This document shows, one piece after another, positions 1 through 64,000 of a stretch of 64,000 nucleotides of DNA. Numbering within the stretch: the first letter of the stretch is position 1; every line of letters begins with the position of its first letter. This stretch comes from a virus: positions 62,001 to 126,000 of the IMG/VR virus record IMGVR_UViG_3300017917_001123, one strand, 5' to 3'. A program made the position numbers and the translations under genes. The notes under the pieces are model-generated. The model was not told where the DNA came from. It did not search any database and saw nothing but the letters and a program-made list of their open reading frames with translations.

Positions 1-1
1 G

Positions 2-433
2 AGTGATTTAACTAAAGCCGCAAAAATAGCATTCGCAAGTGAATTTGCTTTTTACTTAAAAGCACAGAACTTCCATTGGAACGTCGAAGGTCCATTGTTC
101 CTTCAGTTCCACGATTTATTTGGTAAAATTTACGGCGAAGTTTATGATAGTATCGACGCATTCGCTGAGCAAATTCGTGCCTTAGGTTCTTATGCTCCTG
201 CGGCATTTAGCAAGCTCAGTATGCTAAGTCAAATAGACGATGAAGCAGATGTTTTGCCAGCAGACCAAATGCTTCAAGAACTTCTTGCTGATAATGAAAA
301 AATGATTAAAATCCTAAAAATGGTTTTTGATCTTTCTGAACAACAAGGTACAAACGGTTTTAGTGATTTCATCGCCGGACGCATGGATGCTCATGCTAAA
401 CACGGCTGGATGTTACGTTCTTCACTAAAATGA
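2..433 (+). CDS. Dps/ferritin-like DNA-protection protein, 5'-truncated
   Basis: The reading frame is open from the window edge (frame 2), so the N-terminus lies outside. The visible part contains the Dps signature: an HWN motif followed 12 residues later by a second His, then an Asp and Glu in the DxxAE segment (IDAFAEQIRALG). Compared with E. coli Dps, the ligands equivalent to His51, His63, Asp78 and Glu82 are present, but the position equivalent to Asp67 is Gly. Dps proteins form 12-mers that oxidise iron with peroxide and can coat DNA; a phage copy could protect DNA against oxidative stress. The stop overlaps the next start (ATGA), implying translational coupling. Family assignment is firm; ferroxidase activity is inferred. 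Confidence 0.85.
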   Translation, partial: SDLTKAAKIAFASEFAFYLKAQNFHWNVEGPLFLQFHDLFGKIYGEVYDSIDAFAEQIRALGSYAPAAFSKLSMLSQIDDEADVLPADQMLQELLADNEKMIKILKMVFDLSEQQGTNGFSDFIAGRMDAHAKHGWMLRSSLK

Positions 434-624
434 AAATCAACCAACTACTAGAAAATTTCGCCGATGGTAAAAAGCCAGGCCGCAAAGGCTTGGCAAAACG
501 TTCTGGAGTAAACTGTAAAGCATCAGTTTCAACTCTACGCAAGGTAGCTAAAAATAGCTCAGGCGAAAAACAACGTATGGCACACTGGTGTGCTAATATG
601 AAATCTGGTAAATCTAAAAAATAA
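430..624 (+). CDS. Small basic conserved hypothetical protein
   Basis: A 64-residue protein starts at an ATG overlapping the Dps-like stop codon. It is rich in Lys and Arg (GRKGLAKRSGV segment, GKSKK tail) and has two Cys residues. The central Arg/Lys-rich block followed by an SSGEKQRMAHWC stretch resembles the end of small proteins seen in marine T4-like phages, but I know of no function. The basic composition would suit nucleic-acid binding (inference only). It is the last gene before the structured intergenic element at 625-731, so that element would form its 3' untranslated region. Confidence 0.7.
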   Translation: MKINQLLENFADGKKPGRKGLAKRSGVNCKASVSTLRKVAKNSSGEKQRMAHWCANMKSGKSKK

Positions 625-731
625 GTGCGACCCCAATTTGCCCTGACGAATGCCAATTCGTTGATGCCGTACGAAGAAAAGTGGAAAATTCGTACATCTA
701 GGATCCTCGGAAGCCACTTTAACAGTCGCAC
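625..731 (+). ncRNA. Candidate structured RNA with pseudoknot
   Basis: The 181-base gap after the basic protein gene begins with a compact element. GTGCGAC (625-631) pairs perfectly with GTCGCAC (725-731). Inside, ACGAAT (646-651) pairs with ATTCGT (656-661) around a GCCA loop, and GTACGAA (669-675) pairs with TTCGTAC (689-695). AAAGTGG in the 13-base loop of the latter (678-684) is perfectly complementary to CCACTTT (714-720), giving a 7-bp pseudoknot. It lies upstream of the next promoter, so it would be made by read-through from the Dps-side operon or from an unseen promoter. It fits neither a tRNA nor a hammerhead ribozyme. Identity unknown. Confidence 0.55.
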
Positions 732-751
732 AAAATATTTAACATCAAGAC

Positions 752-781
752 TTGACTTTTATCTTAGCAGTAAAGTATAAT
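752..781 (+). promoter_or_regulatory. Sigma70-type promoter for the DsbA-like gene
   Basis: TTGACT (752-757), an 18-base spacer and a perfect TATAAT (776-781). Transcription would start near 788, leaving a leader of about 18 bases that contains AGGAG (791-795) before the ATG at 806. Confidence 0.8.
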
Positions 782-805
782 TAAACACATAGGAGAACAA
801 CACAC

Positions 806-1108
806 ATGAGCAAAATTTTTGGCGCACCAGAACAAGCAAAAATTAAACAACTAATTTCAGAAGGCGTTACTGTACTTCAAGAGATCGAGGATCTTAATGA
901 AGGTCTCAACGATACTATTAAAGCAGTCGCAGAAGAGCTAGAAGTAAAACCGAGCATTATTAAAAAAGCAATTAAAATCGCACAAAAGGGCGACTGGGAA
1001 CGTGTATTCAATGAGTTCGATGATCTAGAAACTATTGTCGACATCAGCGGTCATGCTATTCGTCAAGACGACTACGATGCCCAAAACCCAAACCGTAGCG
1101 AGGACTAA
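806..1108 (+). CDS. dsbA: DsbA-like dsDNA-binding / late transcription auxiliary protein
   Basis: A 100-residue, mostly helical, acidic-tailed protein. The central segment (LNEGLNDTIKAVAEELEVKP, then IIKKAIKIAQKGDW) matches the pattern of T4 DsbA-type proteins in marine T4-like phages. T4 DsbA binds double-stranded DNA near late promoters and stimulates late transcription. It has its own strong sigma70 promoter and an AGGAG ribosome-binding site, and its TAA overlaps the ATG of the following membrane-protein gene. Family assignment is by remembered sequence pattern, not by a search; a role in late transcription is inferred from the family. Confidence 0.7.
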   Translation: MSKIFGAPEQAKIKQLISEGVTVLQEIEDLNEGLNDTIKAVAEELEVKPSIIKKAIKIAQKGDWERVFNEFDDLETIVDISGHAIRQDDYDAQNPNRSED

Positions 1109-1407
1109 TGGATCATATTAGTAATGTCATTGTTGACATTTATAAGTGGGCGGAGAGGGACTATCGCGAATGGCCTTTTAGGTTTGTTATCGAAGTCCTT
1201 GCCTGGGCTATTAGCATTGGCTGTAGTATTACTATGGCCTTTACTGTGCCTACTCCTCCTCTACTTATTCTATATCCCATCTGGATCTTAGGATGTGCGA
1301 TGTACGGTTGGGCCGCGTGGACTCGCGGTAGTTTTGGAATGGTAGCTAACTATATTCTGCTAACCACAATAGATACTATTGGGTTAGTGAACATGTTAGT
1401 TAAATAA
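1108..1407 (+). CDS. Small membrane protein of unknown function
   Basis: A 99-residue protein with an amphipathic N-terminus (DIYKWAERDYREWPFRF), then about three hydrophobic stretches: roughly residues 27-45 (VIEVLAWAISIGCSITMAF), 50-70 (PPLLILYPIWILGCAMYGW) and 77-98. This predicts a phage inner-membrane protein. It starts at an ATG overlapping the DsbA-like stop codon and is the last gene before the gp43 leader. I know similar unannotated proteins in cyanophage-type genomes but no function. It could act on host membrane physiology; nothing in the sequence specifies how. Confidence 0.7.
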   Translation: MDHISNVIVDIYKWAERDYREWPFRFVIEVLAWAISIGCSITMAFTVPTPPLLILYPIWILGCAMYGWAAWTRGSFGMVANYILLTTIDTIGLVNMLVK

Positions 1408-1420
1408 TAACGAGAAAGGT

Positions 1421-1474
1421 TTAGCGAGCCATAAGTCGCTGTTTAGAAGGTTAGCCGGCCATAAGCGGTAGGAG
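1421..1474 (+). promoter_or_regulatory. Tandem identical-loop hairpins in the gp43 leader (candidate translational operator)
   Basis: Hairpin 1 pairs AGCGA (1423-1427) with TCGCT (1436-1440). Hairpin 2 pairs GCCG (1454-1457) with CGGT (1466-1469), including one G-U pair. Both display exactly the loop GCCATAAG (1428-1435 and 1458-1465), while their stem bases differ yet still pair. Hairpin 2 abuts the ribosome-binding site AGGAG (1470-1474), five bases before the gp43 ATG. T4 and RB69 gp43 are known to repress their own translation by binding a leader hairpin that covers the ribosome-binding site; the same role is inferred here. Confidence 0.65.
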
Positions 1475-1479
1475 AAAAA

Positions 1480-4149
1480 ATGAGTTACATCGATGCCATC
1501 TGGGATCGTGACAACGACGTTGTACGTGTCGCTGAACGTGATCCTAAAAAGGGTAGAATCTTCGTAGATTATCCAGCCCGTTATCAATTTTATTACCCCG
1601 ACAATAAAGGAAAGTACAAATCCATTTACGGGGAAAGTCTATCAAAAGTCACTTGTAAAACATTCAAAGACTTTATCAAAGAACAAAAAATCCACTCAAG
1701 TCACAAGCTATACGAAAGCGACATTAACGCTGTGTTTCGTGTGCTTGAAGAAAACTATCTAGGAAAAGATGCTCCGAAACTAAATGTAGCATTTTTCGAT
1801 ATTGAGGTGGACTTCGATCCAGAACGCGGTTACGCATCTCCAGACGATGCGTTCATGCCAATTACTGCGATTGCTGTTCACCTACAATGGTTAGATACAC
1901 TGGTCTGTCTTGCTATTCCTCCAAAGACACTTACAATGGAGCAGGCACAAGAGTTAGTTAAAGATTTTCCTAACACACATCTCTTTGAAAGCGAAGCAGA
2001 GATGCTCGACACTTTCTTAAAGCTAATCGAAGACGCAGATATTCTTAGCGGTTGGAACTCGGAAGGTTTCGATATTCCGTACACCGTTAACCGGGTTACT
2101 AAAGCCTTAAGCAAAGAAGACACACGCAGATTCTGTTTGTTTAATCAATTTCCAAAGAAACGTGAGTACGAAAAATATGGGAAACAAGCTGTTACCTATG
2201 ATCTTGTTGGTCGTGTTCATTTGGACAGTCTCGAGCTGTACCGCAAATACACATACGAAGAACGACACACATATCGACTGGATGCTATTGGAGAGATGGA
2301 AGTAGGCGAAACTAAAACAGTCTACGAAGGCACACTTGACCAACTATACAACAATGACTTTAAAAAGTTTATTGAATATAACAGACAAGACTGTGCGCTA
2401 CTCGATAAACTAGATAAGAAACTAAAATTCATTGACCTAGCAAACGCTATTGCTCATGAAAACACAGTTCTGCTACAAACTACAATGGGTGCTGTAGCAG
2501 TTACTGAACAGGCTATTATCAACGAGGCACATCACCGTGGTATGATTGTTCCAAGTCGTACACGCAAAGACGAGCTTGGCGATACACAGGCCGCAGGTGC
2601 TTATGTTGCTTATCCAAAGAAAGGTCTTCATGACTGGATTGGATCTGTTGATATTAACTCTCTTTATCCGTCTGCGATTCGTGCCTTAAACATGGGACCA
2701 GAGACTATTGTTGGGCAGTTACGTCAAGATTACACCCAAGCAGAAATCGAAGCAAAAATGGCAAAAGGTAATTCTTTTGCGGCGGCTTGGGAAGGCAAAT
2801 TCGGTTCAAACGAATATGAGTTTGTTATGTCGCAAGACAAAGCCAACGACATTGTTGTCGAATGGGAAACTGGCGAAGAAGACATCTTGTCCGGTGCTCA
2901 GATCTATGACTTAATCTTTAATAGTAATCAACCATGGATGCTTTCAGCCAATGGTACAATCTTTACTTACGAAACAGAAGGTATTATTCCAGGCTTGCTC
3001 AAGCGTTGGTATGCTGAACGTAAGGACATGCAGAAAAAACTCAAAGAAGCAATTGACGCAGGTAATAAGATTGAAGAGGAATACTGGGACAAACGTCAGT
3101 TAGTTAAGAAGATTAACTTGAACAGTTTGTACGGTGCTATTCTTAACGCTGGTTGTAGATTCTTCGATAAAAGAATTGGGCAGTCTACTACGCTAGTAGG
3201 TCGTCAAATCTCCAAACACATGGCAAGTAAAATCAACGAAATTATTACAGGCGAATATGATTATCGTGGACGCTCTGTAATTTATGGAGATACTGACTCG
3301 TGTTACTTCTCTGCTTACAGTACACTAAAGAACGATATTGACAAAGGACGTTTGCCTTGGGATAAAGACGTTGCCATCCAACTGTACAACCAGATTGCTG
3401 ATGAAGTAAACGGCACATTCCCACAGTTTATGTTGGATGCGTTCCACTGTCCAAAGAGTCGCGGTGAAGTTATCAAAGCAGGTCGCGAAATTGTTGCGTC
3501 TAAAGGTTTGTTTATTACTAAGAAACGTTATGCTGTTCTTTATTACGATAAAGACGGAAAACGCTACGACACAGATGATAAGCCAGGCAAGATCAAGGCT
3601 ATGGGTCTAGACCTTAAGCGTTCAGATACTCCAGAATTTATGCAGAAGTTCTTGGAAGAAATCTTAACACGAGTCCTAAACGGCGCAGAAGAGCAAGAAG
3701 TGTTAGATCGTATTAGCGAATTCCGCACAGAGTTTAAAGCTCGCCCAGGCTGGGAAAAGGGTTCGCCTAAACGTGCTAACAACATTACAGAGTATGCGGC
3801 TAAGGAAAAGAAACAGGGCAAGGCTAATATGCCAGGTCACGTTCGAGCAAGCCTTAATTGGAATACTCTAAAACAACTTAACGGAGACAAATACTCAATG
3901 GGTATTGTTGACGGTATGAAAGTAATTGTTTGTAAGTTAAAAGATAATCCACTAGGTTATACCTCAGTCGCTTATCCGGTAGACGAACTAAGATTGCCTA
4001 AATGGTTCCAGGAATTACCTTTTGATCATGGCGAGATGGAAGCTACAATCATTAATAATAAACTGGAAAACCTAATCGGTGTGTTGGAATGGGACTTAGA
4101 CTCTACAACACAAAATAATACCTTTGGTAATTTGTTCACATTTGAATAA
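1480..4149 (+). CDS. 43: Family B DNA polymerase gp43
   Basis: The 889-residue replicative polymerase carries a complete 3'-5' exonuclease: FFDIEVDFD (Exo I, Asp107 and Glu109), GWNSEGFDIPY (Exo II) and YNRQDCALLDKL (Exo III). The polymerase motifs are DINSLYPSAIR (motif A, Asp391), KKINLNSLYGA (motif B) and YGDTDS (motif C, Asp604 and Asp606), so it should be active and proofreading. The protein ends in QNNTFGNLFTFE (878-889), matching the hydrophobic C-terminal tail by which T4-type gp43 binds the sliding clamp. The start follows AGGAG with ideal spacing and two operator-like hairpins. The clamp gene follows directly. Confidence 0.97.
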   Translation: MSYIDAIWDRDNDVVRVAERDPKKGRIFVDYPARYQFYYPDNKGKYKSIYGESLSKVTCKTFKDFIKEQKIHSSHKLYESDINAVFRVLEENYLGKDAPKLNVAFFDIEVDFDPERGYASPDDAFMPITAIAVHLQWLDTLVCLAIPPKTLTMEQAQELVKDFPNTHLFESEAEMLDTFLKLIEDADILSGWNSEGFDIPYTVNRVTKALSKEDTRRFCLFNQFPKKREYEKYGKQAVTYDLVGRVHLDSLELYRKYTYEERHTYRLDAIGEMEVGETKTVYEGTLDQLYNNDFKKFIEYNRQDCALLDKLDKKLKFIDLANAIAHENTVLLQTTMGAVAVTEQAIINEAHHRGMIVPSRTRKDELGDTQAAGAYVAYPKKGLHDWIGSVDINSLYPSAIRALNMGPETIVGQLRQDYTQAEIEAKMAKGNSFAAAWEGKFGSNEYEFVMSQDKANDIVVEWETGEEDILSGAQIYDLIFNSNQPWMLSANGTIFTYETEGIIPGLLKRWYAERKDMQKKLKEAIDAGNKIEEEYWDKRQLVKKINLNSLYGAILNAGCRFFDKRIGQSTTLVGRQISKHMASKINEIITGEYDYRGRSVIYGDTDSCYFSAYSTLKNDIDKGRLPWDKDVAIQLYNQIADEVNGTFPQFMLDAFHCPKSRGEVIKAGREIVASKGLFITKKRYAVLYYDKDGKRYDTDDKPGKIKAMGLDLKRSDTPEFMQKFLEEILTRVLNGAEEQEVLDRISEFRTEFKARPGWEKGSPKRANNITEYAAKEKKQGKANMPGHVRASLNWNTLKQLNGDKYSMGIVDGMKVIVCKLKDNPLGYTSVAYPVDELRLPKWFQELPFDHGEMEATIINNKLENLIGVLEWDLDSTTQNNTFGNLFTFE

Positions 4150-4154
4150 TTTTG

Positions 4155-4183
4155 TTGACATTGACCAATTTTCTAAATATAAT
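4155..4183 (+). promoter_or_regulatory. Perfect-consensus sigma70 promoter for gp45
   Basis: TTGACA (4155-4160), 17-base spacer, TATAAT (4178-4183): a full consensus match lying just after the gp43 stop codon. It also contains CTAAATA (4173-4179), similar to the T4 late box, so dual use is conceivable. The clamp ribosome-binding site AGGAG follows before the ATG at 4208. Confidence 0.88.
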
Positions 4184-4207
4184 GTAACATACAGGAGAAT
4201 AATAAAA

Positions 4208-4942
4208 ATGAAAGACATCCTTCAAGATATCGTAAGTCATACACATAATCTAGGCTTCCTTAACATTGTTAAGATCACAGGCGCAGAAGACAAAACAGTT
4301 ATTGACTCAATGGCAGACGACCGCTCTGTAATTCTACAAGCAGAAACTGCTAATCCGTATCCAGACATGATTGGCGTGTTTGGTATGCCACAACTTAACA
4401 AACTAAAGATTCATCTAGATTGTCCCGAATATAAAGAGGACGCAAAGATCGATGTTGTTAAAGCAGATCGAAACGGTGTTACTCTTCCGGTAGGCCTTCA
4501 CTTTGAAAATAAGAAAGGCGACTTCAAGAACGACTATCGCTTTATGAACACAGAAATTATCAACGAAAAGTTGAAGACTGTTAAGTTCAAAGGTGTCAAT
4601 TGGGATGTTGAGATTGTTCCTAGCGTTGCCGCAGTTCAGCGTTTTAACTTCCAAGCAAGTGCTAACTCCGAACATACTACATTTATTGCCAAGACCGACG
4701 GCGATAAGCTAAAGTTCTATTTTGGTGACGCAAGTACACACGCAGGTGAGTTTGTTTTTGCTGAAGGCATTACAGGTAAGATTACAACTAACCTAGCATG
4801 GCCTGTTTCACAAGTTCTAGCAATTCTAAAGATTGCTGATGTAAACAATACTAAGATGAGCTTTAGTAACGCAGGTGCTCTTCAAATTGAGTTAGACAGT
4901 GGTCTAGCAAAATACAAGTACATTGTTCCAGCACAAGCATGA
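4208..4942 (+). CDS. 45: Sliding clamp gp45
   Basis: A 244-residue processivity clamp that tethers gp43 to DNA and, in T4, also activates late transcription through gp55 and gp33. The sequence shows the T4/marine-phage clamp pattern of alternating strands (SVILQAET, KLKIHLDCPEY, AAVQRFNFQASANSEHTTF, a C-terminal KYKYIVPAQA). I chose the ATG at 4208 (MKDILQDIVS) with AGGAG upstream; an in-frame ATG at 4124 lies inside the gp43 gene and upstream of the promoter, so it cannot be used on the main transcript. The stop overlaps the next start (ATGA). Confidence 0.92.
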   Translation: MKDILQDIVSHTHNLGFLNIVKITGAEDKTVIDSMADDRSVILQAETANPYPDMIGVFGMPQLNKLKIHLDCPEYKEDAKIDVVKADRNGVTLPVGLHFENKKGDFKNDYRFMNTEIINEKLKTVKFKGVNWDVEIVPSVAAVQRFNFQASANSEHTTFIAKTDGDKLKFYFGDASTHAGEFVFAEGITGKITTNLAWPVSQVLAILKIADVNNTKMSFSNAGALQIELDSGLAKYKYIVPAQA

Positions 4943-5319
4943 TAAAAGGCATTACACAATCAGGCAGATATACTGTGGTTAGTGGCGGTACTGCCTCTAA
5001 CCCGTATATTAGCCCAGGAGCAACTGGAGCAGGAATGGTTCGTTGGAATCCCAACATGAGCCAATTAGAAGTAAACGACGGCAATAATTGGCAGTCAATT
5101 GCAATGAGCTTTGCTAGCGTTGGATTAACTTCAGAAGCAGAGAGCATTTTAGATTGGGCAAGAAATAAAATGCGTGAAGAATTTGAAATGAAGGCTCTTG
5201 CCGAACAACATCCTGCTGTCAAGATTGCTCTAGAAAACCTAAATAAAGCACAAGAACAACTTAAGGCAACAGTAATATTAAGCAAGGATTATCAATCGAA
5301 TGAAGAAACCACCACTTAA
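4939..5319 (+). CDS. Hypothetical protein with virion-like N-terminal motif and helical C-terminus
   Basis: A 126-residue protein whose ATG overlaps the gp45 stop. Residues about 20-55 (PYISPGATGAGMVRWNPN, then LEVNDGNNWQSI) resemble the short motif found in phage tail-fibre and head-fibre proteins that reads xxGMxRxNxxxxxxEVxDGxxW. The second half (about 65-115) is a charged helix, probably a coiled coil. The end overlaps the DpdA-like gene by 20 bases. Its place between clamp and DNA-modification genes is unusual for a structural motif. Function unknown; it could be an adaptor or a small virion protein. Confidence 0.7.
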   Translation: MIKGITQSGRYTVVSGGTASNPYISPGATGAGMVRWNPNMSQLEVNDGNNWQSIAMSFASVGLTSEAESILDWARNKMREEFEMKALAEQHPAVKIALENLNKAQEQLKATVILSKDYQSNEETTT

Positions 5320-6919
5320 CTTAACACCTCTACAGAAAGACTATGCTGTCTATTTGCCGGCTATTAGTTCTTTCTACGAGAACTATATCTCTAAGCAAAG
5401 ACTTGGGGAGTTTATTTCTACTGATCGTATCCCTAAAGGATTTGATCGCGGTATCGAAGGCATGAACTTCTTAAACGAAGAACAAGGATATTTTACATAT
5501 CGTTATGCTTTGTATTCCGCAGGTCACGCACAACTGGATCTGGAAAAAGCAATAGATCAAGAGTCTATGATTCAACAACGACAAAGAAATAGTACAGTTA
5601 TTGTCGGCGACTCCGGTGGATACCAGATTGGTAAAGGTGTTCTTAAGTTTGATTGGCTAAACTTTGAAGGTGCCGAAGCTAATAAGACTCGTCAAAAGAT
5701 TCTCGAGTGGTTGGAAATGACTGCTGATTGGTCAATGATGCTAGACGTTCCAACTTGGGCCTGTGACCACATTCATAGTCCAAAGACTGGATTAAAAACA
5801 TTTGAAGACTGTCTAGACAAGACACGTTTCAATAACGATTACTTCCTTAAGAATCGTTTAGGCCAAACAAAGTGGCTTAACGTTCTACAGGGTAGTGACT
5901 GGGATACTGCTGAAAAGTGGTATCAAGGCGTAAAAGAATTCAGCGACCCGAATGGTCCATACAAAGGCCGCGAAGCCGAAGGGTGGGCGTTTGGTGGCGC
6001 TAACATGTGTAAAATGGATATTACTCTAAAGCGATTAATGACGCTTAGAGAAGATGGTTTGCTGAAAGGCAAAAACTGGATCCACTTCCTGGGTACAGCA
6101 CAGTTAGATTGGTCATGCTATCTAACACTTATTCAACGTCAAATTAGGAAGCACATTAATGAAGAAATTACCATCTCTTTTGATTGCGCCTCACCGTTTA
6201 TCGCAACAGCGCACGGACTCGTCTACACAAATGCCCAACACACCAACAAACGTTGGTCGGTTATTATGGACAAAGCACCAGATAACAAAGCACTTGCAGG
6301 AGCAGATATCCCGTTCCCATTCGAGTCAGAGTTCGGTCGCAGACTAACAATGGGCGATATTGCCTATTACGATCTAGGTGTTAGAAAGTCTGATGCTGAA
6401 TTAAATGGTGCTAAGTTTGATCACTTGAATCCAGATCACTATCATGTTGTTCCTAAAATTAACAAGCTAGGTAAGATTCCCAATAAAACAAGTTGGGATA
6501 GTTTTAGCTATGCTTTAATGATGGGTCATAACGTTGAATGCCATATTGTTGCTGTACAACGTGCCCAACAATTAATGGATATCGAATGTGCTAGATTTAA
6601 ACCAGACTGGCGTCATTGGGGTATCGAAGGTAAGAAAGAAAAAGAATTTAGCGACTGGGTTCCACGCAGAATTCTATACTTTGCTACATTTGTTGAAGAG
6701 TTATTCAATACCAAAACAAAAGCAGAAGCATTTGACTTAATTGAATCTGCTTTACCACTTCTTCGTAGTTTAGAAGGTGCTCGACTACAAGGTGGTCCTG
6801 CTCAAAATACATTTGGTAGTTTGTTTGAGGTCGAAGAAGTTCGTCAAGAAGAAATTGATTTCGCAAGTCCAGATGATGACGAACTAAGAGCACTCGAAGA
6901 AGAACTAAAAGATCAGTAA
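5300..6919 (+). CDS. dpdA: DpdA-like DNA guanine transglycosylase (TGT fold) with clamp-binding-like motif
   Basis: A 539-residue TGT-superfamily protein. DSGGYQ (Asp104) matches the general-acid motif of tRNA-guanine transglycosylases, MMLDVPTW the substrate pocket region, WAFGGANM the second pocket loop and SFDCASPF (Asp295) the nucleophile motif FDCxxP. The CxCxxC zinc site of tRNA enzymes is absent. Phage DpdA enzymes replace guanine in DNA with 7-deazaguanines and so block restriction; FolE, QueD-like and QueE genes downstream support this. A C-terminal extension holds QNTFGSLFEVE (502-512), nearly identical to the gp43 C-terminal clamp-binding tail, followed by an acidic end. A tRNA-modifying role is less likely. 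Its TAA overlaps the oxygenase ATG. Confidence 0.85.
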   Translation: MKKPPLNLTPLQKDYAVYLPAISSFYENYISKQRLGEFISTDRIPKGFDRGIEGMNFLNEEQGYFTYRYALYSAGHAQLDLEKAIDQESMIQQRQRNSTVIVGDSGGYQIGKGVLKFDWLNFEGAEANKTRQKILEWLEMTADWSMMLDVPTWACDHIHSPKTGLKTFEDCLDKTRFNNDYFLKNRLGQTKWLNVLQGSDWDTAEKWYQGVKEFSDPNGPYKGREAEGWAFGGANMCKMDITLKRLMTLREDGLLKGKNWIHFLGTAQLDWSCYLTLIQRQIRKHINEEITISFDCASPFIATAHGLVYTNAQHTNKRWSVIMDKAPDNKALAGADIPFPFESEFGRRLTMGDIAYYDLGVRKSDAELNGAKFDHLNPDHYHVVPKINKLGKIPNKTSWDSFSYALMMGHNVECHIVAVQRAQQLMDIECARFKPDWRHWGIEGKKEKEFSDWVPRRILYFATFVEELFNTKTKAEAFDLIESALPLLRSLEGARLQGGPAQNTFGSLFEVEEVRQEEIDFASPDDDELRALEEELKDQ

Positions 6920-7497
6920 TGAACTTTATAGCAGAATACCAATTGAGCGACACAACTGTTTGTGACGCTCTTTTGGAACTTTTTAAACAAGCACATCAAC
7001 AAGGTTTTACCAAACCTGGTATAGTTGGGTTTGGAACAAAAGAAACTCCAGAAGTAAAGCGTAGCACAGATCTTTACTTGCCAGACGCTGACAGTTTGGG
7101 CTCTCCTGCTAATTTTCGTTTTCCGGAATATAACAACGATTTAACCAAATTCATTGACAATTATTGTATAGAGCGTAAAATATATAACTACTGCGGAAAA
7201 TTTGAAATGCGCTATGCGCCACAAATACAATGGTACAAACCAGAGGAAGGTTTTTATCAGTGGCATATAGATGGAGGTCAAGAACTTTGCGAAAGAGCTT
7301 TAGTTTTTTTAACTTATCTGAATGATGTTGAAGACGGTGGAACTGAATTCTTAAATCAAAACTTAACTGTTAAAGCAGTTAAGGGTAAGACAATTATTTT
7401 TCCAACTGGACTTACACATATACATCGCGGACAAGTTTCAAAAACTCAAGACAAATATATTTTAACTGGCTGGCTTTATTGGGATAACACAAAGTAA
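6919..7497 (+). CDS. 2-oxoglutarate/Fe(II) dioxygenase, prolyl-4-hydroxylase-like
   Basis: A 192-residue protein with the double-stranded beta-helix dioxygenase pattern: WHIDGG provides His116 and Asp118, FPTGLTHIH provides the distal His (167 or 169), and the VSKTQDKYILTGWL strand supplies the basic 2-oxoglutarate contact (Lys179). Such enzymes hydroxylate proteins, nucleobases or small molecules. The start codon overlaps the DpdA-like stop (TAATG), so the two are co-translated. That suggests, without proof, further oxidation of the inserted base or of a protein partner. A virion or host protein substrate is an equal alternative. Confidence 0.85.
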   Translation: MNFIAEYQLSDTTVCDALLELFKQAHQQGFTKPGIVGFGTKETPEVKRSTDLYLPDADSLGSPANFRFPEYNNDLTKFIDNYCIERKIYNYCGKFEMRYAPQIQWYKPEEGFYQWHIDGGQELCERALVFLTYLNDVEDGGTEFLNQNLTVKAVKGKTIIFPTGLTHIHRGQVSKTQDKYILTGWLYWDNTK

Positions 7498-7498
7498 T

Positions 7499-8026
7499 AT
7501 GAAAAGAGATTATACTATTGGCACCGCAGAAGACATTACGTTTTTTACCGGAGTAGAAGTCGAAAAAACTCCTGCTTTTGGTAAACGTACTTTGTTTGTT
7601 GTAGGTCTACAGGACCCGCATATTATCATTCATCTTGCCAAAGATAATAATTGCGACCATATCTATTTTGGTGCTAACCAAAGTTTTCCTAAACTCGAAG
7701 TAAATGATGCCAGCAATTGGCGAGAATGGGAAGATATGATTGTCGATTGTATCGAAGCAGGCTTCTTGTGTACGCTAGATCTTGATGTTTCACAAGTAGA
7801 GGGCCTGGTAGAAGGGCGTCTGGTAGAATACCGAAACTTTATTCCGCAAATTTCGGTGAAAGTGCCCTATTTACAACAGCTAGGATATAATGCTACAATT
7901 AAGCTAGACGACATTGATTTTAACGCAACTAATCATGGCGTTTGGTGTCATATGCTTCACGATCTAACTAAGCGTAAAAACTTTACAAGCTGGAATGAAT
8001 ACGGTAAGGATGAAATTATCAAATGA
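7499..8026 (+). CDS. Conserved hypothetical protein in the DNA-modification operon
   Basis: A 175-residue protein starting one base after the oxygenase gene and overlapping the QueD-like gene by four bases (ATGA). It shows alternating hydrophobic strands and helices (TLFVVGLQ, HIYFGANQSFP, FLCTLDLDVS, PQISVKVPY, ATIKLDDIDF), suggesting an alpha/beta fold, and three scattered Cys residues (in NNCDHIY, VDCIEAGFLC and GVWCHML) that do not form a recognisable metal motif. I recall similar unannotated proteins in cyanophage-type genomes. Its position between DpdA/oxygenase and the QueD-like gene makes it a candidate partner of the base-modification pathway. No function can be assigned. Confidence 0.75.
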   Translation: MKRDYTIGTAEDITFFTGVEVEKTPAFGKRTLFVVGLQDPHIIIHLAKDNNCDHIYFGANQSFPKLEVNDASNWREWEDMIVDCIEAGFLCTLDLDVSQVEGLVEGRLVEYRNFIPQISVKVPYLQQLGYNATIKLDDIDFNATNHGVWCHMLHDLTKRKNFTSWNEYGKDEIIK

Positions 8027-8463
8027 GTCAAGAAAAAACACAAAGAGTTATGGATCAGGCCCAACGTCAAATCTGGGTAACCTTTCGCAAAGAAGGCATT
8101 CACAAATATCCTGCGGCCGCAACGGACCCCGCACTAGCAACCGGAGACGAATATGATGTTTCGTTCCTTGGTGTTCCTCATCGTCATATCTTCCATTTCC
8201 GGGTGTGGATTGATGTGTTCCACAATGACCGGGACATCGAATTCATCCAATTCAAACGTTGGCTCGAGAACCTGTATAATGGTCAAGGTGCCGTATTAGA
8301 ACTAAATTATAAGTCATGCGAGATGATCGCAGATGACTTATATCAGCAGATTACTTTGCGATATCCAGATCGCAACGTAAGCATTGAGGTAGCCGAGGAC
8401 GGCGAGAACGGATGCCTCATTCATTATAACCTTTCTCGCCCGTATCAAACTCTTTCTATTTAA
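8023..8463 (+). CDS. queD: QueD/6-pyruvoyltetrahydropterin synthase-like protein
   Basis: A 146-residue protein with the T-fold synthase pattern: a first His at 27 (EGIHKYP), an HxH pair at 53/55 (PHRHIFHFRVWIDVF, as in HGHxxxxxV), a helix SCEMIADDLYQQI (compare the TSENLAxxIxxxL helix of QueD) and a late Glu122 (VSIEVAEDG). Three His could bind zinc. The catalytic Cys expected just before the HxH pair is missing; the only candidate is Cys99. QueD converts dihydroneopterin triphosphate to 6-carboxytetrahydropterin, the QueE substrate. FolE and QueE in the same gene cluster support the call. The active-site change leaves the activity uncertain. Confidence 0.6.
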   Translation: MSQEKTQRVMDQAQRQIWVTFRKEGIHKYPAAATDPALATGDEYDVSFLGVPHRHIFHFRVWIDVFHNDRDIEFIQFKRWLENLYNGQGAVLELNYKSCEMIADDLYQQITLRYPDRNVSIEVAEDGENGCLIHYNLSRPYQTLSI

Positions 8464-8474
8464 AGGAAAAGAAA

Positions 8475-8699
8475 ATGTCGCAACCAAAGTGGCTCGACAA
8501 ATATCTGGTTATGAAACCAGAAGTCAACAAGATCTTCGACGATCTTGAAGCATGGCACGATCATTGCCGTTTTGAAATGATCAACTTCAATCCGGCAGAC
8601 TTGTACAAGTCTAGGGAGTACAAGGAGTTTGCCAATAAGGGCAAGCGCCGTTTCCACAACTACAACGGATCGAAGCCATACCGTAAATTCAACCAATGA
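8475..8699 (+). CDS. Small basic conserved hypothetical protein
   Basis: A 74-residue protein starting after a good AAAGGAA ribosome-binding site and overlapping the glycosyltransferase start (ATGA). The N-terminal half is acidic and helical (PEVNKIFDDLEAWHDHCRFE), the C-terminal half strongly basic (YKEFANKGKRRFHNYNGSK). Similar short proteins occur in marine T4-like phages. No domain is recognised. The basic tail may bind nucleic acid (inference). Confidence 0.7.
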   Translation: MSQPKWLDKYLVMKPEVNKIFDDLEAWHDHCRFEMINFNPADLYKSREYKEFANKGKRRFHNYNGSKPYRKFNQ

Positions 8700-9778
8700 C
8701 AGTATTCTTAGTAGACTTAGAAGCTGTTGAAACTAGGTACACTGGTCAGTGGAAGACTTGGGTACCTAGTCTTCTTAAAAAGGCGGGACACGATGTCACA
8801 GTTATCTCTGGACCTACTGACATTCCTAACAGTACCACTCCTGGTGCTTTTCTCAATTTTGGTGGTACAAATATATACAAAGCGAGACAAGTTGAGGAAT
8901 TTAGTAGGCTATTTTGCGCCGGAACAGTTAAGCCTGGCGATCATTTTCTGTTTACTGATGCTTGGCATCCTGGCATCACGAATCTAAAATACATGAGCGA
9001 GCTTCTTAACATACCTGTTAAGATTCACGCATTATGGCATGCTGGTAGTTACGATCCTCAAGACTTCCTAGGTCGTCTAATCGGAGATGCTCCTTGGGTT
9101 AGACACGCCGAAAAGAGTTTCTTCGAGTCAATCGATCACAACTATTTTGCTACAGACTTTCACATCGACATGTTCTTACATAATCTGCTCGACTTAGGTC
9201 GTTTTGCAGATAAAGAAATTGTCTTTGAAATGTTCAATACAGGAAAGATTGTACGTACTGGATGGCCAATGGAATATATGGAAGATACACTCTTAGACTA
9301 TAAAAATATGCCTAAGCGTGATTTGATTCTATTCCCGCATCGTATAGCACCCGAGAAGCAAGTTGAGATTTTTAGAGATCTCAAAGAACAGCTACCACAA
9401 TACGAATTTATTGTGTGTCAGGATCAACAGCTAACAAAGAATGAGTATCATAATTTGTTAGGCGAGTCGAAGTTGGTATTCAGTGCGAACTTACAAGAAA
9501 CCCTAGGTATTAGTTGGTACGAAGGTGCCATTGTAGATGCTATTCCTATGGTTCCAGATCGTCTAAGCTATTCAGAAATGGCATTTGATACATTTAAGTA
9601 TCCTAGTGAATGGACTGAAAGTTATGACGCCTATCTCAAACATAGACAAGAAATCTGCTTTAAGATAATCCAGTATATGGACAATTACGATCATATGTTA
9701 CCTATGCTTCGTAAGCAGACAGCTTATCTAACAGAAAACTTTTTTAGTGCTACAAAACTATTGGAAAATATAAAATGA
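8696..9778 (+). CDS. GT-B-type glycosyltransferase
   Basis: A 360-residue protein with the two-Rossmann GT-B plan. The N-terminal half includes an acceptor domain start (VPSLLKKAGHDVTVISGP). The C-terminal half has the donor-binding strand DLILFPHRIAPEKQVEIF (compare GRL-PEKG of GT4 enzymes) and a late acidic segment LQETLGISWYEGAIVDAIPMVPDR corresponding to the ExxGxxxxEAxxxGxPxV signature, with Asp in place of Gly. It would transfer a sugar from an activated nucleotide. The next gene makes a nucleotide-uronic acid, so the donor could be its product. The acceptor (DNA base, virion or host surface) is unknown. Confidence 0.75.
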   Translation: MTVFLVDLEAVETRYTGQWKTWVPSLLKKAGHDVTVISGPTDIPNSTTPGAFLNFGGTNIYKARQVEEFSRLFCAGTVKPGDHFLFTDAWHPGITNLKYMSELLNIPVKIHALWHAGSYDPQDFLGRLIGDAPWVRHAEKSFFESIDHNYFATDFHIDMFLHNLLDLGRFADKEIVFEMFNTGKIVRTGWPMEYMEDTLLDYKNMPKRDLILFPHRIAPEKQVEIFRDLKEQLPQYEFIVCQDQQLTKNEYHNLLGESKLVFSANLQETLGISWYEGAIVDAIPMVPDRLSYSEMAFDTFKYPSEWTESYDAYLKHRQEICFKIIQYMDNYDHMLPMLRKQTAYLTENFFSATKLLENIK

Positions 9779-10557
9779 AGATTGGAATCGTCGGCGCCGG
9801 ATTTGTAGGTGGCGCAGTTAAAAATGCCTACGATACGTTTCAAGTACCTGTTTTGGTACACGATCCTGTTAAAGGATTTGTTGCCAGCTGGGAAGAACTT
9901 AAAACCTGTGATGGCGTTTATGTCTGCGTCCCTAGTCCCACTTCCGATACCGGCGAGTGCGATACAAGTATCTTAGAAGATGTTCTTAAAAATCTAGCAG
10001 GTATGGAAGGTGTTATTATTAGTAAAGTAACAGCACCTCCGGGTGTTTATTCTAAACTACAAGTAATCTACCCTAATCTAGTTCACGCACCAGAGTTTCT
10101 TGTTGCGGCAACTGCTAACGAAGATTATATCAATGGTACTTTTGCCTACATCGGCGGTGCTGAAGAATATTGTCAAAAGGCTGAAGCAGTTATCCGTGCT
10201 AGCCAACCAAGTTTGACAGATGTTACTTACTGTACCATTACCGAAGCAAGCCTAGCAAAATACACCATTAACAGTTTCCTAGCTACTAAGGTTGTGTTTA
10301 TGAATCAAATTTATGATCTAGCACAGCAACTAGGTGTAAACTTTAACTCGCTAACCAACATGCTTCTAAGCGAAAAGCGTTTTGGCAACAGTCACATGCG
10401 TGTTCCTGGTCCAGACGGAAGCAGAGGTTTTGGCGGAGCATGTTTTCCTAAAGATACTGCCGCACTAGTCTATGAAGCAGAAAGAGCAGGAGTTGATTTT
10501 TCCTTACTTAAGAGTGCTATCAGTGCTAATAAAAAGCTACGCGGCCTTGACAAGTAA
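9775..10557 (+). CDS. Short UDP-glucose/GDP-mannose dehydrogenase-like protein
   Basis: A 260-residue NAD-dependent nucleotide-sugar dehydrogenase. The N-terminus has the Rossmann motif GIVGAGFVGGAV; the centre has the family stretch TEASLAKYTINSFLATKVVFMNQIYDL; the catalytic Cys lies in GFGGACFPKDTAAL. It stops soon after this, so the C-terminal nucleotide-sugar-binding domain of typical 390-440-residue enzymes is missing. It may work as a trimmed dimeric form or use another protein for that part. It overlaps the glycosyltransferase stop by four bases (ATGA). The folE promoter -35 box lies inside its last codons. Confidence 0.85.
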   Translation: MKIGIVGAGFVGGAVKNAYDTFQVPVLVHDPVKGFVASWEELKTCDGVYVCVPSPTSDTGECDTSILEDVLKNLAGMEGVIISKVTAPPGVYSKLQVIYPNLVHAPEFLVAATANEDYINGTFAYIGGAEEYCQKAEAVIRASQPSLTDVTYCTITEASLAKYTINSFLATKVVFMNQIYDLAQQLGVNFNSLTNMLLSEKRFGNSHMRVPGPDGSRGFGGACFPKDTAALVYEAERAGVDFSLLKSAISANKKLRGLDK

Positions 10558-10576
10558 ACCTAAATATTAGTATAAT
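10547..10576 (+). promoter_or_regulatory. Sigma70-type promoter for folE
   Basis: TTGACA (10547-10552) inside the end of the dehydrogenase gene, an 18-base spacer, and TATAAT (10571-10576). The leader carries a CGGAG ribosome-binding site before the ATG at 10616. CTAAATA (10560-10566) within the spacer also resembles a phage late box. Confidence 0.82.
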
Positions 10577-10615
10577 AACATATGGCAATCCTCTGCCTTA
10601 ACATCGGAGTATTAA

Positions 10616-11311
10616 ATGAGTGAAAAAAATTTAGCGCAAGCAATTAGAGAAAACATGAGACGCAACGGAAAGCGTTTCTGGGCTGGCGACAATATCAGCG
10701 AATACGTAGACGAAAATGTTCTCCCCGAACTGGTAGACGAAGCAACAGAAGCGTTTGAAAAAGTGTTGGATGCGTTGTTAATTGATCGCGAAACAGATCC
10801 TAATAGTAAGGGCACAGCACGTAGACTGGCCAAAATGTACTTTAACGAAATAATGGCAGGAAGATATGCCCCAGCACCAGACGCAACAAGTTTCCCTAAC
10901 GATTCGGAGGACCGCTACGAAGGTATGTTGGTTGTTCGCAGTGAGCTTCGCAGTATGTGTAGCCATCATCACCAACCCGTTACTGGTGTTGCCTATATTG
11001 GTATTATTGCGGCTCAACACCTCATTGGCCTCTCTAAGTACACAAGGATTGCCCAATGGTGCGCCCGACGTGGTACTCTCCAGGAGGAACTTGCTAATGA
11101 TATTGCTCGCGAGATCGCCAAAGCCACAGGAGCAAAAGACCTAGGAGTTTATATTCAAGCCACGCATGGTTGCTGTGAAAATCGTGGCATTATGGCACAT
11201 AGTTCTTTAACACAAACAACTGTATTACGTGGTGCGTTTAAAGATGATCCAGGCACAAAGAAGGAATTCTTTGACAACATTAAACTCCAACAAGAGTTTG
11301 CTCCAAGATAA
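10616..11311 (+). CDS. folE: GTP cyclohydrolase I
   Basis: A 231-residue FolE. The zinc ligands are visible: Cys115 and His118 in MCSHHHQPVTG (usual form CEHHxxP) and Cys186 in HGCCENRG (usual form HxCxxxRG). The RIAQWCARRGTLQEELANDI helix follows the family. It converts GTP to dihydroneopterin triphosphate, the entry step for both folate and 7-deazaguanine (QueD, QueE) synthesis. In this phage, with QueE and a DpdA-like enzyme nearby, DNA base modification is the likelier purpose. It has its own sigma70 promoter, so it heads a new transcription unit inside the accessory operon. Confidence 0.95.
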   Translation: MSEKNLAQAIRENMRRNGKRFWAGDNISEYVDENVLPELVDEATEAFEKVLDALLIDRETDPNSKGTARRLAKMYFNEIMAGRYAPAPDATSFPNDSEDRYEGMLVVRSELRSMCSHHHQPVTGVAYIGIIAAQHLIGLSKYTRIAQWCARRGTLQEELANDIAREIAKATGAKDLGVYIQATHGCCENRGIMAHSSLTQTTVLRGAFKDDPGTKKEFFDNIKLQQEFAPR

Positions 11312-11324
11312 GAAAGGAACTATT

Positions 11325-11711
11325 ATGGGCGAAACAGGATACGCAGTAGAAGCAGAAGCATATATTCCAGAACAAAAGAAAAAGAAAAAGGGAAACTTTA
11401 TCTCACGTTGGATGCTTAAGGCTCTAAAGAGCGCAGTAGCAGAAGAACAACAACAAGAAAAAGAAAGAGCCGCAATGAATCAAATTAAAATGCCACGAAG
11501 CATCGGTACTATCCAAAGTGGTCCATCTTTAGATAGCGATAAGGGAATTCGCTTCCAAGTATATAAAGCACAAGGCGGATTTGTTGTTGAAACTAACTCC
11601 TACGATAGAACTAGAGATCGTCATTTTAGCAGTCTTCATATTGTTGGCGACGATGAAAAGTTTGGTGATAAAATTGAAAAAATTATCACCATGGAGGCAC
11701 TTAAACAGTGA
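11325..11711 (+). CDS. Conserved hypothetical protein
   Basis: A 128-residue protein starting at 11325 after AAAGGAAC; a longer in-frame start at 11229 would overlap folE by more than 80 bases and has no ribosome-binding site. The N-terminus carries a Lys-rich tract (EQKKKKKGNF), an amphipathic helix and a Gln/Glu-rich segment. The C-terminal half (GIRFQVYKAQGGFVVETNSY, then IEKIITMEALK) looks like a small beta-rich domain conserved among marine T4-like phages. Function unknown. Its stop overlaps the GTG of the next gene. Confidence 0.7.
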   Translation: MGETGYAVEAEAYIPEQKKKKKGNFISRWMLKALKSAVAEEQQQEKERAAMNQIKMPRSIGTIQSGPSLDSDKGIRFQVYKAQGGFVVETNSYDRTRDRHFSSLHIVGDDEKFGDKIEKIITMEALKQ

Positions 11712-11929
11712 ACCCAGATAGCGTTATGTACGAAATGTTTGACGGATACGTTACTATGTCGTCCGTTGATGCTCAACATGAGTGGATGAACCGATATCGT
11801 ATTGACGCTATCCGGATGGGCCGTATGTGTGAAAAGTTCCCAGCTTTACAAAAGTCATGGGACGATTTTAAATTAATCTACGAAATTTGCCGGAGTCAAG
11901 ATGACATCGATCGACAAACTCATAATTAA
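11708..11929 (+). CDS. Small conserved hypothetical protein
   Basis: A 73-residue, mostly helical protein (EWMNRYRIDAIRMGRMCEKFPALQKSW segment). I start it at the GTG overlapping the previous stop codon (GTGA), because GGAGG lies about 10 bases upstream; the later ATG at 11726 has no ribosome-binding site. Its end overlaps the phosphoribosyltransferase start by 29 bases. No family is recognised. Confidence 0.6.
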   Translation: MNPDSVMYEMFDGYVTMSSVDAQHEWMNRYRIDAIRMGRMCEKFPALQKSWDDFKLIYEICRSQDDIDRQTHN

Positions 11930-12458
11930 CCAATCTCACTTTAACAGTCTTGTAAGTAAAATTTGCAGAGACATTACTGTTAGTGGTTGGAGACCTGACT
12001 ACATTGTTGGAATTACACGGGGAGGTCTTCTCCCTGCTCTTATGATGAGTCACTACTTTAATGTCCCGTTACATACACTAAATGTAAGTCTACGAGATAA
12101 TACAAATATAGGACCTGAATCAAATTTATGGATGGCCGAGGATGCGTTCGGTTACGATAGCAATCCAGAAACTTCAATTAAATCTAACGCAGATCTTAAA
12201 AAGAAAATTCTTATAGTAGATGACATTAATGATAGCGGAGCAACACTTAACTGGATTATGAAGGATTGGCAGTCTGGATGTTTACCTAATCAAAACGACT
12301 GGAATTATATCTGGAATAATAATGTAAAGTTTGCTGTAATTGTTGATAACCTAGCTAGTAAGTGTGATGTTAAAATGGACTTTGTTGGCATGGAAGTTAA
12401 TAAAGCAGAAAAAGATGTATGGGTTGATTTCCCATACGAGGATTGGTGGACAAAATGA
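11901..12458 (+). CDS. Phosphoribosyltransferase (type I PRTase fold)
   Basis: A 185-residue protein with the PRPP-binding signature ILIVDDINDSGATL (two Asp then a Thr-type loop) and the upstream PPi loop DYIVGITRGGLLPALMM. This matches type I phosphoribosyltransferases acting on nucleobases with PRPP. The short hood leaves the base specificity open: xanthine/hypoxanthine-guanine is a reasonable guess from the ITRGGLxPA form. Because the phage makes or inserts modified guanines, base recycling is a possible role (inference). It overlaps both neighbours. Confidence 0.8.
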   Translation: MTSIDKLIINQSHFNSLVSKICRDITVSGWRPDYIVGITRGGLLPALMMSHYFNVPLHTLNVSLRDNTNIGPESNLWMAEDAFGYDSNPETSIKSNADLKKKILIVDDINDSGATLNWIMKDWQSGCLPNQNDWNYIWNNNVKFAVIVDNLASKCDVKMDFVGMEVNKAEKDVWVDFPYEDWWTK

Positions 12459-12658
12459 AATTAGTAAGACCCGGAACACGATGGTGGGATGGCACAAATA
12501 AAAGGTTTCTCGTACTCGCTGTAGTCGAAACAGACGATGGACATACATGGGTACATTACAGAGAAGACAAAGGAATAAAAACTCCAGCAACGGACTGTAA
12601 AGAATATAGCTGTTACATTGAGAGTTTTGAACAAAGATTTAGAAGCTTACCAGAATGA
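12455..12658 (+). CDS. Small conserved hypothetical protein
   Basis: A 67-residue protein starting at the ATG that overlaps the PRTase stop codon (ATGA), 12 bases after GAGG; an in-frame ATG at 12443 is immediately next to that GAGG and so is unlikely. MKLVRPGTRWWDG followed by alternating strands (RFLVLAVVETDDGHTWVHYRED) and a CKEYSCYIESFEQRF tail suggests a compact beta-barrel-like domain. Similar proteins occur in cyanophage-type genomes. Function unknown. Its stop overlaps the next start. Confidence 0.65.
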   Translation: MKLVRPGTRWWDGTNKRFLVLAVVETDDGHTWVHYREDKGIKTPATDCKEYSCYIESFEQRFRSLPE

Positions 12659-13026
12659 CAAGATTAGAAGGATTCGTACAAAAGGGTTGGGGACACGAAT
12701 TAATTTGGTGTACCACTGACAAATACTGTGGCAAACTTTTGAAATTTAACAAAGGTGCCAAATTCAGTATGCACTTCCATGCTGAAAAAGATGAGACTTG
12801 GTTTGTCCTAGATGGCAAGTTCGAAGTGAAGTTTATCGACACTAAAGACGCACATCAAGGAAGCGCAATTCTTAATCCAGGTGATACGTGGCATAATCCG
12901 CCACTATTCCCACATCAAGTTATTTGTCTAGAAGAAGGTACTATCATCGAAGTTAGTACGCCCGATTCAATTCAAGACAACTATCGAGTAATGCCCGGAG
13001 ATAGTCAACGTGAGAGTAATGGTTAA
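12655..13026 (+). CDS. Cupin-domain protein, mannose-6-phosphate isomerase type II-like
   Basis: A 123-residue single cupin: KGWGHELIW opening, cupin motif 1 FSMHFHAEKDETWFVLDG (His, His, Glu metal ligands) and motif 2 LNPGDTWHNPPLFPHQV. The KGWGHE... K..LxxxxGxxxSxxxHxxxxE layout is that of type II phosphomannose isomerase / ManC C-terminal cupins and sugar epimerases. In an operon with heptose kinase and adenylyltransferase genes, a sugar-phosphate isomerase or epimerase role is likely. Starts ATGA-overlapped and overlaps the next gene by 17 bases. Confidence 0.75.
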   Translation: MTRLEGFVQKGWGHELIWCTTDKYCGKLLKFNKGAKFSMHFHAEKDETWFVLDGKFEVKFIDTKDAHQGSAILNPGDTWHNPPLFPHQVICLEEGTIIEVSTPDSIQDNYRVMPGDSQRESNG

Positions 13027-13411
13027 CGGCACCTTTGATATTGTCCATAGAGGACATATCGAACTACTAAACTACGCAAAAAGTCAAGGCGATTTTTTGC
13101 TAGTTGCCATTGATACAGATCGTAGAGTTAAAGAACTCAAAGGAGAAAAACGTCCTATTAATAATCAATGGGACAGGTGGTTTTTGCTTGATAACCTACG
13201 AGCTGTAGATACTGTTAGATTTTTTGATAGTAAAGAAGAGCTAATAGAGATAATGAAAGAATACAAACCAGATGTCTACGTTAAGGGCGGGGATTGGAAA
13301 CGAGACAAGCCTGGTACAGCAGAACAATATTGTGATAAAGTAATTTACTATGACAGAGTCGGTTCATATTCAACAACCAAAACCATTGACGATATTATTA
13401 ATCGGGGATGA
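13010..13411 (+). CDS. Heptose-1-phosphate adenylyltransferase-like nucleotidyltransferase (HldE C-domain)
   Basis: A 133-residue cytidylyltransferase-fold protein: VNGTFDIVHRGHIELLNYAK contains the HxGH nucleotide motif, VAIDTDRRVKELKGEKRPI the RfaE-type continuation, and VYVKGGDWKRD the late K-G-G-D. This corresponds to the C-terminal domain of bacterial HldE (RfaE), which adenylates D-glycero-beta-D-manno-heptose 1-phosphate. Start is GTG at 13010, nine bases after GGAG; ATG at 13019 is an alternative. The kinase half is the next gene, overlapping by 62 bases in another frame, so the bacterial fusion is here split and in reverse order. Confidence 0.85.
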   Translation: MRVMVNGTFDIVHRGHIELLNYAKSQGDFLLVAIDTDRRVKELKGEKRPINNQWDRWFLLDNLRAVDTVRFFDSKEELIEIMKEYKPDVYVKGGDWKRDKPGTAEQYCDKVIYYDRVGSYSTTKTIDDIINRG

Positions 13412-14120
13412 TTGCCTCGACGTCTACCAATTCGGTAGCGTAGATCGCATTTCGCCCGAGGCGCCTGTTCCCGTCTTTAAGTACGGGCGGAATGAAACTG
13501 TAGGCGGAATGGCACGTAACGTGAAGCGCAATCTAGAAGAACTAGGTTGTATTGTTACTTACATGTGCGGACAAACAAGTGTTAAGACACGCCTTATCGA
13601 CCAAAGATCAAAACAACATGTTCTCCGCGTAGACAACGACAATCGCAGTCAACCCCTATTATTTGAAGACATTCCATTCAACCTAAATAGTGCTAATCTA
13701 GATGCTATTGTAGTGTCTGACTATGACAAAGGTTATGTTAGTTACGAACTAATCGAAAAACTAATTGCTAATTTTAAAGGACCTGTATTTGTTGATACAA
13801 AGAAAACAGACTTAAAGCGATTAGAAGGCGCATACATTAAAATCAATGAGCTCGAGTATAGTAAATTGATTACTAAATGCTCAGGAATTATTGTTACACT
13901 AGGAGAAAAGGGTGCTCGTTACAACGACGTAATTGTGCCGGCTCCTAAGGTAGAAGTTAGTGATGTTTGCGGAGCAGGAGATACCTTTTTATCTGCTCTC
14001 ACATATAGATATTGCCTAAGTAAAGATATTATAGATGCTATGGAATTTGCGGTTAAGGCAAGCTCTATAACAGTACAGCATCTAGGAAATTACGCACCAG
14101 CGTTAGGAGAATTAAAATGA
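13350..14120 (+). CDS. PfkB-family heptose-7-phosphate kinase-like protein (HldE N-domain)
   Basis: A 256-residue ribokinase-fold protein. ILLIGDDCLDVYQFGSVDRI and SPEAPVPVFK match the HldE kinase start, VGGMARNVKRNL is the GG-N substrate motif, DAIVVSDYDKGYVS and VFVDTKKTDLKRLEGAYIKINELE follow the family, and VCGAGDTFLSAL holds the catalytic GAGD. HldE kinase phosphorylates heptose 7-phosphate at C1. At 256 residues it is shorter than the bacterial domain of about 320. It overlaps the adenylyltransferase by 62 bases; TTG at 13386 is a possible shorter start. Together the pair could supply ADP- or other NDP-heptose for host LPS change or decoration. Confidence 0.83.
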   Translation: MTESVHIQQPKPLTILLIGDDCLDVYQFGSVDRISPEAPVPVFKYGRNETVGGMARNVKRNLEELGCIVTYMCGQTSVKTRLIDQRSKQHVLRVDNDNRSQPLLFEDIPFNLNSANLDAIVVSDYDKGYVSYELIEKLIANFKGPVFVDTKKTDLKRLEGAYIKINELEYSKLITKCSGIIVTLGEKGARYNDVIVPAPKVEVSDVCGAGDTFLSALTYRYCLSKDIIDAMEFAVKASSITVQHLGNYAPALGELK

Positions 14121-14446
14121 AATTTGGTGGATGGGATGTAGGCGGAAAAGTTGTTAAACAAAGTGACGTCTACACAGTAAAAGATAATACAGCATTAAAA
14201 AATTTAATCGTTAGTTCAACAACACTACATCCGGGCAAGAGTACATCCGGGCATAGCCACGCAGGCCAAGAAGAAGTTTATCAATTTATTCGAGGCCAAG
14301 GAAAGATGACTTTAGATAATGAGACCTTTAATGTCTACCCAGGTGATGTAGTGTTAATTCAAGACGGGGTGTTTCATCGTGTTCATAACACCGGACATGA
14401 AGACATGTACTTTGTTTGTGTTTTTGATGGGAAGAGGAATCACTAA
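14117..14446 (+). CDS. Cupin-domain protein
   Basis: A 109-residue single cupin, ATGA-overlapped with the kinase gene. Motif 1 GHSHAGQEEVYQFIRGQG gives two His and a Glu, motif 2 YPGDVVLIQDGVFHRVHN gives the last His. The LHPGKSTSGHSHAGQEEVYQF form is common in sugar isomerases, epimerases and small sensory cupins. Context (heptose genes upstream, HIT protein downstream) suggests nucleotide-sugar metabolism. Substrate unknown. The stop overlaps the HIT start (TAATG). Confidence 0.78.
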   Translation: MKFGGWDVGGKVVKQSDVYTVKDNTALKNLIVSSTTLHPGKSTSGHSHAGQEEVYQFIRGQGKMTLDNETFNVYPGDVVLIQDGVFHRVHNTGHEDMYFVCVFDGKRNH

Positions 14447-14856
14447 TGTTTAAACAAGACAATCATATTTTTAAAGGCATACCGGACGATATCGAGGATA
14501 GCAAGGCTCCGTGGACTGAACTTATTGCTGAAGACTATCATGTAAAAGTTTTCAAAGACAAATATCCCTGTACGCCCGGGCACTTGTTGTACGTGCCTAA
14601 ATATAACACCTTAGGAGTTTTAAGCGATGCGTTTGAAGATGCTGTTAGATACGGTAAGACAATGGTGGAAGCCGGAGAATGGGACGGTTTCAATGTTGGA
14701 CTTAACTATGGCGAAAGCGCAGGTCAAACTGTGCCTTGGCCTCATATTCATCTTATCCCGCGCAGAAACGGCGACGTCAAAGATCCGATCGGCGGTGTTC
14801 GAAACACGATCCCGGGCAAAGGAAACTATCGCTCTCCGGACTATTCAAACGATTAA
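14446..14856 (+). CDS. HIT-family nucleotide hydrolase/transferase
   Basis: A 136-residue histidine-triad protein: KDKYPCTPGHLLYVPK is the family entry, GLNYGESAGQTVPWPHIHLIPRRNGD contains the triad region in the form HIHLIP preceded by PW, so the first His of HxHxH is replaced by Pro-His spacing (visible His residues in PHIHLI). HIT proteins cleave or exchange nucleotidyl groups, e.g. AMP from adenylated compounds. Behind an adenylyltransferase it could recycle NMP-sugar products (inference). Overlaps the upstream cupin. Confidence 0.82.
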   Translation: MFKQDNHIFKGIPDDIEDSKAPWTELIAEDYHVKVFKDKYPCTPGHLLYVPKYNTLGVLSDAFEDAVRYGKTMVEAGEWDGFNVGLNYGESAGQTVPWPHIHLIPRRNGDVKDPIGGVRNTIPGKGNYRSPDYSND

Positions 14857-14908
14857 ACCAGCAACTTTTACTTATAACACAAGTGGAAATATTGGAATAG
14901 GAAACACC

Positions 14909-15223
14909 ATGCCACCTGCAGGTCAATTTGTTTTTAAATCGTACGAAAAAAGTATTTTAACTATAACTGCCGACGGTGATGTAATTTGGAACGGCAAACC
15001 GAGTCAAGCCGCAGAGGTTTTGGTTAAAAGTTTCCAAATGGCTGTTGAAGATAAAAAGGGTGTTACCAAAGCGGCCAAGCGTAGGTATTATTATCAAGCC
15101 TGTAAAAATATTCTAAATAAAGCTGAAAAAATGGAACATAAGGAGTTTATTGACTTTCTCCAAAAGCAAGTGTATAATAGAGAACGTAAAGTCATTATTG
15201 ATAGTTTAAAAGGAGATTCATAA
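14909..15223 (+). CDS. Conserved hypothetical protein
   Basis: A 104-residue protein that I start at the ATG at 14909 (MPPAGQFVFK) with AGGAAA upstream. The frame stays open far upstream, but that part lies over the HIT gene and has no start signal. In the 52-base gap before it the open frame would read SGNIGIGN, a motif typical of tail-fibre repeats, which may be chance. The protein has a short beta part (ILTITADGDVIWNGKP) and a basic helical part (KKGVTKAAKRRYYYQACKNILNKAEK). Function unknown. Stop overlaps the next ATG. Confidence 0.6.
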   Translation: MPPAGQFVFKSYEKSILTITADGDVIWNGKPSQAAEVLVKSFQMAVEDKKGVTKAAKRRYYYQACKNILNKAEKMEHKEFIDFLQKQVYNRERKVIIDSLKGDS

Positions 15224-15384
15224 TGCAAGTAAGAGCTTCAGCAGATGTAGGTAAGTGCGGTTGCGGTCGTAGCCCAACTGGTAAATGTATCGGATGGCAT
15301 GGCCTAACCGAAGACGAGTTTAAGAAAAAACTCGAGGAATATAAACTTACTGAACAAAAAGCTACAGGAACTCCAAGTGAGTAA
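15223..15384 (+). CDS. CDGSH-like iron-sulfur mini-protein
   Basis: A 53-residue gene with AAAGGAG upstream and its ATG overlapping the previous stop. CGCGRSPTGKCIGWH supplies Cys12, Cys14, Cys22 and His26, i.e. CxCxxS...CxGxH, the three-Cys-one-His ligand set of CDGSH [2Fe-2S] proteins, with one residue less between Ser and the third Cys and Ile-Gly-Trp replacing Asp-Gly-Ser. The remaining residues form a charged helix. CDGSH proteins carry a redox-active, labile cluster. It overlaps the GTG start of radical-SAM QueE by eight bases, so it may serve cluster supply or electron transfer to QueE (inference). Confidence 0.7.
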   Translation: MQVRASADVGKCGCGRSPTGKCIGWHGLTEDEFKKKLEEYKLTEQKATGTPSE

Positions 15385-16234
15385 AATCAAAGTCGCAGAG
15401 CTGTTTTACAGCATACAAGGAGAAGGACGCTTTATGGGCGTTCCTTCTGTCTTCTTACGTACATTTGGTTGTAATTTTACATGTGCCGGATTTGGCATGC
15501 CAAGAGGAGAACGAAGTGTTGAAGCAGAAAATATTGACGCATCTAAGTACACCGAGTACAAATCGCTTCCTTTGGTATCTACAGGTTGTGATAGTTACGC
15601 TTCTTGGGATCCTCGCTTTAAGCATCTATCTCCCCTTCTGGATACTACTGCGATTGCCGATGCTATTGTGGATACGTTACCTTACAAGGAATGGCGGGAC
15701 GAACATCTCGTAATTACAGGTGGCGAGCCTTTGCTAGGTTGGCAACGTGCTTATCCAGACTTGCTTAATCATCCTAAGATGACTAGCTTAAAAGAGCTAA
15801 CTTTTGAAACAAACGGTACAATGCGTTTGACAAAAGATTTTAGACATTTCTTGCTAGACTGGACACTAAGCCCAGTTCATGGTCGAAGAGGTTACAATGC
15901 CCTTACATTTAGTGTAAGCGCAAAACTTCCTTGCTCAGGCGAACCGTGGGAAGATGCTATTAAGCCAGAAGTTGTTTGTGACTACGAACAGGTTGGTTAC
16001 ACATACCTTAAGTTTGTTATTGCTTCAGAACAAGACGCACTAGATGCCGATCGTGCCGTAGAAGAATATCGCAAGGCAGGATTCAACGGTCCTATCTATC
16101 TAATGCCAGTCGGCGGCGTTGAAAGCGTTTATGCTCTTAACAATCGTCGTGTAGCAGATCTCGCTATGAAGAAGGGCTATAGATATTCCGATAGATTACA
16201 AGTTCCGCTCTTTAAAAACGAGTGGGGAACTTAA
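15377..16234 (+). CDS. queE: 7-carboxy-7-deazaguanine synthase, radical SAM
   Basis: A 285-residue QueE. ELFYSIQGEGRFMGVPSVFLR is the family start, and LVITGGEPLLG the SAM-binding GGEP (115-118). Cluster Cys32 and Cys36 lie in GCNFTCAG; the third candidate, Cys71, lies in STGCDSYASWD, so about 34 residues separate the second and third ligands where standard QueE has two. QueE turns 6-carboxytetrahydropterin into 7-carboxy-7-deazaguanine. GTG start at 15377 behind GGA, overlapping the CDGSH-like gene. With FolE and a DpdA-like protein it forms a phage 7-deazaguanine route. Confidence 0.92.
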   Translation: MSKIKVAELFYSIQGEGRFMGVPSVFLRTFGCNFTCAGFGMPRGERSVEAENIDASKYTEYKSLPLVSTGCDSYASWDPRFKHLSPLLDTTAIADAIVDTLPYKEWRDEHLVITGGEPLLGWQRAYPDLLNHPKMTSLKELTFETNGTMRLTKDFRHFLLDWTLSPVHGRRGYNALTFSVSAKLPCSGEPWEDAIKPEVVCDYEQVGYTYLKFVIASEQDALDADRAVEEYRKAGFNGPIYLMPVGGVESVYALNNRRVADLAMKKGYRYSDRLQVPLFKNEWGT

Positions 16235-16515
16235 TGTCAGGGTTCGCATCAAAGCGACAGATGGGGTTAAGCAGAATGAGTGACGAAGTTCAAGGAAGTC
16301 CTCGATCACAAGATTGGGGACTACAAAAAGCCAGAGGATGGAAGTTAAAGTTTTGCTGGCGTCCTAATACTTGTTTTCTAACAGGACAGCAACTATGGGG
16401 AAAGAAAGCATACCACGGTATTCGTATGATTACTGGACCCGGCGAGCCAGTCTTTGAAAATTACTGGATTGCCAAAGATGAATTTATTTTATGGAATTTA
16501 AAAGGTCGATGCTAG
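16234..16515 (+). CDS. Conserved hypothetical protein
   Basis: A 93-residue protein started at the ATG overlapping the queE stop, with GGGGAAC upstream (a GTG at 16222 in frame is the alternative). The second half has regular strands and loops (GWKLKFCWRPNTCFLTGQQLW, GKKAYHGIRMITGPGEPVFENYWI), suggesting a small beta domain with two Cys residues. It is conserved among marine T4-like phages as far as I recall. Function unknown. Confidence 0.65.
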   Translation: MSGFASKRQMGLSRMSDEVQGSPRSQDWGLQKARGWKLKFCWRPNTCFLTGQQLWGKKAYHGIRMITGPGEPVFENYWIAKDEFILWNLKGRC

Positions 16516-17132
16516 AAGCAATTAATCCGTTTCCACCGCTTGTCTTTAAAGCACACTACGACGGCTTTACAAAAGAGCATGTAGAAATTGCTAGAGAAAT
16601 TTTATCCAATGCTCCACTTGGGGGATCGTTAAGTTTAGAAGAAGGCGATGCTCGCAGTTCTGTATATAATCAAAAACTTCCTCCACACGGGCATCCTGCT
16701 TTTAAAGAATTTTTTAATTGGCAACATGAGATTGCTCAGTATGTAATGTTTGAGCAATTTAAACTAATCTCAGAAATGCCGTATTGGATCAGTAACAGCT
16801 GGGTCAACTGTCATAAGAAGGGCGGAATTACTCTGGCACACGCTCACGGCATGTGCGCTCTTAGTATTGCCGCATATATACAGATGCCAGAGAACGGCGG
16901 GTATATTGAATTTAAAGATCCGCATTTTGATTTACGCAGTATCCATACACACAACAACGATGAAAAGAGCTTGTTTGAATGGAGAGAAGTTCCAGCAGTA
17001 ACAGGCGATGTTTTATTCTTCCCCGGATGGATACAGCATCAGACACAACCAAATCAAACCGATGAAGAACGTTGGGTTTGTACAACAAACTATGTTAATG
17101 TACAGCATCGACGTATGCCGGAGCGAGTATGA
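16491..17132 (+). CDS. 2OG-Fe(II) oxygenase (phage type)
   Basis: A 213-residue dioxygenase of the phage 2OG-FeII_Oxy_5 kind: INPFPPLVFKAHYDGF start, SNSWVNCHKKGGITLAHAHG (first metal ligands), LSIAAYIQMPENGGYIEFKDP and GDVLFFPGWIQHQTQPN with the distal His. This family is common in cyanophage-type myoviruses and its substrates are mostly unknown. Start either ATG at 16491 or ATG at 16509, which overlaps the upstream stop; neither has a good ribosome-binding site. It is not closely similar to the oxygenase at 6919. Stop overlaps the next ATG. Confidence 0.82.
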   Translation: MEFKRSMLEAINPFPPLVFKAHYDGFTKEHVEIAREILSNAPLGGSLSLEEGDARSSVYNQKLPPHGHPAFKEFFNWQHEIAQYVMFEQFKLISEMPYWISNSWVNCHKKGGITLAHAHGMCALSIAAYIQMPENGGYIEFKDPHFDLRSIHTHNNDEKSLFEWREVPAVTGDVLFFPGWIQHQTQPNQTDEERWVCTTNYVNVQHRRMPERV

Positions 17133-17527
17133 TTTTAGACGGAGTTTTTGAAATGTTAGATATTATAAAGAAGTGGTTTAAAAAGGGCAAGGCAAAGGAA
17201 ATAGCAAAAGACTACGTTCCAACAGAAACGCTAAGTCCAAAAGATGCGGCAACAGCCAAAAAAGAGCCCTATGTTTCTGTATTAAATACACACATAAATA
17301 CAGATAACATTAGAAATGGTTTTTTTGAACTTGACTGGAATGAGTATTTTATACTAAAATTAACTGAAGCCGGCTACAAGGGCGACACAGAAGAAGCGAT
17401 TGTAGATCAGTGGTTCAGGGACCTATGCCGTGACGTTGCTTTAGAAGAGGGCGTTAATATGGATCGTAGGGGAGCGGGTTATATAAACGTAACAGATATT
17501 GGTAATGGAAGATCAGAGGTCAGTTAA
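17129..17527 (+). CDS. Conserved hypothetical protein
   Basis: A 132-residue protein. Either ATG 17129 (ATGA overlap, GGAG five bases upstream) or ATG 17153 (GGAG eight bases upstream, giving MLDIIKKWF) may be used. A basic amphipathic N-terminus (KKWFKKGKAKEIAK) is followed by a conserved acidic C-terminal part (AGYKGDTEEAIVDQWFRDLCRDVALEEG) that I recognise from marine T4-like phages without a function. Stop overlaps the exonuclease ATG (TAATG). Confidence 0.68.
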   Translation: MILDGVFEMLDIIKKWFKKGKAKEIAKDYVPTETLSPKDAATAKKEPYVSVLNTHINTDNIRNGFFELDWNEYFILKLTEAGYKGDTEEAIVDQWFRDLCRDVALEEGVNMDRRGAGYINVTDIGNGRSEVS

Positions 17528-18528
17528 TGACATATATTTTGGTAGACACAGCAAACACATTTTTCCGTGCTAGACACGTTGTTCGAGGAAGTGCTGAAGA
17601 TAAGATTGGTATGTGTATTCATACCCTGCTCAGTAGTGTCCGTAAAGCATGGAAAGACTTCGATGGGAAACATGTAATCTTCGCACTCGAAGGTCGCAGT
17701 TGGCGTAAGGACTATTACAAGCCTTACAAAGCTAACAGGGCAGAAGCACGTGGTGCTATGACTCCATCCGAACAAGAAGAAGATAAACTGTTTTGGGAAA
17801 CGTTCGATGACTTTAAAACGTTCATCAACGACAAGACTAACTGTACAGTTTTACATCACCCGCAACTCGAAGCTGACGATTTAATTGCCGGTTTTGTTCA
17901 AGCGCATCCAAATGATAATCATGTTATCATTTCCACAGACGGCGACTTCGCACAACTTATCGCGCCTAACGTAAAACAATACAACGGCGTGACTCAAGTT
18001 ACAACTACACACGAAGGTTACTTTGACGAAAAGGGCAAGCCGGTTAAAGACAAGAAAACCGGCGAGGAAAAAGGTGCTCCGAATCCCGAATGGTTAATCT
18101 TTGAAAAGTGTATGCGTGGCGATACAAGCGATAACGTGTTCTCAGCATATCCGGGTGTTCGTACAAAAGGTAGCAAAAACAAAGTTGGTCTACTTGAAGC
18201 ATTTGAAGATAGAAATTCCAAAGGTTGGGCGTGGAACAATCTAATGCTACAACGTTGGACTGACCACGAAGGTGTTGAACACCGTGTTCTTGAAGACTAC
18301 CAGCGCAACGTAACACTCTGCGATCTTACAGCACAACCAGATCACATTAAGGCAATTATTGCCGAAACACTTGCCGCAGAAACCGGCAAGGACAAAAACA
18401 TTCCTCAGGTTGGAATTAGACTTATGAAGTTTTGTGGTCAGTATAACTTGATCAAAATTACAGAGCAGATTCAAAGTTATGCCGATCCGCTGAATGCGAG
18501 ATACTCAAATGAAAGTTTGTCAGTTTAA
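17527..18528 (+). CDS. rnh: 5'-3' exonuclease / RNase H (FEN-like)
   Basis: A 333-residue FEN-superfamily nuclease. Metal-binding acidic motifs are YILVDTANTFFRARH (Asp7), PQLEADDLIAGFV (E-A-D-D), ISTDGDFAQLI (D-G-D) and RGDTSDNV (D-x-x-D), in family order, with YYKPYKANR as the helical arch entry. T4 RNase H of this family removes RNA primers and short flaps during lagging-strand synthesis. Its presence fits the replication genes at the left end. A broader host-DNA or flap role is possible. Confidence 0.9.
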   Translation: MTYILVDTANTFFRARHVVRGSAEDKIGMCIHTLLSSVRKAWKDFDGKHVIFALEGRSWRKDYYKPYKANRAEARGAMTPSEQEEDKLFWETFDDFKTFINDKTNCTVLHHPQLEADDLIAGFVQAHPNDNHVIISTDGDFAQLIAPNVKQYNGVTQVTTTHEGYFDEKGKPVKDKKTGEEKGAPNPEWLIFEKCMRGDTSDNVFSAYPGVRTKGSKNKVGLLEAFEDRNSKGWAWNNLMLQRWTDHEGVEHRVLEDYQRNVTLCDLTAQPDHIKAIIAETLAAETGKDKNIPQVGIRLMKFCGQYNLIKITEQIQSYADPLNARYSNESLSV

Positions 18529-18574
18529 GGACACTTGTCCAAGTTATAACAAATATTGTGCTAAGGAGGTACAA

Positions 18575-19066
18575 ATGATTGAGGTACAAACTAAACCCTT
18601 GATTGAGGGCAAATTCTGGCTTATCGAAGCAGAAGGAGAAAAGTTAGGTACGCTTACAAAGGAAAAGAAGGGCTATAGTTTTATGCGAAAAGGCCAGAAG
18701 GTCGATATCGCAGATTTAGCCGTTTTCCAAACTTTGTTTGGCATCAGTATTACTGAAGACCAACTTAAGAAAGAAAAGCAAAGTGCGAAAATCGCACAAT
18801 CCAAAGACTACAGCATCTACGAGTTTCCCTGCTCTAGCAAGCCGTTCAACCCGGTGTACGATGTTCGTCAACGTCTTCCAATTTACTCAAAGAGCGATAA
18901 AAGTAAGAGCCAATATTGCGCCGGTTATTATGTAATCAAGTTCCGAAAAGGTTGGGTTAAGAGCTTCTGCCCTAAACTAATTACATTAGAACGCTATGAA
19001 CATCGCGGTCCTTTTAAAACCGAGCTTGAAATGAAACAAGTACTAAGTTCAATGAGTAAAGACTAA
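18575..19066 (+). CDS. Conserved hypothetical protein
   Basis: A 163-residue protein started at the ATG preceded by a perfect AAGGAGGT (18563-18570). The frame stays open upstream to 18509, where MKVCQFKDTCPSYNKYC would add a Cys-rich lead; if used, this would be a zinc-binding extension overlapping the exonuclease gene. The main part has strands (GKFWLIEAEGEKLGTL) and a Tyr- and Lys-rich C-terminus (YYVIKFRKGWVKSFCPKL). Similar proteins are found in marine T4-like phages. Function unknown. Stop overlaps the next start. Confidence 0.68.
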   Translation: MIEVQTKPLIEGKFWLIEAEGEKLGTLTKEKKGYSFMRKGQKVDIADLAVFQTLFGISITEDQLKKEKQSAKIAQSKDYSIYEFPCSSKPFNPVYDVRQRLPIYSKSDKSKSQYCAGYYVIKFRKGWVKSFCPKLITLERYEHRGPFKTELEMKQVLSSMSKD

Positions 19067-19290
19067 TGAAGCAATTAAACACAATTCCTATCGAAAACTT
19101 CTTAGAAAAGGCCAGAATTGCTCAAAAATCAGGCGCAAAAGTAGTCAATTTAAGCGCAGACGAGGCTCAACAACTAAGCGATAGTCTAGCGGTAGTAATG
19201 ACACGTTTAAGTGGAGAATTAGATAAAATTCTAAGTCAATCTTCACAGCCGCAGGATTTACAAGTAAGTATGGACGGTGGTAATTTCTAA
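19066..19290 (+). CDS. Small helical conserved hypothetical protein
   Basis: A 74-residue protein, TAATG-overlapped with its neighbour. IENFLEKARIAQKSGAKVVNL and ADEAQQLSDSLAVVMTRLSGELDKIL form two likely helices, the second amphipathic with coiled-coil character. No family is recognised. It is the last gene before the late-promoter/hairpin element at 19299. Confidence 0.65.
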   Translation: MKQLNTIPIENFLEKARIAQKSGAKVVNLSADEAQQLSDSLAVVMTRLSGELDKILSQSSQPQDLQVSMDGGNF

Positions 19291-19298
19291 ACTGCTAT

Positions 19299-19334
19299 AA
19301 TAAATAAGTAGGTATATTTGGAGATGTACCTACT
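19299..19334 (+). promoter_or_regulatory. Late-promoter-like box fused to a start-adjacent hairpin
   Basis: AATAAATA (19299-19306) differs from the T4 late box TATAAATA in one base. It is followed at once by a perfect 8-bp inverted repeat, AGTAGGTA (19307-19314) and TACCTACT (19327-19334), whose last base touches the ATG at 19335. The 12-base loop carries the ribosome-binding site GGAG (19320-19323). A late transcript starting near 19312 would lose the 5' arm. TATAAT (19296-19301) overlaps but has only a weak -35. Confidence 0.6.
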
Positions 19335-19628
19335 ATGAGCAGACCAAAGCCAAAAGTGCTTTTAGAAATTACTAATAAAAAGAATTACAAGACTGAGCAG
19401 GTTCTTGAAGCCGAGGCCATTTGGGCTGTTTTCTACAAAGGGAAGCCCGTTAATCTTAAGACTACATCCGTTGTAGCACAGCAACTGGGCCCGAAATATA
19501 AGAAAGTAAGTTTTTCAAACAGTGGCCATGCCTTCAATTTAGCCGAGAAGTTAAACAAGTTATTCAACTGCCAAGACTTCGAAGTGTATAAATTAACTAC
19601 AGGCGAACCAATTAAAGAACAAGAATGA
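19335..19628 (+). CDS. Conserved hypothetical protein of marine T4-like phages
   Basis: A 97-residue protein of a pattern I recognise from cyanophage-type genomes (MSRPKPKVLLEITNKKNYKT start, EAIWAVFYKGKPVNL, GPKYKKVSFSNSGHAFNLAEKLNKLFNC). It is probably a compact alpha/beta domain. Its function is unknown. The leader hairpin directly before the ATG suggests timed translation, and a late role is likely if the box at 19299 is a real promoter. Overlaps the next gene by four bases (ATGA). Confidence 0.75.
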   Translation: MSRPKPKVLLEITNKKNYKTEQVLEAEAIWAVFYKGKPVNLKTTSVVAQQLGPKYKKVSFSNSGHAFNLAEKLNKLFNCQDFEVYKLTTGEPIKEQE

Positions 19629-20011
19629 TCTCCAAAAAGGATTTAACTGAAAAACTACACACAGAGTACTGTTTAAAATTTGACGGAATTCCGTTTGAAC
19701 AATTTTACAAAACCATCTGGTTCTCACATCGTGATAAAAAATCAGGTGGTTTTCGTTTGACTGAGCAAGGCTTTGAAGTACTCAAAGACAAACTCGAATA
19801 TAAAGCCTACGAAATTGAGTATCCAAAAGAAGACGGCTTTATGATTACAAATAGTACAATTATCCAAATTGACCGATATTTGGACGCACCCTATTTTTTA
19901 GATAGAAAGTCCATTTGGGTTTTCAAAGAGAGAACTGCTGTAGAGCTTGTATTGTTTTCTGGCGACGTTGGAAAGTTTGGACGTAGCCATAAACTGTCAC
20001 AATCGTTGTAA
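19625..20011 (+). CDS. Conserved hypothetical protein
   Basis: A 128-residue protein ATGA-overlapped with its neighbour. IWFSHRDKKSGGFRLTEQGFEVL reads like a small winged-helix-type turn, followed by strands (YKAYEIEYPKEDGF, IIQIDRYLDAPYFLDRKSIWVFKERTAVELVLFSGDVGKFG). Proteins of this type are conserved in marine T4-like phages. A DNA-binding role is only a guess. A hairpin and a new promoter follow. Confidence 0.72.
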   Translation: MISKKDLTEKLHTEYCLKFDGIPFEQFYKTIWFSHRDKKSGGFRLTEQGFEVLKDKLEYKAYEIEYPKEDGFMITNSTIIQIDRYLDAPYFLDRKSIWVFKERTAVELVLFSGDVGKFGRSHKLSQSL

Positions 20012-20024
20012 AAATACAACACTT

Positions 20025-20050
20025 TTTTGGTAAACTACTTACCAAAATTT
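20025..20050 (+). terminator. Possible weak intrinsic terminator
   Basis: TTTTGGTAA (20025-20033) and TTACCAAAA (20039-20047) form a perfect 9-bp stem with loop ACTAC, followed by only TTT. It sits between the last gene of the accessory operon and the next sigma70 promoter, a logical place for a terminator, but the short T run makes efficiency doubtful. Confidence 0.45.
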
Positions 20051-20051
20051 A

Positions 20052-20080
20052 TTGACTTCTAACAGAGTCGGCGCTATAAT
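20052..20080 (+). promoter_or_regulatory. Sigma70-type promoter for the MoxR-like ATPase
   Basis: TTGACT (20052-20057), 17-base spacer, TATAAT (20075-20080). A leader of about 50 bases with a T7 run and AAAGAGG leads to the ATG at 20137. Confidence 0.85.
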
Positions 20081-20136
20081 AATATACATAGAGCGTTGTT
20101 ATTCAACTTTGTTTTTTTAAAGAAAGAGGTCAAAAA

Positions 20137-21225
20137 ATGGCAAAAGGCGAAAGCGTTAGCGCAAACCGCACCCAAACTCCTAATGAAGCTAAAGCGGCAA
20201 TCCGCAAATGCTTTAAAGTCAATCGCCCTGTTTTTATGTGGGGCCCCCCTGGTATTGGTAAGTCCGATATTGTTCACCAAATTGGTGCCGAACAAGAGCG
20301 TGAAGTTATTGACGTTCGTTTGAGCCTTTGGGAACCTACTGACATTAAGGGTATTCCTTTTTACAATGCCAGCACTGGTACTATGGAATGGGCACCGCCT
20401 GTTGAACTTCCTAGCGATCCAGAATCTACCGCAATTTTGTTCCTTGACGAACTTAACTCTGCGGCTCCTGCTACTCAAGCGGCGGCTTATCAGCTAATCC
20501 TTAACCGTCGTGTTGGTACTTATAAGTTGCCTAAGGGTGTTTCAATTGTTGCCGCAGGTAACCGTGAAACTGACAAGGGTGTTACTTATCGTATGCCTGC
20601 TCCGCTGGCTAACCGTTTCCTACACTTGGAACTGAAAGTTAGTTTTGATGACTGGCAGGAATGGGCAGTTAACAACAAGATTAACGAACAAGTCGTTGGT
20701 TACATTGGTTTTGCTAAACAAGACCTTTACGACTTTGATCCTAAGAGCTCGAGCCGTAGCTTTGCTACTCCCCGTTCTTGGTCTTTCGTAAGTGATTTGC
20801 TTGGCGACGATGACCTGCCTGAATCAACGCTCACTGACCTCGTAGCAGGTGCTATCGGTGACGGTTTGGCTGTTAAGTTTATGGCTCACCGTAAGGTCGC
20901 CAAGCAAATGCCTAAGCCAGAAGATATTCTGAGCGGTAAGGTTAATAAGGTTTCTATCAAAGAAATCTCAGCGATGTACTCGTTGGTTATTAGTCTGTGC
21001 TACGAACTCCAAACTGAGCACGAGAAGAAGAACAAAGAGTGGAACGCTCTTGCTGATAACTTCTTTGGCTTTATGATGGATAACTTCCCAACCGAATTGG
21101 TTGTTATGGGTTCCAAAGTTGCTCTTACTAACTACGGACTGCCATTCGATAGTTCTAAGATGAAGAACTTTGATCGATTCCATGAACAGTACGGCAAGTA
21201 CATTATTACCGCAATGGAGAACTAA
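20137..21225 (+). CDS. MoxR-family AAA+ ATPase
   Basis: A 362-residue AAA+ protein. Walker A is GPPGIGKS (36-43), Walker B is ILFLDELNSA (Asp104, Glu105), sensor 1 is VAAGN and the arginine-finger region APLANRF follows, with an FATPRSW stretch typical of MoxR ATPases. MoxR ATPases act as chaperones with VWA-domain partners, remodelling or metallating target proteins. Here the VWA-metallopeptidase gene is next, supporting such a pair. It is flanked by its own promoter and a strong terminator, so its dose is set separately. The target is unknown. Confidence 0.9.
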   Translation: MAKGESVSANRTQTPNEAKAAIRKCFKVNRPVFMWGPPGIGKSDIVHQIGAEQEREVIDVRLSLWEPTDIKGIPFYNASTGTMEWAPPVELPSDPESTAILFLDELNSAAPATQAAAYQLILNRRVGTYKLPKGVSIVAAGNRETDKGVTYRMPAPLANRFLHLELKVSFDDWQEWAVNNKINEQVVGYIGFAKQDLYDFDPKSSSRSFATPRSWSFVSDLLGDDDLPESTLTDLVAGAIGDGLAVKFMAHRKVAKQMPKPEDILSGKVNKVSIKEISAMYSLVISLCYELQTEHEKKNKEWNALADNFFGFMMDNFPTELVVMGSKVALTNYGLPFDSSKMKNFDRFHEQYGKYIITAMEN

Positions 21226-21229
21226 AATT

Positions 21230-21251
21230 GGGCCCTCCGGGGCCCTTTTTT
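21230..21251 (+). terminator. Intrinsic terminator after the MoxR gene
   Basis: GGGCCC (21230-21235), loop TCCG, GGGCCC (21240-21245), followed by six T. A compact, strong rho-independent terminator five bases after the stop codon. Confidence 0.93.
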
Positions 21252-21253
21252 AC

Positions 21254-21282
21254 TTGACTTATTGGTAAAACGAGTATATAAT
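21254..21282 (+). promoter_or_regulatory. Sigma70-type promoter for the VWA-metallopeptidase gene
   Basis: TTGACT (21254-21259), 17-base spacer, TATAAT (21277-21282), starting two bases after the terminator T run. The ribosome-binding site GGAG precedes the ATG at 21314. Confidence 0.87.
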
Positions 21283-21313
21283 ATATACATACTGTTAGAA
21301 ATTGGAGTAACAA

Positions 21314-22573
21314 ATGGCCGTAATGAAACAAGAAAAAATTAAAGTAGACAAAGATCGTGTCTACACTCCCCAAGAAAAAGCTAAAGTTCTAGACAAATTG
21401 ATTACTGCCCGAGTCGGTTTGCTTTTGAAGCATCCATTCTTTGGTAACATGGCAACTCGACTAGAGCTCATTGATGCCAGTTCTTGGTGTTCTACTCTTG
21501 CTACCGATGGTCGCAAGTTTTACTATAACGTTGGCTTTGTAGACAAACTTACTCCTCGAGAAGCAGAGTTTGGTTTCGCACACGAAGTTCTACATAACGT
21601 TTTTGATCACTTGGGACGCCGTAACGGCCGCGAACCCCAACTGTCAAACATTGCCGCTGACTATGCTGTTAACCAAATCCTCAAAGACGAACGCATCGGT
21701 GATGTTCCGTCTATGATTAAGATTTTCCAAGATAACAAGTATCGAGGCAAAAGCTACGAAGAAATCTACGACGAGCTCAAAGACAAAGTCCAGTATATTG
21801 ATCTAAGTCAGCTAGGTGAACTGCTCGACGAACACCTCGACGAAGACGACGGAATGGGTGGCGGTGACGGAGACAAAGACGGCAACGGTGATGGTAACGG
21901 ACGTCCAAAACTCAGCAAAGAAGATCTTAAGAAAATTCGTGATGAGATTAAAGAAGCAATGGTTTCGGCAAGTGCCGCGGCTGGCGCTGGTCGTGTTCCT
22001 GCGGCTGTTCAGCGTCTTATCAAAGAATTTACTGAGCCCAAGATGGACTGGCGTCAACTTCTGCGTCAGCAAATTCAAAGCATTATTAAAAACAACTTTA
22101 GCTTCAGTCGTCCTAACCGTAAGAGTATGCACTCCGGCGCAATTCTTCCAGGCATGATGAACGAAGAAACTATTGATGTTTCGGTTGCGATTGATATGTC
22201 TGGTTCTATTGGCGATGACCAAGCTAAAGATTTTCTAAGCGAAGTCAAGGGCATTATGGACGAATACAAAGACTTTAAGATGGAAGTCTGGTGCTTCGAT
22301 ACCGACGTCTACAACTACGCAAAATTTACCGGTGATAATGCCGATGAAATTATGGATTACGAAGTTAAAGGCGGCGGTGGTACTGACTTTGATTGTAACT
22401 TTGAGTTCATGAAAGATCAAGGTATCAATCCTAAAAAATTCATCATGTTTACAGACGGTTATCCTTGCGGTAGCTGGGGTGATGAGGACTACTGCGATAC
22501 CCTATTTGTTATTCATGGTCACGGAGCAGAATCCATAATTCCTCCATATGGCTCATATGCTCACTATAAATAA
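21314..22573 (+). CDS. VWA-like protein with N-terminal metallopeptidase domain (DUF2201 type)
   Basis: A 419-residue protein. The N-terminal domain carries FAHEVLHNVFDH, a zinc-peptidase HExxH (His90, Glu91, His94). A Gly/Asp-rich linker (about residues 175-200, with GDGDKDGNGDGNG) joins it to a C-terminal VWA-like domain whose MIDAS motif is DMSGS (294-298), followed by GGGGTDFD and FTDGYP, the second and third MIDAS elements. This layout is that of DUF2201 partners of MoxR ATPases. The pair could remodel or cleave a protein target; host or phage target unknown. The stop overlaps a TATAAATA box serving the next gene. Confidence 0.88.
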   Translation: MAVMKQEKIKVDKDRVYTPQEKAKVLDKLITARVGLLLKHPFFGNMATRLELIDASSWCSTLATDGRKFYYNVGFVDKLTPREAEFGFAHEVLHNVFDHLGRRNGREPQLSNIAADYAVNQILKDERIGDVPSMIKIFQDNKYRGKSYEEIYDELKDKVQYIDLSQLGELLDEHLDEDDGMGGGDGDKDGNGDGNGRPKLSKEDLKKIRDEIKEAMVSASAAAGAGRVPAAVQRLIKEFTEPKMDWRQLLRQQIQSIIKNNFSFSRPNRKSMHSGAILPGMMNEETIDVSVAIDMSGSIGDDQAKDFLSEVKGIMDEYKDFKMEVWCFDTDVYNYAKFTGDNADEIMDYEVKGGGGTDFDCNFEFMKDQGINPKKFIMFTDGYPCGSWGDEDYCDTLFVIHGHGAESIIPPYGSYAHYK

Positions 22574-22587
22574 AGTTGGTACTTTAT
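22565..22587 (+). promoter_or_regulatory. Perfect late box fused to a start-codon hairpin
   Basis: TATAAATA (22565-22572) equals the T4 late consensus. ATAAAGT (22570-22576) pairs perfectly with ACTTTAT (22581-22587) around TGGT, burying the first two bases of the ATG at 22586. A start near 22577 would remove the whole 5' arm but leave a leader of only about nine bases and no clear ribosome-binding site. Part of the box lies in the end of the VWA gene, so chance is possible. Confidence 0.45.
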
Positions 22588-22876
22588 GGCACTAGCAAAA
22601 GGTACTGTAAATCCGCTAAACGTTCTGGGGCTACGTCGTTTAGAGTGGCTACCAGAACATTTTACCAAAATGTCAATAACTAACCTTGATATTGACAATA
22701 TTAACAGTTGGATTTACAGCAATTTAAACGGGCGTTATGCTATAGCAAGGGCATTAAAACTAGATGAAAACAACAAAATGGTTGAAACTCAAGATCTAGG
22801 CTTTGAAGATCCTGCTGAGCTAACTATGTTTAGTCTGGCATGCCCATACTTACACAATAATAACAGGAGAATTTAA
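22586..22876 (+). CDS. Conserved hypothetical protein
   Basis: A 96-residue protein starting 12 bases after the VWA gene. NVLGLRRLEWLPEHFTKM, then NINSWIYSNLNGRYAIAR and a C-terminal DPAELTMFSLACPYL suggest a small helical domain. I recognise no family. There is no clear ribosome-binding site and the start codon can be hidden in a hairpin; translation may depend on coupling to the VWA gene or on a late transcript. It is followed directly by the next gene. Confidence 0.65.
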   Translation: MALAKGTVNPLNVLGLRRLEWLPEHFTKMSITNLDIDNINSWIYSNLNGRYAIARALKLDENNKMVETQDLGFEDPAELTMFSLACPYLHNNNRRI

Positions 22877-23155
22877 ATGGCAGAATTAGATCAAGGTCAA
22901 GTACAAGCCGGTCAAGCAGTCGGTGGCGATGCTGGTCAACAACAAGCACCAGCAACACCAGAGCTGACAATCGCTGACCTAACAAACTTACGTGCAGTTA
23001 TCGACGTAGCTTCACAGCGTGGCGCTTTCCGTGCCGCAGAGATGAGTGCTGTTGGCGCAGTATTCAATAAGTTGAATAGCTTCTTAGAAGCAGTATATCC
23101 ACAACAACTACCACCCTCTGAAGGCAAAGAAGACGGCGTTAAGCAAGAAGCTTAA
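22877..23155 (+). CDS. Conserved hypothetical protein
   Basis: A 92-residue protein with CAGGAGAA upstream. A disordered Gln/Ala/Gly-rich N-terminus (about 1-28) precedes a conserved helical core (ELTIADLTNLRAVIDVASQR, GAFRAAEMSAVGAVFNKLNSF) and an acidic tail. The core pattern is widespread in cyanophage-type myoviruses, where I know it only as hypothetical. Nothing in it suggests an enzyme; a small structural or assembly helper is one possibility. Confidence 0.75.
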   Translation: MAELDQGQVQAGQAVGGDAGQQQAPATPELTIADLTNLRAVIDVASQRGAFRAAEMSAVGAVFNKLNSFLEAVYPQQLPPSEGKEDGVKQEA

Positions 23156-23166
23156 GGAGGCCTAAT

Positions 23167-23739
23167 ATGAAACACGTTGGTAAAATGAAAAATAACGGGG
23201 CTAGGGTAGTTATTGCCTATCGTACCCTGCCCGGGGATCCGCTAAGTGCTCTTGTCATTGGCACTGGCAATCTTGGAGCTTCTTACCACGACGCTCTTAT
23301 GAGTGTCGTCGAGAGTGACAGTGGACAGCAATCTAACGAACTTTCTGATATTTTAGCTGTTAGAAAATTCCCGGATGGCAATAACATGTTGGCTTGGTTT
23401 CATACCAACGGACATCTAAAAAAGGTCCCTACTAATCTTGTATTAGTTACACCTGATCTACAAACTTCCATCCAGTTGGACGAGCTTAATCAAATCATTG
23501 CCGAACAAAAGGGCGTCACACTTGACGAACTAGCAGGCGGTGAAGCGAAAGCTAGTGTAGATGAAGTTGCAACAGCACAAGAAGTAAAAGCAGAAACTGC
23601 TGTTTCGACAGACTCTATGACTCCGGCAGAAATGCGTTCAAGAGCAGATGCTTTATATAAAGAAGCTGCCAAACTACGCAAGGCTGCAGATGAGCTAGAT
23701 CCACCAAAGAAGAAAGCAAAGGCGGAAGCCGAAGCGTAA
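23167..23739 (+). CDS. Conserved hypothetical protein with Lys-rich helical tail
   Basis: A 190-residue protein preceded by AAGGAGG (ideal ribosome-binding site). The N-terminal domain (KHVGKMKNNGARVVIAYRT, LPGDPLSALVIGTGNLGASY, HDALMSVVESDSGQ) matches a protein family conserved in marine T4-like phages with no known role. After residue 120 the protein becomes Glu/Ala/Lys-rich, with a coiled-coil segment (MRSRADALYKEAAKLRKAAD) and a PPKKKAKAEAEA tail. It ends the plus-strand left arm at a bidirectional terminator. Confidence 0.75.
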   Translation: MKHVGKMKNNGARVVIAYRTLPGDPLSALVIGTGNLGASYHDALMSVVESDSGQQSNELSDILAVRKFPDGNNMLAWFHTNGHLKKVPTNLVLVTPDLQTSIQLDELNQIIAEQKGVTLDELAGGEAKASVDEVATAQEVKAETAVSTDSMTPAEMRSRADALYKEAAKLRKAADELDPPKKKAKAEAEA

Positions 23740-23763
23740 AAAAAGCCCCTTCCGGGGCTTTTT
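23740..23763. terminator. Bidirectional intrinsic terminator between convergent operons
   Basis: AAAAAGCCCC (23740-23749), loop TTCC, GGGGCTTTTT (23754-23763). The A and T runs make it work on both strands. It stops the left plus-strand arm and the minus-strand structural block; the last T residues form part of the stop codon of the minus-strand gene. Confidence 0.92.
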
Positions 23764-25735
23764 ATTTGACCATTACTTCTATGACGCCCTGTTCACCTAA
23801 CCAATCTTCTAGGGCAATACCAATTACAGCATTAGGATCATCTCCTGCCTGGAATGCTTCAGCATACCCCGGTGTATAACTTGTAACAAGTCTACTACCT
23901 TTGGTAATCTTTCCTTTAACCTTACAAGGTACTCGTCCCTTTAATGCGATATATGGATGCGTAATATTGTCGCCGGCCGCATAGTTCATCTTAAATGCTG
24001 GAGATGTTGAAACAATGCCAGCAACCTTAACATCAGCACGTACAGATGTTGTTGTAACTTCTTTGCTACCGCCAATAACAAGAACGGTTCCAGGAGCATA
24101 TTCTTTATCTGCTTCATAACGTTCTGCTAAGTCTGCGTAAGTGGCTTCTAGCGTACTTGACCCAACTAATGTCCACTGTCCAGAAATTGTTCCGTTCGAA
24201 CTTGTTAATGAACCTGCGCTAAGAGCCTGTGTTGTTACTGAAGTAGCGTTAACACCGCCGGTGCTAGTTCTTTGAACGATTGTATTGTTTGCTCCCAAAG
24301 AAGAAGCACCAATGTAACCAACGTTGTCGGTACCTAACATTGTTGTCGCTTGAACTGTTGCGCCTGTACCGACTGTCCAGTTTCCAAAGAAAGATGAAGT
24401 CGTTGGCGCAACAATGCCTGAAGACCAAAGTCTTCCATCAGCATCGCGTTGAGCAATGCTTAATGCGTTTGTTGCCGTTTGAGCATGAACATAAGAAACA
24501 TTATCAAAACTTTGTAGGTTAATTGCGTTGGTTGCTGTTATTGCTGTAGTTGCTTGAACACTACCGCCAATGATACTAGAACCCGGAGCAAGAGACCATG
24601 TTCCTTGGATTAGACCCGTTGTTGATGTACTTAAAAGATTAGCATAGACGTTTTTAGTATATACTGATCTAAAACGTTGTGTTTCTGTTCCTATGTCAAC
24701 AGGATGAACAGGAGAATTTGTCGAACCTAATGGAGAATTAGGTAGAACTAATAATGTTCCAGAAGAGTAATCTAAAGAGATTACGTTAGTTGTTGTGTTT
24801 AACGTGTTAACGTTAAAGTTAAGTCTTGTGCTTTGTAGGTTTGTTAAATTACCAACAGTATTTCCAAAAGCAGGAACAACGTGTAATTTAACAATTTTAC
24901 CAGTTCCGATTGTAACACCGTCATTCGAAGAAGTTACTAGTTCACCGTTTAGGCTTAAACTATCTCCGATGCTTCGTCTAATATATTCTTTAGCATCATA
25001 AAACGCAACAGTAGATCCTGAATTATCCTTTTCTAACATTCCCCAAGCAGAACTTGCCGCCCCAAAGAATGTCCACTGGTTAGTTAAATCAGGAAGGGCA
25101 CCAATAATTGTTTGATCAAATGTTCCGCGAACTGCTGTGTACCCTGGTAAACTAATACCTCGTTGAATGTTTAAAAACTTCTGTTGTGTATAGTATTCGG
25201 AATTTGGTTCTGGTTCGAAGGACGATTTTGAAAATGCCGCAACAACTGAACCCGGTCCGGTATCAATACTTGCTTGTAAAACTGTATAAGAATTGTTGTC
25301 ATTGCCCGGAACTAATACTCCAGCAATCTGTGACTGAAGTGCCTTAGCCGACTTTTCTGGACCAATTTTGATAAAATCTTGTCCGTTATAAACATACAGA
25401 GCTTGATCAACAGGGTCAAACCATTGGTCGCCTTGACGAAGATCGCTGGGCCTCTTATTGTCAATTTCAGTTATTGTAAGGCTTTTAAATCTTATGCCAT
25501 CATAAACTTTTAACTTTAAAGTACTTGTATCAAACCAAACTTGACCAGTAATTGGATTTGAAGGGATTCTAGAACTAGAAAAATTTTCAAGTAGTTTTAA
25601 AAAGTTTTCGTTAACAGTTTGACCGTACCCAGCATAGTTCTTACCTACAAACACTAAGTCTGTAGAAGTCTCGATCGCACCATCTTGAATGATAGCAAGT
25701 GTTGATCCGTTGGTTTTTCGTAGTGTATATGGCAT
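23762..25735 (-). CDS. Tail-fibre-like protein with C-terminal chaperone-like domain
   Basis: A 657-residue virion protein, the last of four tandem paralogues. The first 110 residues form the shared domain (LVFVGKNYAGYGQTVNENFL, KLLENFSS, NPITGQVWFDTS). The middle is rich in Thr, Ser and Asn strands with fibre-type repeats (QTATNALSIAQRDADGRLW). The C-terminus (YADLAERYEADKEYAPGTVL, VAGIVSTSPAFKMN, GRVPCKVKGKI) is a domain common at the end of marine phage fibres and resembles the Peptidase_G2-like intramolecular chaperones. It probably helps trimerisation. Receptor binding is inferred. Confidence 0.8.
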   Translation of the reverse strand: MPYTLRKTNGSTLAIIQDGAIETSTDLVFVGKNYAGYGQTVNENFLKLLENFSSSRIPSNPITGQVWFDTSTLKLKVYDGIRFKSLTITEIDNKRPSDLRQGDQWFDPVDQALYVYNGQDFIKIGPEKSAKALQSQIAGVLVPGNDNNSYTVLQASIDTGPGSVVAAFSKSSFEPEPNSEYYTQQKFLNIQRGISLPGYTAVRGTFDQTIIGALPDLTNQWTFFGAASSAWGMLEKDNSGSTVAFYDAKEYIRRSIGDSLSLNGELVTSSNDGVTIGTGKIVKLHVVPAFGNTVGNLTNLQSTRLNFNVNTLNTTTNVISLDYSSGTLLVLPNSPLGSTNSPVHPVDIGTETQRFRSVYTKNVYANLLSTSTTGLIQGTWSLAPGSSIIGGSVQATTAITATNAINLQSFDNVSYVHAQTATNALSIAQRDADGRLWSSGIVAPTTSSFFGNWTVGTGATVQATTMLGTDNVGYIGASSLGANNTIVQRTSTGGVNATSVTTQALSAGSLTSSNGTISGQWTLVGSSTLEATYADLAERYEADKEYAPGTVLVIGGSKEVTTTSVRADVKVAGIVSTSPAFKMNYAAGDNITHPYIALKGRVPCKVKGKITKGSRLVTSYTPGYAEAFQAGDDPNAVIGIALEDWLGEQGVIEVMVK

Positions 25736-25740
25736 AGTCT

Positions 25741-27846
25741 TTAATATTTAATGATAGGTAAGAGCGCCACGTTACGTGGTCTTGTTTCATCGCCGCCTGT
25801 CGAGTGCATAAAGTTTCCTCTACCATCTCTGTAACAAGTAGAACCATCTGGTTCATCTGGGCTATGATAAATGTTTGGTCCGGACCAGTCAACTTGCGGG
25901 AATCCGTATTGATCGTGACTACCGCCCTGTTCTTGGCTCAGTGTTACACCGTGTTTGTGAGATCTAAATGAATCACCTTGCGATGTACCGACAGTTCTTC
26001 CGCCATCAATGCCTCGACCTTGGTCAGCACCGCGAATAAATTCGCCACGCAAATCTGGTAGATTAAATGTGCCGCCTGCTCCGCCGTATGTATAACCAAT
26101 CGCGGCAAATAAGGCAGGATATGACGCTGTTGATTTAGCAGAGCCATCACAGACTAAGAAACCGCTCGGCGGTGTACTTGCCGCATGGTAGAATACTGTT
26201 CCTGCTGGAACAAACTCTAAACCATTAATACTACCTTGTAAAGAACTTTGAACAGCATCAATTAAACTAAGTAAGGCGTTCTTTGTGGCATCGACGTATG
26301 CCTTAACTGCTCTTTGAGTAGGCAAACGAGAATCTGAGTTAGCAGTTAGTTGAGCATCACGATCAAAACGTGATATTGAGTTAGCAAAACTATCTAATAA
26401 CTGATTAACTGTAGCACTTAAACTACCGATATTAGCAGTATCAGAAACTATGCTAGAAGAATAAACTGTATTGTACGATGACTGAGGCGATCCAATGTTA
26501 TACACTTGGTCCTGTGTAGGAATAATTGAGCCGTCTAAAGTAAGTTCGCCTGTTACGTTTAACGTAGTAAACGGATCTGCAGCAGAAACGCCGTTAGTAT
26601 AAATTGTACTAAACTTTCTTCCTGAAGACCCAATATCGTTACTACCGTCTGTTTGAGGAATAAATTCAATTCCAGAAGCTAATTGCCAATTTCCTTTAAT
26701 AGTACCTTGGTCAGCGCCAGAGTTTAAACCAAATGCATAAACATTCTTCCAACGCAACGCAGGAGCGCCTAAATCATTTCCGTTATCAGAAGCAGGTGTA
26801 AATTGACTCGATGCTTCAACTTGCCAAGAGCCAATAATGCTTCCTGATGCTAGAGCAGAGCCTGCGTTAAGATTTTTTGTATATACGTTATTAAATCGTT
26901 GTCCTGCTGAACCAATACTTTGACTTTCATTTGCGTTCGGATTTAACGAGTCTCCGTTGAACGTTAACGAGCTTCCGTTTGATGATAATGTAATAACGCC
27001 GTTACCGTGTTCAATAACAAGTTTATCAGGGAAGTTTCCGCCCTGCTCTTGGAATGAAATTTTACTATGACCAGCACTTCCAAACTGGAGCATATAGTTA
27101 TTATCAATGAACCAATTTCCTGTAATGTGCTCGTCTTGATCACGTCTAGGGTATGTCTCGTCTAACTGTTCGTGTAACCCATGAAATACTACATCAGTTG
27201 ATGTTGTTGAATAACGAGTACTCGGACTGTAATTCTTTAGAGTTAATCCTCTGTAAACGTATCCAAAACCTATAGATGATGCTTCAACGCCTCCCATAAA
27301 TGTTTCGCTACTTAGAACGCCAATTACTTCGCCGTCTAAAATAATTTTAATAACAGGATGCGGATTTAGACCGTTGTCTAAAAGTGTTTCAGAACTTAAT
27401 TTTGTTTTTCCAAAACCAGGAACTGCTTCTGGGCCGATTAGTGTGTAAGAAGATCCTGTGTTAATGAATAATTGCTGTTTTTCGGTGTTAAACCAAAAGT
27501 CTCCGGGGGCTTGACTTGAAACTATTGCTCCACTAGCAATCGATGTATCAGTTGTGGTATTAGAAAATAAAGTAACAGACAACGGGCGCCATGTTCCACC
27601 GTCGTAAATCATAGGTCTCATTACATTAGCAGACTTGTCATACCAGAGCTGACCTGCTAATGGACTTGCTGGCGGAGTTTCCTTAGAAAAGTTTTCTAAT
27701 AGATATAAAAAGTTTTCGTTTTGTTGAGCGCCATAACCAGATACGTTCTTACCAATTAAATTAATAGACAACGTTGTGTTGTCAATGATATAATCATCTA
27801 AGGCAATTAGCGCCGAACCGTCTGATTTATAAATGTTGTATGCCAT
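25741..27846 (-). CDS. Tail-fibre-like protein with phage tail-collar domain
   Basis: A 701-residue paralogue sharing the N-terminal domain (LIGKNVSGYGAQQNENFLYL, LENFSK, PLAGQLWYDKS). The shaft has repeated NDIGSSGRKFSTIYTNGV / NDLGAPALRWKNVYAFG units typical of beta-rich fibre repeats. After residue 560 comes a tail-collar domain: GTVFYHAASTPPSGFLVCDG, YPALFAAIGYTYGGAGGTFNLPDLRGEFIRG. In T4 gp12 and many fibres this domain sits near the receptor-binding tip. Gap of five bases to the next gene. Confidence 0.82.
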   Translation of the reverse strand: MAYNIYKSDGSALIALDDYIIDNTTLSINLIGKNVSGYGAQQNENFLYLLENFSKETPPASPLAGQLWYDKSANVMRPMIYDGGTWRPLSVTLFSNTTTDTSIASGAIVSSQAPGDFWFNTEKQQLFINTGSSYTLIGPEAVPGFGKTKLSSETLLDNGLNPHPVIKIILDGEVIGVLSSETFMGGVEASSIGFGYVYRGLTLKNYSPSTRYSTTSTDVVFHGLHEQLDETYPRRDQDEHITGNWFIDNNYMLQFGSAGHSKISFQEQGGNFPDKLVIEHGNGVITLSSNGSSLTFNGDSLNPNANESQSIGSAGQRFNNVYTKNLNAGSALASGSIIGSWQVEASSQFTPASDNGNDLGAPALRWKNVYAFGLNSGADQGTIKGNWQLASGIEFIPQTDGSNDIGSSGRKFSTIYTNGVSAADPFTTLNVTGELTLDGSIIPTQDQVYNIGSPQSSYNTVYSSSIVSDTANIGSLSATVNQLLDSFANSISRFDRDAQLTANSDSRLPTQRAVKAYVDATKNALLSLIDAVQSSLQGSINGLEFVPAGTVFYHAASTPPSGFLVCDGSAKSTASYPALFAAIGYTYGGAGGTFNLPDLRGEFIRGADQGRGIDGGRTVGTSQGDSFRSHKHGVTLSQEQGGSHDQYGFPQVDWSGPNIYHSPDEPDGSTCYRDGRGNFMHSTGGDETRPRNVALLPIIKY

Positions 27847-27859
27847 TGTTAATTCCTAA

Positions 27860-29680
27860 TTACACAATAATCTGATCAAAAACCCACTGTCTACCTAGAA
27901 CATAAAACTGTCTAATTTCTTGTGAGCAAACTGGAGCAGTGACCGGACTTGTGATTTGTACAGTGACCGCGGTTAATACACTAACTGAGCTAGGAACATT
28001 GTCCTTATCAACTGTTTCAACTGCGTAATTGTTGTTACCTGTAACAGTCCATGACGGAATAGCATAGTTCATACAGTTAACTCTACATCTTGCGTTTTCA
28101 GGAATGTGGAATGTATCAGTTATTTGTGTGTTAAGTGGTAACATCTTTGTTAAGAAAGAAATTACAAATAAATTAATGTCTGCTACACCGGTGACATCGA
28201 TTGAAAATACAAAGTTAGTACTGTTTTTTAAGTTTTGAAGTGTGTCAACATAGTATTTTGTAACTGCTGTTGATGTACTGTCTGCCGGAGTGTTCGGCGC
28301 AAGATCGACAATTTTCTTTCCGGCTACGCTTACATTACCAATTCCTAATTTACCTAAAACAAGATCGCTAGTACCGTCTGCTACAGAAATAGTAGAAGTA
28401 GAAATTGTTAAGTTACCAACGTTAAGGGTAGTTAACAATCCAACTGATGTAAGATTAGGAGCTGTCGAAACATAGATTCCAGAAGAATCAATTACTTTTG
28501 TGTTTGCTACGTAATAACCTTTACTTGCTACTAAGTTAAGGTTGTCGTTCATTTCCCAACCAGGTACCCCAGGTCTATATAAAATTGTATGATCAATTGT
28601 TCCGTGAAGAATCATACCGCCGCCGTCGATCGACGCATCTGGTAGACTTCCTGCTGGGCTAGCAAGTTCAATGTTAATATTTTCTACTGCTAAATTTTCA
28701 ACTACAACATTGGTAGAGGCTCCTTGAACTAGTAGATTTCCTCGAACTGTTAAATCACCATTTACATCTAGAGCAGTAGCTGGTGCTTCTGTCCATACAC
28801 CAATTTTCTTTCCAACTGGGTTAATTGATAAACCTGTAACTGTACCTTCTGATTGCCCGGTAACAACAAGTTTTAACTCAGCATCCGGATATGCTGAATA
28901 AATCGTTGATGCTTCGTTAGACAGCGAATCTACATAAAGTTGAATGTTGTTAAGTTCACCAACTTGAATACCGCCGTTGTCTAAGATTGCTAACTGCCCA
29001 TTGATTGTTTGGTTTGTATCATTGCGAACAAACTTAGTACTATCAACGTTGGCGATAGAAGTAGCATTAGTTGCAGTAGCAGTAACTCTGATTCCGCTAA
29101 TGCTGTTATTAAAAGTAAGTCCGGGATTAACTTGTACAATGCCTTGATACGGAACAGCAGGAGTAAATCCTACTTCGCTTAGAATTGCTAACAATATTCC
29201 GTTGTTGTATAAACTAGAAACTGTATATGTTTTAACATCTGTTGCTAAAATTTCTTCAACTACCCATCCTGCTTTGCCTTGAACAGAGTTAAAAATAGGA
29301 CCAGCAGTAATAAAATTATTACCGTCATAAACTTTAAGTTGTTTTGCGGCTGAATCTAACCAAAGTTCGCCAGCAACTACTCCTGTTGGTACTGTTGGGC
29401 TTACGATTGGCCCGCCGACTGGCTTAAATTGATTTGTTTGATTATAAACAAACATTCGACCAAGAGCAGTATTGTACCAGAGTTGGCCAACTAACGGACT
29501 TCTTGGTTGTGTTGGGCTAGCAAAATTTTCTAATAGATGAATAAAGTTGCTGTTGTAATATGTACCATAAGCACTGACGTTCTTACCAATTAATGTCAAA
29601 CTGGTAGTTAGTTCATCTGTCTTTTGATCTGACAGATTTAGCAGTATCTTTCCGTTGGTAAGTTTAAGTGTATATGCCAT
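27860..29680 (-). CDS. Tail-fibre-like protein with a distinct C-terminus
   Basis: A 606-residue paralogue with the shared N-terminal domain (LIGKNVSAYGTYYNSNFIHL, LENFASP, PLVGQLWYNTA, VAGELWLDSAAKQLKVYDG). The shaft is beta-rich. The C-terminal 110 residues (after the YYVDTLQNLKN linker) form a domain unlike its neighbours, with paired strands and three Cys (ENARCRVNCMNYAIPSW, APVCSQEIRQF). No collar domain is seen. TAGGAAT precedes the downstream gene. Probably another fibre or receptor-binding variant. Confidence 0.75.
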   Translation of the reverse strand: MAYTLKLTNGKILLNLSDQKTDELTTSLTLIGKNVSAYGTYYNSNFIHLLENFASPTQPRSPLVGQLWYNTALGRMFVYNQTNQFKPVGGPIVSPTVPTGVVAGELWLDSAAKQLKVYDGNNFITAGPIFNSVQGKAGWVVEEILATDVKTYTVSSLYNNGILLAILSEVGFTPAVPYQGIVQVNPGLTFNNSISGIRVTATATNATSIANVDSTKFVRNDTNQTINGQLAILDNGGIQVGELNNIQLYVDSLSNEASTIYSAYPDAELKLVVTGQSEGTVTGLSINPVGKKIGVWTEAPATALDVNGDLTVRGNLLVQGASTNVVVENLAVENINIELASPAGSLPDASIDGGGMILHGTIDHTILYRPGVPGWEMNDNLNLVASKGYYVANTKVIDSSGIYVSTAPNLTSVGLLTTLNVGNLTISTSTISVADGTSDLVLGKLGIGNVSVAGKKIVDLAPNTPADSTSTAVTKYYVDTLQNLKNSTNFVFSIDVTGVADINLFVISFLTKMLPLNTQITDTFHIPENARCRVNCMNYAIPSWTVTGNNNYAVETVDKDNVPSSVSVLTAVTVQITSPVTAPVCSQEIRQFYVLGRQWVFDQIIV

Positions 29681-29684
29681 ATCT

Positions 29685-31451
29685 TTAAGTCTTAATGTAG
29701 TATTGAATGTAAACTAATCCCGATCCTAGATTAGTTTGTAAGTTAGGTACCTGGAACTGACTTCCTGTTCCACCATATGTCTGCTGAATCGCATTGTATA
29801 AAGCAGGATACTGAGTAATATTATACGATGATCCGTCGCACTTTAACCATCCTGCTGGGACAAGATTTTCAGAGCCAGCAAAAGGAACAATACATCCGGT
29901 CCATAAAGCAGTGGCATACAAGTCTTGTAGGAATTCTGCCTTAGATTGTTTTAGTAGAGTACCATTACCAATTGGATTGTTGTCAGGCAATGCCGAAGGT
30001 CTGTAAATCATTACAGAATCAGTTAACGCAGTCGTTGATGTTGATGCTTTACTATAGATTGCCTGCCCTGTTAGTGTTGTGACATGATTATATGTCCCAG
30101 GAACTCCATTAAATCCTAAATTGTTAGTATTAGCAACATCTCCACTTAAGGTAAATGTACTAGTTCCAATTAATCGAGTAGCAATAGTTGCGGTACCGGC
30201 TAGATAACCAATAAACGTATTTGAGTAGATATTACGCCAACGTTTAGTTGGGCTTCCAATATCGTAAACAGATGTAGAATAAGGAATACATGCTGTAGGA
30301 CTTGTTACAATGTCGTCACCAATTGTTAATGGGCCTACAAGGATTTGTTCATACTTACATGTTAGAGTAGAATTAACATAAACGTTCTCAGCACGAACGT
30401 CTCCAACTACGTTTAGATTGTTAGTGAATGTACTAACTCCGGACGCATAAAAAGTACCGCCAACATGTAAATCGGCGATTGCCTGCGGCGCATTAATTGC
30501 CACACGCTGTTTTTCTCCGTCAATTTTTAAAATTGTATTTTGAACATTGTTTCTAATTACTCTAAAAACAAAAGATCCACTATCGTAGGCATTTAAGAAC
30601 GTAGCATCCCTTTGGTTGTTTCTTTGTAAAATAAATGTTGGATCAAGACCAATACGTAAACCACCGTCATTACCAATACTTACAATTCCGTTGAGTCTCT
30701 GATCAATATCGTTGCGAACAAAATTGTTAGCACTAACAATCTGTTCGGCAGGAATAGTTTGTTTCAGCGCGGCTGCTTGACTAGCAACACCGTTATATTG
30801 AGCATAGCTAGGAGAAGTAACTGTACCTAAGTTCTTAGTTGATAGATTACTACCCGATCTGATGGTAGCAAACCCGTCGATAACTTGTAAAGGCGAAAAT
30901 GAATCGCGAGAAATAATTTCAACTGCGTTGTCGTCAACGTAGTTAATTACAATATTATGACTTTGACCTAGAATATCAGTTGCTGTTGTAGCATAGCTTC
31001 CAGTCTTTAATGAGCTCGAGTAGTTAGGACCGATAAGTGTAAAGTCGGCACCGTTAAAAATCTTTAATTGATTGTTTGAAGTATCGACCCAAATGTCACC
31101 AATCTGTGTATTAACTGGCTCATTTGCTTGTTGATGTACTCCGCCGACCGGATACCAGGTCGCCGCATTGGCGGTACCGTCATTGATTTTTAATTTTTTA
31201 GCATTAGGATCAGAAGTGTCAAACCACAACTGTCCTTCAATTGGGTTGTTTGGAGGACTTGAGCTAGCAAAATTTTCTAAGATATGAACAAGGTCGGTGG
31301 CGATTGCCTGTCCATATCCTGGATAATTTCGACCAACAAGAGTTAGCGAAGTATCAACAGTATTTACTGTACCTTCTTGTACAGTAATGTAGTAACCGCT
31401 AGCATCTTTAGCCGGGTCTGTAAACGTTATTCTGTAGTCACCTGTTGCCAT
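29685..31451 (-). CDS. Tail-fibre-like protein with tail-collar domain
   Basis: A 588-residue paralogue, first of the four to be transcribed. The N-terminal domain (SLTLVGRNYPGYGQAIATDLVHI, LENFASSSPPNNPIEGQLWFDTS) matches the others; the shaft includes YDIGSPTKRWRNIYSNTFIG repeats. The C-terminus is a short collar domain (VPAGWLKCDGSSYNITQYPALYNAIQQTYGGTGSQFQVPNL). Four such genes in a row suggest duplication and divergence of a fibre set. Distal receptor role inferred. Confidence 0.8.
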   Translation of the reverse strand: MATGDYRITFTDPAKDASGYYITVQEGTVNTVDTSLTLVGRNYPGYGQAIATDLVHILENFASSSPPNNPIEGQLWFDTSDPNAKKLKINDGTANAATWYPVGGVHQQANEPVNTQIGDIWVDTSNNQLKIFNGADFTLIGPNYSSSLKTGSYATTATDILGQSHNIVINYVDDNAVEIISRDSFSPLQVIDGFATIRSGSNLSTKNLGTVTSPSYAQYNGVASQAAALKQTIPAEQIVSANNFVRNDIDQRLNGIVSIGNDGGLRIGLDPTFILQRNNQRDATFLNAYDSGSFVFRVIRNNVQNTILKIDGEKQRVAINAPQAIADLHVGGTFYASGVSTFTNNLNVVGDVRAENVYVNSTLTCKYEQILVGPLTIGDDIVTSPTACIPYSTSVYDIGSPTKRWRNIYSNTFIGYLAGTATIATRLIGTSTFTLSGDVANTNNLGFNGVPGTYNHVTTLTGQAIYSKASTSTTALTDSVMIYRPSALPDNNPIGNGTLLKQSKAEFLQDLYATALWTGCIVPFAGSENLVPAGWLKCDGSSYNITQYPALYNAIQQTYGGTGSQFQVPNLQTNLGSGLVYIQYYIKT

Positions 31452-31455
31452 ACTA

Positions 31456-32124
31456 TTATCCAGTTAATGATGTTAGACTTTGAATTCTAACGGTGTAATC
31501 AATTTGAAGCATACGGTTTAATGATTTTTGTACAGGGTGGAAAATAACGTGTGTTAGTAAATTTCCAGTGCCGGGTCCATTAGAGTTATATGCTCTTAGT
31601 CCTAGTTCATCAAAAACATAGGTACCATTGTAATCTGTAGAATTGTCAAAAGCCGCTTGTCCGCTTGGTTCGCCAAAGTCTAATAAACAACTTACTAAAA
31701 CATCAGTATAAGGTGTACCTGTAACGTGACGAATTGTCATAAAATTACGACTAGGGTCTAAGTTATCAACGCTGTTAGCATCAATAACTTTGCTGTATGT
31801 TTCATTATACAAGCTCGCATTAATACCAGAACTGTTAGGAGTTAAGTATGTAATAATCCCAGTCGGATCTACACGGCTACCTCCGTTTCCAAAGGCCATC
31901 TCACCGATAAAGCCTTGTCCTTGATTACTAATAGCTTGTGCTAGAGCAATACTAAAGTTTTCGTAGTGAATAGCATTACGCTTATCGACAAAAACTTCGT
32001 TAGTTTGCGGGTCAAAAATCTTAATATGACCTTGAATATGAAGATTTCCTTGCTCGTTAGGCTTAGATTCTTGCTGTGGTTGTGGTTGATTTTCTGTCAT
32101 TTTAGCGTCTTTTGATTCGTCCAT
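31456..32124 (-). CDS. Conserved virion structural protein
   Basis: A 222-residue protein with a Gln/Pro-rich disordered N-terminus (about 1-28) and then a conserved domain (GHIKIFDPQTNEVFVDKRNA, IHYENFSIALAQAI, GEMAFGNGGSRVDPTGIITY, DELGLRAYN, LLTHVIFHPVQKSLNRMLQI) that I know from cyanophage-type myoviruses as a baseplate- or fibre-associated structural protein. Its place between the giant wedge-region protein and the fibres fits a connector. ATG at 32124 lacks a clear ribosome-binding site; a second ATG at codon 9 is an alternative. Confidence 0.78.
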   Translation of the reverse strand: MDESKDAKMTENQPQPQQESKPNEQGNLHIQGHIKIFDPQTNEVFVDKRNAIHYENFSIALAQAISNQGQGFIGEMAFGNGGSRVDPTGIITYLTPNSSGINASLYNETYSKVIDANSVDNLDPSRNFMTIRHVTGTPYTDVLVSCLLDFGEPSGQAAFDNSTDYNGTYVFDELGLRAYNSNGPGTGNLLTHVIFHPVQKSLNRMLQIDYTVRIQSLTSLTG

Positions 32125-32129
32125 AATGT

Positions 32130-32137
32130 TATTTATC
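32130..32137 (-). promoter_or_regulatory. Possible late promoter box
   Basis: Read on the minus strand this is GATAAATA, seven of eight bases of the T4 late box, only five bases before the ATG at 32124. Transcription from it would give an almost leaderless message, so it may be chance or may serve with the later start codon. Confidence 0.3.
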
Positions 32138-32157
32138 GCTTAGTTAATATCAGCAGT

Positions 32158-34776
<2,619 letters not shown>

Positions 34777-34778
34777 AA

Positions 34779-37700
34779 TTAAATTCCTTCTAGCGGGTTC
34801 TCGTCTTCGTCAGTTAAAACAGCGCCTGTTTCAAGTATAATGATTGGGTCGCCTGGGTAATAATCTTCGCTTGGTAAAACTCCAGGAGTTTCTTCCAAGA
34901 ATGAAAAGACCGTAGTATTTTCAAATATCTGTCCAGTTCTCTTTGAGACAAATACTTCTACTCCGGGCTGTACATTAAATCCAAAATGTAGTACTGGATA
35001 TTCGTTATTATTAATTATCACAGAACTCATTGTGAATTGGGCGGATACGGTACTTGTGCTTGGTGTTCCGAACGAATCGTTTTGTCCAGAATCGTAAGCA
35101 ATTTCTGTATCGGTTGTAACAACAGCGTTTGAAGTCGGTTTTAACAACGGAACTCCGCCGTATAAAACTTCAAACATGTCAGTTAAAGGAGGAGCATCTA
35201 ACAACTTAGCAATTCCTGTAGTAGGATCTACCCAAGTTTTTGTTACTGTTCCAGAAACTGTAATTGATGTTAGAGTATAGACATTTGTAGTAACTGTTGA
35301 AGTAAATCTTTCAATCTCTGTTGTATCTGTTGCTGGCAGATTTTGTCCACGGCCTTGATCAATTACAAGTGTTCCAGTTGGAAGCCCATCTAATACACCT
35401 GTACCAAGTGTGCCTCTTCTTAATTGGCTTAATTCATTATTAGCAACTCTAAAGAACTCAATGCGTTCGCCGGCAATATAAACAACTCCCGGAAGATTCT
35501 TTTCAGGATTTGGCGGAGTTAATACTCCAGCATTATCTACAAAAATCTTAGAGTCGGTTGCAATTAACGGTTGAGTTAACTTTGTTGAATATGCCGAGCT
35601 TAAACGCTTGTAGCTTGTTCTTCCTAAAATGTCTGTAAACATTCTATAAGAAATTGCTCCTTTGTATGCGTTGTCTGATAGGCTCATAATTACAACCTTA
35701 TCAGTAGAACTATTGTAAAAATCATCTCTAACTTTTACAGTAACGAGGTCTTCATCTACTGAGTAGTCTAAGTCATTAATTAATGGCTTACCGTTATATT
35801 CAACCCAAACATAATTCGTATTAACAATTGGACGGCTCATGACGTATTTGCCTGCTCTGTTTCCAGCAAATCTTTCTTTGCGAATCTTACTACCATCGTG
35901 GTTAGTAAATGTAACAACTCGCATAGTATCAGCGCCGGCTTGAGCTCGGGGAACGTTAACAAGAACCAATTGTCCTGCTTCTATTTTATATTGGTGTCCA
36001 GAAAGAACCGCAATAGCAATAGCATCTCCAGTAGAAACTTTCTCTGCCGGGAACAGTACTCTAGTTGGAGGAGGAGTTAGTTGGAAGTCAACTCCTGGAA
36101 CCAATTTTTCACCGTTACGATATACTTCGGTGTTTACTAAAGTTGCCTGACCGGCAATTAACGGATCGTTGGGGTCTACATCAAATTCAACCTGACCCGG
36201 TTCAACAACATAGTAGCTTACCTGTGGCGGAAGTAATCTGCGGCCATTCCACTCAACAATAACTTGGCTATGATGCGGTTGGATAACTCCAGGGGGTTGA
36301 GATAGAGTAAATGAGTCTTGTTGAATATTAACGTTTTGGAATATTTGCTCATGAACCTGACTAAACGCTTTAGGATCTTGATTAAATGCCCAAACTTGAA
36401 TTTCTTTTGTACCAATGGTGTTATGTAAAACTCTAATAGCACCCTTAGGTGTTTTGTTTTTTGCTCGACCAGGTGCGGCTTCAACTACAAAGTCTGTCCA
36501 CTCAGTACCGTTAACTACAACATACGCATCCTTAATGTTCTTAAGGGCAACGGCAGAGACAACAGTAGTCGAAGTAGAACCCGGCTGACTCTTAACAATT
36601 TGGTAGTCAACTAATCCTTGACCCCCAAGAGTCATAGCAGAAACACTTAACCAAGTTGCTCCAGGAACAGCCTGTGTTAGTGTAATTGTGTTAGCAATTG
36701 GGTTAACTGTGTAATCAACTGCGTATCTTAGAGGCTTAACATCTGTAAGAACAAATACCGATGCTGTACTAGCAACTTTAATGCCTAATGGATATGTTGG
36801 GCTACCGCCTAGTTCGAATCGACGATTAACAATTAATGGACTTGCTTCTGATTTTTGCTCAAATACAGAGATACCAACAGACTCTTGAATTTGTCCAGGA
36901 AGCATTTCTTCAGGAGCATAACTGCTTGTTGGGTCGATGAACTTATATCCGTCAATAACAATATCGCTCGGAGCAATACCAAGAATTACGGAGTCTAAAT
37001 CTCCTCCAGATATAACAGCATCTAGAGCATCAGGATCCGCAGGAAGAACAGTTCCATCACTAGATTGATCACGGAATGTGATAATGTTAGACGATACTGT
37101 ACTAAAATATGTTAATGGAACATATACTGTCGACGTCGAACCTTGACCAACAATAGTCGGAATTACTGCGGTGCTTGTACTTTGATCAATACGAACATTT
37201 ACACCAGTTCCTGTGTTTATATAAACATTAATAAACGTTCCTGTGCTAACATTAAAAGGTGTTGTAACAGGAACATTACCGTCTAACAAGAATAAAACTT
37301 GATTATCTAAAGAGTTCTTTCTTGAAGTCCAATATCCCAATTGTCCCTGAGCTTGTGCTAACTGGCTTAACAAATATTGATAGCCAGGATTTGGCACAAA
37401 CTGATTTGGGCCCACTGGAATAAATGGTGATGTAACTGAAAGATCTTGATTAAGTTGATTAATTCTAGACGTCCAGAACCCAACTTCAAAATCTGCGTTT
37501 GCGGCTTGAGCTTGTAAGTCAACTAGTTGACTAGCGTAACCTAGTTGTGGATCTTTAACTACACCATAGTTTGTTTCGCTAGCATAACTGTCCCACGCTC
37601 CTTCCCACCATTTTAAAGTATCCCAAGCACTAGAATAGCTGAAAGGTAGAGTATCGACTTTAACTCCGCCATAGCTTAAACCTGTCATTAACTGGTCAGG

Positions 37701-40700
37701 ATCTTTGCCAGGCATTCCTGGTTCTGGGGCATAGTAGTTTTCAATTCTATCAATAGCGTTGAATATTTCTACACTCTTCTTATATTCTAATGTTAAAGTA
37801 ATATTCTTTACAGGAACAAAAGAAAGGACCAATCTAGCATACTTCTTGCTATATGTCAATCCGTTAGTATTAGTAAAGTCTTGCTCAAAATATTCGATTG
37901 TAAATTTATCGTTTAGAACCAAAGAACCAGCTTGAGTTAACTTAATTCCATTTCTATCAGGCTGAGGTACCCATGTTAATAAGAACTCATAAGTAGAGCC
38001 ATCGCCTGTAAATTGATCAACAACATTAACATTCTGAACTTCTTTATTGTAAGAAATTCTATCAAACTTTAGAGTCAAGTTGTTTGCTCTAACTTTTCTG
38101 TTGCCTAATCGAGCCGATGCTCTTGCTTGTTTTCCTCCTAATCCTAGGCCGCCTTCTAATACAATAGTCGGTGTTACGGTGTATCCTGTTCCAGGATTTG
38201 TTACAGCTATTTCGTAAACTTTGCCTAAACTAATATATGCTTCAGCAGTTGCCCCAGTTCCAAAATCTCCAGGCGCTGGAATGATTTTTACAACAGGTGG
38301 CACAATGTAATCTGACCCTTGATCAACCACTACAATGCTATCAATAAAATTAGTATAGTTGTCAAACCAAGCACGATAAGGATACTGTAATACCTGAGTG
38401 CTTGTTGATGATAAAGAAATAAACTTATTGTTAACTGAATCATAGTACGGTGGTAAGTCAAAGTCAGACACAAACGTATTTGTATCGTCAACTGCTCCAT
38501 ACTTAACGGTAAAGTTTCTTATCTTAGTGTGATAAGGTTTAACTTCGTTGATCCAGTCCTCGTAATAAGAACTGTCTTGTAGTTTATATGTAGGACGCTG
38601 ATCTAAAAGACCAGCATTGTTTGTTACGTTAATAAACGAAGTTTTAAATGCCCACTCTAAAGATTGTTGTTCTTGTAAAGCATACTTGACGGCTTTGAAG
38701 AAGAACTTATTCCAATAAGGTTTTAACACACCAACAAATAAATCATCTTTGATCGCACGTAAGATGTAAACTAGCTCTTGGTTAATGCTTTGGTCAAACA
38801 ATGTTTGGTCAAATGCCGCAACTTCGTCAAACGCATAGTCTGTTAACGTATCATTCCAAATCTTGTCAACAATTTGGATGGTTCCTTGTTCTTCGTAGAC
38901 TACATCCCAGTTCTTATCCCAAGTACCGACTGTGCCTGTTTCTGTCTTGCGAACAACCATAAAGGTGCCGTTGCCAGAATTTTTAACTTTAACATACTCA
39001 CCTGCTGATACATCTAAAGAGGTTAGCTCATACGGTTCAGTAACAGTATCGGCAAAGTCCTGTAAAGGATTATAAGAATCTGCTTGCCAATCTACATATT
39101 TCCATAATAGACGTGTATCGTATTTTTGTGTTTCAATACGAATCCACTCTTTAACTTCTTGATCCCAAGCAAACTTTGTCCAAAAGCCGTTTGCCGCTTG
39201 GTCTGCTTGAACAATTACGGTGTATGGTCGCACAACTAGTTTAGGAACTGAAGTAAATCCGCGGCCTGCGCTTTCGACATAAGCACCTGTAATTTGACCA
39301 ATGTCGTTGACGATTGTCTTAATAACTGCGTCAAAACCAGTACCTTGAATTTCGACTGTAGGCGGTCTTTGTGAGTTGTAACCGTTTCCTGATTTAGTTA
39401 CTACAACTTTATCAATTTGACCATTTTTAGTAATTGTACAAGCTAGCTCTGCTTGTTGTAGGCCTCTTGTAATGATAGTCGATAAAACGTAGTTGTCTTC
39501 AACTATTACATCATATTCGTTAAGCAACTCGTCAGGTATTTGATCAAACGCATTTAAGTTATCAAAATCACATAACTTAACTACACGCTCCTTTAAAAGA
39601 ACAGAGTTTGTCCAAGTAATAAGATTTCGTAATGCCTCTAGTCTGTTAACAAACATACTTTGACGAGGTCTAATTGAAATGCCGTAACGCTGATTAGCTG
39701 ATAAATCTGTATCAGGAACTGTATTTCCTATAGCGTCAAATCCAGATAAACTATCAATTAACTTACGCTCAAGTAGTACAGGAGGTACGCTGAACTCGTC
39801 GTTTTCTTGTAACAACAGCCATTCAGTATGGCGCGGTGCCGATTCAGCAACGGTATCAATGTTTAGATGTAGGTTAACATCGGATGACTGAATAGTTTCT
39901 TTAATGTTAACTAAAGAAATACTATCTTTGTTTAAAACGTTGATTGCTTTAACATTCTGTCCTTTAGGATCAGCAATTAAACCAGCAACACCCAATGCGC
40001 TCAAACGGCGGCCGACTGCTTCAGCAGGAATGTTTACTTTGTTCTTAACCCAGTAGTAATAAACGTTTGTGAATTGCTGAGTGATTGAATTGTAGACTTG
40101 TTTGATACTTAAAACAGAATTGTCTGGATATCTTGGTTGGCCACTAATACCTTTAATCAAACCTTCGTTAGTATCAGCAATAGCCGACCATTCGCTTGGT
40201 AGATATTCAGAGCGGACCCATTCATATACATTAATAGAGCTACCAGGGAATGTAGTGCCCCAGTTATTCTTGCGATAATCTAAGTCGCCTTGTTCGTACC
40301 AAATGTACTTAACTGATCCAGTATCCCACCACAACTGACCAACATTATCGTCAATCCAGTTAGTGTTAGAATCAACTGTTACACCAGAATTTCCTAGACT
40401 GTAGACCGCAGGGTCAAACATAGTTTTATATGTTAGCTCTTGGTCGGCAGCGCCGGAAATTTTACCTTTCATTGGGTCGATGATTGACAAGTAGTCTTGA
40501 ATTCTATCGTGCTCAACATCAATTGTAAATGCTTTCTTGAGAGCGCCAATATCAATTAAACTATCTTGTTTTCTAATTTCAGCCCAGCTGTTTAGCGAAG
40601 TATCTTGTTTAACAAAGATTAAAATTTCTCCGTTGTTTGGACCATCTTCTGTGGTAGCTGTCGGAGCTCCAACATACAAGTGATCGTTAGACTGAGCTAT

Positions 40701-43700
40701 ACTTAGACCAAAGTTGCTGTTCTCATTAATAAGAATACTGTCTAAATCTTGAGCATAACTGAAGTATGTGTTGTATCTATTAAAGACACTAACCTGGCCT
40801 GCGTTTCTAATTGCGCTAAAGAACTTTGTACTATTTCCGTCGAATGTAGTCTTAAGAGTTCTTTTAACTGACTCTGGATCATTTACAAATTCCTGATCTT
40901 GATTCTGCGAACCAGGATACAGTTTTCTTGAGTAATTGTCAAAAGTAGTTGTCTTTGAATACAAATCTCCTAGACCGGTAATTACTAAATTTTGATTATC
41001 TTCATCAATACAAATGTCTGCTCCAAATACTGTGTTAGCAGTTTTGTTTGGATTTTCAATATTTTGTAGCCAGCTGTAATTTGTACCGTTCCACTTCCAT
41101 ACCGATACGAGGCCTTGACCGTAAATGGTTTGTTTACCCGGAGCCGAAATAAAGATGTAGTTTCCGTCTCGGGTCATAACAACTTTAGCGCCAAGATTGT
41201 CACCATAGCTAATAACGCCATTCAATCCATCGTCGTTCTTGTCAATAGTTTGAAGTAATGTATAAGTGTTTCCGTTTTTAACAAAGACTTCAACTGCGCC
41301 AGTGTTAGTAATATAGCCAGGAGCACCTACTGCCACTTTTGTTAGATCGTTATTTGCGCCAATGCTGTAACCAAACTTGCTACCAGCTACTGCTATAGTA
41401 GAAGGAAGAACAGTTTGTGAAGGGTCAACAAATACTGACTGTGTAGATGTTGAAACGCCAAGTTCAAATTCAACTACCGCATCAAGACCATTTGTACTGC
41501 TAAATTGAATTGTAGGAACAGTAGTGTAACCGTATCCAGGGTTATCAATAGTAACAGAAAGAATTTGACCGTTAACTAGCGTTGGATCATCTTGAAGTTC
41601 TTGAGCCGAGTAAGTAGTTACTGATGAAATACGTGCGGTTGCGTTAACACCGCCTGGCAGATTAGGAGCACTAACTGTTACTACTGTAGAAGTCGAATAT
41701 CTTCTTCCTGGGTCGTTAACTGTAGCACTAAGAACACTACCACCCATGTGATATACGTAAACTTTACCGGCAACACCATCGCCGGGTGCGCCAACTAAAA
41801 ATACTTTGTTGACTGTTCCTGTATTAACAGCAATATCATAACCAAACTGTCCGCCGGAAGTTGGATTAGGACTTGTTAAAACACCAAGAGTTAAATCGTC
41901 TTGCTCTGGTCTATAGATATGAGTAATCTTAACAAGACCTGCGTAGTTAGCAACTGTAGCAAAAGCTCCAGGATTTGCGTAACGTACATTATTAATTAAC
42001 GGGCCTGCTTTAACTTGGCTAGCATTTGGCGCACCCGCAAAAATTAAATCGTGTGCTTTGTCATACTTTAAACTAAAACCAAAGTTGCTCGGAATTGAAG
42101 AGGTATAATAATCAGTATTACCAACATCGTTTAATCTGTATGATAGTAACGGTGCGGCATCTGTGTTTTTTGCTGTGCTTCTTTCATAAACTGTAACAAG
42201 ACCTTTGCCGTAGTTAATATCCTCATATGTAGGAGCACTTACAGCAAATGTACTAGTAGTGGATTCGATCGAAACTCTAAAACCATAAAGCTGACCGGTG
42301 TTGTCTGCTCCGCTAGTTAAAACAGATGGCTGGTAGTTGTTAATCTTTTCATAGACAACAAACTTACCTTCTCCGTTGTCGTCTACCCAAATTTTATCTC
42401 CAAATGAAGTATTTGTTAATCTTTCTAAAGATCTTAAATCGTCAAAGCTAGAGAATCTAACTGATATAAATTTAAAGAGTTGGCCAATAAAAATAGATAA
42501 ACTTGGCGGGGCGTCAAGTCTAATAAATCTCGACACTGAAAAATCTTGATTTGATGTATGTTCAGAAGTACACTTGTAGTAGTCGCCTCTATAGTAAACT
42601 ATATCGCCTACAGCATAGAAAGAGTTTTCAGCCCATGTAACATAAGGGGCTTCATCAAGAGGTGTTGATGAAAGATCTGTAGCAACAACAAATGTTGTTG
42701 GGCTTGGACAACGTAGAACCGCATACACCTTGTTTAGTTCTGTTTTATATCTTGATACTGCGACAAGGTCTCCGGGTTGTAGGCCGTGCGGAGCACTTGT
42801 TAAAAACTGTCCGGTATTTCCCGGAACTAAGATGTTAAAGTCAATTACTCTATAAGATAAACGAGTATAACGCAATACATCCCAATCGCCGTCTTCACGG
42901 AAACCTACCCAGAATGTTGCGCCTTCTTTAATGCCGTCAACATTTCCAATATCAAGCAGACTGTTTCTATTAAAAGCAGTAGCAGTAACATCATCTAATC
43001 TTACATAACCAGCAACTGGCAACTCTGGAACATAGTCTTTAAAACTAATGTCAGTGGTTGGGAATACATTTGCAAAGTCGTAATCTTCTGGTTTAACTAA
43101 AACATCATCAACTGGTTTATAGTATATAAAGTCGTTGTTATTTCTAGCATAGTCTGTAAACTTGATAATTTGAGGATTTTGAACAAACTCACTGTCATCT
43201 AATTTAATTTCAAGCTCTTGATAGCTATTGTAGCCACCGAAGTGACCAATTCTAAATGCCCAGCTTTCGTTAAAAGTTGCTTCGCCTTTTAGTTGGTTAA
43301 CTGTTGCTTTAGCAATCTTATTGATTGCGTTGGCTGTACCTTTTTCACGAATATAACCTTGGTAGAATTTATATTGTGCGATAGGATCGTTAAAGATATT
43401 ATCTAGGTAACTACGAGGGCTGTAACCTGTTAGGTGTTGGGCCATCCTTTGTTGACCAATATCAAAGTTGTCAATGTCTAAACTATAAAAGTCTTCGAAC
43501 TGACCGATCTTGTATTCAAAGTTTGGAATTAGATCAGCAACCGGCTTGTTAGAGATTTGATTCCAATTACTAAAATTAAATTCAGCACTTCCAAAAATTT
43601 CAGACGCTTTTGGAGAATAATATCTTCCATTGTAGCGAACAATCTCTCCAGGGTAGTAATCTTTGTATGCTTGCCAATCGTTGATAGTTGCTTCATCAAA

Positions 43701-46700
43701 CACAAAACCGGGACTAGATAATCCACCATTCCACTCGCTAGTTCTAAAACCAATTAACTTGGCTCTACGCTGACGATATCCTGTTTCAATGTCATAAATG
43801 ATATCGTTAAACATACTAAAGTTATTGAAAACAATAGCGTGTTGCTTTTGTACAATATTGAACTGAGCAAAATATAAACCAACCTTAGGTAAAGTTACTT
43901 CAATTGTAAACTCATCGTCAATACGAGCACAATTGTGCATTTCATGAGGTAGCGCAGAACCGTCAGCAGTTAATAAACTATACTCATAGAACTGATTTGT
44001 AATGTTGTCAACAACACCGTAAATAGGATCTCGTGTTCCGGCAACTGTACTAAATTTTAGCTGTTGGGCAAAAGGGCTTAGAGTAATAATTGAACCGTTA
44101 GTCCAATTTTGTGTAGACCAGAACATAAATTCTCTAGCACTGAATTCCCAGTTTAAAATTTCCTTAAAGTCTTCTTGAAGGAAATCAAATACAAATCCTT
44201 GATTTTCTAGATAGCGTCCGTATCCAAGAATAAAATCAACAACTTCTTGAATCGAATCAAACTTAGTTCCGTATGGAATAATCGTTTCAGTTTCAGAGTA
44301 TTCAACTGCCTTGGCGATTGTTAGTCCGCCAGTAATTGGCAGAGAAGGTAATTTTTGAAATTTATCAGTATCAAATGTGTTTAAAGAAGTATGGCTCTTA
44401 ACTGTTCTGAAGAACTCGTTATTATGGAATACAACCTGTCCTGTTTGATAAAACTTTTCTTCAGACCATGTAACATACGATTCAGACTTGCCACCAACAC
44501 GCAATTCTCTATCTTGTAAACTATGAATTGGAGTAACAACTTTAAAGTAAGGTCTGTACTTATCATACCCTCTTACAGCATAAGATGCGTTATTTTTTTG
44601 AATTAAAATTCCGCTAATGTTAAATGTAAAAATTGGGTTAGATGTTGATAATACGATTTCGTAATCTTCCTGAGGTAGTAAAACACCAGGATTGGTACTT
44701 GTTGGATCAACAGAATCAATAATAACACGCAGTTTGTCTTTGTTAATAAAACCTTCGGCTTTATACATTAGCTGATAGTTAATGTTGATAATAGCTTCCT
44801 TCATTTCTGTTAGGAAGTTTTCTGTTCTTTGAAGTCCTGCTTCGATTAAGAAAACACTATAGCCGGACGCAACTTGTCTTTCTCCGGCTACGACATCTCT
44901 ATATAGAATAACATTATCTAGTTTTAAAAGTTCTTCGTTATCGCCGTAACTGTATTGGCCAGCAACTGATTTTTTAATTCTGCTAGGATCAAACATTAAA
45001 CTAGCGTATGCGCTAGGTTTAGTTAAAGCCATTAAAATTTGAACAGCAAACGGCCAAAGACTTGAACGTCTCCATGCCGCTTCAGCAGGAGCACAATCAC
45101 CGAACTTCCAAGCCTGATCAATCTTAGTCAAGTCAACTTCTTGTGCGATTCCAATTTGAATAGGATCTAACAGATTACCGTATTCGTCAACCGGAAGAAT
45201 ATCAAATAAGTTTGGTCTAGCATATTTGTTGTCAATACCTGCTCTTGTTCCTTGTTTGACCACTCCATCTCTCAAATCAGACCAAAGGATTTTATTTCCA
45301 GCTGTGTATGGTTTAGTTCCATATTCTGATTCCCACCAGCTCGGCTGTTCACTAAATCCAAGCATTTCCCAAGGATGGGTGTGAGGACGATCGGTGTCAT
45401 AGAAATACTTGTAGATTCCTCTCCAGTATCCTGGTAGTGATAGTCCAGTGTTTTTATCTTTAGAACTAGTTCTAAAATTGTAAGTCCACTGTGTATCTTC
45501 TTGTAGGTTGTTTGTTGTATAATCAACTCCGCTGTTTCCTGCCCATTTTAAGAAATCGGAAGAAAGAATATTCATAACTTCAGCATAGCTGAAATCTTTT
45601 GTACGATATGCTCCTGGCAGAATTTCGTTAATGTCAACTAAATCTGTGTTATAAGTTGCCTTAATATTGTTATAGATTCTCTTTTCAAACTCAAGAATAA
45701 TATCATCTCTATAATCATTAAAAGCAACAATGATGCTACCGTCGTGACCTTGAATAACTTTAGTAGGAGTTACATAAGTGTTATCGATATAGATAGATGG
45801 TTCAAACTTTGGGAACAATCCTAACTTTGTCGGTGTAGGAGGAACATAACATCCTTCTGTAGTTCTGTAATCTTTAATTTCAATTCGATCGCCTTCAGCA
45901 AGGTTAATAGAGAAAGTAACACTTGGATCAAAAGGATCAAAGGTGTAATCTTTTCCTAATAACAACTGAGTTCCGTTTAGGTATACCAGAATAGCACGTT
46001 CGCTAAGTTGAGAAGTATTGAATGCTGTAGATAAGCTATAGCTCTTGATTCTTGTATTAGTAACAGTATAAGTTCTTGGTACAAAATCTTTTCCGTAGGT
46101 TAGCATATCGCTATAACCATATGGGAACTTAACATCTTTACCTGCGTTAAGTTCAGTTAGAATAGCATCAACTGCGTCAGCCGGCGATGTTTCTACCGCA
46201 ATGCTTGAAGTCTTGTAGATAAAAGAATTCTTGTAGTAGAAATAATCATAAGCAACTTTTCTAATAGCAGGAACAACATTGTATTCTTTCTGTCCTAAAA
46301 AGAATTGAGCAAAACTTAATGGATGCTGATGACTAATTAGACGAGTTCCGTACTGACAAATATCTCCCGCATCTCTAAAATTATTTGCGCCATTAATTTC
46401 GCCGCTAAAATCTGGCCAACGTTCGCAAATAGTTTTGTAGTGGTCTGACATCTGTGCTAGAGTAACTTGACCAATTGGTCCGTTCTTAGGATTATTAGTA
46501 AGCGCAAGACTTGGCTCGTAGTAGCCTAATTTATTGGCGGCTCTATTTGTGTAAATCTTACATAGCACTCGATCGTGAGGTTTTAAATTGTTGTTAAAGG
46601 CAACAAAGTATTGCTGATCCTGAGTAATAAAATAAAAATCTACATCAGGTGTTTGTTTCTTATCGTTTAACCAAACATCGATTGTTAAGTTTGGTGTCCA

Positions 46701-48761
46701 CCCAGGATAATCAATCGCGGTAATTTCTACGTTGTTTGAAGTTTCAGTAATTAAATTGTACTGAAGGATTGGAATTTCAGAAGCAATAGTTTCTTCCCAA
46801 ACGTTTGTATATACAACATCAGAGTCAGTAGTAATCTTTAAGTAACCTGAACTTGTTGGGAATAGAATGTTTTCGCCTGTATTAGAAATAACAAAGCGAT
46901 CTGTATTAAAATAGTTAGTGAATAAGAAATCGCCAATATTAGCAACGTTTAAGAATTTTAAGTTTAAACCTAAAACGCTGTCATAGACATTTCCCTCAGC
47001 GTAGCCAAAAATCTTAGTACCAGAAAAAGAACCTTGATAGAAATTAATATTGCTAAAACTGATTCCGTTTTCGTCAAACAAATCAAACATAGGTGCTTGA
47101 TTTAAAGAAGATTTTTGTTGAGATAATAACCATTTTGAGTTTGTGTCATCCCAATGCCACGATGCGCCTTTATAAGAATTACCATTAGCAGTAACAATAG
47201 AGGCTCCGTCAAATGGAACTCCATTTAAATCTTCTACTAGATTAATTCTTTGATTGCCTTCAATGTTTTCAAATTTAACTTCGTAAACACGACCGCGAAC
47301 CAATGGATCGGTATCGGCATTAAAAATTACTCGATAGCCTTCTTCTAATAGAATACCATCAATATAGTAACCGGCTGATTTTTCTACTTTGCTAAAAGCA
47401 TCTAATGTTGTATTGTCAATCAGATGAACATTTGACATTGCCTTAAGACCAAAGTTGTAGAGTTTAATATTTGCTTCAAACTCAATAATAGGTCTTTGCG
47501 CTCTTTTGTTAACAGGATAGACAGGATCTACTCCGTTTGCTTTTGCGGCAGTAGTAATAACATCTTTATGGAACCAACGATTGTAACGTGTCCATGGATT
47601 TAAGTCAGCACTAGCGCGGTTAATAGTAATATACTCTGGTGTAATTGGAGCATTACTAAAATCGTCAAAAGGAAATTTGTCAAAAGGCTCAACGTCAAAA
47701 TCTGTATCTAAATTATTTGCCGCAGAAACATTATTTTGTAGGCTGTCAAAATCAACCAATACAATCTTACGGCCAACACCTTGGACTAAAAATCTGCGAT
47801 TGCGATATGAAGATGGCGTTACACTTTCTGTAAAATAAACCATCAGCCCGTTAGTAAATTCAACGTTGTTACCAGAACGATATGTCTTCTTTCCTAGAAT
47901 ATCTTTTTCAACATCTAGTTTAGTATTTTCTACTAACTTCTTAACATTAATTCTACCAACAACTCTATTGTCGTCTCCGGCAACGTAGTACAGTACCGGA
48001 GGAGTAGTGTCATCTATTGTTAAGATAACCTGTCCTTCCATTTTCCCATTGTTAACTACTTTTTCATATTGGTCTTCTTTACCGTAACTAATAGCAGTCT
48101 TAATATAAAAACTGTGTTTAGATGTTACGTTAAAGACATAGGTCATTCCTCTATAAAGTGTCAACAGAGGATTTGGAGTCAATCCGTCCGGACTTAATAA
48201 CCAAGTATCAGTGCCGTCATTGTTATCTGTTACAGTATAGGTGCTAACAGTTTCTTTTTGTGGTCCAGTAATTTGAACAGGATCTGGGCCTGCTTCTAAC
48301 CAATAGTATTGATTATAGTTTACAAACTTATCAAGGTCGATATGCGGATTGAAAGTAAATGTTTTTGGTTTTAAAATTCTGTTGTGATTAGAAATTTCAG
48401 CACCAAAAAATTCTAACTGCTTTAAAAAATCATCGTAAGTAACTGCTTTAGTAATTTGACCTCTTTCGTCTCGAATTACCATTGCAGGTTCTAACTGATA
48501 GTCTTTAGCCAGTTCTGTTGTACTGTCTAAATAGGTATCAGTTTCTGGATTATATGTTGGAGTAATTGTGCTACCGACGTATCCGTTGATACGCTCAATC
48601 TGGGGAACTTCAATTAACTTATCTAATGTAGCAGTTAAAAACTTTTTATTTTTATCTGTCTGAATATAGGCAGGGAGTAGATCAACTGCTTTTCTTTGAT
48701 GGTCTGACGCTTCTGCGTTGTATGCGTCGACTAACTGATTGCTACTTGGTTTTCTTTTCAT
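34779..48761 (-). CDS. Giant virion/baseplate protein (4660 residues) with FG-GAP-like beta-propeller
   Basis: One uninterrupted 13,983-base frame in the place where T4 has gp7 after gp6. The N-terminal part (to about 1300) is a marine-phage conserved region (PHIDLDKFVNYNQYYWLEAG; HPLSFAQFFLGQKEY). From about residue 2145 to 2720 I count seven FG-GAP-like units of the form FG-x-S/I...VGAP...G-x-V-x-V, enough for one seven-bladed propeller, interrupted by GYGYTTVPTI-type motifs that recur near 3100 and 3450. The C-terminal third is strand-rich. It may join wedge and fibres and include adhesion functions; the gp7 relation is positional only. Confidence 0.85.
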   Translation of the reverse strand: MKRKPSSNQLVDAYNAEASDHQRKAVDLLPAYIQTDKNKKFLTATLDKLIEVPQIERINGYVGSTITPTYNPETDTYLDSTTELAKDYQLEPAMVIRDERGQITKAVTYDDFLKQLEFFGAEISNHNRILKPKTFTFNPHIDLDKFVNYNQYYWLEAGPDPVQITGPQKETVSTYTVTDNNDGTDTWLLSPDGLTPNPLLTLYRGMTYVFNVTSKHSFYIKTAISYGKEDQYEKVVNNGKMEGQVILTIDDTTPPVLYYVAGDDNRVVGRINVKKLVENTKLDVEKDILGKKTYRSGNNVEFTNGLMVYFTESVTPSSYRNRRFLVQGVGRKIVLVDFDSLQNNVSAANNLDTDFDVEPFDKFPFDDFSNAPITPEYITINRASADLNPWTRYNRWFHKDVITTAAKANGVDPVYPVNKRAQRPIIEFEANIKLYNFGLKAMSNVHLIDNTTLDAFSKVEKSAGYYIDGILLEEGYRVIFNADTDPLVRGRVYEVKFENIEGNQRINLVEDLNGVPFDGASIVTANGNSYKGASWHWDDTNSKWLLSQQKSSLNQAPMFDLFDENGISFSNINFYQGSFSGTKIFGYAEGNVYDSVLGLNLKFLNVANIGDFLFTNYFNTDRFVISNTGENILFPTSSGYLKITTDSDVVYTNVWEETIASEIPILQYNLITETSNNVEITAIDYPGWTPNLTIDVWLNDKKQTPDVDFYFITQDQQYFVAFNNNLKPHDRVLCKIYTNRAANKLGYYEPSLALTNNPKNGPIGQVTLAQMSDHYKTICERWPDFSGEINGANNFRDAGDICQYGTRLISHQHPLSFAQFFLGQKEYNVVPAIRKVAYDYFYYKNSFIYKTSSIAVETSPADAVDAILTELNAGKDVKFPYGYSDMLTYGKDFVPRTYTVTNTRIKSYSLSTAFNTSQLSERAILVYLNGTQLLLGKDYTFDPFDPSVTFSINLAEGDRIEIKDYRTTEGCYVPPTPTKLGLFPKFEPSIYIDNTYVTPTKVIQGHDGSIIVAFNDYRDDIILEFEKRIYNNIKATYNTDLVDINEILPGAYRTKDFSYAEVMNILSSDFLKWAGNSGVDYTTNNLQEDTQWTYNFRTSSKDKNTGLSLPGYWRGIYKYFYDTDRPHTHPWEMLGFSEQPSWWESEYGTKPYTAGNKILWSDLRDGVVKQGTRAGIDNKYARPNLFDILPVDEYGNLLDPIQIGIAQEVDLTKIDQAWKFGDCAPAEAAWRRSSLWPFAVQILMALTKPSAYASLMFDPSRIKKSVAGQYSYGDNEELLKLDNVILYRDVVAGERQVASGYSVFLIEAGLQRTENFLTEMKEAIININYQLMYKAEGFINKDKLRVIIDSVDPTSTNPGVLLPQEDYEIVLSTSNPIFTFNISGILIQKNNASYAVRGYDKYRPYFKVVTPIHSLQDRELRVGGKSESYVTWSEEKFYQTGQVVFHNNEFFRTVKSHTSLNTFDTDKFQKLPSLPITGGLTIAKAVEYSETETIIPYGTKFDSIQEVVDFILGYGRYLENQGFVFDFLQEDFKEILNWEFSAREFMFWSTQNWTNGSIITLSPFAQQLKFSTVAGTRDPIYGVVDNITNQFYEYSLLTADGSALPHEMHNCARIDDEFTIEVTLPKVGLYFAQFNIVQKQHAIVFNNFSMFNDIIYDIETGYRQRRAKLIGFRTSEWNGGLSSPGFVFDEATINDWQAYKDYYPGEIVRYNGRYYSPKASEIFGSAEFNFSNWNQISNKPVADLIPNFEYKIGQFEDFYSLDIDNFDIGQQRMAQHLTGYSPRSYLDNIFNDPIAQYKFYQGYIREKGTANAINKIAKATVNQLKGEATFNESWAFRIGHFGGYNSYQELEIKLDDSEFVQNPQIIKFTDYARNNNDFIYYKPVDDVLVKPEDYDFANVFPTTDISFKDYVPELPVAGYVRLDDVTATAFNRNSLLDIGNVDGIKEGATFWVGFREDGDWDVLRYTRLSYRVIDFNILVPGNTGQFLTSAPHGLQPGDLVAVSRYKTELNKVYAVLRCPSPTTFVVATDLSSTPLDEAPYVTWAENSFYAVGDIVYYRGDYYKCTSEHTSNQDFSVSRFIRLDAPPSLSIFIGQLFKFISVRFSSFDDLRSLERLTNTSFGDKIWVDDNGEGKFVVYEKINNYQPSVLTSGADNTGQLYGFRVSIESTTSTFAVSAPTYEDINYGKGLVTVYERSTAKNTDAAPLLSYRLNDVGNTDYYTSSIPSNFGFSLKYDKAHDLIFAGAPNASQVKAGPLINNVRYANPGAFATVANYAGLVKITHIYRPEQDDLTLGVLTSPNPTSGGQFGYDIAVNTGTVNKVFLVGAPGDGVAGKVYVYHMGGSVLSATVNDPGRRYSTSTVVTVSAPNLPGGVNATARISSVTTYSAQELQDDPTLVNGQILSVTIDNPGYGYTTVPTIQFSSTNGLDAVVEFELGVSTSTQSVFVDPSQTVLPSTIAVAGSKFGYSIGANNDLTKVAVGAPGYITNTGAVEVFVKNGNTYTLLQTIDKNDDGLNGVISYGDNLGAKVVMTRDGNYIFISAPGKQTIYGQGLVSVWKWNGTNYSWLQNIENPNKTANTVFGADICIDEDNQNLVITGLGDLYSKTTTFDNYSRKLYPGSQNQDQEFVNDPESVKRTLKTTFDGNSTKFFSAIRNAGQVSVFNRYNTYFSYAQDLDSILINENSNFGLSIAQSNDHLYVGAPTATTEDGPNNGEILIFVKQDTSLNSWAEIRKQDSLIDIGALKKAFTIDVEHDRIQDYLSIIDPMKGKISGAADQELTYKTMFDPAVYSLGNSGVTVDSNTNWIDDNVGQLWWDTGSVKYIWYEQGDLDYRKNNWGTTFPGSSINVYEWVRSEYLPSEWSAIADTNEGLIKGISGQPRYPDNSVLSIKQVYNSITQQFTNVYYYWVKNKVNIPAEAVGRRLSALGVAGLIADPKGQNVKAINVLNKDSISLVNIKETIQSSDVNLHLNIDTVAESAPRHTEWLLLQENDEFSVPPVLLERKLIDSLSGFDAIGNTVPDTDLSANQRYGISIRPRQSMFVNRLEALRNLITWTNSVLLKERVVKLCDFDNLNAFDQIPDELLNEYDVIVEDNYVLSTIITRGLQQAELACTITKNGQIDKVVVTKSGNGYNSQRPPTVEIQGTGFDAVIKTIVNDIGQITGAYVESAGRGFTSVPKLVVRPYTVIVQADQAANGFWTKFAWDQEVKEWIRIETQKYDTRLLWKYVDWQADSYNPLQDFADTVTEPYELTSLDVSAGEYVKVKNSGNGTFMVVRKTETGTVGTWDKNWDVVYEEQGTIQIVDKIWNDTLTDYAFDEVAAFDQTLFDQSINQELVYILRAIKDDLFVGVLKPYWNKFFFKAVKYALQEQQSLEWAFKTSFINVTNNAGLLDQRPTYKLQDSSYYEDWINEVKPYHTKIRNFTVKYGAVDDTNTFVSDFDLPPYYDSVNNKFISLSSTSTQVLQYPYRAWFDNYTNFIDSIVVVDQGSDYIVPPVVKIIPAPGDFGTGATAEAYISLGKVYEIAVTNPGTGYTVTPTIVLEGGLGLGGKQARASARLGNRKVRANNLTLKFDRISYNKEVQNVNVVDQFTGDGSTYEFLLTWVPQPDRNGIKLTQAGSLVLNDKFTIEYFEQDFTNTNGLTYSKKYARLVLSFVPVKNITLTLEYKKSVEIFNAIDRIENYYAPEPGMPGKDPDQLMTGLSYGGVKVDTLPFSYSSAWDTLKWWEGAWDSYASETNYGVVKDPQLGYASQLVDLQAQAANADFEVGFWTSRINQLNQDLSVTSPFIPVGPNQFVPNPGYQYLLSQLAQAQGQLGYWTSRKNSLDNQVLFLLDGNVPVTTPFNVSTGTFINVYINTGTGVNVRIDQSTSTAVIPTIVGQGSTSTVYVPLTYFSTVSSNIITFRDQSSDGTVLPADPDALDAVISGGDLDSVILGIAPSDIVIDGYKFIDPTSSYAPEEMLPGQIQESVGISVFEQKSEASPLIVNRRFELGGSPTYPLGIKVASTASVFVLTDVKPLRYAVDYTVNPIANTITLTQAVPGATWLSVSAMTLGGQGLVDYQIVKSQPGSTSTTVVSAVALKNIKDAYVVVNGTEWTDFVVEAAPGRAKNKTPKGAIRVLHNTIGTKEIQVWAFNQDPKAFSQVHEQIFQNVNIQQDSFTLSQPPGVIQPHHSQVIVEWNGRRLLPPQVSYYVVEPGQVEFDVDPNDPLIAGQATLVNTEVYRNGEKLVPGVDFQLTPPPTRVLFPAEKVSTGDAIAIAVLSGHQYKIEAGQLVLVNVPRAQAGADTMRVVTFTNHDGSKIRKERFAGNRAGKYVMSRPIVNTNYVWVEYNGKPLINDLDYSVDEDLVTVKVRDDFYNSSTDKVVIMSLSDNAYKGAISYRMFTDILGRTSYKRLSSAYSTKLTQPLIATDSKIFVDNAGVLTPPNPEKNLPGVVYIAGERIEFFRVANNELSQLRRGTLGTGVLDGLPTGTLVIDQGRGQNLPATDTTEIERFTSTVTTNVYTLTSITVSGTVTKTWVDPTTGIAKLLDAPPLTDMFEVLYGGVPLLKPTSNAVVTTDTEIAYDSGQNDSFGTPSTSTVSAQFTMSSVIINNNEYPVLHFGFNVQPGVEVFVSKRTGQIFENTTVFSFLEETPGVLPSEDYYPGDPIIILETGAVLTDEDENPLEGI

Positions 48762-48773
48762 TGTACTCTTCTG

Positions 48774-51700
48774 TTAGATAGTTAACTTGCCTGTGGTTAC
48801 AGCCCCAATGATTTCAATATCATTAACAGTAACACCGCTTATAAAAATTTCGTCTGTTTGGCTTGCGATTTCAAAAAGGTTTCCAAACGCACTTCCGTTC
48901 TTAGGAACAATAATAAAGTTTGTAATATCAGGTGTCATTACATTCATTACGTATGCCGATAGTTCACTAAAGTAGAAAGTGTCTCCAAAGTCCCAGTTTT
49001 CAATAGCAAAGAAATCGTTAATTGCCGCAAGGATTCTTGTTTTCAAATCATTGTCGCTTACAGAACGATTAGAGTTTTTGCTGGCTCTAAAGGTAGCTTG
49101 TAAATTAGCTGGAGCTTTTTCGCCAAACAATATTTTATATTTTGCTGGATGATAAACAATGCTATCACTTACACTCTTAATAGGATCTAGATACTGACTA
49201 TAGGTATCCTCAAGTTGACTTGTTGTAGGTGTAAGTGGAGCTGTTCCTCCATTAGCTAGATAGTATCTGTAATGTGTGTCATATGTTCCTGTTAGAATAT
49301 AAATGTCAATGATGTTGCTCTTAGCAGGATCAATTCTCTTCTCAGTTCCGCTGTTATGTAAGTAGTGGAACATCAAATTTGATCTACCTGATCTAGCAAA
49401 ATATTCGTTTGTTAAAACATATTGTTGTAAGTTGTCTGACCAATATTTGATAACATTGGCTGTATAAAAATAGAACAACTGTCCATCGATCGGTACTTCG
49501 TTGTTTGCCAAGAAATAATCCTGCGCTTCTGTTTCAGAAGGATATGCTGAAAACAAATTCTTATCGGCAATTTTATATCTTAGTCCGTCGCCTGTGCGTT
49601 GGAAATAAACAAAGTTTCCTAGATAGCCTGTTTGAATTGACGGCGAAGTTGAATCTGTAATCTTTTCAAAACTATCTGGGTCATCTAATTGTCCATCATT
49701 CTTAGCATCAAAGAAACTAACAAGAACTTTTTTAGGTTCTACGTAACCATCATTTTCTACAACACTACTATCAACTTGCCAGTTATAGTCGATGCCAAGC
49801 GCATTTGTTGTTGTAGAATTTGGAACTGTGTTAATTCCTAACACACTAATTTTATCTTTAATAATTGTGTTAGTTACATAGTCGAAGTTTGTTTTATAGT
49901 TGTCAACAAAGAAGCCGGTTTGTTGTTGACTTTCAAAGACATAGGTAGTTTCTCTATAGAAACAAGTGTAGCTCTTACCAGTCCATTGGAAAGCAATTTG
50001 CCAAGAGCCGTCAATGTTTAGATTGCTGGTATCGCCTTGGTATATTAGACCAAAATTAGATCCTAAGTCTAAATTAGTATCAACAATAATAAACCATTCG
50101 CGAGTCAATCTATCAAAACTTAAACCAAAGTTGCGTTTAGCAACCATTTGATTTACAATTTCATTTTCTAAAGCGTAACTCAGTGTTGTCTGATATGTTG
50201 GGATAACTTCAACAGCAACAGCACCTTCAGGAACGTAACCAGTTAAAATAACTGGACCGGTTCCGTCATACAACAAACCAAGTCCGCTATTTGCTCCGTC
50301 GCCGACAACTTTAGCAACTTTTGCCCAAATATAATCTCGGGTAGTTGCGTCTTTTACTGTTGTTAACTTTCCGTTAGGTAAGAAATATTGAGGAGCTGTT
50401 GTGTTTCCTGTTACCTTAGCAGGTGCTTGGAATTTAATTAATGCTCCCGCTTTAATGTATTGAGCATTATTGCTTGAAAAGTAACCTAACTGAATTGCGC
50501 CAACTTCTCCGGCGTTTCTAAAAATGTATCTAAAATATCCTCTTGTTTGATTAGAGTCTGCTTTAGCAAAAGACCAATCCATAGAAATGTTTGTAAGGTC
50601 TGGTCTAGGAAACTTATCTAAGTAGAAATTTCTAAAAGTCGAAGATTCAATTAATGGCTCCACTTGGTGTTTAAGCGCACCAAATGCTTCATTTCTAGTT
50701 GCAAAAGAAAAACTAAATTGTTTCTGGTGATCTTCTTTATATAGAATTCCGTCATGAGCAAAAATGTCAACTTGACTATATTTGCCTGTTACATCTGTTA
50801 AATCAAAGTATTTAGAAATACCAGAACTTTGTCTATTAACACTCTTAACTTTAAGAACGTCTGCCGCAATAGTTACAGGAGCAATGTTATAATCTTCCGC
50901 AGTAATCATTCTATTTTGAATGTAGTAATTCTGAGGAGCTTTTAATTTAATGCTTTCATCTGTCTCGCTAGGTGCGCTGTTGTTTACGTCATATTGAAGA
51001 CTTAGAGTGAAAGTTAGAATATGATTCTCCCCTGCCTTGTTAACATAAGGAATGCGAACAATGATGCCGTTCATGTCCTCAGGACTAATCACATAACTCA
51101 ATCCATTACTCTGACGATAGAACAGTCTAAATGCTCCTTTAGGTAAATCTCCAAAGTTACCATCGGCAAAGTTTAAATCAATCTGGTCATTAATTCGAGT
51201 TGTTATAGCATAAAACTTTCTATTGTCTTTGCTAATATTATTATAGATAGCGTTGTTACCAACTGTAGAGTCGACCTTGGTCCACTCAGATGTATAGTTT
51301 CCAAGACCGTCTAACTGCCATAACCAAACATCCGAGTTATTAATATCGCGGACATTGACTCCAACAATTTCATTAGCAACAGGTCTATCAACATTAAAAG
51401 TTGTGCTGTTTAACGTTCCTTGTTTAAACAGAACAAAGAAACCGGTACTGGCAGAGCCTGCGCCCTTATTATCATTTCTAAATACCATACCAAAGTCGGC
51501 ACCAGGTAATGGAGTTTCTTCTTTGATAGATTTAGATCCGTTTAATCCTGCGCTAACAAGTTCAAAGCCCATTGAAATACCTTTAACAGATTTGTTAAAA
51601 GCAAAGACCGGAACGTCTGTTGTTTGTGTTTTAATCTTATATTGATCTGTAGCGATTCCGTCAATAGTTTCGCTTGCGGCTGGCTGACCATAGATACTAT

Positions 51701-52196
51701 TATCAGCAAATGCGCTGTTAATAATTGTGATAAACTGTTGATACCAATTAATATTTGAAGGATCGTTCCAAGCAATAATTTGATTAGCTAAGTTAATGTT
51801 ATTGCTGTCAACAACGTTATCTGTTGTAGAAATTGCAGTAACTTTTAGGAAACCCTCTGCGGCTTGATTGCGTTTAGGATTGTAGCTGATTAGCTGTGCT
51901 AGTCGTAGAATACTATCGCGGCGTTCTGCGGTTTCTAAGAAGTTTTCTCTAGCATTTAAATCAATGCGGAAACTTAGGTTTTGACCTAAGTAAGCAATCA
52001 AGTCTACTAGAGCAATAAACTCCGAACTATCAATGTAATCATTAAACTCTTCGGGATAATTGTCACGAAGATATTGAATCATTACACGACGAAGCGTGTC
52101 AAAGTCGTAAGACTTAAAGTCAGCGTTTTTAAAAGATTGGTAAATTTTAGTCCAATCTTCTGTAACGAGTAGTTTAGTATTTGTTGATGGTATCAT
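48774..52196 (-). CDS. 6: Baseplate wedge protein gp6
   Basis: A 1140-residue protein with the gp6 / baseplate-J start: DFDTLRRVMIQYLRDNYPEE, SSEFIALVDLIAYLGQNLSF, RIDLNARENFLETAERRDSI, LRLAQLISYNPKRNQAAEG. The end (ILAAINDFFAIENWDFGDTF, YFSELSAYVMNVMTPDITNF) is the gp6 core C-terminus that forms the wedge ring. T4 gp6 is about 660 residues, so this one has some 480 extra, mainly inserted in the middle. gp6 joins gp7, gp25 and gp53 in the wedge. Its start codon abuts a 10-bp hairpin overlapping a late box. Confidence 0.9.
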   Translation of the reverse strand: MIPSTNTKLLVTEDWTKIYQSFKNADFKSYDFDTLRRVMIQYLRDNYPEEFNDYIDSSEFIALVDLIAYLGQNLSFRIDLNARENFLETAERRDSILRLAQLISYNPKRNQAAEGFLKVTAISTTDNVVDSNNINLANQIIAWNDPSNINWYQQFITIINSAFADNSIYGQPAASETIDGIATDQYKIKTQTTDVPVFAFNKSVKGISMGFELVSAGLNGSKSIKEETPLPGADFGMVFRNDNKGAGSASTGFFVLFKQGTLNSTTFNVDRPVANEIVGVNVRDINNSDVWLWQLDGLGNYTSEWTKVDSTVGNNAIYNNISKDNRKFYAITTRINDQIDLNFADGNFGDLPKGAFRLFYRQSNGLSYVISPEDMNGIIVRIPYVNKAGENHILTFTLSLQYDVNNSAPSETDESIKLKAPQNYYIQNRMITAEDYNIAPVTIAADVLKVKSVNRQSSGISKYFDLTDVTGKYSQVDIFAHDGILYKEDHQKQFSFSFATRNEAFGALKHQVEPLIESSTFRNFYLDKFPRPDLTNISMDWSFAKADSNQTRGYFRYIFRNAGEVGAIQLGYFSSNNAQYIKAGALIKFQAPAKVTGNTTAPQYFLPNGKLTTVKDATTRDYIWAKVAKVVGDGANSGLGLLYDGTGPVILTGYVPEGAVAVEVIPTYQTTLSYALENEIVNQMVAKRNFGLSFDRLTREWFIIVDTNLDLGSNFGLIYQGDTSNLNIDGSWQIAFQWTGKSYTCFYRETTYVFESQQQTGFFVDNYKTNFDYVTNTIIKDKISVLGINTVPNSTTTNALGIDYNWQVDSSVVENDGYVEPKKVLVSFFDAKNDGQLDDPDSFEKITDSTSPSIQTGYLGNFVYFQRTGDGLRYKIADKNLFSAYPSETEAQDYFLANNEVPIDGQLFYFYTANVIKYWSDNLQQYVLTNEYFARSGRSNLMFHYLHNSGTEKRIDPAKSNIIDIYILTGTYDTHYRYYLANGGTAPLTPTTSQLEDTYSQYLDPIKSVSDSIVYHPAKYKILFGEKAPANLQATFRASKNSNRSVSDNDLKTRILAAINDFFAIENWDFGDTFYFSELSAYVMNVMTPDITNFIIVPKNGSAFGNLFEIASQTDEIFISGVTVNDIEIIGAVTTGKLTI

Positions 52197-52230
52197 AATA
52201 TGTTATGCCGCCTGCGATAACATATTTATT
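52197..52230 (-). promoter_or_regulatory. Late-promoter-like box fused to a hairpin before gp6
   Basis: On the minus strand AATAAATA (52230 to 52223) runs into the stem AATATGTTAT (52226-52217), loop CGCAGGCGGC and ATAACATATT (52206-52197), a perfect 10-bp inverted repeat touching the ATG at 52196. The loop carries the ribosome-binding site AGGCGG. A late start about five bases after the box would remove most of the 5' arm and free translation. Same layout as at 19299. Confidence 0.6.
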
Positions 52231-52250
52231 GAAAAAATTATATTGGTATA

Positions 52251-52688
52251 TTATTGTACGCTTAAACCCGAGTCTTTATCGAAGATAAGACGCATAGTTT
52301 CTGACTGGTCTGTGCCAGTATAAGTTAGTGTAACTTCAAGCAAAAGACCGTATTCTGCCTCGGCAACTCTAATAACAGGATCGCTGATTCTAGGATCGGA
52401 TTCAATAATTCGTTTAATATCGGCGTCTACTGCCGTTCTAATTTCATCAGTAAAAGGTTCGTATAGAACATTCCAAATAATGCTACCAAACTCGGGCTTC
52501 ATTACACGCTCTCCCAGCCGTGTATTAAAGTGATTTAATAAATCCTGTTTAACAATGTCAAAATCGTAGACACTACTGTTACGATTTTCAGGATCAACTG
52601 TGCTAAATCCCTTATAAAACTGACTTGTTTGAAGTCTGTGTTGTTCAGAATATTGAGCAGGTTGTACAATAATGTTCTTATATGGCAT
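52251..52688 (-). CDS. 25: Baseplate wedge protein gp25
   Basis: A 145-residue GPW/gp25-family protein. SSVYDFDIVKQDLLNHFNTR, LGERVMKPEFGSIIWNVLYEP (the family signature RxGxRxxxPxfGsxxwxllfep) and EIRTAVDADIKRIIESDPRI are diagnostic. gp25 is the sheath-initiating wedge component and the most conserved part of contractile baseplates. Length is close to the T4 protein of 132. It lies between gp5 and gp6 as in T4-like genomes. Confidence 0.94.
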   Translation of the reverse strand: MPYKNIIVQPAQYSEQHRLQTSQFYKGFSTVDPENRNSSVYDFDIVKQDLLNHFNTRLGERVMKPEFGSIIWNVLYEPFTDEIRTAVDADIKRIIESDPRISDPVIRVAEAEYGLLLEVTLTYTGTDQSETMRLIFDKDSGLSVQ

Positions 52689-52696
52689 GACTATAT

Positions 52697-54892
52697 TTAC
52701 GATACAAACGTACCGCCCCCTTTCTTGTAATACGACAATGCGGCTTGGAATGATTTTTCATTCTGATCGTGAGTTGATCCAGGTAAGCTAGCCCAAATCT
52801 GTTTAACTTTATAAACTGCTTTAGTAAATTCGCCCTTCTTAACATTATCCAAGGCGCCGGCGCCTTTGATTAAATGAATTGCGGCTTTGTCTTGGCTAGC
52901 CGGTGAAAAGTCAGGCAGGTTAAGTGCTTTTTTACAGATATCCCACGTTGTAGAAAGGAACTGGTAAGCTCCAGTAGCGGTCGACGGAAGAACTCTAGTT
53001 TTTCCAGTCTTGTTGCTTGTAAACAATACTGTCATAACAAAGCGAGGATGATCTGCCCACTTATAGGCACGATTCGGCTGTCCGTCGTATTTCTGTGTGT
53101 AGGAATTAGTTGCTTTAAATGTAGGACTTTCAGGGTCAAATGTTGCGCCGGTGAACATTGTTTGATAGCCTTTGGGACCGCTTGTTCCTTCGCACACTCG
53201 GATTGTCCATAGGAACGCCGCAACGTTGTCTTCTTCAACATTGCCAGTAGGTACAGGAGGTACACCCGCAGTAGCTGGTTCTCTGTTATACGTTACAGAA
53301 GGATTCTTTCCAGGAAGACCTTTTCCTCTGTTATCAACTTCTAAGTCAGTATTTTCAAAATTGAATTGAGTCGGGTTAATATTTTCGTGCTGATCCCAAG
53401 GTTCGTGAGTAGGAACACGTTTCATAATACTAACAATATCTTCTGATTTAAAGAACTTTCCGTCAATCCAGCCATCAGCAGAAGAGCGGCCAGGTAAACT
53501 ATATAACGGTAACGGATCTGCCAAATCCGGCGGAAGTGGGGTATCTGCTACTAAAGCGTCGGGGGCAGGAGGACCATTTAAGTTTAAAACTCCCGTGCTA
53601 CTAAGAGTTAACGAGGTATCACCTTTTAGGCCGGCAGTTTTACTAGCGGCCATTTTTAAATCTGCCGCTCTAATACTAGTTGTTCCTACTGAATCGAGTT
53701 TAATTTCTTTTGATTTTAAATTAATAGCAGATGACGCAGATAATCTAAGCGCATCTGCTACAGTAATATCAAAATCATTTTCTGATTGAAGCGCAAAATT
53801 AGCCGACTTCCAATTTCCTGCGCCGCCAAATTGGAACGTGCCGTCTCTAGTTCCATTAAAAATTGTTTCACCGCCAACGTCCGCATGGAAATCATTTCCT
53901 GAGTTCATGTTAATTGAACGCCTTGCTTCAATATTAAAGTCTCGGCCAGCTCTAAGATTAAAGTCACCCTCAGAGTGAATACTTACAGAGTCTGCCGCAT
54001 AAACATCAATCTTGCCCTGTCCTGTTAATTCTATCCAAGCAGAGCCTGCGGCATTTGCGATGTAGATTAAGTCACTGCTGTTATGTAATAGAATTTGATG
54101 TCCGGTGCGTGTTCTAATTCTAAACAGTTCGTTCAATCCGTTTTTATCACCGTCGTCCATAACAAGCTGATGACCGCCAAGTCTGCTTACAAAGGCAAGT
54201 ACCTTGTTATTTTTATAACCAATTTGTCCTTTTGTAGCATTCTGAGTAGTGTCAACTGGACCGGGTGTGCTAATTCCAAAAACACCCGACGGATGCTCTC
54301 GACGTGCTGAACTAGAAGTTACTCCTCGAATGTCGTCAAGCAATAAACCTTGTTGTAATAATCTATCAGCAAAAGGATGGACAGGTTTAGTAAAATCGTT
54401 AACTACTGGCTTGCTAAGGTCTCTGTTCTTTTTTGAGAACTCAGCAACAGGTAGATATTTTGTTCCGTACTTTCTTTCTTGCTCAGGAGTAAGGGCAACA
54501 TTTTTAGATGCGGCAATACCTGGCACCATATGATTTTGATATCTATCAGGGACTACTCCGACCCAATACCCGTCGTTTCTGTTTCCTCCCATGAAGAAAC
54601 ACATAACCGTTGTCCCAATATCTGGCGGGACAAACCACATTCCGTAGGACTTTTGTACGTCGTTAAAACTTGCGCTATTATTACCTTCAAAGGAAATGCT
54701 AGTTGTTCCCCAAAACTGAGGAAGATATTTCACTGTAGCAGTATTGCCTTGCTCATCAGGAGAGCCGGTAGTTCCTTCGTAGAGAAGAACTTCAAGCCCT
54801 CCCATAAGGTCCGGGTCTAGGTTATTAACAACACGGCCTAGCCAAGGACCAGGATGTGGTAATAATATCGACTCTGTTGAATAATCTGCCAT
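52697..54892 (-). CDS. 5: Baseplate hub/spike gp5-like protein with C-terminal lambda R-type lysis domain
   Basis: A 731-residue spike protein. The N-terminal OB-like domain (PWLGRVVNNLDPDLMGGLEVLL, GMWFVPPDIGTTVMCFFMGG) is followed by the RTRTGHQILLHNSS and beta-helix region (VYAADSVSIHSEGDFNLRAG, then INMNSGNDF repeats). Residues about 550-731 match the lambda R-type endolysin (lytic transglycosylase) fold: FLWTIRVCEGTSG with the catalytic Glu, HPR, TGAYQFLSTTWD, PDFSPASQDKAAIHLI and IWASLPGS. In T4 gp5 the lysozyme lies between OB and helix and is of T4 type; here enzyme type and place differ. It should pierce and digest peptidoglycan at infection. Confidence 0.9.
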   Translation of the reverse strand: MADYSTESILLPHPGPWLGRVVNNLDPDLMGGLEVLLYEGTTGSPDEQGNTATVKYLPQFWGTTSISFEGNNSASFNDVQKSYGMWFVPPDIGTTVMCFFMGGNRNDGYWVGVVPDRYQNHMVPGIAASKNVALTPEQERKYGTKYLPVAEFSKKNRDLSKPVVNDFTKPVHPFADRLLQQGLLLDDIRGVTSSSARREHPSGVFGISTPGPVDTTQNATKGQIGYKNNKVLAFVSRLGGHQLVMDDGDKNGLNELFRIRTRTGHQILLHNSSDLIYIANAAGSAWIELTGQGKIDVYAADSVSIHSEGDFNLRAGRDFNIEARRSINMNSGNDFHADVGGETIFNGTRDGTFQFGGAGNWKSANFALQSENDFDITVADALRLSASSAINLKSKEIKLDSVGTTSIRAADLKMAASKTAGLKGDTSLTLSSTGVLNLNGPPAPDALVADTPLPPDLADPLPLYSLPGRSSADGWIDGKFFKSEDIVSIMKRVPTHEPWDQHENINPTQFNFENTDLEVDNRGKGLPGKNPSVTYNREPATAGVPPVPTGNVEEDNVAAFLWTIRVCEGTSGPKGYQTMFTGATFDPESPTFKATNSYTQKYDGQPNRAYKWADHPRFVMTVLFTSNKTGKTRVLPSTATGAYQFLSTTWDICKKALNLPDFSPASQDKAAIHLIKGAGALDNVKKGEFTKAVYKVKQIWASLPGSTHDQNEKSFQAALSYYKKGGGTFVS

Positions 54893-54895
54893 CTA

Positions 54896-57800
54896 TTAAA
54901 CCTTTGTCTGCATTAGTTTGTCAATTGGACTGTCTTTTCTTTGTGTTCCATACTGAGCGTAAGTTGTTTTTGATATTACATAGTACCCGCCGAAGCCCTG
55001 AACTTGAGCAGTTGTGTTTGCTAGACGAGATTCTACAGATCCCAATCCAGCTTGTGCGGGAGAAAGATTACTACTGCTTTCTAAATTTATGTTCATTGTA
55101 TTCAGTGTTTCTAACTTATCGAGTGTAGACTGAACAGTAAGTTGTCCGGTACCTGCGGCAAGCCCTGGAGACGGGGCGCCTTTGCTCCTGTTTAATAACG
55201 CAAGGAAACCTGCGATTCCTGGGAGGGCAAGGGCGCCTGGTAAATTTTTAATATCACCGCCAGATGCTAGAATCTTTTGAAGATCGCCTCCCGGAATATT
55301 AGCTAAAGGAGCAGTAGTTAGCGGCTGGAGTGCTGGAAGGTTTGGAATGCTTGCTCCGTAGACATGTTTCAAACTAATGCCAAGAGCTTTTAGTCCAGCA
55401 ATATCTGTATTTTCTGGAATCTTTTTAGATAACGAAACTAGCTGGGCAAGAATGTTGCTCTGCTGTTCTCCCGAAAGTCCGCTTAATTGAGCAGGATCAA
55501 TGCCAAGTTTATGTGCTAATGCTTTTGGATCAACAGGAGTACTGTTAGTAACTTCAGTAGATCTATTGCCGACGTTTGAAACTTTGTCATCAGCTGTTGT
55601 TATTCTAGAACTAATAATATTATTGTAATAGTTTTGATTTAATGTTCTTAAGTTGCCCGAATCTTGAACAAAGCTCGAAACAATACGACTTTGAGCAATA
55701 ACAGATGCTTGCTGACTTCCAGAATCGCCGACAGCAATATCGTTAAGGCCATTTGAATTAACTCTAATTCCAGAACTGTAAGGATTGTATCCGCCAACTG
55801 GATTTCCTAATCCCGGTGCGCCGCCTGGGTTGTCAAAGCCATTAATTAATGCCCGGCCTACTGCTACCAGTCCACCAACTTGCGCGGCAAAGTTTAAAGC
55901 AGTTTGAGCTTGTTGGAGGGCACCGTTAATTGGAGCAATAGCATTGTCAACTCGTTGAACCGTAGTTTGAAGTGCTCTATCAACACCACCGAGTGCTCCG
56001 CCGACTGCGTTTGAAAAGTTTGATAATAGTCCAGGAAGACCAACAGTCGGTAGTCCCCTACTGATTAAGTTTAGCAACGAAGCATCAGATGCTCTTGCTC
56101 CACGTTTGCTTACACTAGACGGTGCTGTATCTTTTGTTGTCTTTGTTCCTTCTTGAATACTCTTCTCAGGAGACGATGCTGTTTTAATAGACTTTGCTGT
56201 TACCTTTTGCCCAGGCATTCGAATGGCTGTAAATTTTTGTTCAAACTTACCTTCTCTAAAAGAATGGTAGACTTTATTGACCTGGTATATTCCGCTAAAA
56301 GGTAACAGGCCTTCTCCAAAATCTGCCCAGCCATCTCGTTTAATGTCTTTAGGATTTCTAAAATTAACATCAATAAAAACTGTACCACCGAGATATGCGG
56401 CTTGTCCGTCGACTGTTTGTCCTGGATTTTTTGGATCTACTTTTTCTTCTTGATTTCCAAAATTATTTGTAACAAGATAAAAAGGATCTCCTACAATGTC
56501 AAGATCAATAACGTGTAGATTGTTAGTATCTAACAATGTTTTATGAATAGCAAGACCTAATTGAAGATACGGTGATGTTTGCGAAGCTACTGCTGTGCCG
56601 CCTTCTGGACTACTTAAAGTCAATGACGGATCAACTTTCTTTGGTGTGCCGGGCTCATCTCTTTCTTTACTGTGTTTGCTTTCTGATTCTTTTAAGTTAT
56701 CTGTATTAGATGCTCCGGCGGCTTGAGTAGTGCCGTTAGAATCTTTATTACCTAGCTTATAGGGACGAGACTGTGTCCACAAATGATTGAATCTTAATTT
56801 AAAATTAAGTATGTCAACATTTTTTCCAGTATAATAATAGTTGTAGGATCTTCGAATTATGTCCTTAAGTCCGTCGACATCGTAAATTCCAGAAGCATAT
56901 CCTGGCAAAACACTATAATGAACTTTATAAGGACGTACTTTAAAGGTGTATGTATAATTTAAAGAACCAGTTTTTGAATTTGTGTCGGGTTTAATTTCGT
57001 CTATACTAACCGTAACTCTAAACCAGTTTACTAAGCCGTCCGGCGAAGACTTTGCTTTTTCAATATCGTCTAATACCTGTTTTGTGTAGGTGCTGTCCCT
57101 AACTACTGCTGTAATAATATCTGTAATCGATGCGCCTGCCGCAAAAGAAACTGTTTCCGATGTAGGGTCATACTCAACTTTAGAAAGGTCTTCTGCTGTC
57201 TTTGTTGCGTTTTTATCAGTTTTATCTTTTGGGCTTGGAAAGTTATAGACTTGATTTGAACGAAGTTCCTCGTTCATTTTACTACTAGCAATAGGACTTT
57301 TTTCTCCTACAACTTCTCCCTTCTCATCTAAAAATTGAATCTTATAGGAATTAAACTGTTTTGTTTCTTCCGAGCCAGTATCTTGTTTTCTAGATTGTTC
57401 AACTTGTTTTACAAGATTGTCAAGGACATCAAAAACTTTACTACCTCTCATCTTTATAGATGTTTGTAACTGACCGTCAGAACCTAAGCCAGTTGCGTTG
57501 AATGCGTTGGCGGCACACTTATAAACTGTACCTCTTTCTGTTGTTTCAAGGTGTATCTGATTGATGTTGATTGGAATAAAACGTGTTGTTCCTGGAATTA
57601 CTTCCGGAGCAGGCAAAGGATCAGAAGAGTTTTTAGTTTTCTTGTATCCAATAAACTCTACTTTTAGTACAAACGGTGCTGACATGTGATGATCATACCC
57701 AGCAGCCAAAGCATTTACTCTTAAGGATTCAATAAAGCCATTAATACTAAAGGGCTCAGTTACATCAAATCTTACAGATACAGGTTCAGAGCCGTTAAGG

Positions 57801-58207
57801 ACTCCCCAGTTACTGTTAATTTCTACGTTATCAATATAGAAATCAAATCTACCGTAACCTGTACTGTTAAATTCTTTCAATAACTCATTGGCTTCGTCGC
57901 CAGTCGGTCCGCTGGCAGGGGTGTTTTCATTTAGTTCAAACAAGGTAGCATCGGCTGTTTGAGTACCTTTGCCTTTTCCGCTAGATTTTAAAACTACGTA
58001 CTGAAGGTCATAGTTTGATTTATAAAGTAAAGATGAGTCATTATACTCAGTTCTTGACAGAACTGCTAATGTCCAGATGTAGTTGTAACTTCTATAATTG
58101 TGTAAAATATTATAGTTTTCAATGTCCAGATACTTTGGAGCATTCTCTCCAATATATATGTCATTGATTTGTTGTTCTTCAGATCTAATTGTAATTTCTT
58201 CTGCCAT
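54896..58207 (-). CDS. Baseplate hub-region structural protein (gp27-like candidate)
   Basis: An 1103-residue protein between gp53 and gp5. The first two thirds are beta-rich (GRFDFYIDNVEINSNWGVLN, SVRFDVTEPFSINGFIESL, FVLKVEFIGYKK), and FSGIYQVNKVYHSFREGKFEQKFTAIR (about 645-672) looks like the hub-domain ending of gp27/gpD-type proteins. The last 400 residues are low-complexity Ala/Gly/Pro/Leu segments with possible long helices and disorder. gp27 in T4 is 391 residues, so the identity is tentative, but a hub position next to gp5 is well supported by gene order. Confidence 0.65.
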   Translation of the reverse strand: MAEEITIRSEEQQINDIYIGENAPKYLDIENYNILHNYRSYNYIWTLAVLSRTEYNDSSLLYKSNYDLQYVVLKSSGKGKGTQTADATLFELNENTPASGPTGDEANELLKEFNSTGYGRFDFYIDNVEINSNWGVLNGSEPVSVRFDVTEPFSINGFIESLRVNALAAGYDHHMSAPFVLKVEFIGYKKTKNSSDPLPAPEVIPGTTRFIPININQIHLETTERGTVYKCAANAFNATGLGSDGQLQTSIKMRGSKVFDVLDNLVKQVEQSRKQDTGSEETKQFNSYKIQFLDEKGEVVGEKSPIASSKMNEELRSNQVYNFPSPKDKTDKNATKTAEDLSKVEYDPTSETVSFAAGASITDIITAVVRDSTYTKQVLDDIEKAKSSPDGLVNWFRVTVSIDEIKPDTNSKTGSLNYTYTFKVRPYKVHYSVLPGYASGIYDVDGLKDIIRRSYNYYYTGKNVDILNFKLRFNHLWTQSRPYKLGNKDSNGTTQAAGASNTDNLKESESKHSKERDEPGTPKKVDPSLTLSSPEGGTAVASQTSPYLQLGLAIHKTLLDTNNLHVIDLDIVGDPFYLVTNNFGNQEEKVDPKNPGQTVDGQAAYLGGTVFIDVNFRNPKDIKRDGWADFGEGLLPFSGIYQVNKVYHSFREGKFEQKFTAIRMPGQKVTAKSIKTASSPEKSIQEGTKTTKDTAPSSVSKRGARASDASLLNLISRGLPTVGLPGLLSNFSNAVGGALGGVDRALQTTVQRVDNAIAPINGALQQAQTALNFAAQVGGLVAVGRALINGFDNPGGAPGLGNPVGGYNPYSSGIRVNSNGLNDIAVGDSGSQQASVIAQSRIVSSFVQDSGNLRTLNQNYYNNIISSRITTADDKVSNVGNRSTEVTNSTPVDPKALAHKLGIDPAQLSGLSGEQQSNILAQLVSLSKKIPENTDIAGLKALGISLKHVYGASIPNLPALQPLTTAPLANIPGGDLQKILASGGDIKNLPGALALPGIAGFLALLNRSKGAPSPGLAAGTGQLTVQSTLDKLETLNTMNINLESSSNLSPAQAGLGSVESRLANTTAQVQGFGGYYVISKTTYAQYGTQRKDSPIDKLMQTKV

Positions 58208-58208
58208 A

Positions 58209-58508
58209 TTACAATCCTAGTGCCTTTTTAACTGTAGTAGTCTGAGGAATAAAAATTCTTTGTCCCGGGATTAGATCGTAAATCGGATCTCTAAGAATGT
58301 CTTTATTTCTTGCCGCAAATACCCACCAAAGACCTGCGTCCTGATAAAGGTCGTATGCTAGTAAATCTGGTCGGTGTTTATACTGTGCGGTTACTTCCCA
58401 CTGAACATCATTAGGCAACGAAGGAATTTTTCTATAGTCGGCGACATCTAAAAATCCTCTAGTCTGACTTGTTGTGTAGAAAGGGCTAGTTCTAGAATAT
58501 GTTGCCAT
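58209..58508 (-). CDS. 53: Baseplate wedge protein gp53-like (LysM-like)
   Basis: A 99-residue protein. WEVTAQYKHRPDLLAYDLYQ, DAGLWWVFAARNKDILRDPI and YDLIPGQRIFIP form the typical gp53 pattern, in which a LysM-like fold clamps the wedge ring. T4 gp53 is 196 residues, so this is a reduced version, as in many marine T4-like phages. Its ATG overlaps the stop of the gp48/54-like gene (TAATG) and it ends one base before the hub gene. Confidence 0.88.
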   Translation of the reverse strand: MATYSRTSPFYTTSQTRGFLDVADYRKIPSLPNDVQWEVTAQYKHRPDLLAYDLYQDAGLWWVFAARNKDILRDPIYDLIPGQRIFIPQTTTVKKALGL

Positions 58509-59332
58509 TAGATATATCCTTTATCTGTATTTTTGCCTGATAAGAAATCATCAATGCTAAACTCTAACTGTTCTTTTCTACTATATTGAACAGCTAGATC
58601 TAGTGTTAATGTACAAAGAGTAGGAACAAAGGAGTTTCCGTAATCTTTAATACCTTGACCTACTTGAATGTAGTCAACTCCATCTGGGTATTCTAATTTC
58701 CAACTTTGAACAACAACCGGAACGTTCTGTAACATTGCGTTACCAAAAGCATGTAGTCTACAAACAGGCGGAGGTGCTCCGGCATTTTTATCTGAACCCC
58801 AACGCATTTTAGTCAGTGTTCTTAATAAATGCTGAACACCTAATATTAAAGATGCTTCGTATTCGTTCTGTGCTGTAAACTTTCCAGTAATTTGTATCGG
58901 GCCAACTGTGCTATTTTTAAAAGCATAAGATGCGTAGTTGCTGTGAGTAGGAGCTACCGTTTGATATACTGCCTGATTGCTAACAGTAATTGACGGAGTA
59001 TATGGAAATACAATTCCTTTAGTTCTTTGAAGAGGTCTAGTTGAGCCAGCGTTTGGGCCGCCACCTAGGCCAGTTAAGTATTCTGGAGGAACTTCTAAAC
59101 GAGCACGTAGATCTCTAGCAACTTTTCCTGCCCAAGAAATTTTAGGAGCGGCAGATGTTTTGCCTTTTGTTAGATCTTCGGCCTTGCCCTGTATTCTATC
59201 AGATGATGGTGATGGTGATTCGGGCGAGGTTGGCTTTAGTGGATTCGCATCGGTTTGGACTCCGTCGACTATATCGCCCTTTTCAGACGGAACGACTGAA
59301 GCAACTTTTTGAGAATCTGTAAGATTTGTCAT
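58508..59332 (-). CDS. Baseplate tail-tube cap/initiator (gp48 or gp54-like)
   Basis: A 274-residue protein, first gene of the minus-strand block. The first 75 residues are disordered (Ser/Pro/Lys-rich). The conserved part begins at PPEYLTGLGGGPNAGS and GIVFPYTPSITVSNQAVYQTV, then VGPIQITGKFTAQNEYEASL and GNSFVPTLCTLTLDLAVQYS. VFPYTPSIxxxxxAxY...HSNY is shared by tube-cap-type baseplate proteins of marine T4-like phages. I cannot separate gp48 from gp54. Ribosome-binding site AGAGGA; a box GTTAAATA lies upstream. Confidence 0.65.
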   Translation of the reverse strand: MTNLTDSQKVASVVPSEKGDIVDGVQTDANPLKPTSPESPSPSSDRIQGKAEDLTKGKTSAAPKISWAGKVARDLRARLEVPPEYLTGLGGGPNAGSTRPLQRTKGIVFPYTPSITVSNQAVYQTVAPTHSNYASYAFKNSTVGPIQITGKFTAQNEYEASLILGVQHLLRTLTKMRWGSDKNAGAPPPVCRLHAFGNAMLQNVPVVVQSWKLEYPDGVDYIQVGQGIKDYGNSFVPTLCTLTLDLAVQYSRKEQLEFSIDDFLSGKNTDKGYI

Positions 59333-59351
59333 TATTTTATTCCTCTATAGC

Positions 59352-59371
59352 TTATTTAACCTGGTAAATAA
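59352..59371. promoter_or_regulatory. Palindrome holding opposed TAAATA boxes in the divergent region
   Basis: TTATTTA (59352-59358), ACCTGG, TAAATAA (59365-59371) is a perfect inverted repeat. It offers TAAATA on both strands, so it could hold the late promoter for the structural block on the minus side, or act as a protein-binding site. The opposite direction carries a clear sigma70 promoter for gp55 immediately afterwards. Confidence 0.4.
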
Positions 59372-59393
59372 AGTACCAAGATAATAAAAAGTC

Positions 59394-59421
59394 TTGACTT
59401 GTTATTATTTTCTGTTATAAT
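59394..59421 (+). promoter_or_regulatory. Sigma70-type promoter for gp55
   Basis: TTGACT (59394-59399), 16-base spacer, TATAAT (59416-59421). Ribosome-binding site GGGAG (59428-59432) precedes the ATG at 59444. Confidence 0.8.
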
Positions 59422-59443
59422 ATTAGTGGGAGATTCTATACTA

Positions 59444-60364
59444 ATGACAACAACAATAACAACTACAAGAAAAGTCAAGTACCTTAATAACCGCGACTTG
59501 CTCGCAGAAATTCACAAAAGCAAGAACTCGTTTAGTAGCTTTACAAAGCAGGAATATAGCCAGTACGACATTATTTTACCAAGTTTAGACAAAATTAATA
59601 TCCGTACAATCGCTGATGCTAAACGTGCTAGAGCAAAACGTATGGGCATTGAAGCATTTAATGCCGCAAGAGCCGCAGGTGATAAAAAGGTAAAACTAGC
59701 TGAACTAACGCCAGACTACAAAACCATTGCTAAGACAGACGTTATTATAAGAATTATGACGTTTGAGCACATTCCGCTAGCACCGGGTAGAAAGAAAACA
59801 ACTAAAACAACTGCCGACGCTCACGAAAAAGTAAATTTTCCACCATTCCAACATTGGAAGTTTGATGATAATGACAACCTAGAGTGCGTAGGTAAAAGTC
59901 ACTGGAAGGGCGGAATTAAGACAGGCAAGTTTTCAAAGGATCACGGACGCATTACTGAAAACTTAGGAAAGATGTTTATTAAACTAAGCGAACGTTATGC
60001 TCAAAGATCGAACTGGCGCGGTTATACCTACATCGACGAAATGAAGGGGCAGGCAATTTTACAGCTGAGTCAAATCGGTCTACAGTTTGATGAGTCCAAA
60101 TCCGAAAACCCGTTTGCTTACTATACTGCCGCAGTTACTAATAGCTTTACCAGAATTCTTAATATTGAGAAGAAGAGTCAAAACATTAGGGACGACTTGT
60201 TAGAACAGAACGGTTTAACCCCATCAATGACTAGACAAAACAGTCAAGAGTTTGCCGAGGAAATTGCTCGCCAAGCAGAACTTTACAAAAATATGCGTAT
60301 GCCTAAGTCTGAAGAAGAACCAGTTGAAGAAGAGGGCAACGAAGAAGGAGAAGAGCAGGCTTGA
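59444..60364 (+). CDS. 55: Late-promoter sigma factor gp55
   Basis: A 306-residue protein. SNWRGYTYIDEMKGQAILQL, SENPFAYYTAAVTNSFTRIL and NIEKKSQNIRDDLLEQNGLTP are the sigma-2-like core of T4-type gp55, which directs host RNA polymerase to TATAAATA late boxes. The N-terminal 140 residues are longer than in T4 gp55 (185 residues in all). T4 gp55 ends in a hydrophobic clamp-binding tail; here the end is acidic (EEEPVEEEGNEEGEEQA) with no such motif. I reject the upstream ATG at 59399, which lies inside the promoter. Confidence 0.93.
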   Translation: MTTTITTTRKVKYLNNRDLLAEIHKSKNSFSSFTKQEYSQYDIILPSLDKINIRTIADAKRARAKRMGIEAFNAARAAGDKKVKLAELTPDYKTIAKTDVIIRIMTFEHIPLAPGRKKTTKTTADAHEKVNFPPFQHWKFDDNDNLECVGKSHWKGGIKTGKFSKDHGRITENLGKMFIKLSERYAQRSNWRGYTYIDEMKGQAILQLSQIGLQFDESKSENPFAYYTAAVTNSFTRILNIEKKSQNIRDDLLEQNGLTPSMTRQNSQEFAEEIARQAELYKNMRMPKSEEEPVEEEGNEEGEEQA

Positions 60365-60378
60365 TTTGCCTGTTCTTC
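60350..60378 (+). promoter_or_regulatory. Hairpin spanning the gp55 stop codon
   Basis: GAAGAGCAGGC (60350-60360) pairs with GCCTGTTCTTC (60368-60378), an 11-bp stem with one G-U pair and loop TTGATTT. No T run follows, so it is not a standard terminator. It covers the -35 region of the gp47 promoter and may stabilise gp55 mRNA or dampen read-through. Confidence 0.5.
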
Positions 60379-60390
60379 ATCTGCTATACT
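60361..60390 (+). promoter_or_regulatory. Probable sigma70-type promoter for gp47-gp46
   Basis: TTGATT (60361-60366), 18-base spacer, TATACT (60385-60390), weaker than the others in this window. AGGAGG lies just before the ATG at 60409. Confidence 0.6.
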
Positions 60391-60408
60391 AACACACAGG
60401 AGGACTGA

Positions 60409-61422
60409 ATGGGTCTATTCAAAAAAGTAGCGTGTTTTACCGATATACATTTTGGTTTAAAATCTAACAGCCAAATACACAATCAAGATTGTGAAGAGTT
60501 TGTTGACTGGTTCATCGAAACAGCAAAAAAGGAAGGGTGCGACACCGCAATTTTCCTGGGCGACTGGCATCATAACCGCAACAGCATTAACCTAGTTACA
60601 CTGGATTCTAGCATTAGATGTTTAGAAAAACTAGGAGCGGCCTTTGATCAATTCTTTTGGTTCCCCGGTAATCACGATTTATTTTACAAAGACAAGCGAG
60701 ATGTTCACAGCTCTGCCTTTGGTAGACACATTCCGGGTGTTACTGTTGTTGAAAAGGTAACAACAGTTAACGATGTAACTCTTGTTCCGTGGTTAGTCGG
60801 TGAAGAGTGGAAGAATATCAGCAAAGTTAAGAGCAAATATATGTTCGGTCACTTTGAACTTCCCTTATTTTACATGAACGCAATGGTTCAAATGCCTGAT
60901 CACGGCGAGCTCCAAGTTGAGCATTTCCAGCATCAAGATTATGTATTCTCAGGACACTTCCACAAACGACAGTCTCGTGATAAAATTCACTATATTGGTA
61001 ACGCTTTCCCGCACAACTTTGCGGATACTTGGGATGACTCAAGAGGAATGATGGTATTAGAATGGGGCGGTGAACCAACATATATAGATTGGCCTGACTG
61101 TCCAAAGTTCAGAACTATCAAACTGAGCGAGCTTATTGATAAAGCAGACGAGGTTCTAAAGTCAAAAATGTATCTTAAGGTACATCTAGACTGCGACATA
61201 ACATATGAAGAAGCAAACTTCATTAAAGAAAACTACATGACGCAGTATGATATCCGAGAACTTAGCCTTATTCAAGAAAAGAATAACATAGAAGGTGTTG
61301 TTGACGATAATCCTGACGCAAAATTTGAATCAGTAGATCAAATTGTTACTGAGCAACTTGTAAGTATTGACTCAGAACAGTTTGACCAGAAACTATTACT
61401 AGACATTTACCACGGACTATAA
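60409..61422 (+). CDS. 47: Recombination endonuclease subunit gp47 (Mre11/SbcD-like)
   Basis: A 337-residue metallophosphoesterase. FTDIHFG (D-x-H), FLGDWHHN (GDxxH), FPGNHD (GNHD) and FSGHFHKR (GHxH) are the four ordered metal motifs. It works with gp46 as the Mre11-Rad50-like complex that resects DNA ends for recombination-dependent replication and takes part in host DNA breakdown. gp46 follows three bases after its stop. Confidence 0.96.
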   Translation: MGLFKKVACFTDIHFGLKSNSQIHNQDCEEFVDWFIETAKKEGCDTAIFLGDWHHNRNSINLVTLDSSIRCLEKLGAAFDQFFWFPGNHDLFYKDKRDVHSSAFGRHIPGVTVVEKVTTVNDVTLVPWLVGEEWKNISKVKSKYMFGHFELPLFYMNAMVQMPDHGELQVEHFQHQDYVFSGHFHKRQSRDKIHYIGNAFPHNFADTWDDSRGMMVLEWGGEPTYIDWPDCPKFRTIKLSELIDKADEVLKSKMYLKVHLDCDITYEEANFIKENYMTQYDIRELSLIQEKNNIEGVVDDNPDAKFESVDQIVTEQLVSIDSEQFDQKLLLDIYHGL

Positions 61423-61425
61423 CGC

Positions 61426-63222
61426 ATGGCATTTAAGATTAAAGACATAACAGTTAAGAATTTTTTAAGCGTAGGTAATCAGACACAGGCTGTAGACTTT
61501 GCTAAAGAGCATCTTACACTTGTGCTGGGCGAAAACTTAGACTTAGGCGGAGATGACAGCGGATCACGTAACGGTACCGGTAAGACAACTATTGTCAATG
61601 CCCTGAGTTACGCACTCTACGGGCAGGCCCTTACAAACATCCGTAAAGAAAACTTAATCAACAAGACTAACGGTAAAGCTATGTTAGTTACTGTTGAGTT
61701 TGAAAAAGACGGCATTAGCTATCGCATCGAACGCGGTCGTAAACCTAACGTCTTAAAGTTATATGTAAACAATCAAGAGCAAAAGTCTGAAGACGCACAT
61801 CAAGAAGATGACGCACAGGGCGATAGTCGCGAAACACAAAAATACATTGATCAGCTATTAGGAATGAGCCATATGATGTTTAAGCATTTGGTTGCTTTGA
61901 ACACTTATACTGAGCCATTTTTGAGTCTTAAAGCGTCGGATCAACGAGAAATCATTGAGCAGTTACTTGGTATTACTGTGCTTTCAGAGAAGGCAGAGAA
62001 CCTTAAAACGCAAATGAAGGACACAAAAGATGCGATTACAGCAGAGTCTGCTCGCATTGAAGCTGTAAAAAATGCCAACGAAAACGTTCAAAAAAGCATT
62101 GATAGCCTAAGTATCAAGAGTTCTGCTTGGGAAACTAAGAAAGAAGAAGAGCTAGAAAGGCTAGGCAAGGCAATTTTAGAATTAAGTTCTGTGGACATTG
62201 ACGCAGAAATTAAACTACATGAAGAACTTAAGGCATGGTCTGACAAGAACAGTAAAGTTAAAGAGCTTACAAAACAAAAAGCGACTTTAGAGTCGGCGGT
62301 CGGGCAAGCAGAAAAAGCAGTTAAGAAATACGAAAAAGAATTACTCCAACTTGCTGATAAAAAGTGCCCAGCATGTGAGCAAGAGCTTCACGATCATAAG
62401 CATGAAGACATGCTGTCAAAGGCAACCAAGGACTTTGATGACGCAGTAATTTACTTTGACAAGGTTACCAAAGACTTTAAGAAAGTTGAATCCGAGTTCA
62501 ACGAAGTAAACAATTTAGGCAAAAAGCCTATTACATTCTACGAAACACTTGAAGAAGCGTACAATCACAGAAACAACCTTGCTAACTTAGAGCAAAGCCT
62601 AGAAGATACTATTAACAGAGCTAACCCTTACGTGGAACAAGTTAACGAGCTTAAGGCAACTGCTATTCAAGAAATTACTTGGGACGTAATTAACGAACTT
62701 ACTAGAATTAAGGAACACCAAGAATTCTTACACAAACTGTTGACTAACAAAGATTCGTTCATCCGCAAGAAAATTATTGACCAAAACTTGAATTATCTAA
62801 ACAAGCGTCTAAGCTATTACATTGACAAGATCGGACTGCCACATACTGTTGTGTTCCAGAACGACCTAAGTGTGTTGATTACTCAACTTGGACAAGAGCT
62901 TGACTTTGATAATCTAAGTCGAGGAGAACGCAATCGATTAATTCTATCCCTGTCATGGGCATTCCGTGATGTTTGGGAGAACTTGTATCAACACGTTAAC
63001 TTACTATTCATCGACGAGCTTATTGACGCTGGTATGGATGCGGCAGGTGTTGAAGCAGGATTGGCTGTGCTTAAGAAGATGGCTCGTGAAAGAAACAAGA
63101 ACATATACTTGATTTCGCACAAAGACGAGTTAATTGGTCGTGTTAACAACGTGCTTCATGTTGTTAAAGAGAACGGATTTACCAGTTACTCAAATGATGT
63201 GGACTACGTTGAGTCGCAATGA
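61426..63222 (+). CDS. 46: Recombination endonuclease subunit gp46 (Rad50/SbcC-like)
   Basis: A 598-residue SMC-like ATPase. The Walker A loop is GSRNGTGKTT, preceded by the T4-type GENLDLGG insert; the zinc hook CPAC lies in KKCPACEQELHDHKHED between two coiled-coil arms; the signature motif is LSRGERNRLILSL and Walker B is LLFIDELID, with a late SHKDEL segment. It drives gp47 nuclease activity on DNA ends. The coiled coils are short, as in T4 gp46. It overlaps the next start by four bases (ATGA). Confidence 0.96.
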   Translation: MAFKIKDITVKNFLSVGNQTQAVDFAKEHLTLVLGENLDLGGDDSGSRNGTGKTTIVNALSYALYGQALTNIRKENLINKTNGKAMLVTVEFEKDGISYRIERGRKPNVLKLYVNNQEQKSEDAHQEDDAQGDSRETQKYIDQLLGMSHMMFKHLVALNTYTEPFLSLKASDQREIIEQLLGITVLSEKAENLKTQMKDTKDAITAESARIEAVKNANENVQKSIDSLSIKSSAWETKKEEELERLGKAILELSSVDIDAEIKLHEELKAWSDKNSKVKELTKQKATLESAVGQAEKAVKKYEKELLQLADKKCPACEQELHDHKHEDMLSKATKDFDDAVIYFDKVTKDFKKVESEFNEVNNLGKKPITFYETLEEAYNHRNNLANLEQSLEDTINRANPYVEQVNELKATAIQEITWDVINELTRIKEHQEFLHKLLTNKDSFIRKKIIDQNLNYLNKRLSYYIDKIGLPHTVVFQNDLSVLITQLGQELDFDNLSRGERNRLILSLSWAFRDVWENLYQHVNLLFIDELIDAGMDAAGVEAGLAVLKKMARERNKNIYLISHKDELIGRVNNVLHVVKENGFTSYSNDVDYVESQ

Positions 63223-63458
63223 TAAACAAGTACAAAGAACTTCACGAAAAACTAGTTGAAAAGTTTGTCGAATATCACAACGTTCATACTGCGTGGGTTC
63301 TTAGATTCTCGCAGGAGAAAACCATTACCCTGCGTCGAGTCTTAAGCGAGCTTCGCGTAATTGAAACTGAGTTACGAGCAGTAGCAAAAGAGATACAGCG
63401 TGAAGAAACAAAACGCAAACGTCAAAAATGGAATAGAGAAAAAGGAGACTCAGAATGA
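63219..63458 (+). CDS. Small basic helical hypothetical protein
   Basis: A 79-residue, wholly helical, charged protein (RRVLSELRVIETELRAVAKEIQREETKRKRQKW), probably a coiled coil with basic end. Homologous short genes follow gp46 in marine T4-like phages, as far as I recall. It overlaps both neighbours by four bases. Nucleic-acid or gp46-complex binding is possible but not shown. Confidence 0.68.
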   Translation: MINKYKELHEKLVEKFVEYHNVHTAWVLRFSQEKTITLRRVLSELRVIETELRAVAKEIQREETKRKRQKWNREKGDSE

Positions 63459-63649
63459 GCGCAACCATTGAAGCAATCAAACAAGCACTTTCCGCATGGG
63501 AAGCCGAGGATACTAAATTTGAAAAAGGCAACAATGCCGCAGGTACTCGTGCTCGTAAGGCATTAGCAGAAGTTAGCAAACTAATCAAGCAACGTCGAAA
63601 CGAAATCACAGAAACTAAGAATGCCCGCAAGGAAGCTAAAGCAGGGTAA
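63455..63649 (+). CDS. Small Lys/Ala-rich histone-like protein
   Basis: A 64-residue protein, Lys/Ala/Glu-rich, with AAGTRARKALAEVSKLIKQRRNEI resembling the Hc1/histone-H1-like small proteins that occur after gp46 in cyanophage-type genomes. It would bind DNA non-specifically. The family link rests on composition and position. Stop overlaps the next ATG (TAATG). Confidence 0.65.
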   Translation: MSATIEAIKQALSAWEAEDTKFEKGNNAAGTRARKALAEVSKLIKQRRNEITETKNARKEAKAG

Positions 63650-64000
63650 TGACTTGGTTCTATCAAGGAACCGTTGTTAATGAGCTACCTGAAGATTGTG
63701 TTGGATTTGTCTACATTATTACGAACACAATCTCAGGTCGCAAATACATCGGAAAGAAATTAGCAAAGTTTTCAAAGACAACTTATAAAGTAGTCAAGCT
63801 AAAGAACGGTACAAAGAAGAAGAAAAAAATTCGTAGTAAAGTAGACAGTGACTGGCAAGAATATTACGGCTCATCCCCAAACCTCACAGAAGACATACAG
63901 AAACTAGGCAAAGAACACTTTCACAGAGAAATTTTACACTACTGCACATCAAAAGCACAAACATCATATCTCGAAGCCAAAGAACAATTTGAACGCAAAG
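63649..64000 (+). CDS. GIY-YIG endonuclease (SegE-like), 3'-truncated by the window
   Basis: The frame runs off the window after 117 codons. VGFVYIITNTISGRKYIGKK is the GIY-YIG motif in the variant VYI...YIGKK, and SDWQEYYGSS followed by HFHREILHYC and SYLEAKEQF are the next family elements (Arg and Glu catalytic positions). Phage SegE-like proteins of this type are putative nucleases that may act as free-standing homing enzymes or in DNA processing. The Lys-rich insertion (NGTKKKKKIRSK) lies between the first two motifs, as in marine relatives. Confidence 0.85.
   Translation, partial: MTWFYQGTVVNELPEDCVGFVYIITNTISGRKYIGKKLAKFSKTTYKVVKLKNGTKKKKKIRSKVDSDWQEYYGSSPNLTEDIQKLGKEHFHREILHYCTSKAQTSYLEAKEQFERK

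Follow-up and report, generated by a model that had tools for sequence, protein, structure and literature searches.

The window, the whole stretch of 64,000 nucleotides analysed here from a viral genome of 331,570 bases, carries near its start a family B DNA polymerase of the gp43 type, followed on the same strand by a predicted sliding clamp and by a protein with the fold of tRNA-guanine transglycosylases (TGTs), which we call DpdA-like (Table 1). Close to its C-terminus the DpdA-like protein bears a stretch, QNTFGSLFEVE, that mirrors the polymerase tail, QNNTFGNLFTFE. An earlier note on this DNA, made from the letters alone, had drawn attention to this likeness; its coordinates for the reading frame and the motif are exact, and the polymerase ends as it had described.

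Table 1. Features of the window, with two further genes placed by genome coordinate
Feature	Position	Strand	Basis or remark
gp43, family B DNA polymerase, 889 aa	1480-4149	+	Pfam PF00136/PF03104; phrog_262 E 1.6e-197; RB69 gp43 in PDB E 1e-58
gp43 C-terminal clamp-binding tail, residues 878-889	4111-4146	+	function by analogy with RB69/T4 (PMC3012046)
gp45-type sliding clamp (predicted fold), 244 aa	4208-4942	+	phrog_12062, "unknown function"; Foldseek
DpdA-like (TGT-fold) base-exchange enzyme, 539 aa	5300-6919	+	ORF; AlphaFold mean pLDDT 88.3; Foldseek
D104 of D-S-G-G-[YF]-Q signature, predicted TGT catalytic Asp	5609-5611	+	invariant in 72 relatives
D295 of I-S-[FY]-D, predicted TGT nucleophile Asp	6182-6184	+	invariant in 72 relatives
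Disordered tail holding the motif, DpdA-like residues 496-524	6785-6871	+	AlphaFold pLDDT < 50
Putative clamp-binding (PIP-box-like) motif QNTFGSLFEVE, DpdA-like residues 502-512	6803-6835	+	predicted from sequence
Motif core Q502-x-x-F505-x-x-L508-F509	6803-6826	+	within DpdA-like tail
FolE, GTP cyclohydrolase I (first step to preQ0)	10616-11311	+	PF01227 E 8e-39
QueE-like radical SAM protein (preQ0 pathway)	15377-16234	+	match to NCBIfam QueE models (E 1e-11), sub-threshold and confined to the N-terminal part
QueD	genome 26724-27245		E 6e-27
Weak QueC-like ORF	genome 242254-242541		E 9e-4, below cut-off

The 244-aa protein gave no sequence-level match in the PDB; its one-chain model matched PCNA structures in Foldseek (E 1.7e-10, prob 1.00, TMt 0.6-0.69), and on this modelled fold it is a PCNA-fold sliding clamp. 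A homologue in Pseudomonas phage PA5oct (L082:6912-7658) is annotated "structural protein, ESI-MS/MS", which means either that the clamp is present in virions or that it was carried over. The arrangement of these genes is widely shared: in every one of the 154 related loci with both genes, dpdA follows gp45 on the same strand at a median distance of 345 bp, dpdA falls within the gp43-gp45 gene block in nearly all loci, and the order polymerase, clamp, small ORF, dpdA and, further on, queE is common to the window, PA5oct and Pseudomonas phage Paride. The small ORF (4939-5319 in the window) has an "NDGNNWQ" stretch and fills the typical gap of about 345 bp; in some relatives that do without it (L054-L058), dpdA begins right after the gp45 stop. 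Elsewhere in the window, the minus strand holds a single ORF of 4660 aa (34779-48761).

When the AlphaFold model of the DpdA-like protein, built with 72 sequences, was compared with the PDB by Foldseek, all 50 of the top 50 matches were tRNA-guanine transglycosylases (E 5e-7 to 6e-5, prob 1.00, TMt about 0.4-0.5), and D104 and D295 are residues that we take, by analogy with TGT, to be the catalytic and the nucleophile aspartate, respectively. No match was found among Pfam, PHROGs, NCBIfam and PADLOC models or by sequence search of the PDB. The identity proposed in the earlier note thus stands on fold and gene context, whereas no sequence family recognises the protein; because no family model matches it and its own profile (A2) stayed below threshold against Vibrio phage nt-1 DpdA2, we label it DpdA-like and do not assign it to a described subfamily. 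The modelled fold, the catalytic residues and the preQ0-pathway genes together support a TGT/DpdA-type enzyme, one matched by no HMM. The base that it would insert is likely to be preQ0 or a derivative, because FolE, a QueE-like protein, QueD and a weak QueC-like ORF are encoded and QueF was not found in the genome. Directly after dpdA lies a 2OG-Fe(II) oxygenase (PF13640; 6919-7497), as it does in a few relatives (L001, L002, L107 and L112), which might further process the modified base.

The motif of the DpdA-like protein falls in register with the PIP box as Q-x-x-F-x-x-L-F followed by E, an acidic flank. The PIP box is defined as Qxxhxxaa, with a phage variant h-x-x-[LMF]-F, and the RB69 gp43 tail has been seen bound to gp45 (PDB 1B8H; PMC3012046). 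Our motif departs from the strict consensus at two places, with F where "h" is called for and L instead of the first aromatic residue, and the gp43 tail of the same phage departs identically. We scored all ORFs of the window with a position-specific matrix built from 20 distinct gp43 tail variants in relatives: gp43 itself scored 37.0 and the DpdA-like protein 19.2, the third-best place reached 7.3, and the best of 400,000 random 12-mers reached 15.0. Among the other ORFs of about 160 related loci, only 3 of 844,821 12-residue segments reached 9, one of them equalling the DpdA score. The shorter pattern NTFxxLF occurs five times in the whole genome, namely in gp43, in the DpdA-like protein and in three short stop-to-stop frames (17-75 codons) that are not gene-like. 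The resemblance of the DpdA-like tail motif to the gp43 tail is therefore far above chance.

In the model, the motif is predicted to be exposed in a flexible segment outside the TGT fold, because residues 496-524 have pLDDT below 50; directly after it come an acidic tail (residues 513-539) and within this a weak predicted helix (527-538). The earlier note had supposed a probably disordered acidic tail, with which this agrees, and had named burial of these residues in the TGT core as evidence against its proposal; AlphaFold places them outside the core. The same low confidence (motif pLDDT < 50; pTM 0.57; 33 alignment rows) was obtained in a one-chain model of an artificial gp45-spacer-DpdA read-through, for which the stops were read as glycine, and no docking of the motif on the clamp was predicted with confidence. 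Such a model could be built because gp45, the intergenic stretch and dpdA share one frame, which is not to say that read-through takes place.

Searching with peptide patterns from two distant homologues, P0003 and P0004, gave no matches; an alignment query retrieved relatives. The approximately 160 loci were among the matches listed (the best 80 per search, from at least 568 IMG/VR relatives), together with annotated phages, and the cultured relatives comprise PA5oct and Paride (44.5% identity) as well as Vibrio phage 2.275.O and Sinorhizobium phage Phosso (about 30%). In the last 48 residues of DpdA from 62 representatives (<90% identity), an [LMIFHV]F pair was present in 97%, as compared with 50% of shuffled and 26% of reversed tails, and the full spacing h-x-x-[LMIFHV]F in 81%, as compared with 14% and 10%; at the ends of gp43, the same patterns were found in 100% and 98%, respectively. 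F509 is the least variable column of the disordered tail, being F in 67 of 72 aligned rows (entropy 0.53 bits). The motif stands at the exact C-terminus in L091, L092 and 2.275.O and elsewhere usually some 30-40 residues inside, and a position that may be internal or terminal is what one would expect of a portable linear motif.

Conservation is not uniform. Absence of the motif from close homologues, which the earlier note had named as counting against its idea, is not what we found: the motif is kept in most and degenerate in a minority. L015, L035 and L052 (about 82-84% identical) have degenerate DpdA motifs (ANKGFLEFED, ANKHFLEFEE and GNKGLFIEEE) beside a canonical gp43 tail, and most relatives with a degenerate motif keep the hydrophobic pair. 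Those of L147 (ANNELFDWG), L152 (GNKDLFDWG) and L157 (ANKGLFDWG) are similar to the ending of the 2.275.O polymerase. The family B polymerase of Phosso has a canonical tail, ending TTFNDLFTF, but the Phosso DpdA, with the ending ELKIVEGLF, matches only loosely at best. Phosso (L083, 7998-9647) and L085 (10001-11617) have in common a DpdA C-terminus of the form [IV]xxG[LI]F, to which L085 adds a final S; judged by sequence, this is possibly a different clamp-binding ending.

The tail of DpdA varies with the tail of the polymerase encoded by the same phage, as the earlier note had suggested checking. We compared the gp43 tail of each representative with its own DpdA tail and with permuted ones, ignoring relatedness. 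Own pairs scored higher than permuted pairs among 62 representatives (mean 25.0 vs 22.2, p = 5e-5), among 19 (21.6 vs 16.4, p = 1e-4) and among 9 with less than 60% identity (21.4 vs 15.6, p = 0.006), although these p-values overstate independence because few independent events underlie them, about two of which are clear; the background, from reversed tails and other DpdA segments, was about 6-10. Where the polymerase ends in FFEF, the DpdA of the same phage has FF: in L091, gp43 ends SEALQAFFEF and DpdA ends EEVLNEFFEF, and in L092 the two end SETMQQFFEF and EEVMNEFFEF. In 2.275.O, the polymerase ends NNTDLFDW and DpdA ends NNNDLFGW, and in PA5oct and Paride, gp43 ends HFDSLFGW and DpdA carries SFNSLFDV. 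In the DpdA tree, L093, with LF in DpdA and gp43 alike, branches as the sister of the FF clade (L090, L091 and L128; support 100/99), implying one concerted change on one branch.

Because the motif is far above chance, conserved and co-varying with the polymerase tail, we consider it very likely that it is a clamp-binding element. One can envision the following sequence of events, which as a whole we regard as probable, if with less assurance than the motif itself. The TGT barrel with its flexible acidic C-terminal tail would be a phage DNA-guanine transglycosylase of the DpdA-like kind, and the tail motif Q-N-T-F-G-S-L-F-E would dock in the hydrophobic pocket of the gp45-type clamp, the same one that receives the gp43 tail. 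Because there is one such pocket per clamp subunit, DpdA could ride the ring beside or behind the polymerase, where it would replace guanine by preQ0 (or a derivative) in freshly synthesised phage DNA. In T4, gp43, gp55 and gp33 can exchange their clamp-binding tails, and such an epitope remains functional when placed internally (PMC2988020). DNA is favoured as the substrate of this guanine exchange because it is hard to see what a tRNA-acting TGT would gain from a clamp motif. Binding to the clamp, action on DNA and action at or soon after replication would each be parts of this scheme, and replication-coupled guanine exchange is the best explanation that we can infer.

An alternative reading concerns the timing. 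The motif may bind the clamp while the exchange is post-replicative, gp45 left on finished DNA or shared with late transcription acting as a general tracking platform that raises the local concentration of the enzyme. T4 offers material for such an account: its gp45 serves late transcription, too, as a DNA-tracking factor to which gp55 and gp33 attach by similar tails (PMC2988020), and the share of T4 alpha-glucosylation is set mostly by expression and not by clamp affinity, though alpha-glucosyltransferase binds gp45 (PMC13216743). However, the place of dpdA inside the gp43-gp45 block favours co-expression with the replicase, even if timing is not fixed thereby, and we consider post-replicative exchange rather unlikely.

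One could also suppose that the tail copies that of gp43 in order to bind some other partner, or to compete for the clamp and so regulate polymerase exchange, the base exchange itself being independent of the tail. A motif nearly the same as the polymerase's would indeed compete for one pocket, but a PCNA-fold clamp is encoded close by, the established ligand of such tails is gp45 (PMC3012046), and the data suggest no other partner, so that this account seems to us very improbable. Least credible is that the likeness arose by chance or that the tail is a functionless low-complexity remnant; the motif is short and is degenerate in some relatives, yet the scores and the conservation lie far above the random and shuffled controls, and the motif has changed in concert with the gp43 tail.

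Replication-coupled exchange would have a precedent in the alpha-glucosyltransferase of T4, which binds gp45 (Sommer et al. 2004; a pull-down in PMC13216743 confirms this): there, too, a DNA-base-modifying enzyme of a phage binds the phage clamp, and modification has been proposed to proceed alongside replication, although that enzyme is unrelated and adds glucose to hmC instead of exchanging guanine. With the RB69/T4 gp43 tail (PMC3012046) our motif shares the hydrophobic-acidic h-x-x-[LMF]-F beside a PCNA-fold clamp, but here it occurs in a TGT-fold enzyme and in most relatives is internal, some 30-40 residues before the end. DpdA is the enzyme that places preQ0 in phage DNA, and the DpdA of Enterobacteria phage 9g and DpdA2 of Vibrio phage nt-1 (PMC6884629) resemble the present protein in TGT fold and in accompanying preQ0-pathway genes. 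By eye, nt-1 DpdA2 also has the DSGG signature and an ISYD motif, but it is too distant for HMM recognition (profile A2 fell below threshold). We found no clamp-like tail in nt-1 DpdA2, though nt-1 gp43 ends LESFFG, and because this experimentally supported enzyme is without such a tail, tethering looks like a trait of the present clade. PA5oct, whose 44.5%-identical homologue adjoins its polymerase and clamp, has been credited with deazaguanine synthesis and incorporation (Iyer et al. 2021, PMC7824862), in an account that, in the parts available to us, does not mention a clamp-binding tail.

The earlier note knew of no clamp-tethered DpdA, and our literature search, in which subscription journals were thinly covered, likewise yielded no description of a DpdA or TGT bound to a clamp. 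Within that literature, the principle of a phage DNA-modifying enzyme on a clamp is already known through the T4 enzyme, and a clamp-tethered DpdA would be new. In eukaryotes, a PIP box tethers the DNA-modifying enzyme DNMT1 to PCNA, where it acts on new DNA; enzyme class and organism differ, and we draw an analogy only. If our reading is true, clamp tethering would offer a simple answer to the question of how a DpdA finds its DNA substrate and tells it from other DNA: the enzyme would modify the DNA held by the phage's own clamp, favouring phage over host DNA; the motif, moreover, supports DNA and not tRNA as the substrate of a TGT-fold family named by no library, and suggests a sequence handle for finding more clamp clients in large phages. 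A broader picture, to which we give about an even chance, is that a clade of large-phage DpdAs has come to depend on the clamp as its clients, evolving together with the replicase tail, that guanine exchange is built into replication, and that the clamp also recruits nuclease-like proteins of the L151 and L142 types through like tails.

The first of these types is a 194-aa protein encoded near dpdA (L151:11557-12141), with homologues at L047:4946-5530, L037:7324-7908, L075:9639-10223, L015:8197-8778 and L046:6543-7133. It has a possible nuclease-like E-V-K stretch, gave no Pfam match over the cut-off, and has a C-terminus like the gp43 tail (STFQNLFAYDN, STFKDIFAYGN and STFSQLIEYDN among its endings), so that it is a possible further clamp client. 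A generic five-residue pattern run over the ORF ends of the window was too loose to name further clients, and the RNase H homologues had no clamp-tail motif at either end. The second type, encoded immediately after dpdA (L142:12227-12808), weakly resembles T5orf172/GIY-YIG proteins (E 0.04) and carries QINEFNSLFDVE near its end; with a matrix score of 19.8, it is the only other ORF in the approximately 160 loci to score as high as DpdA.
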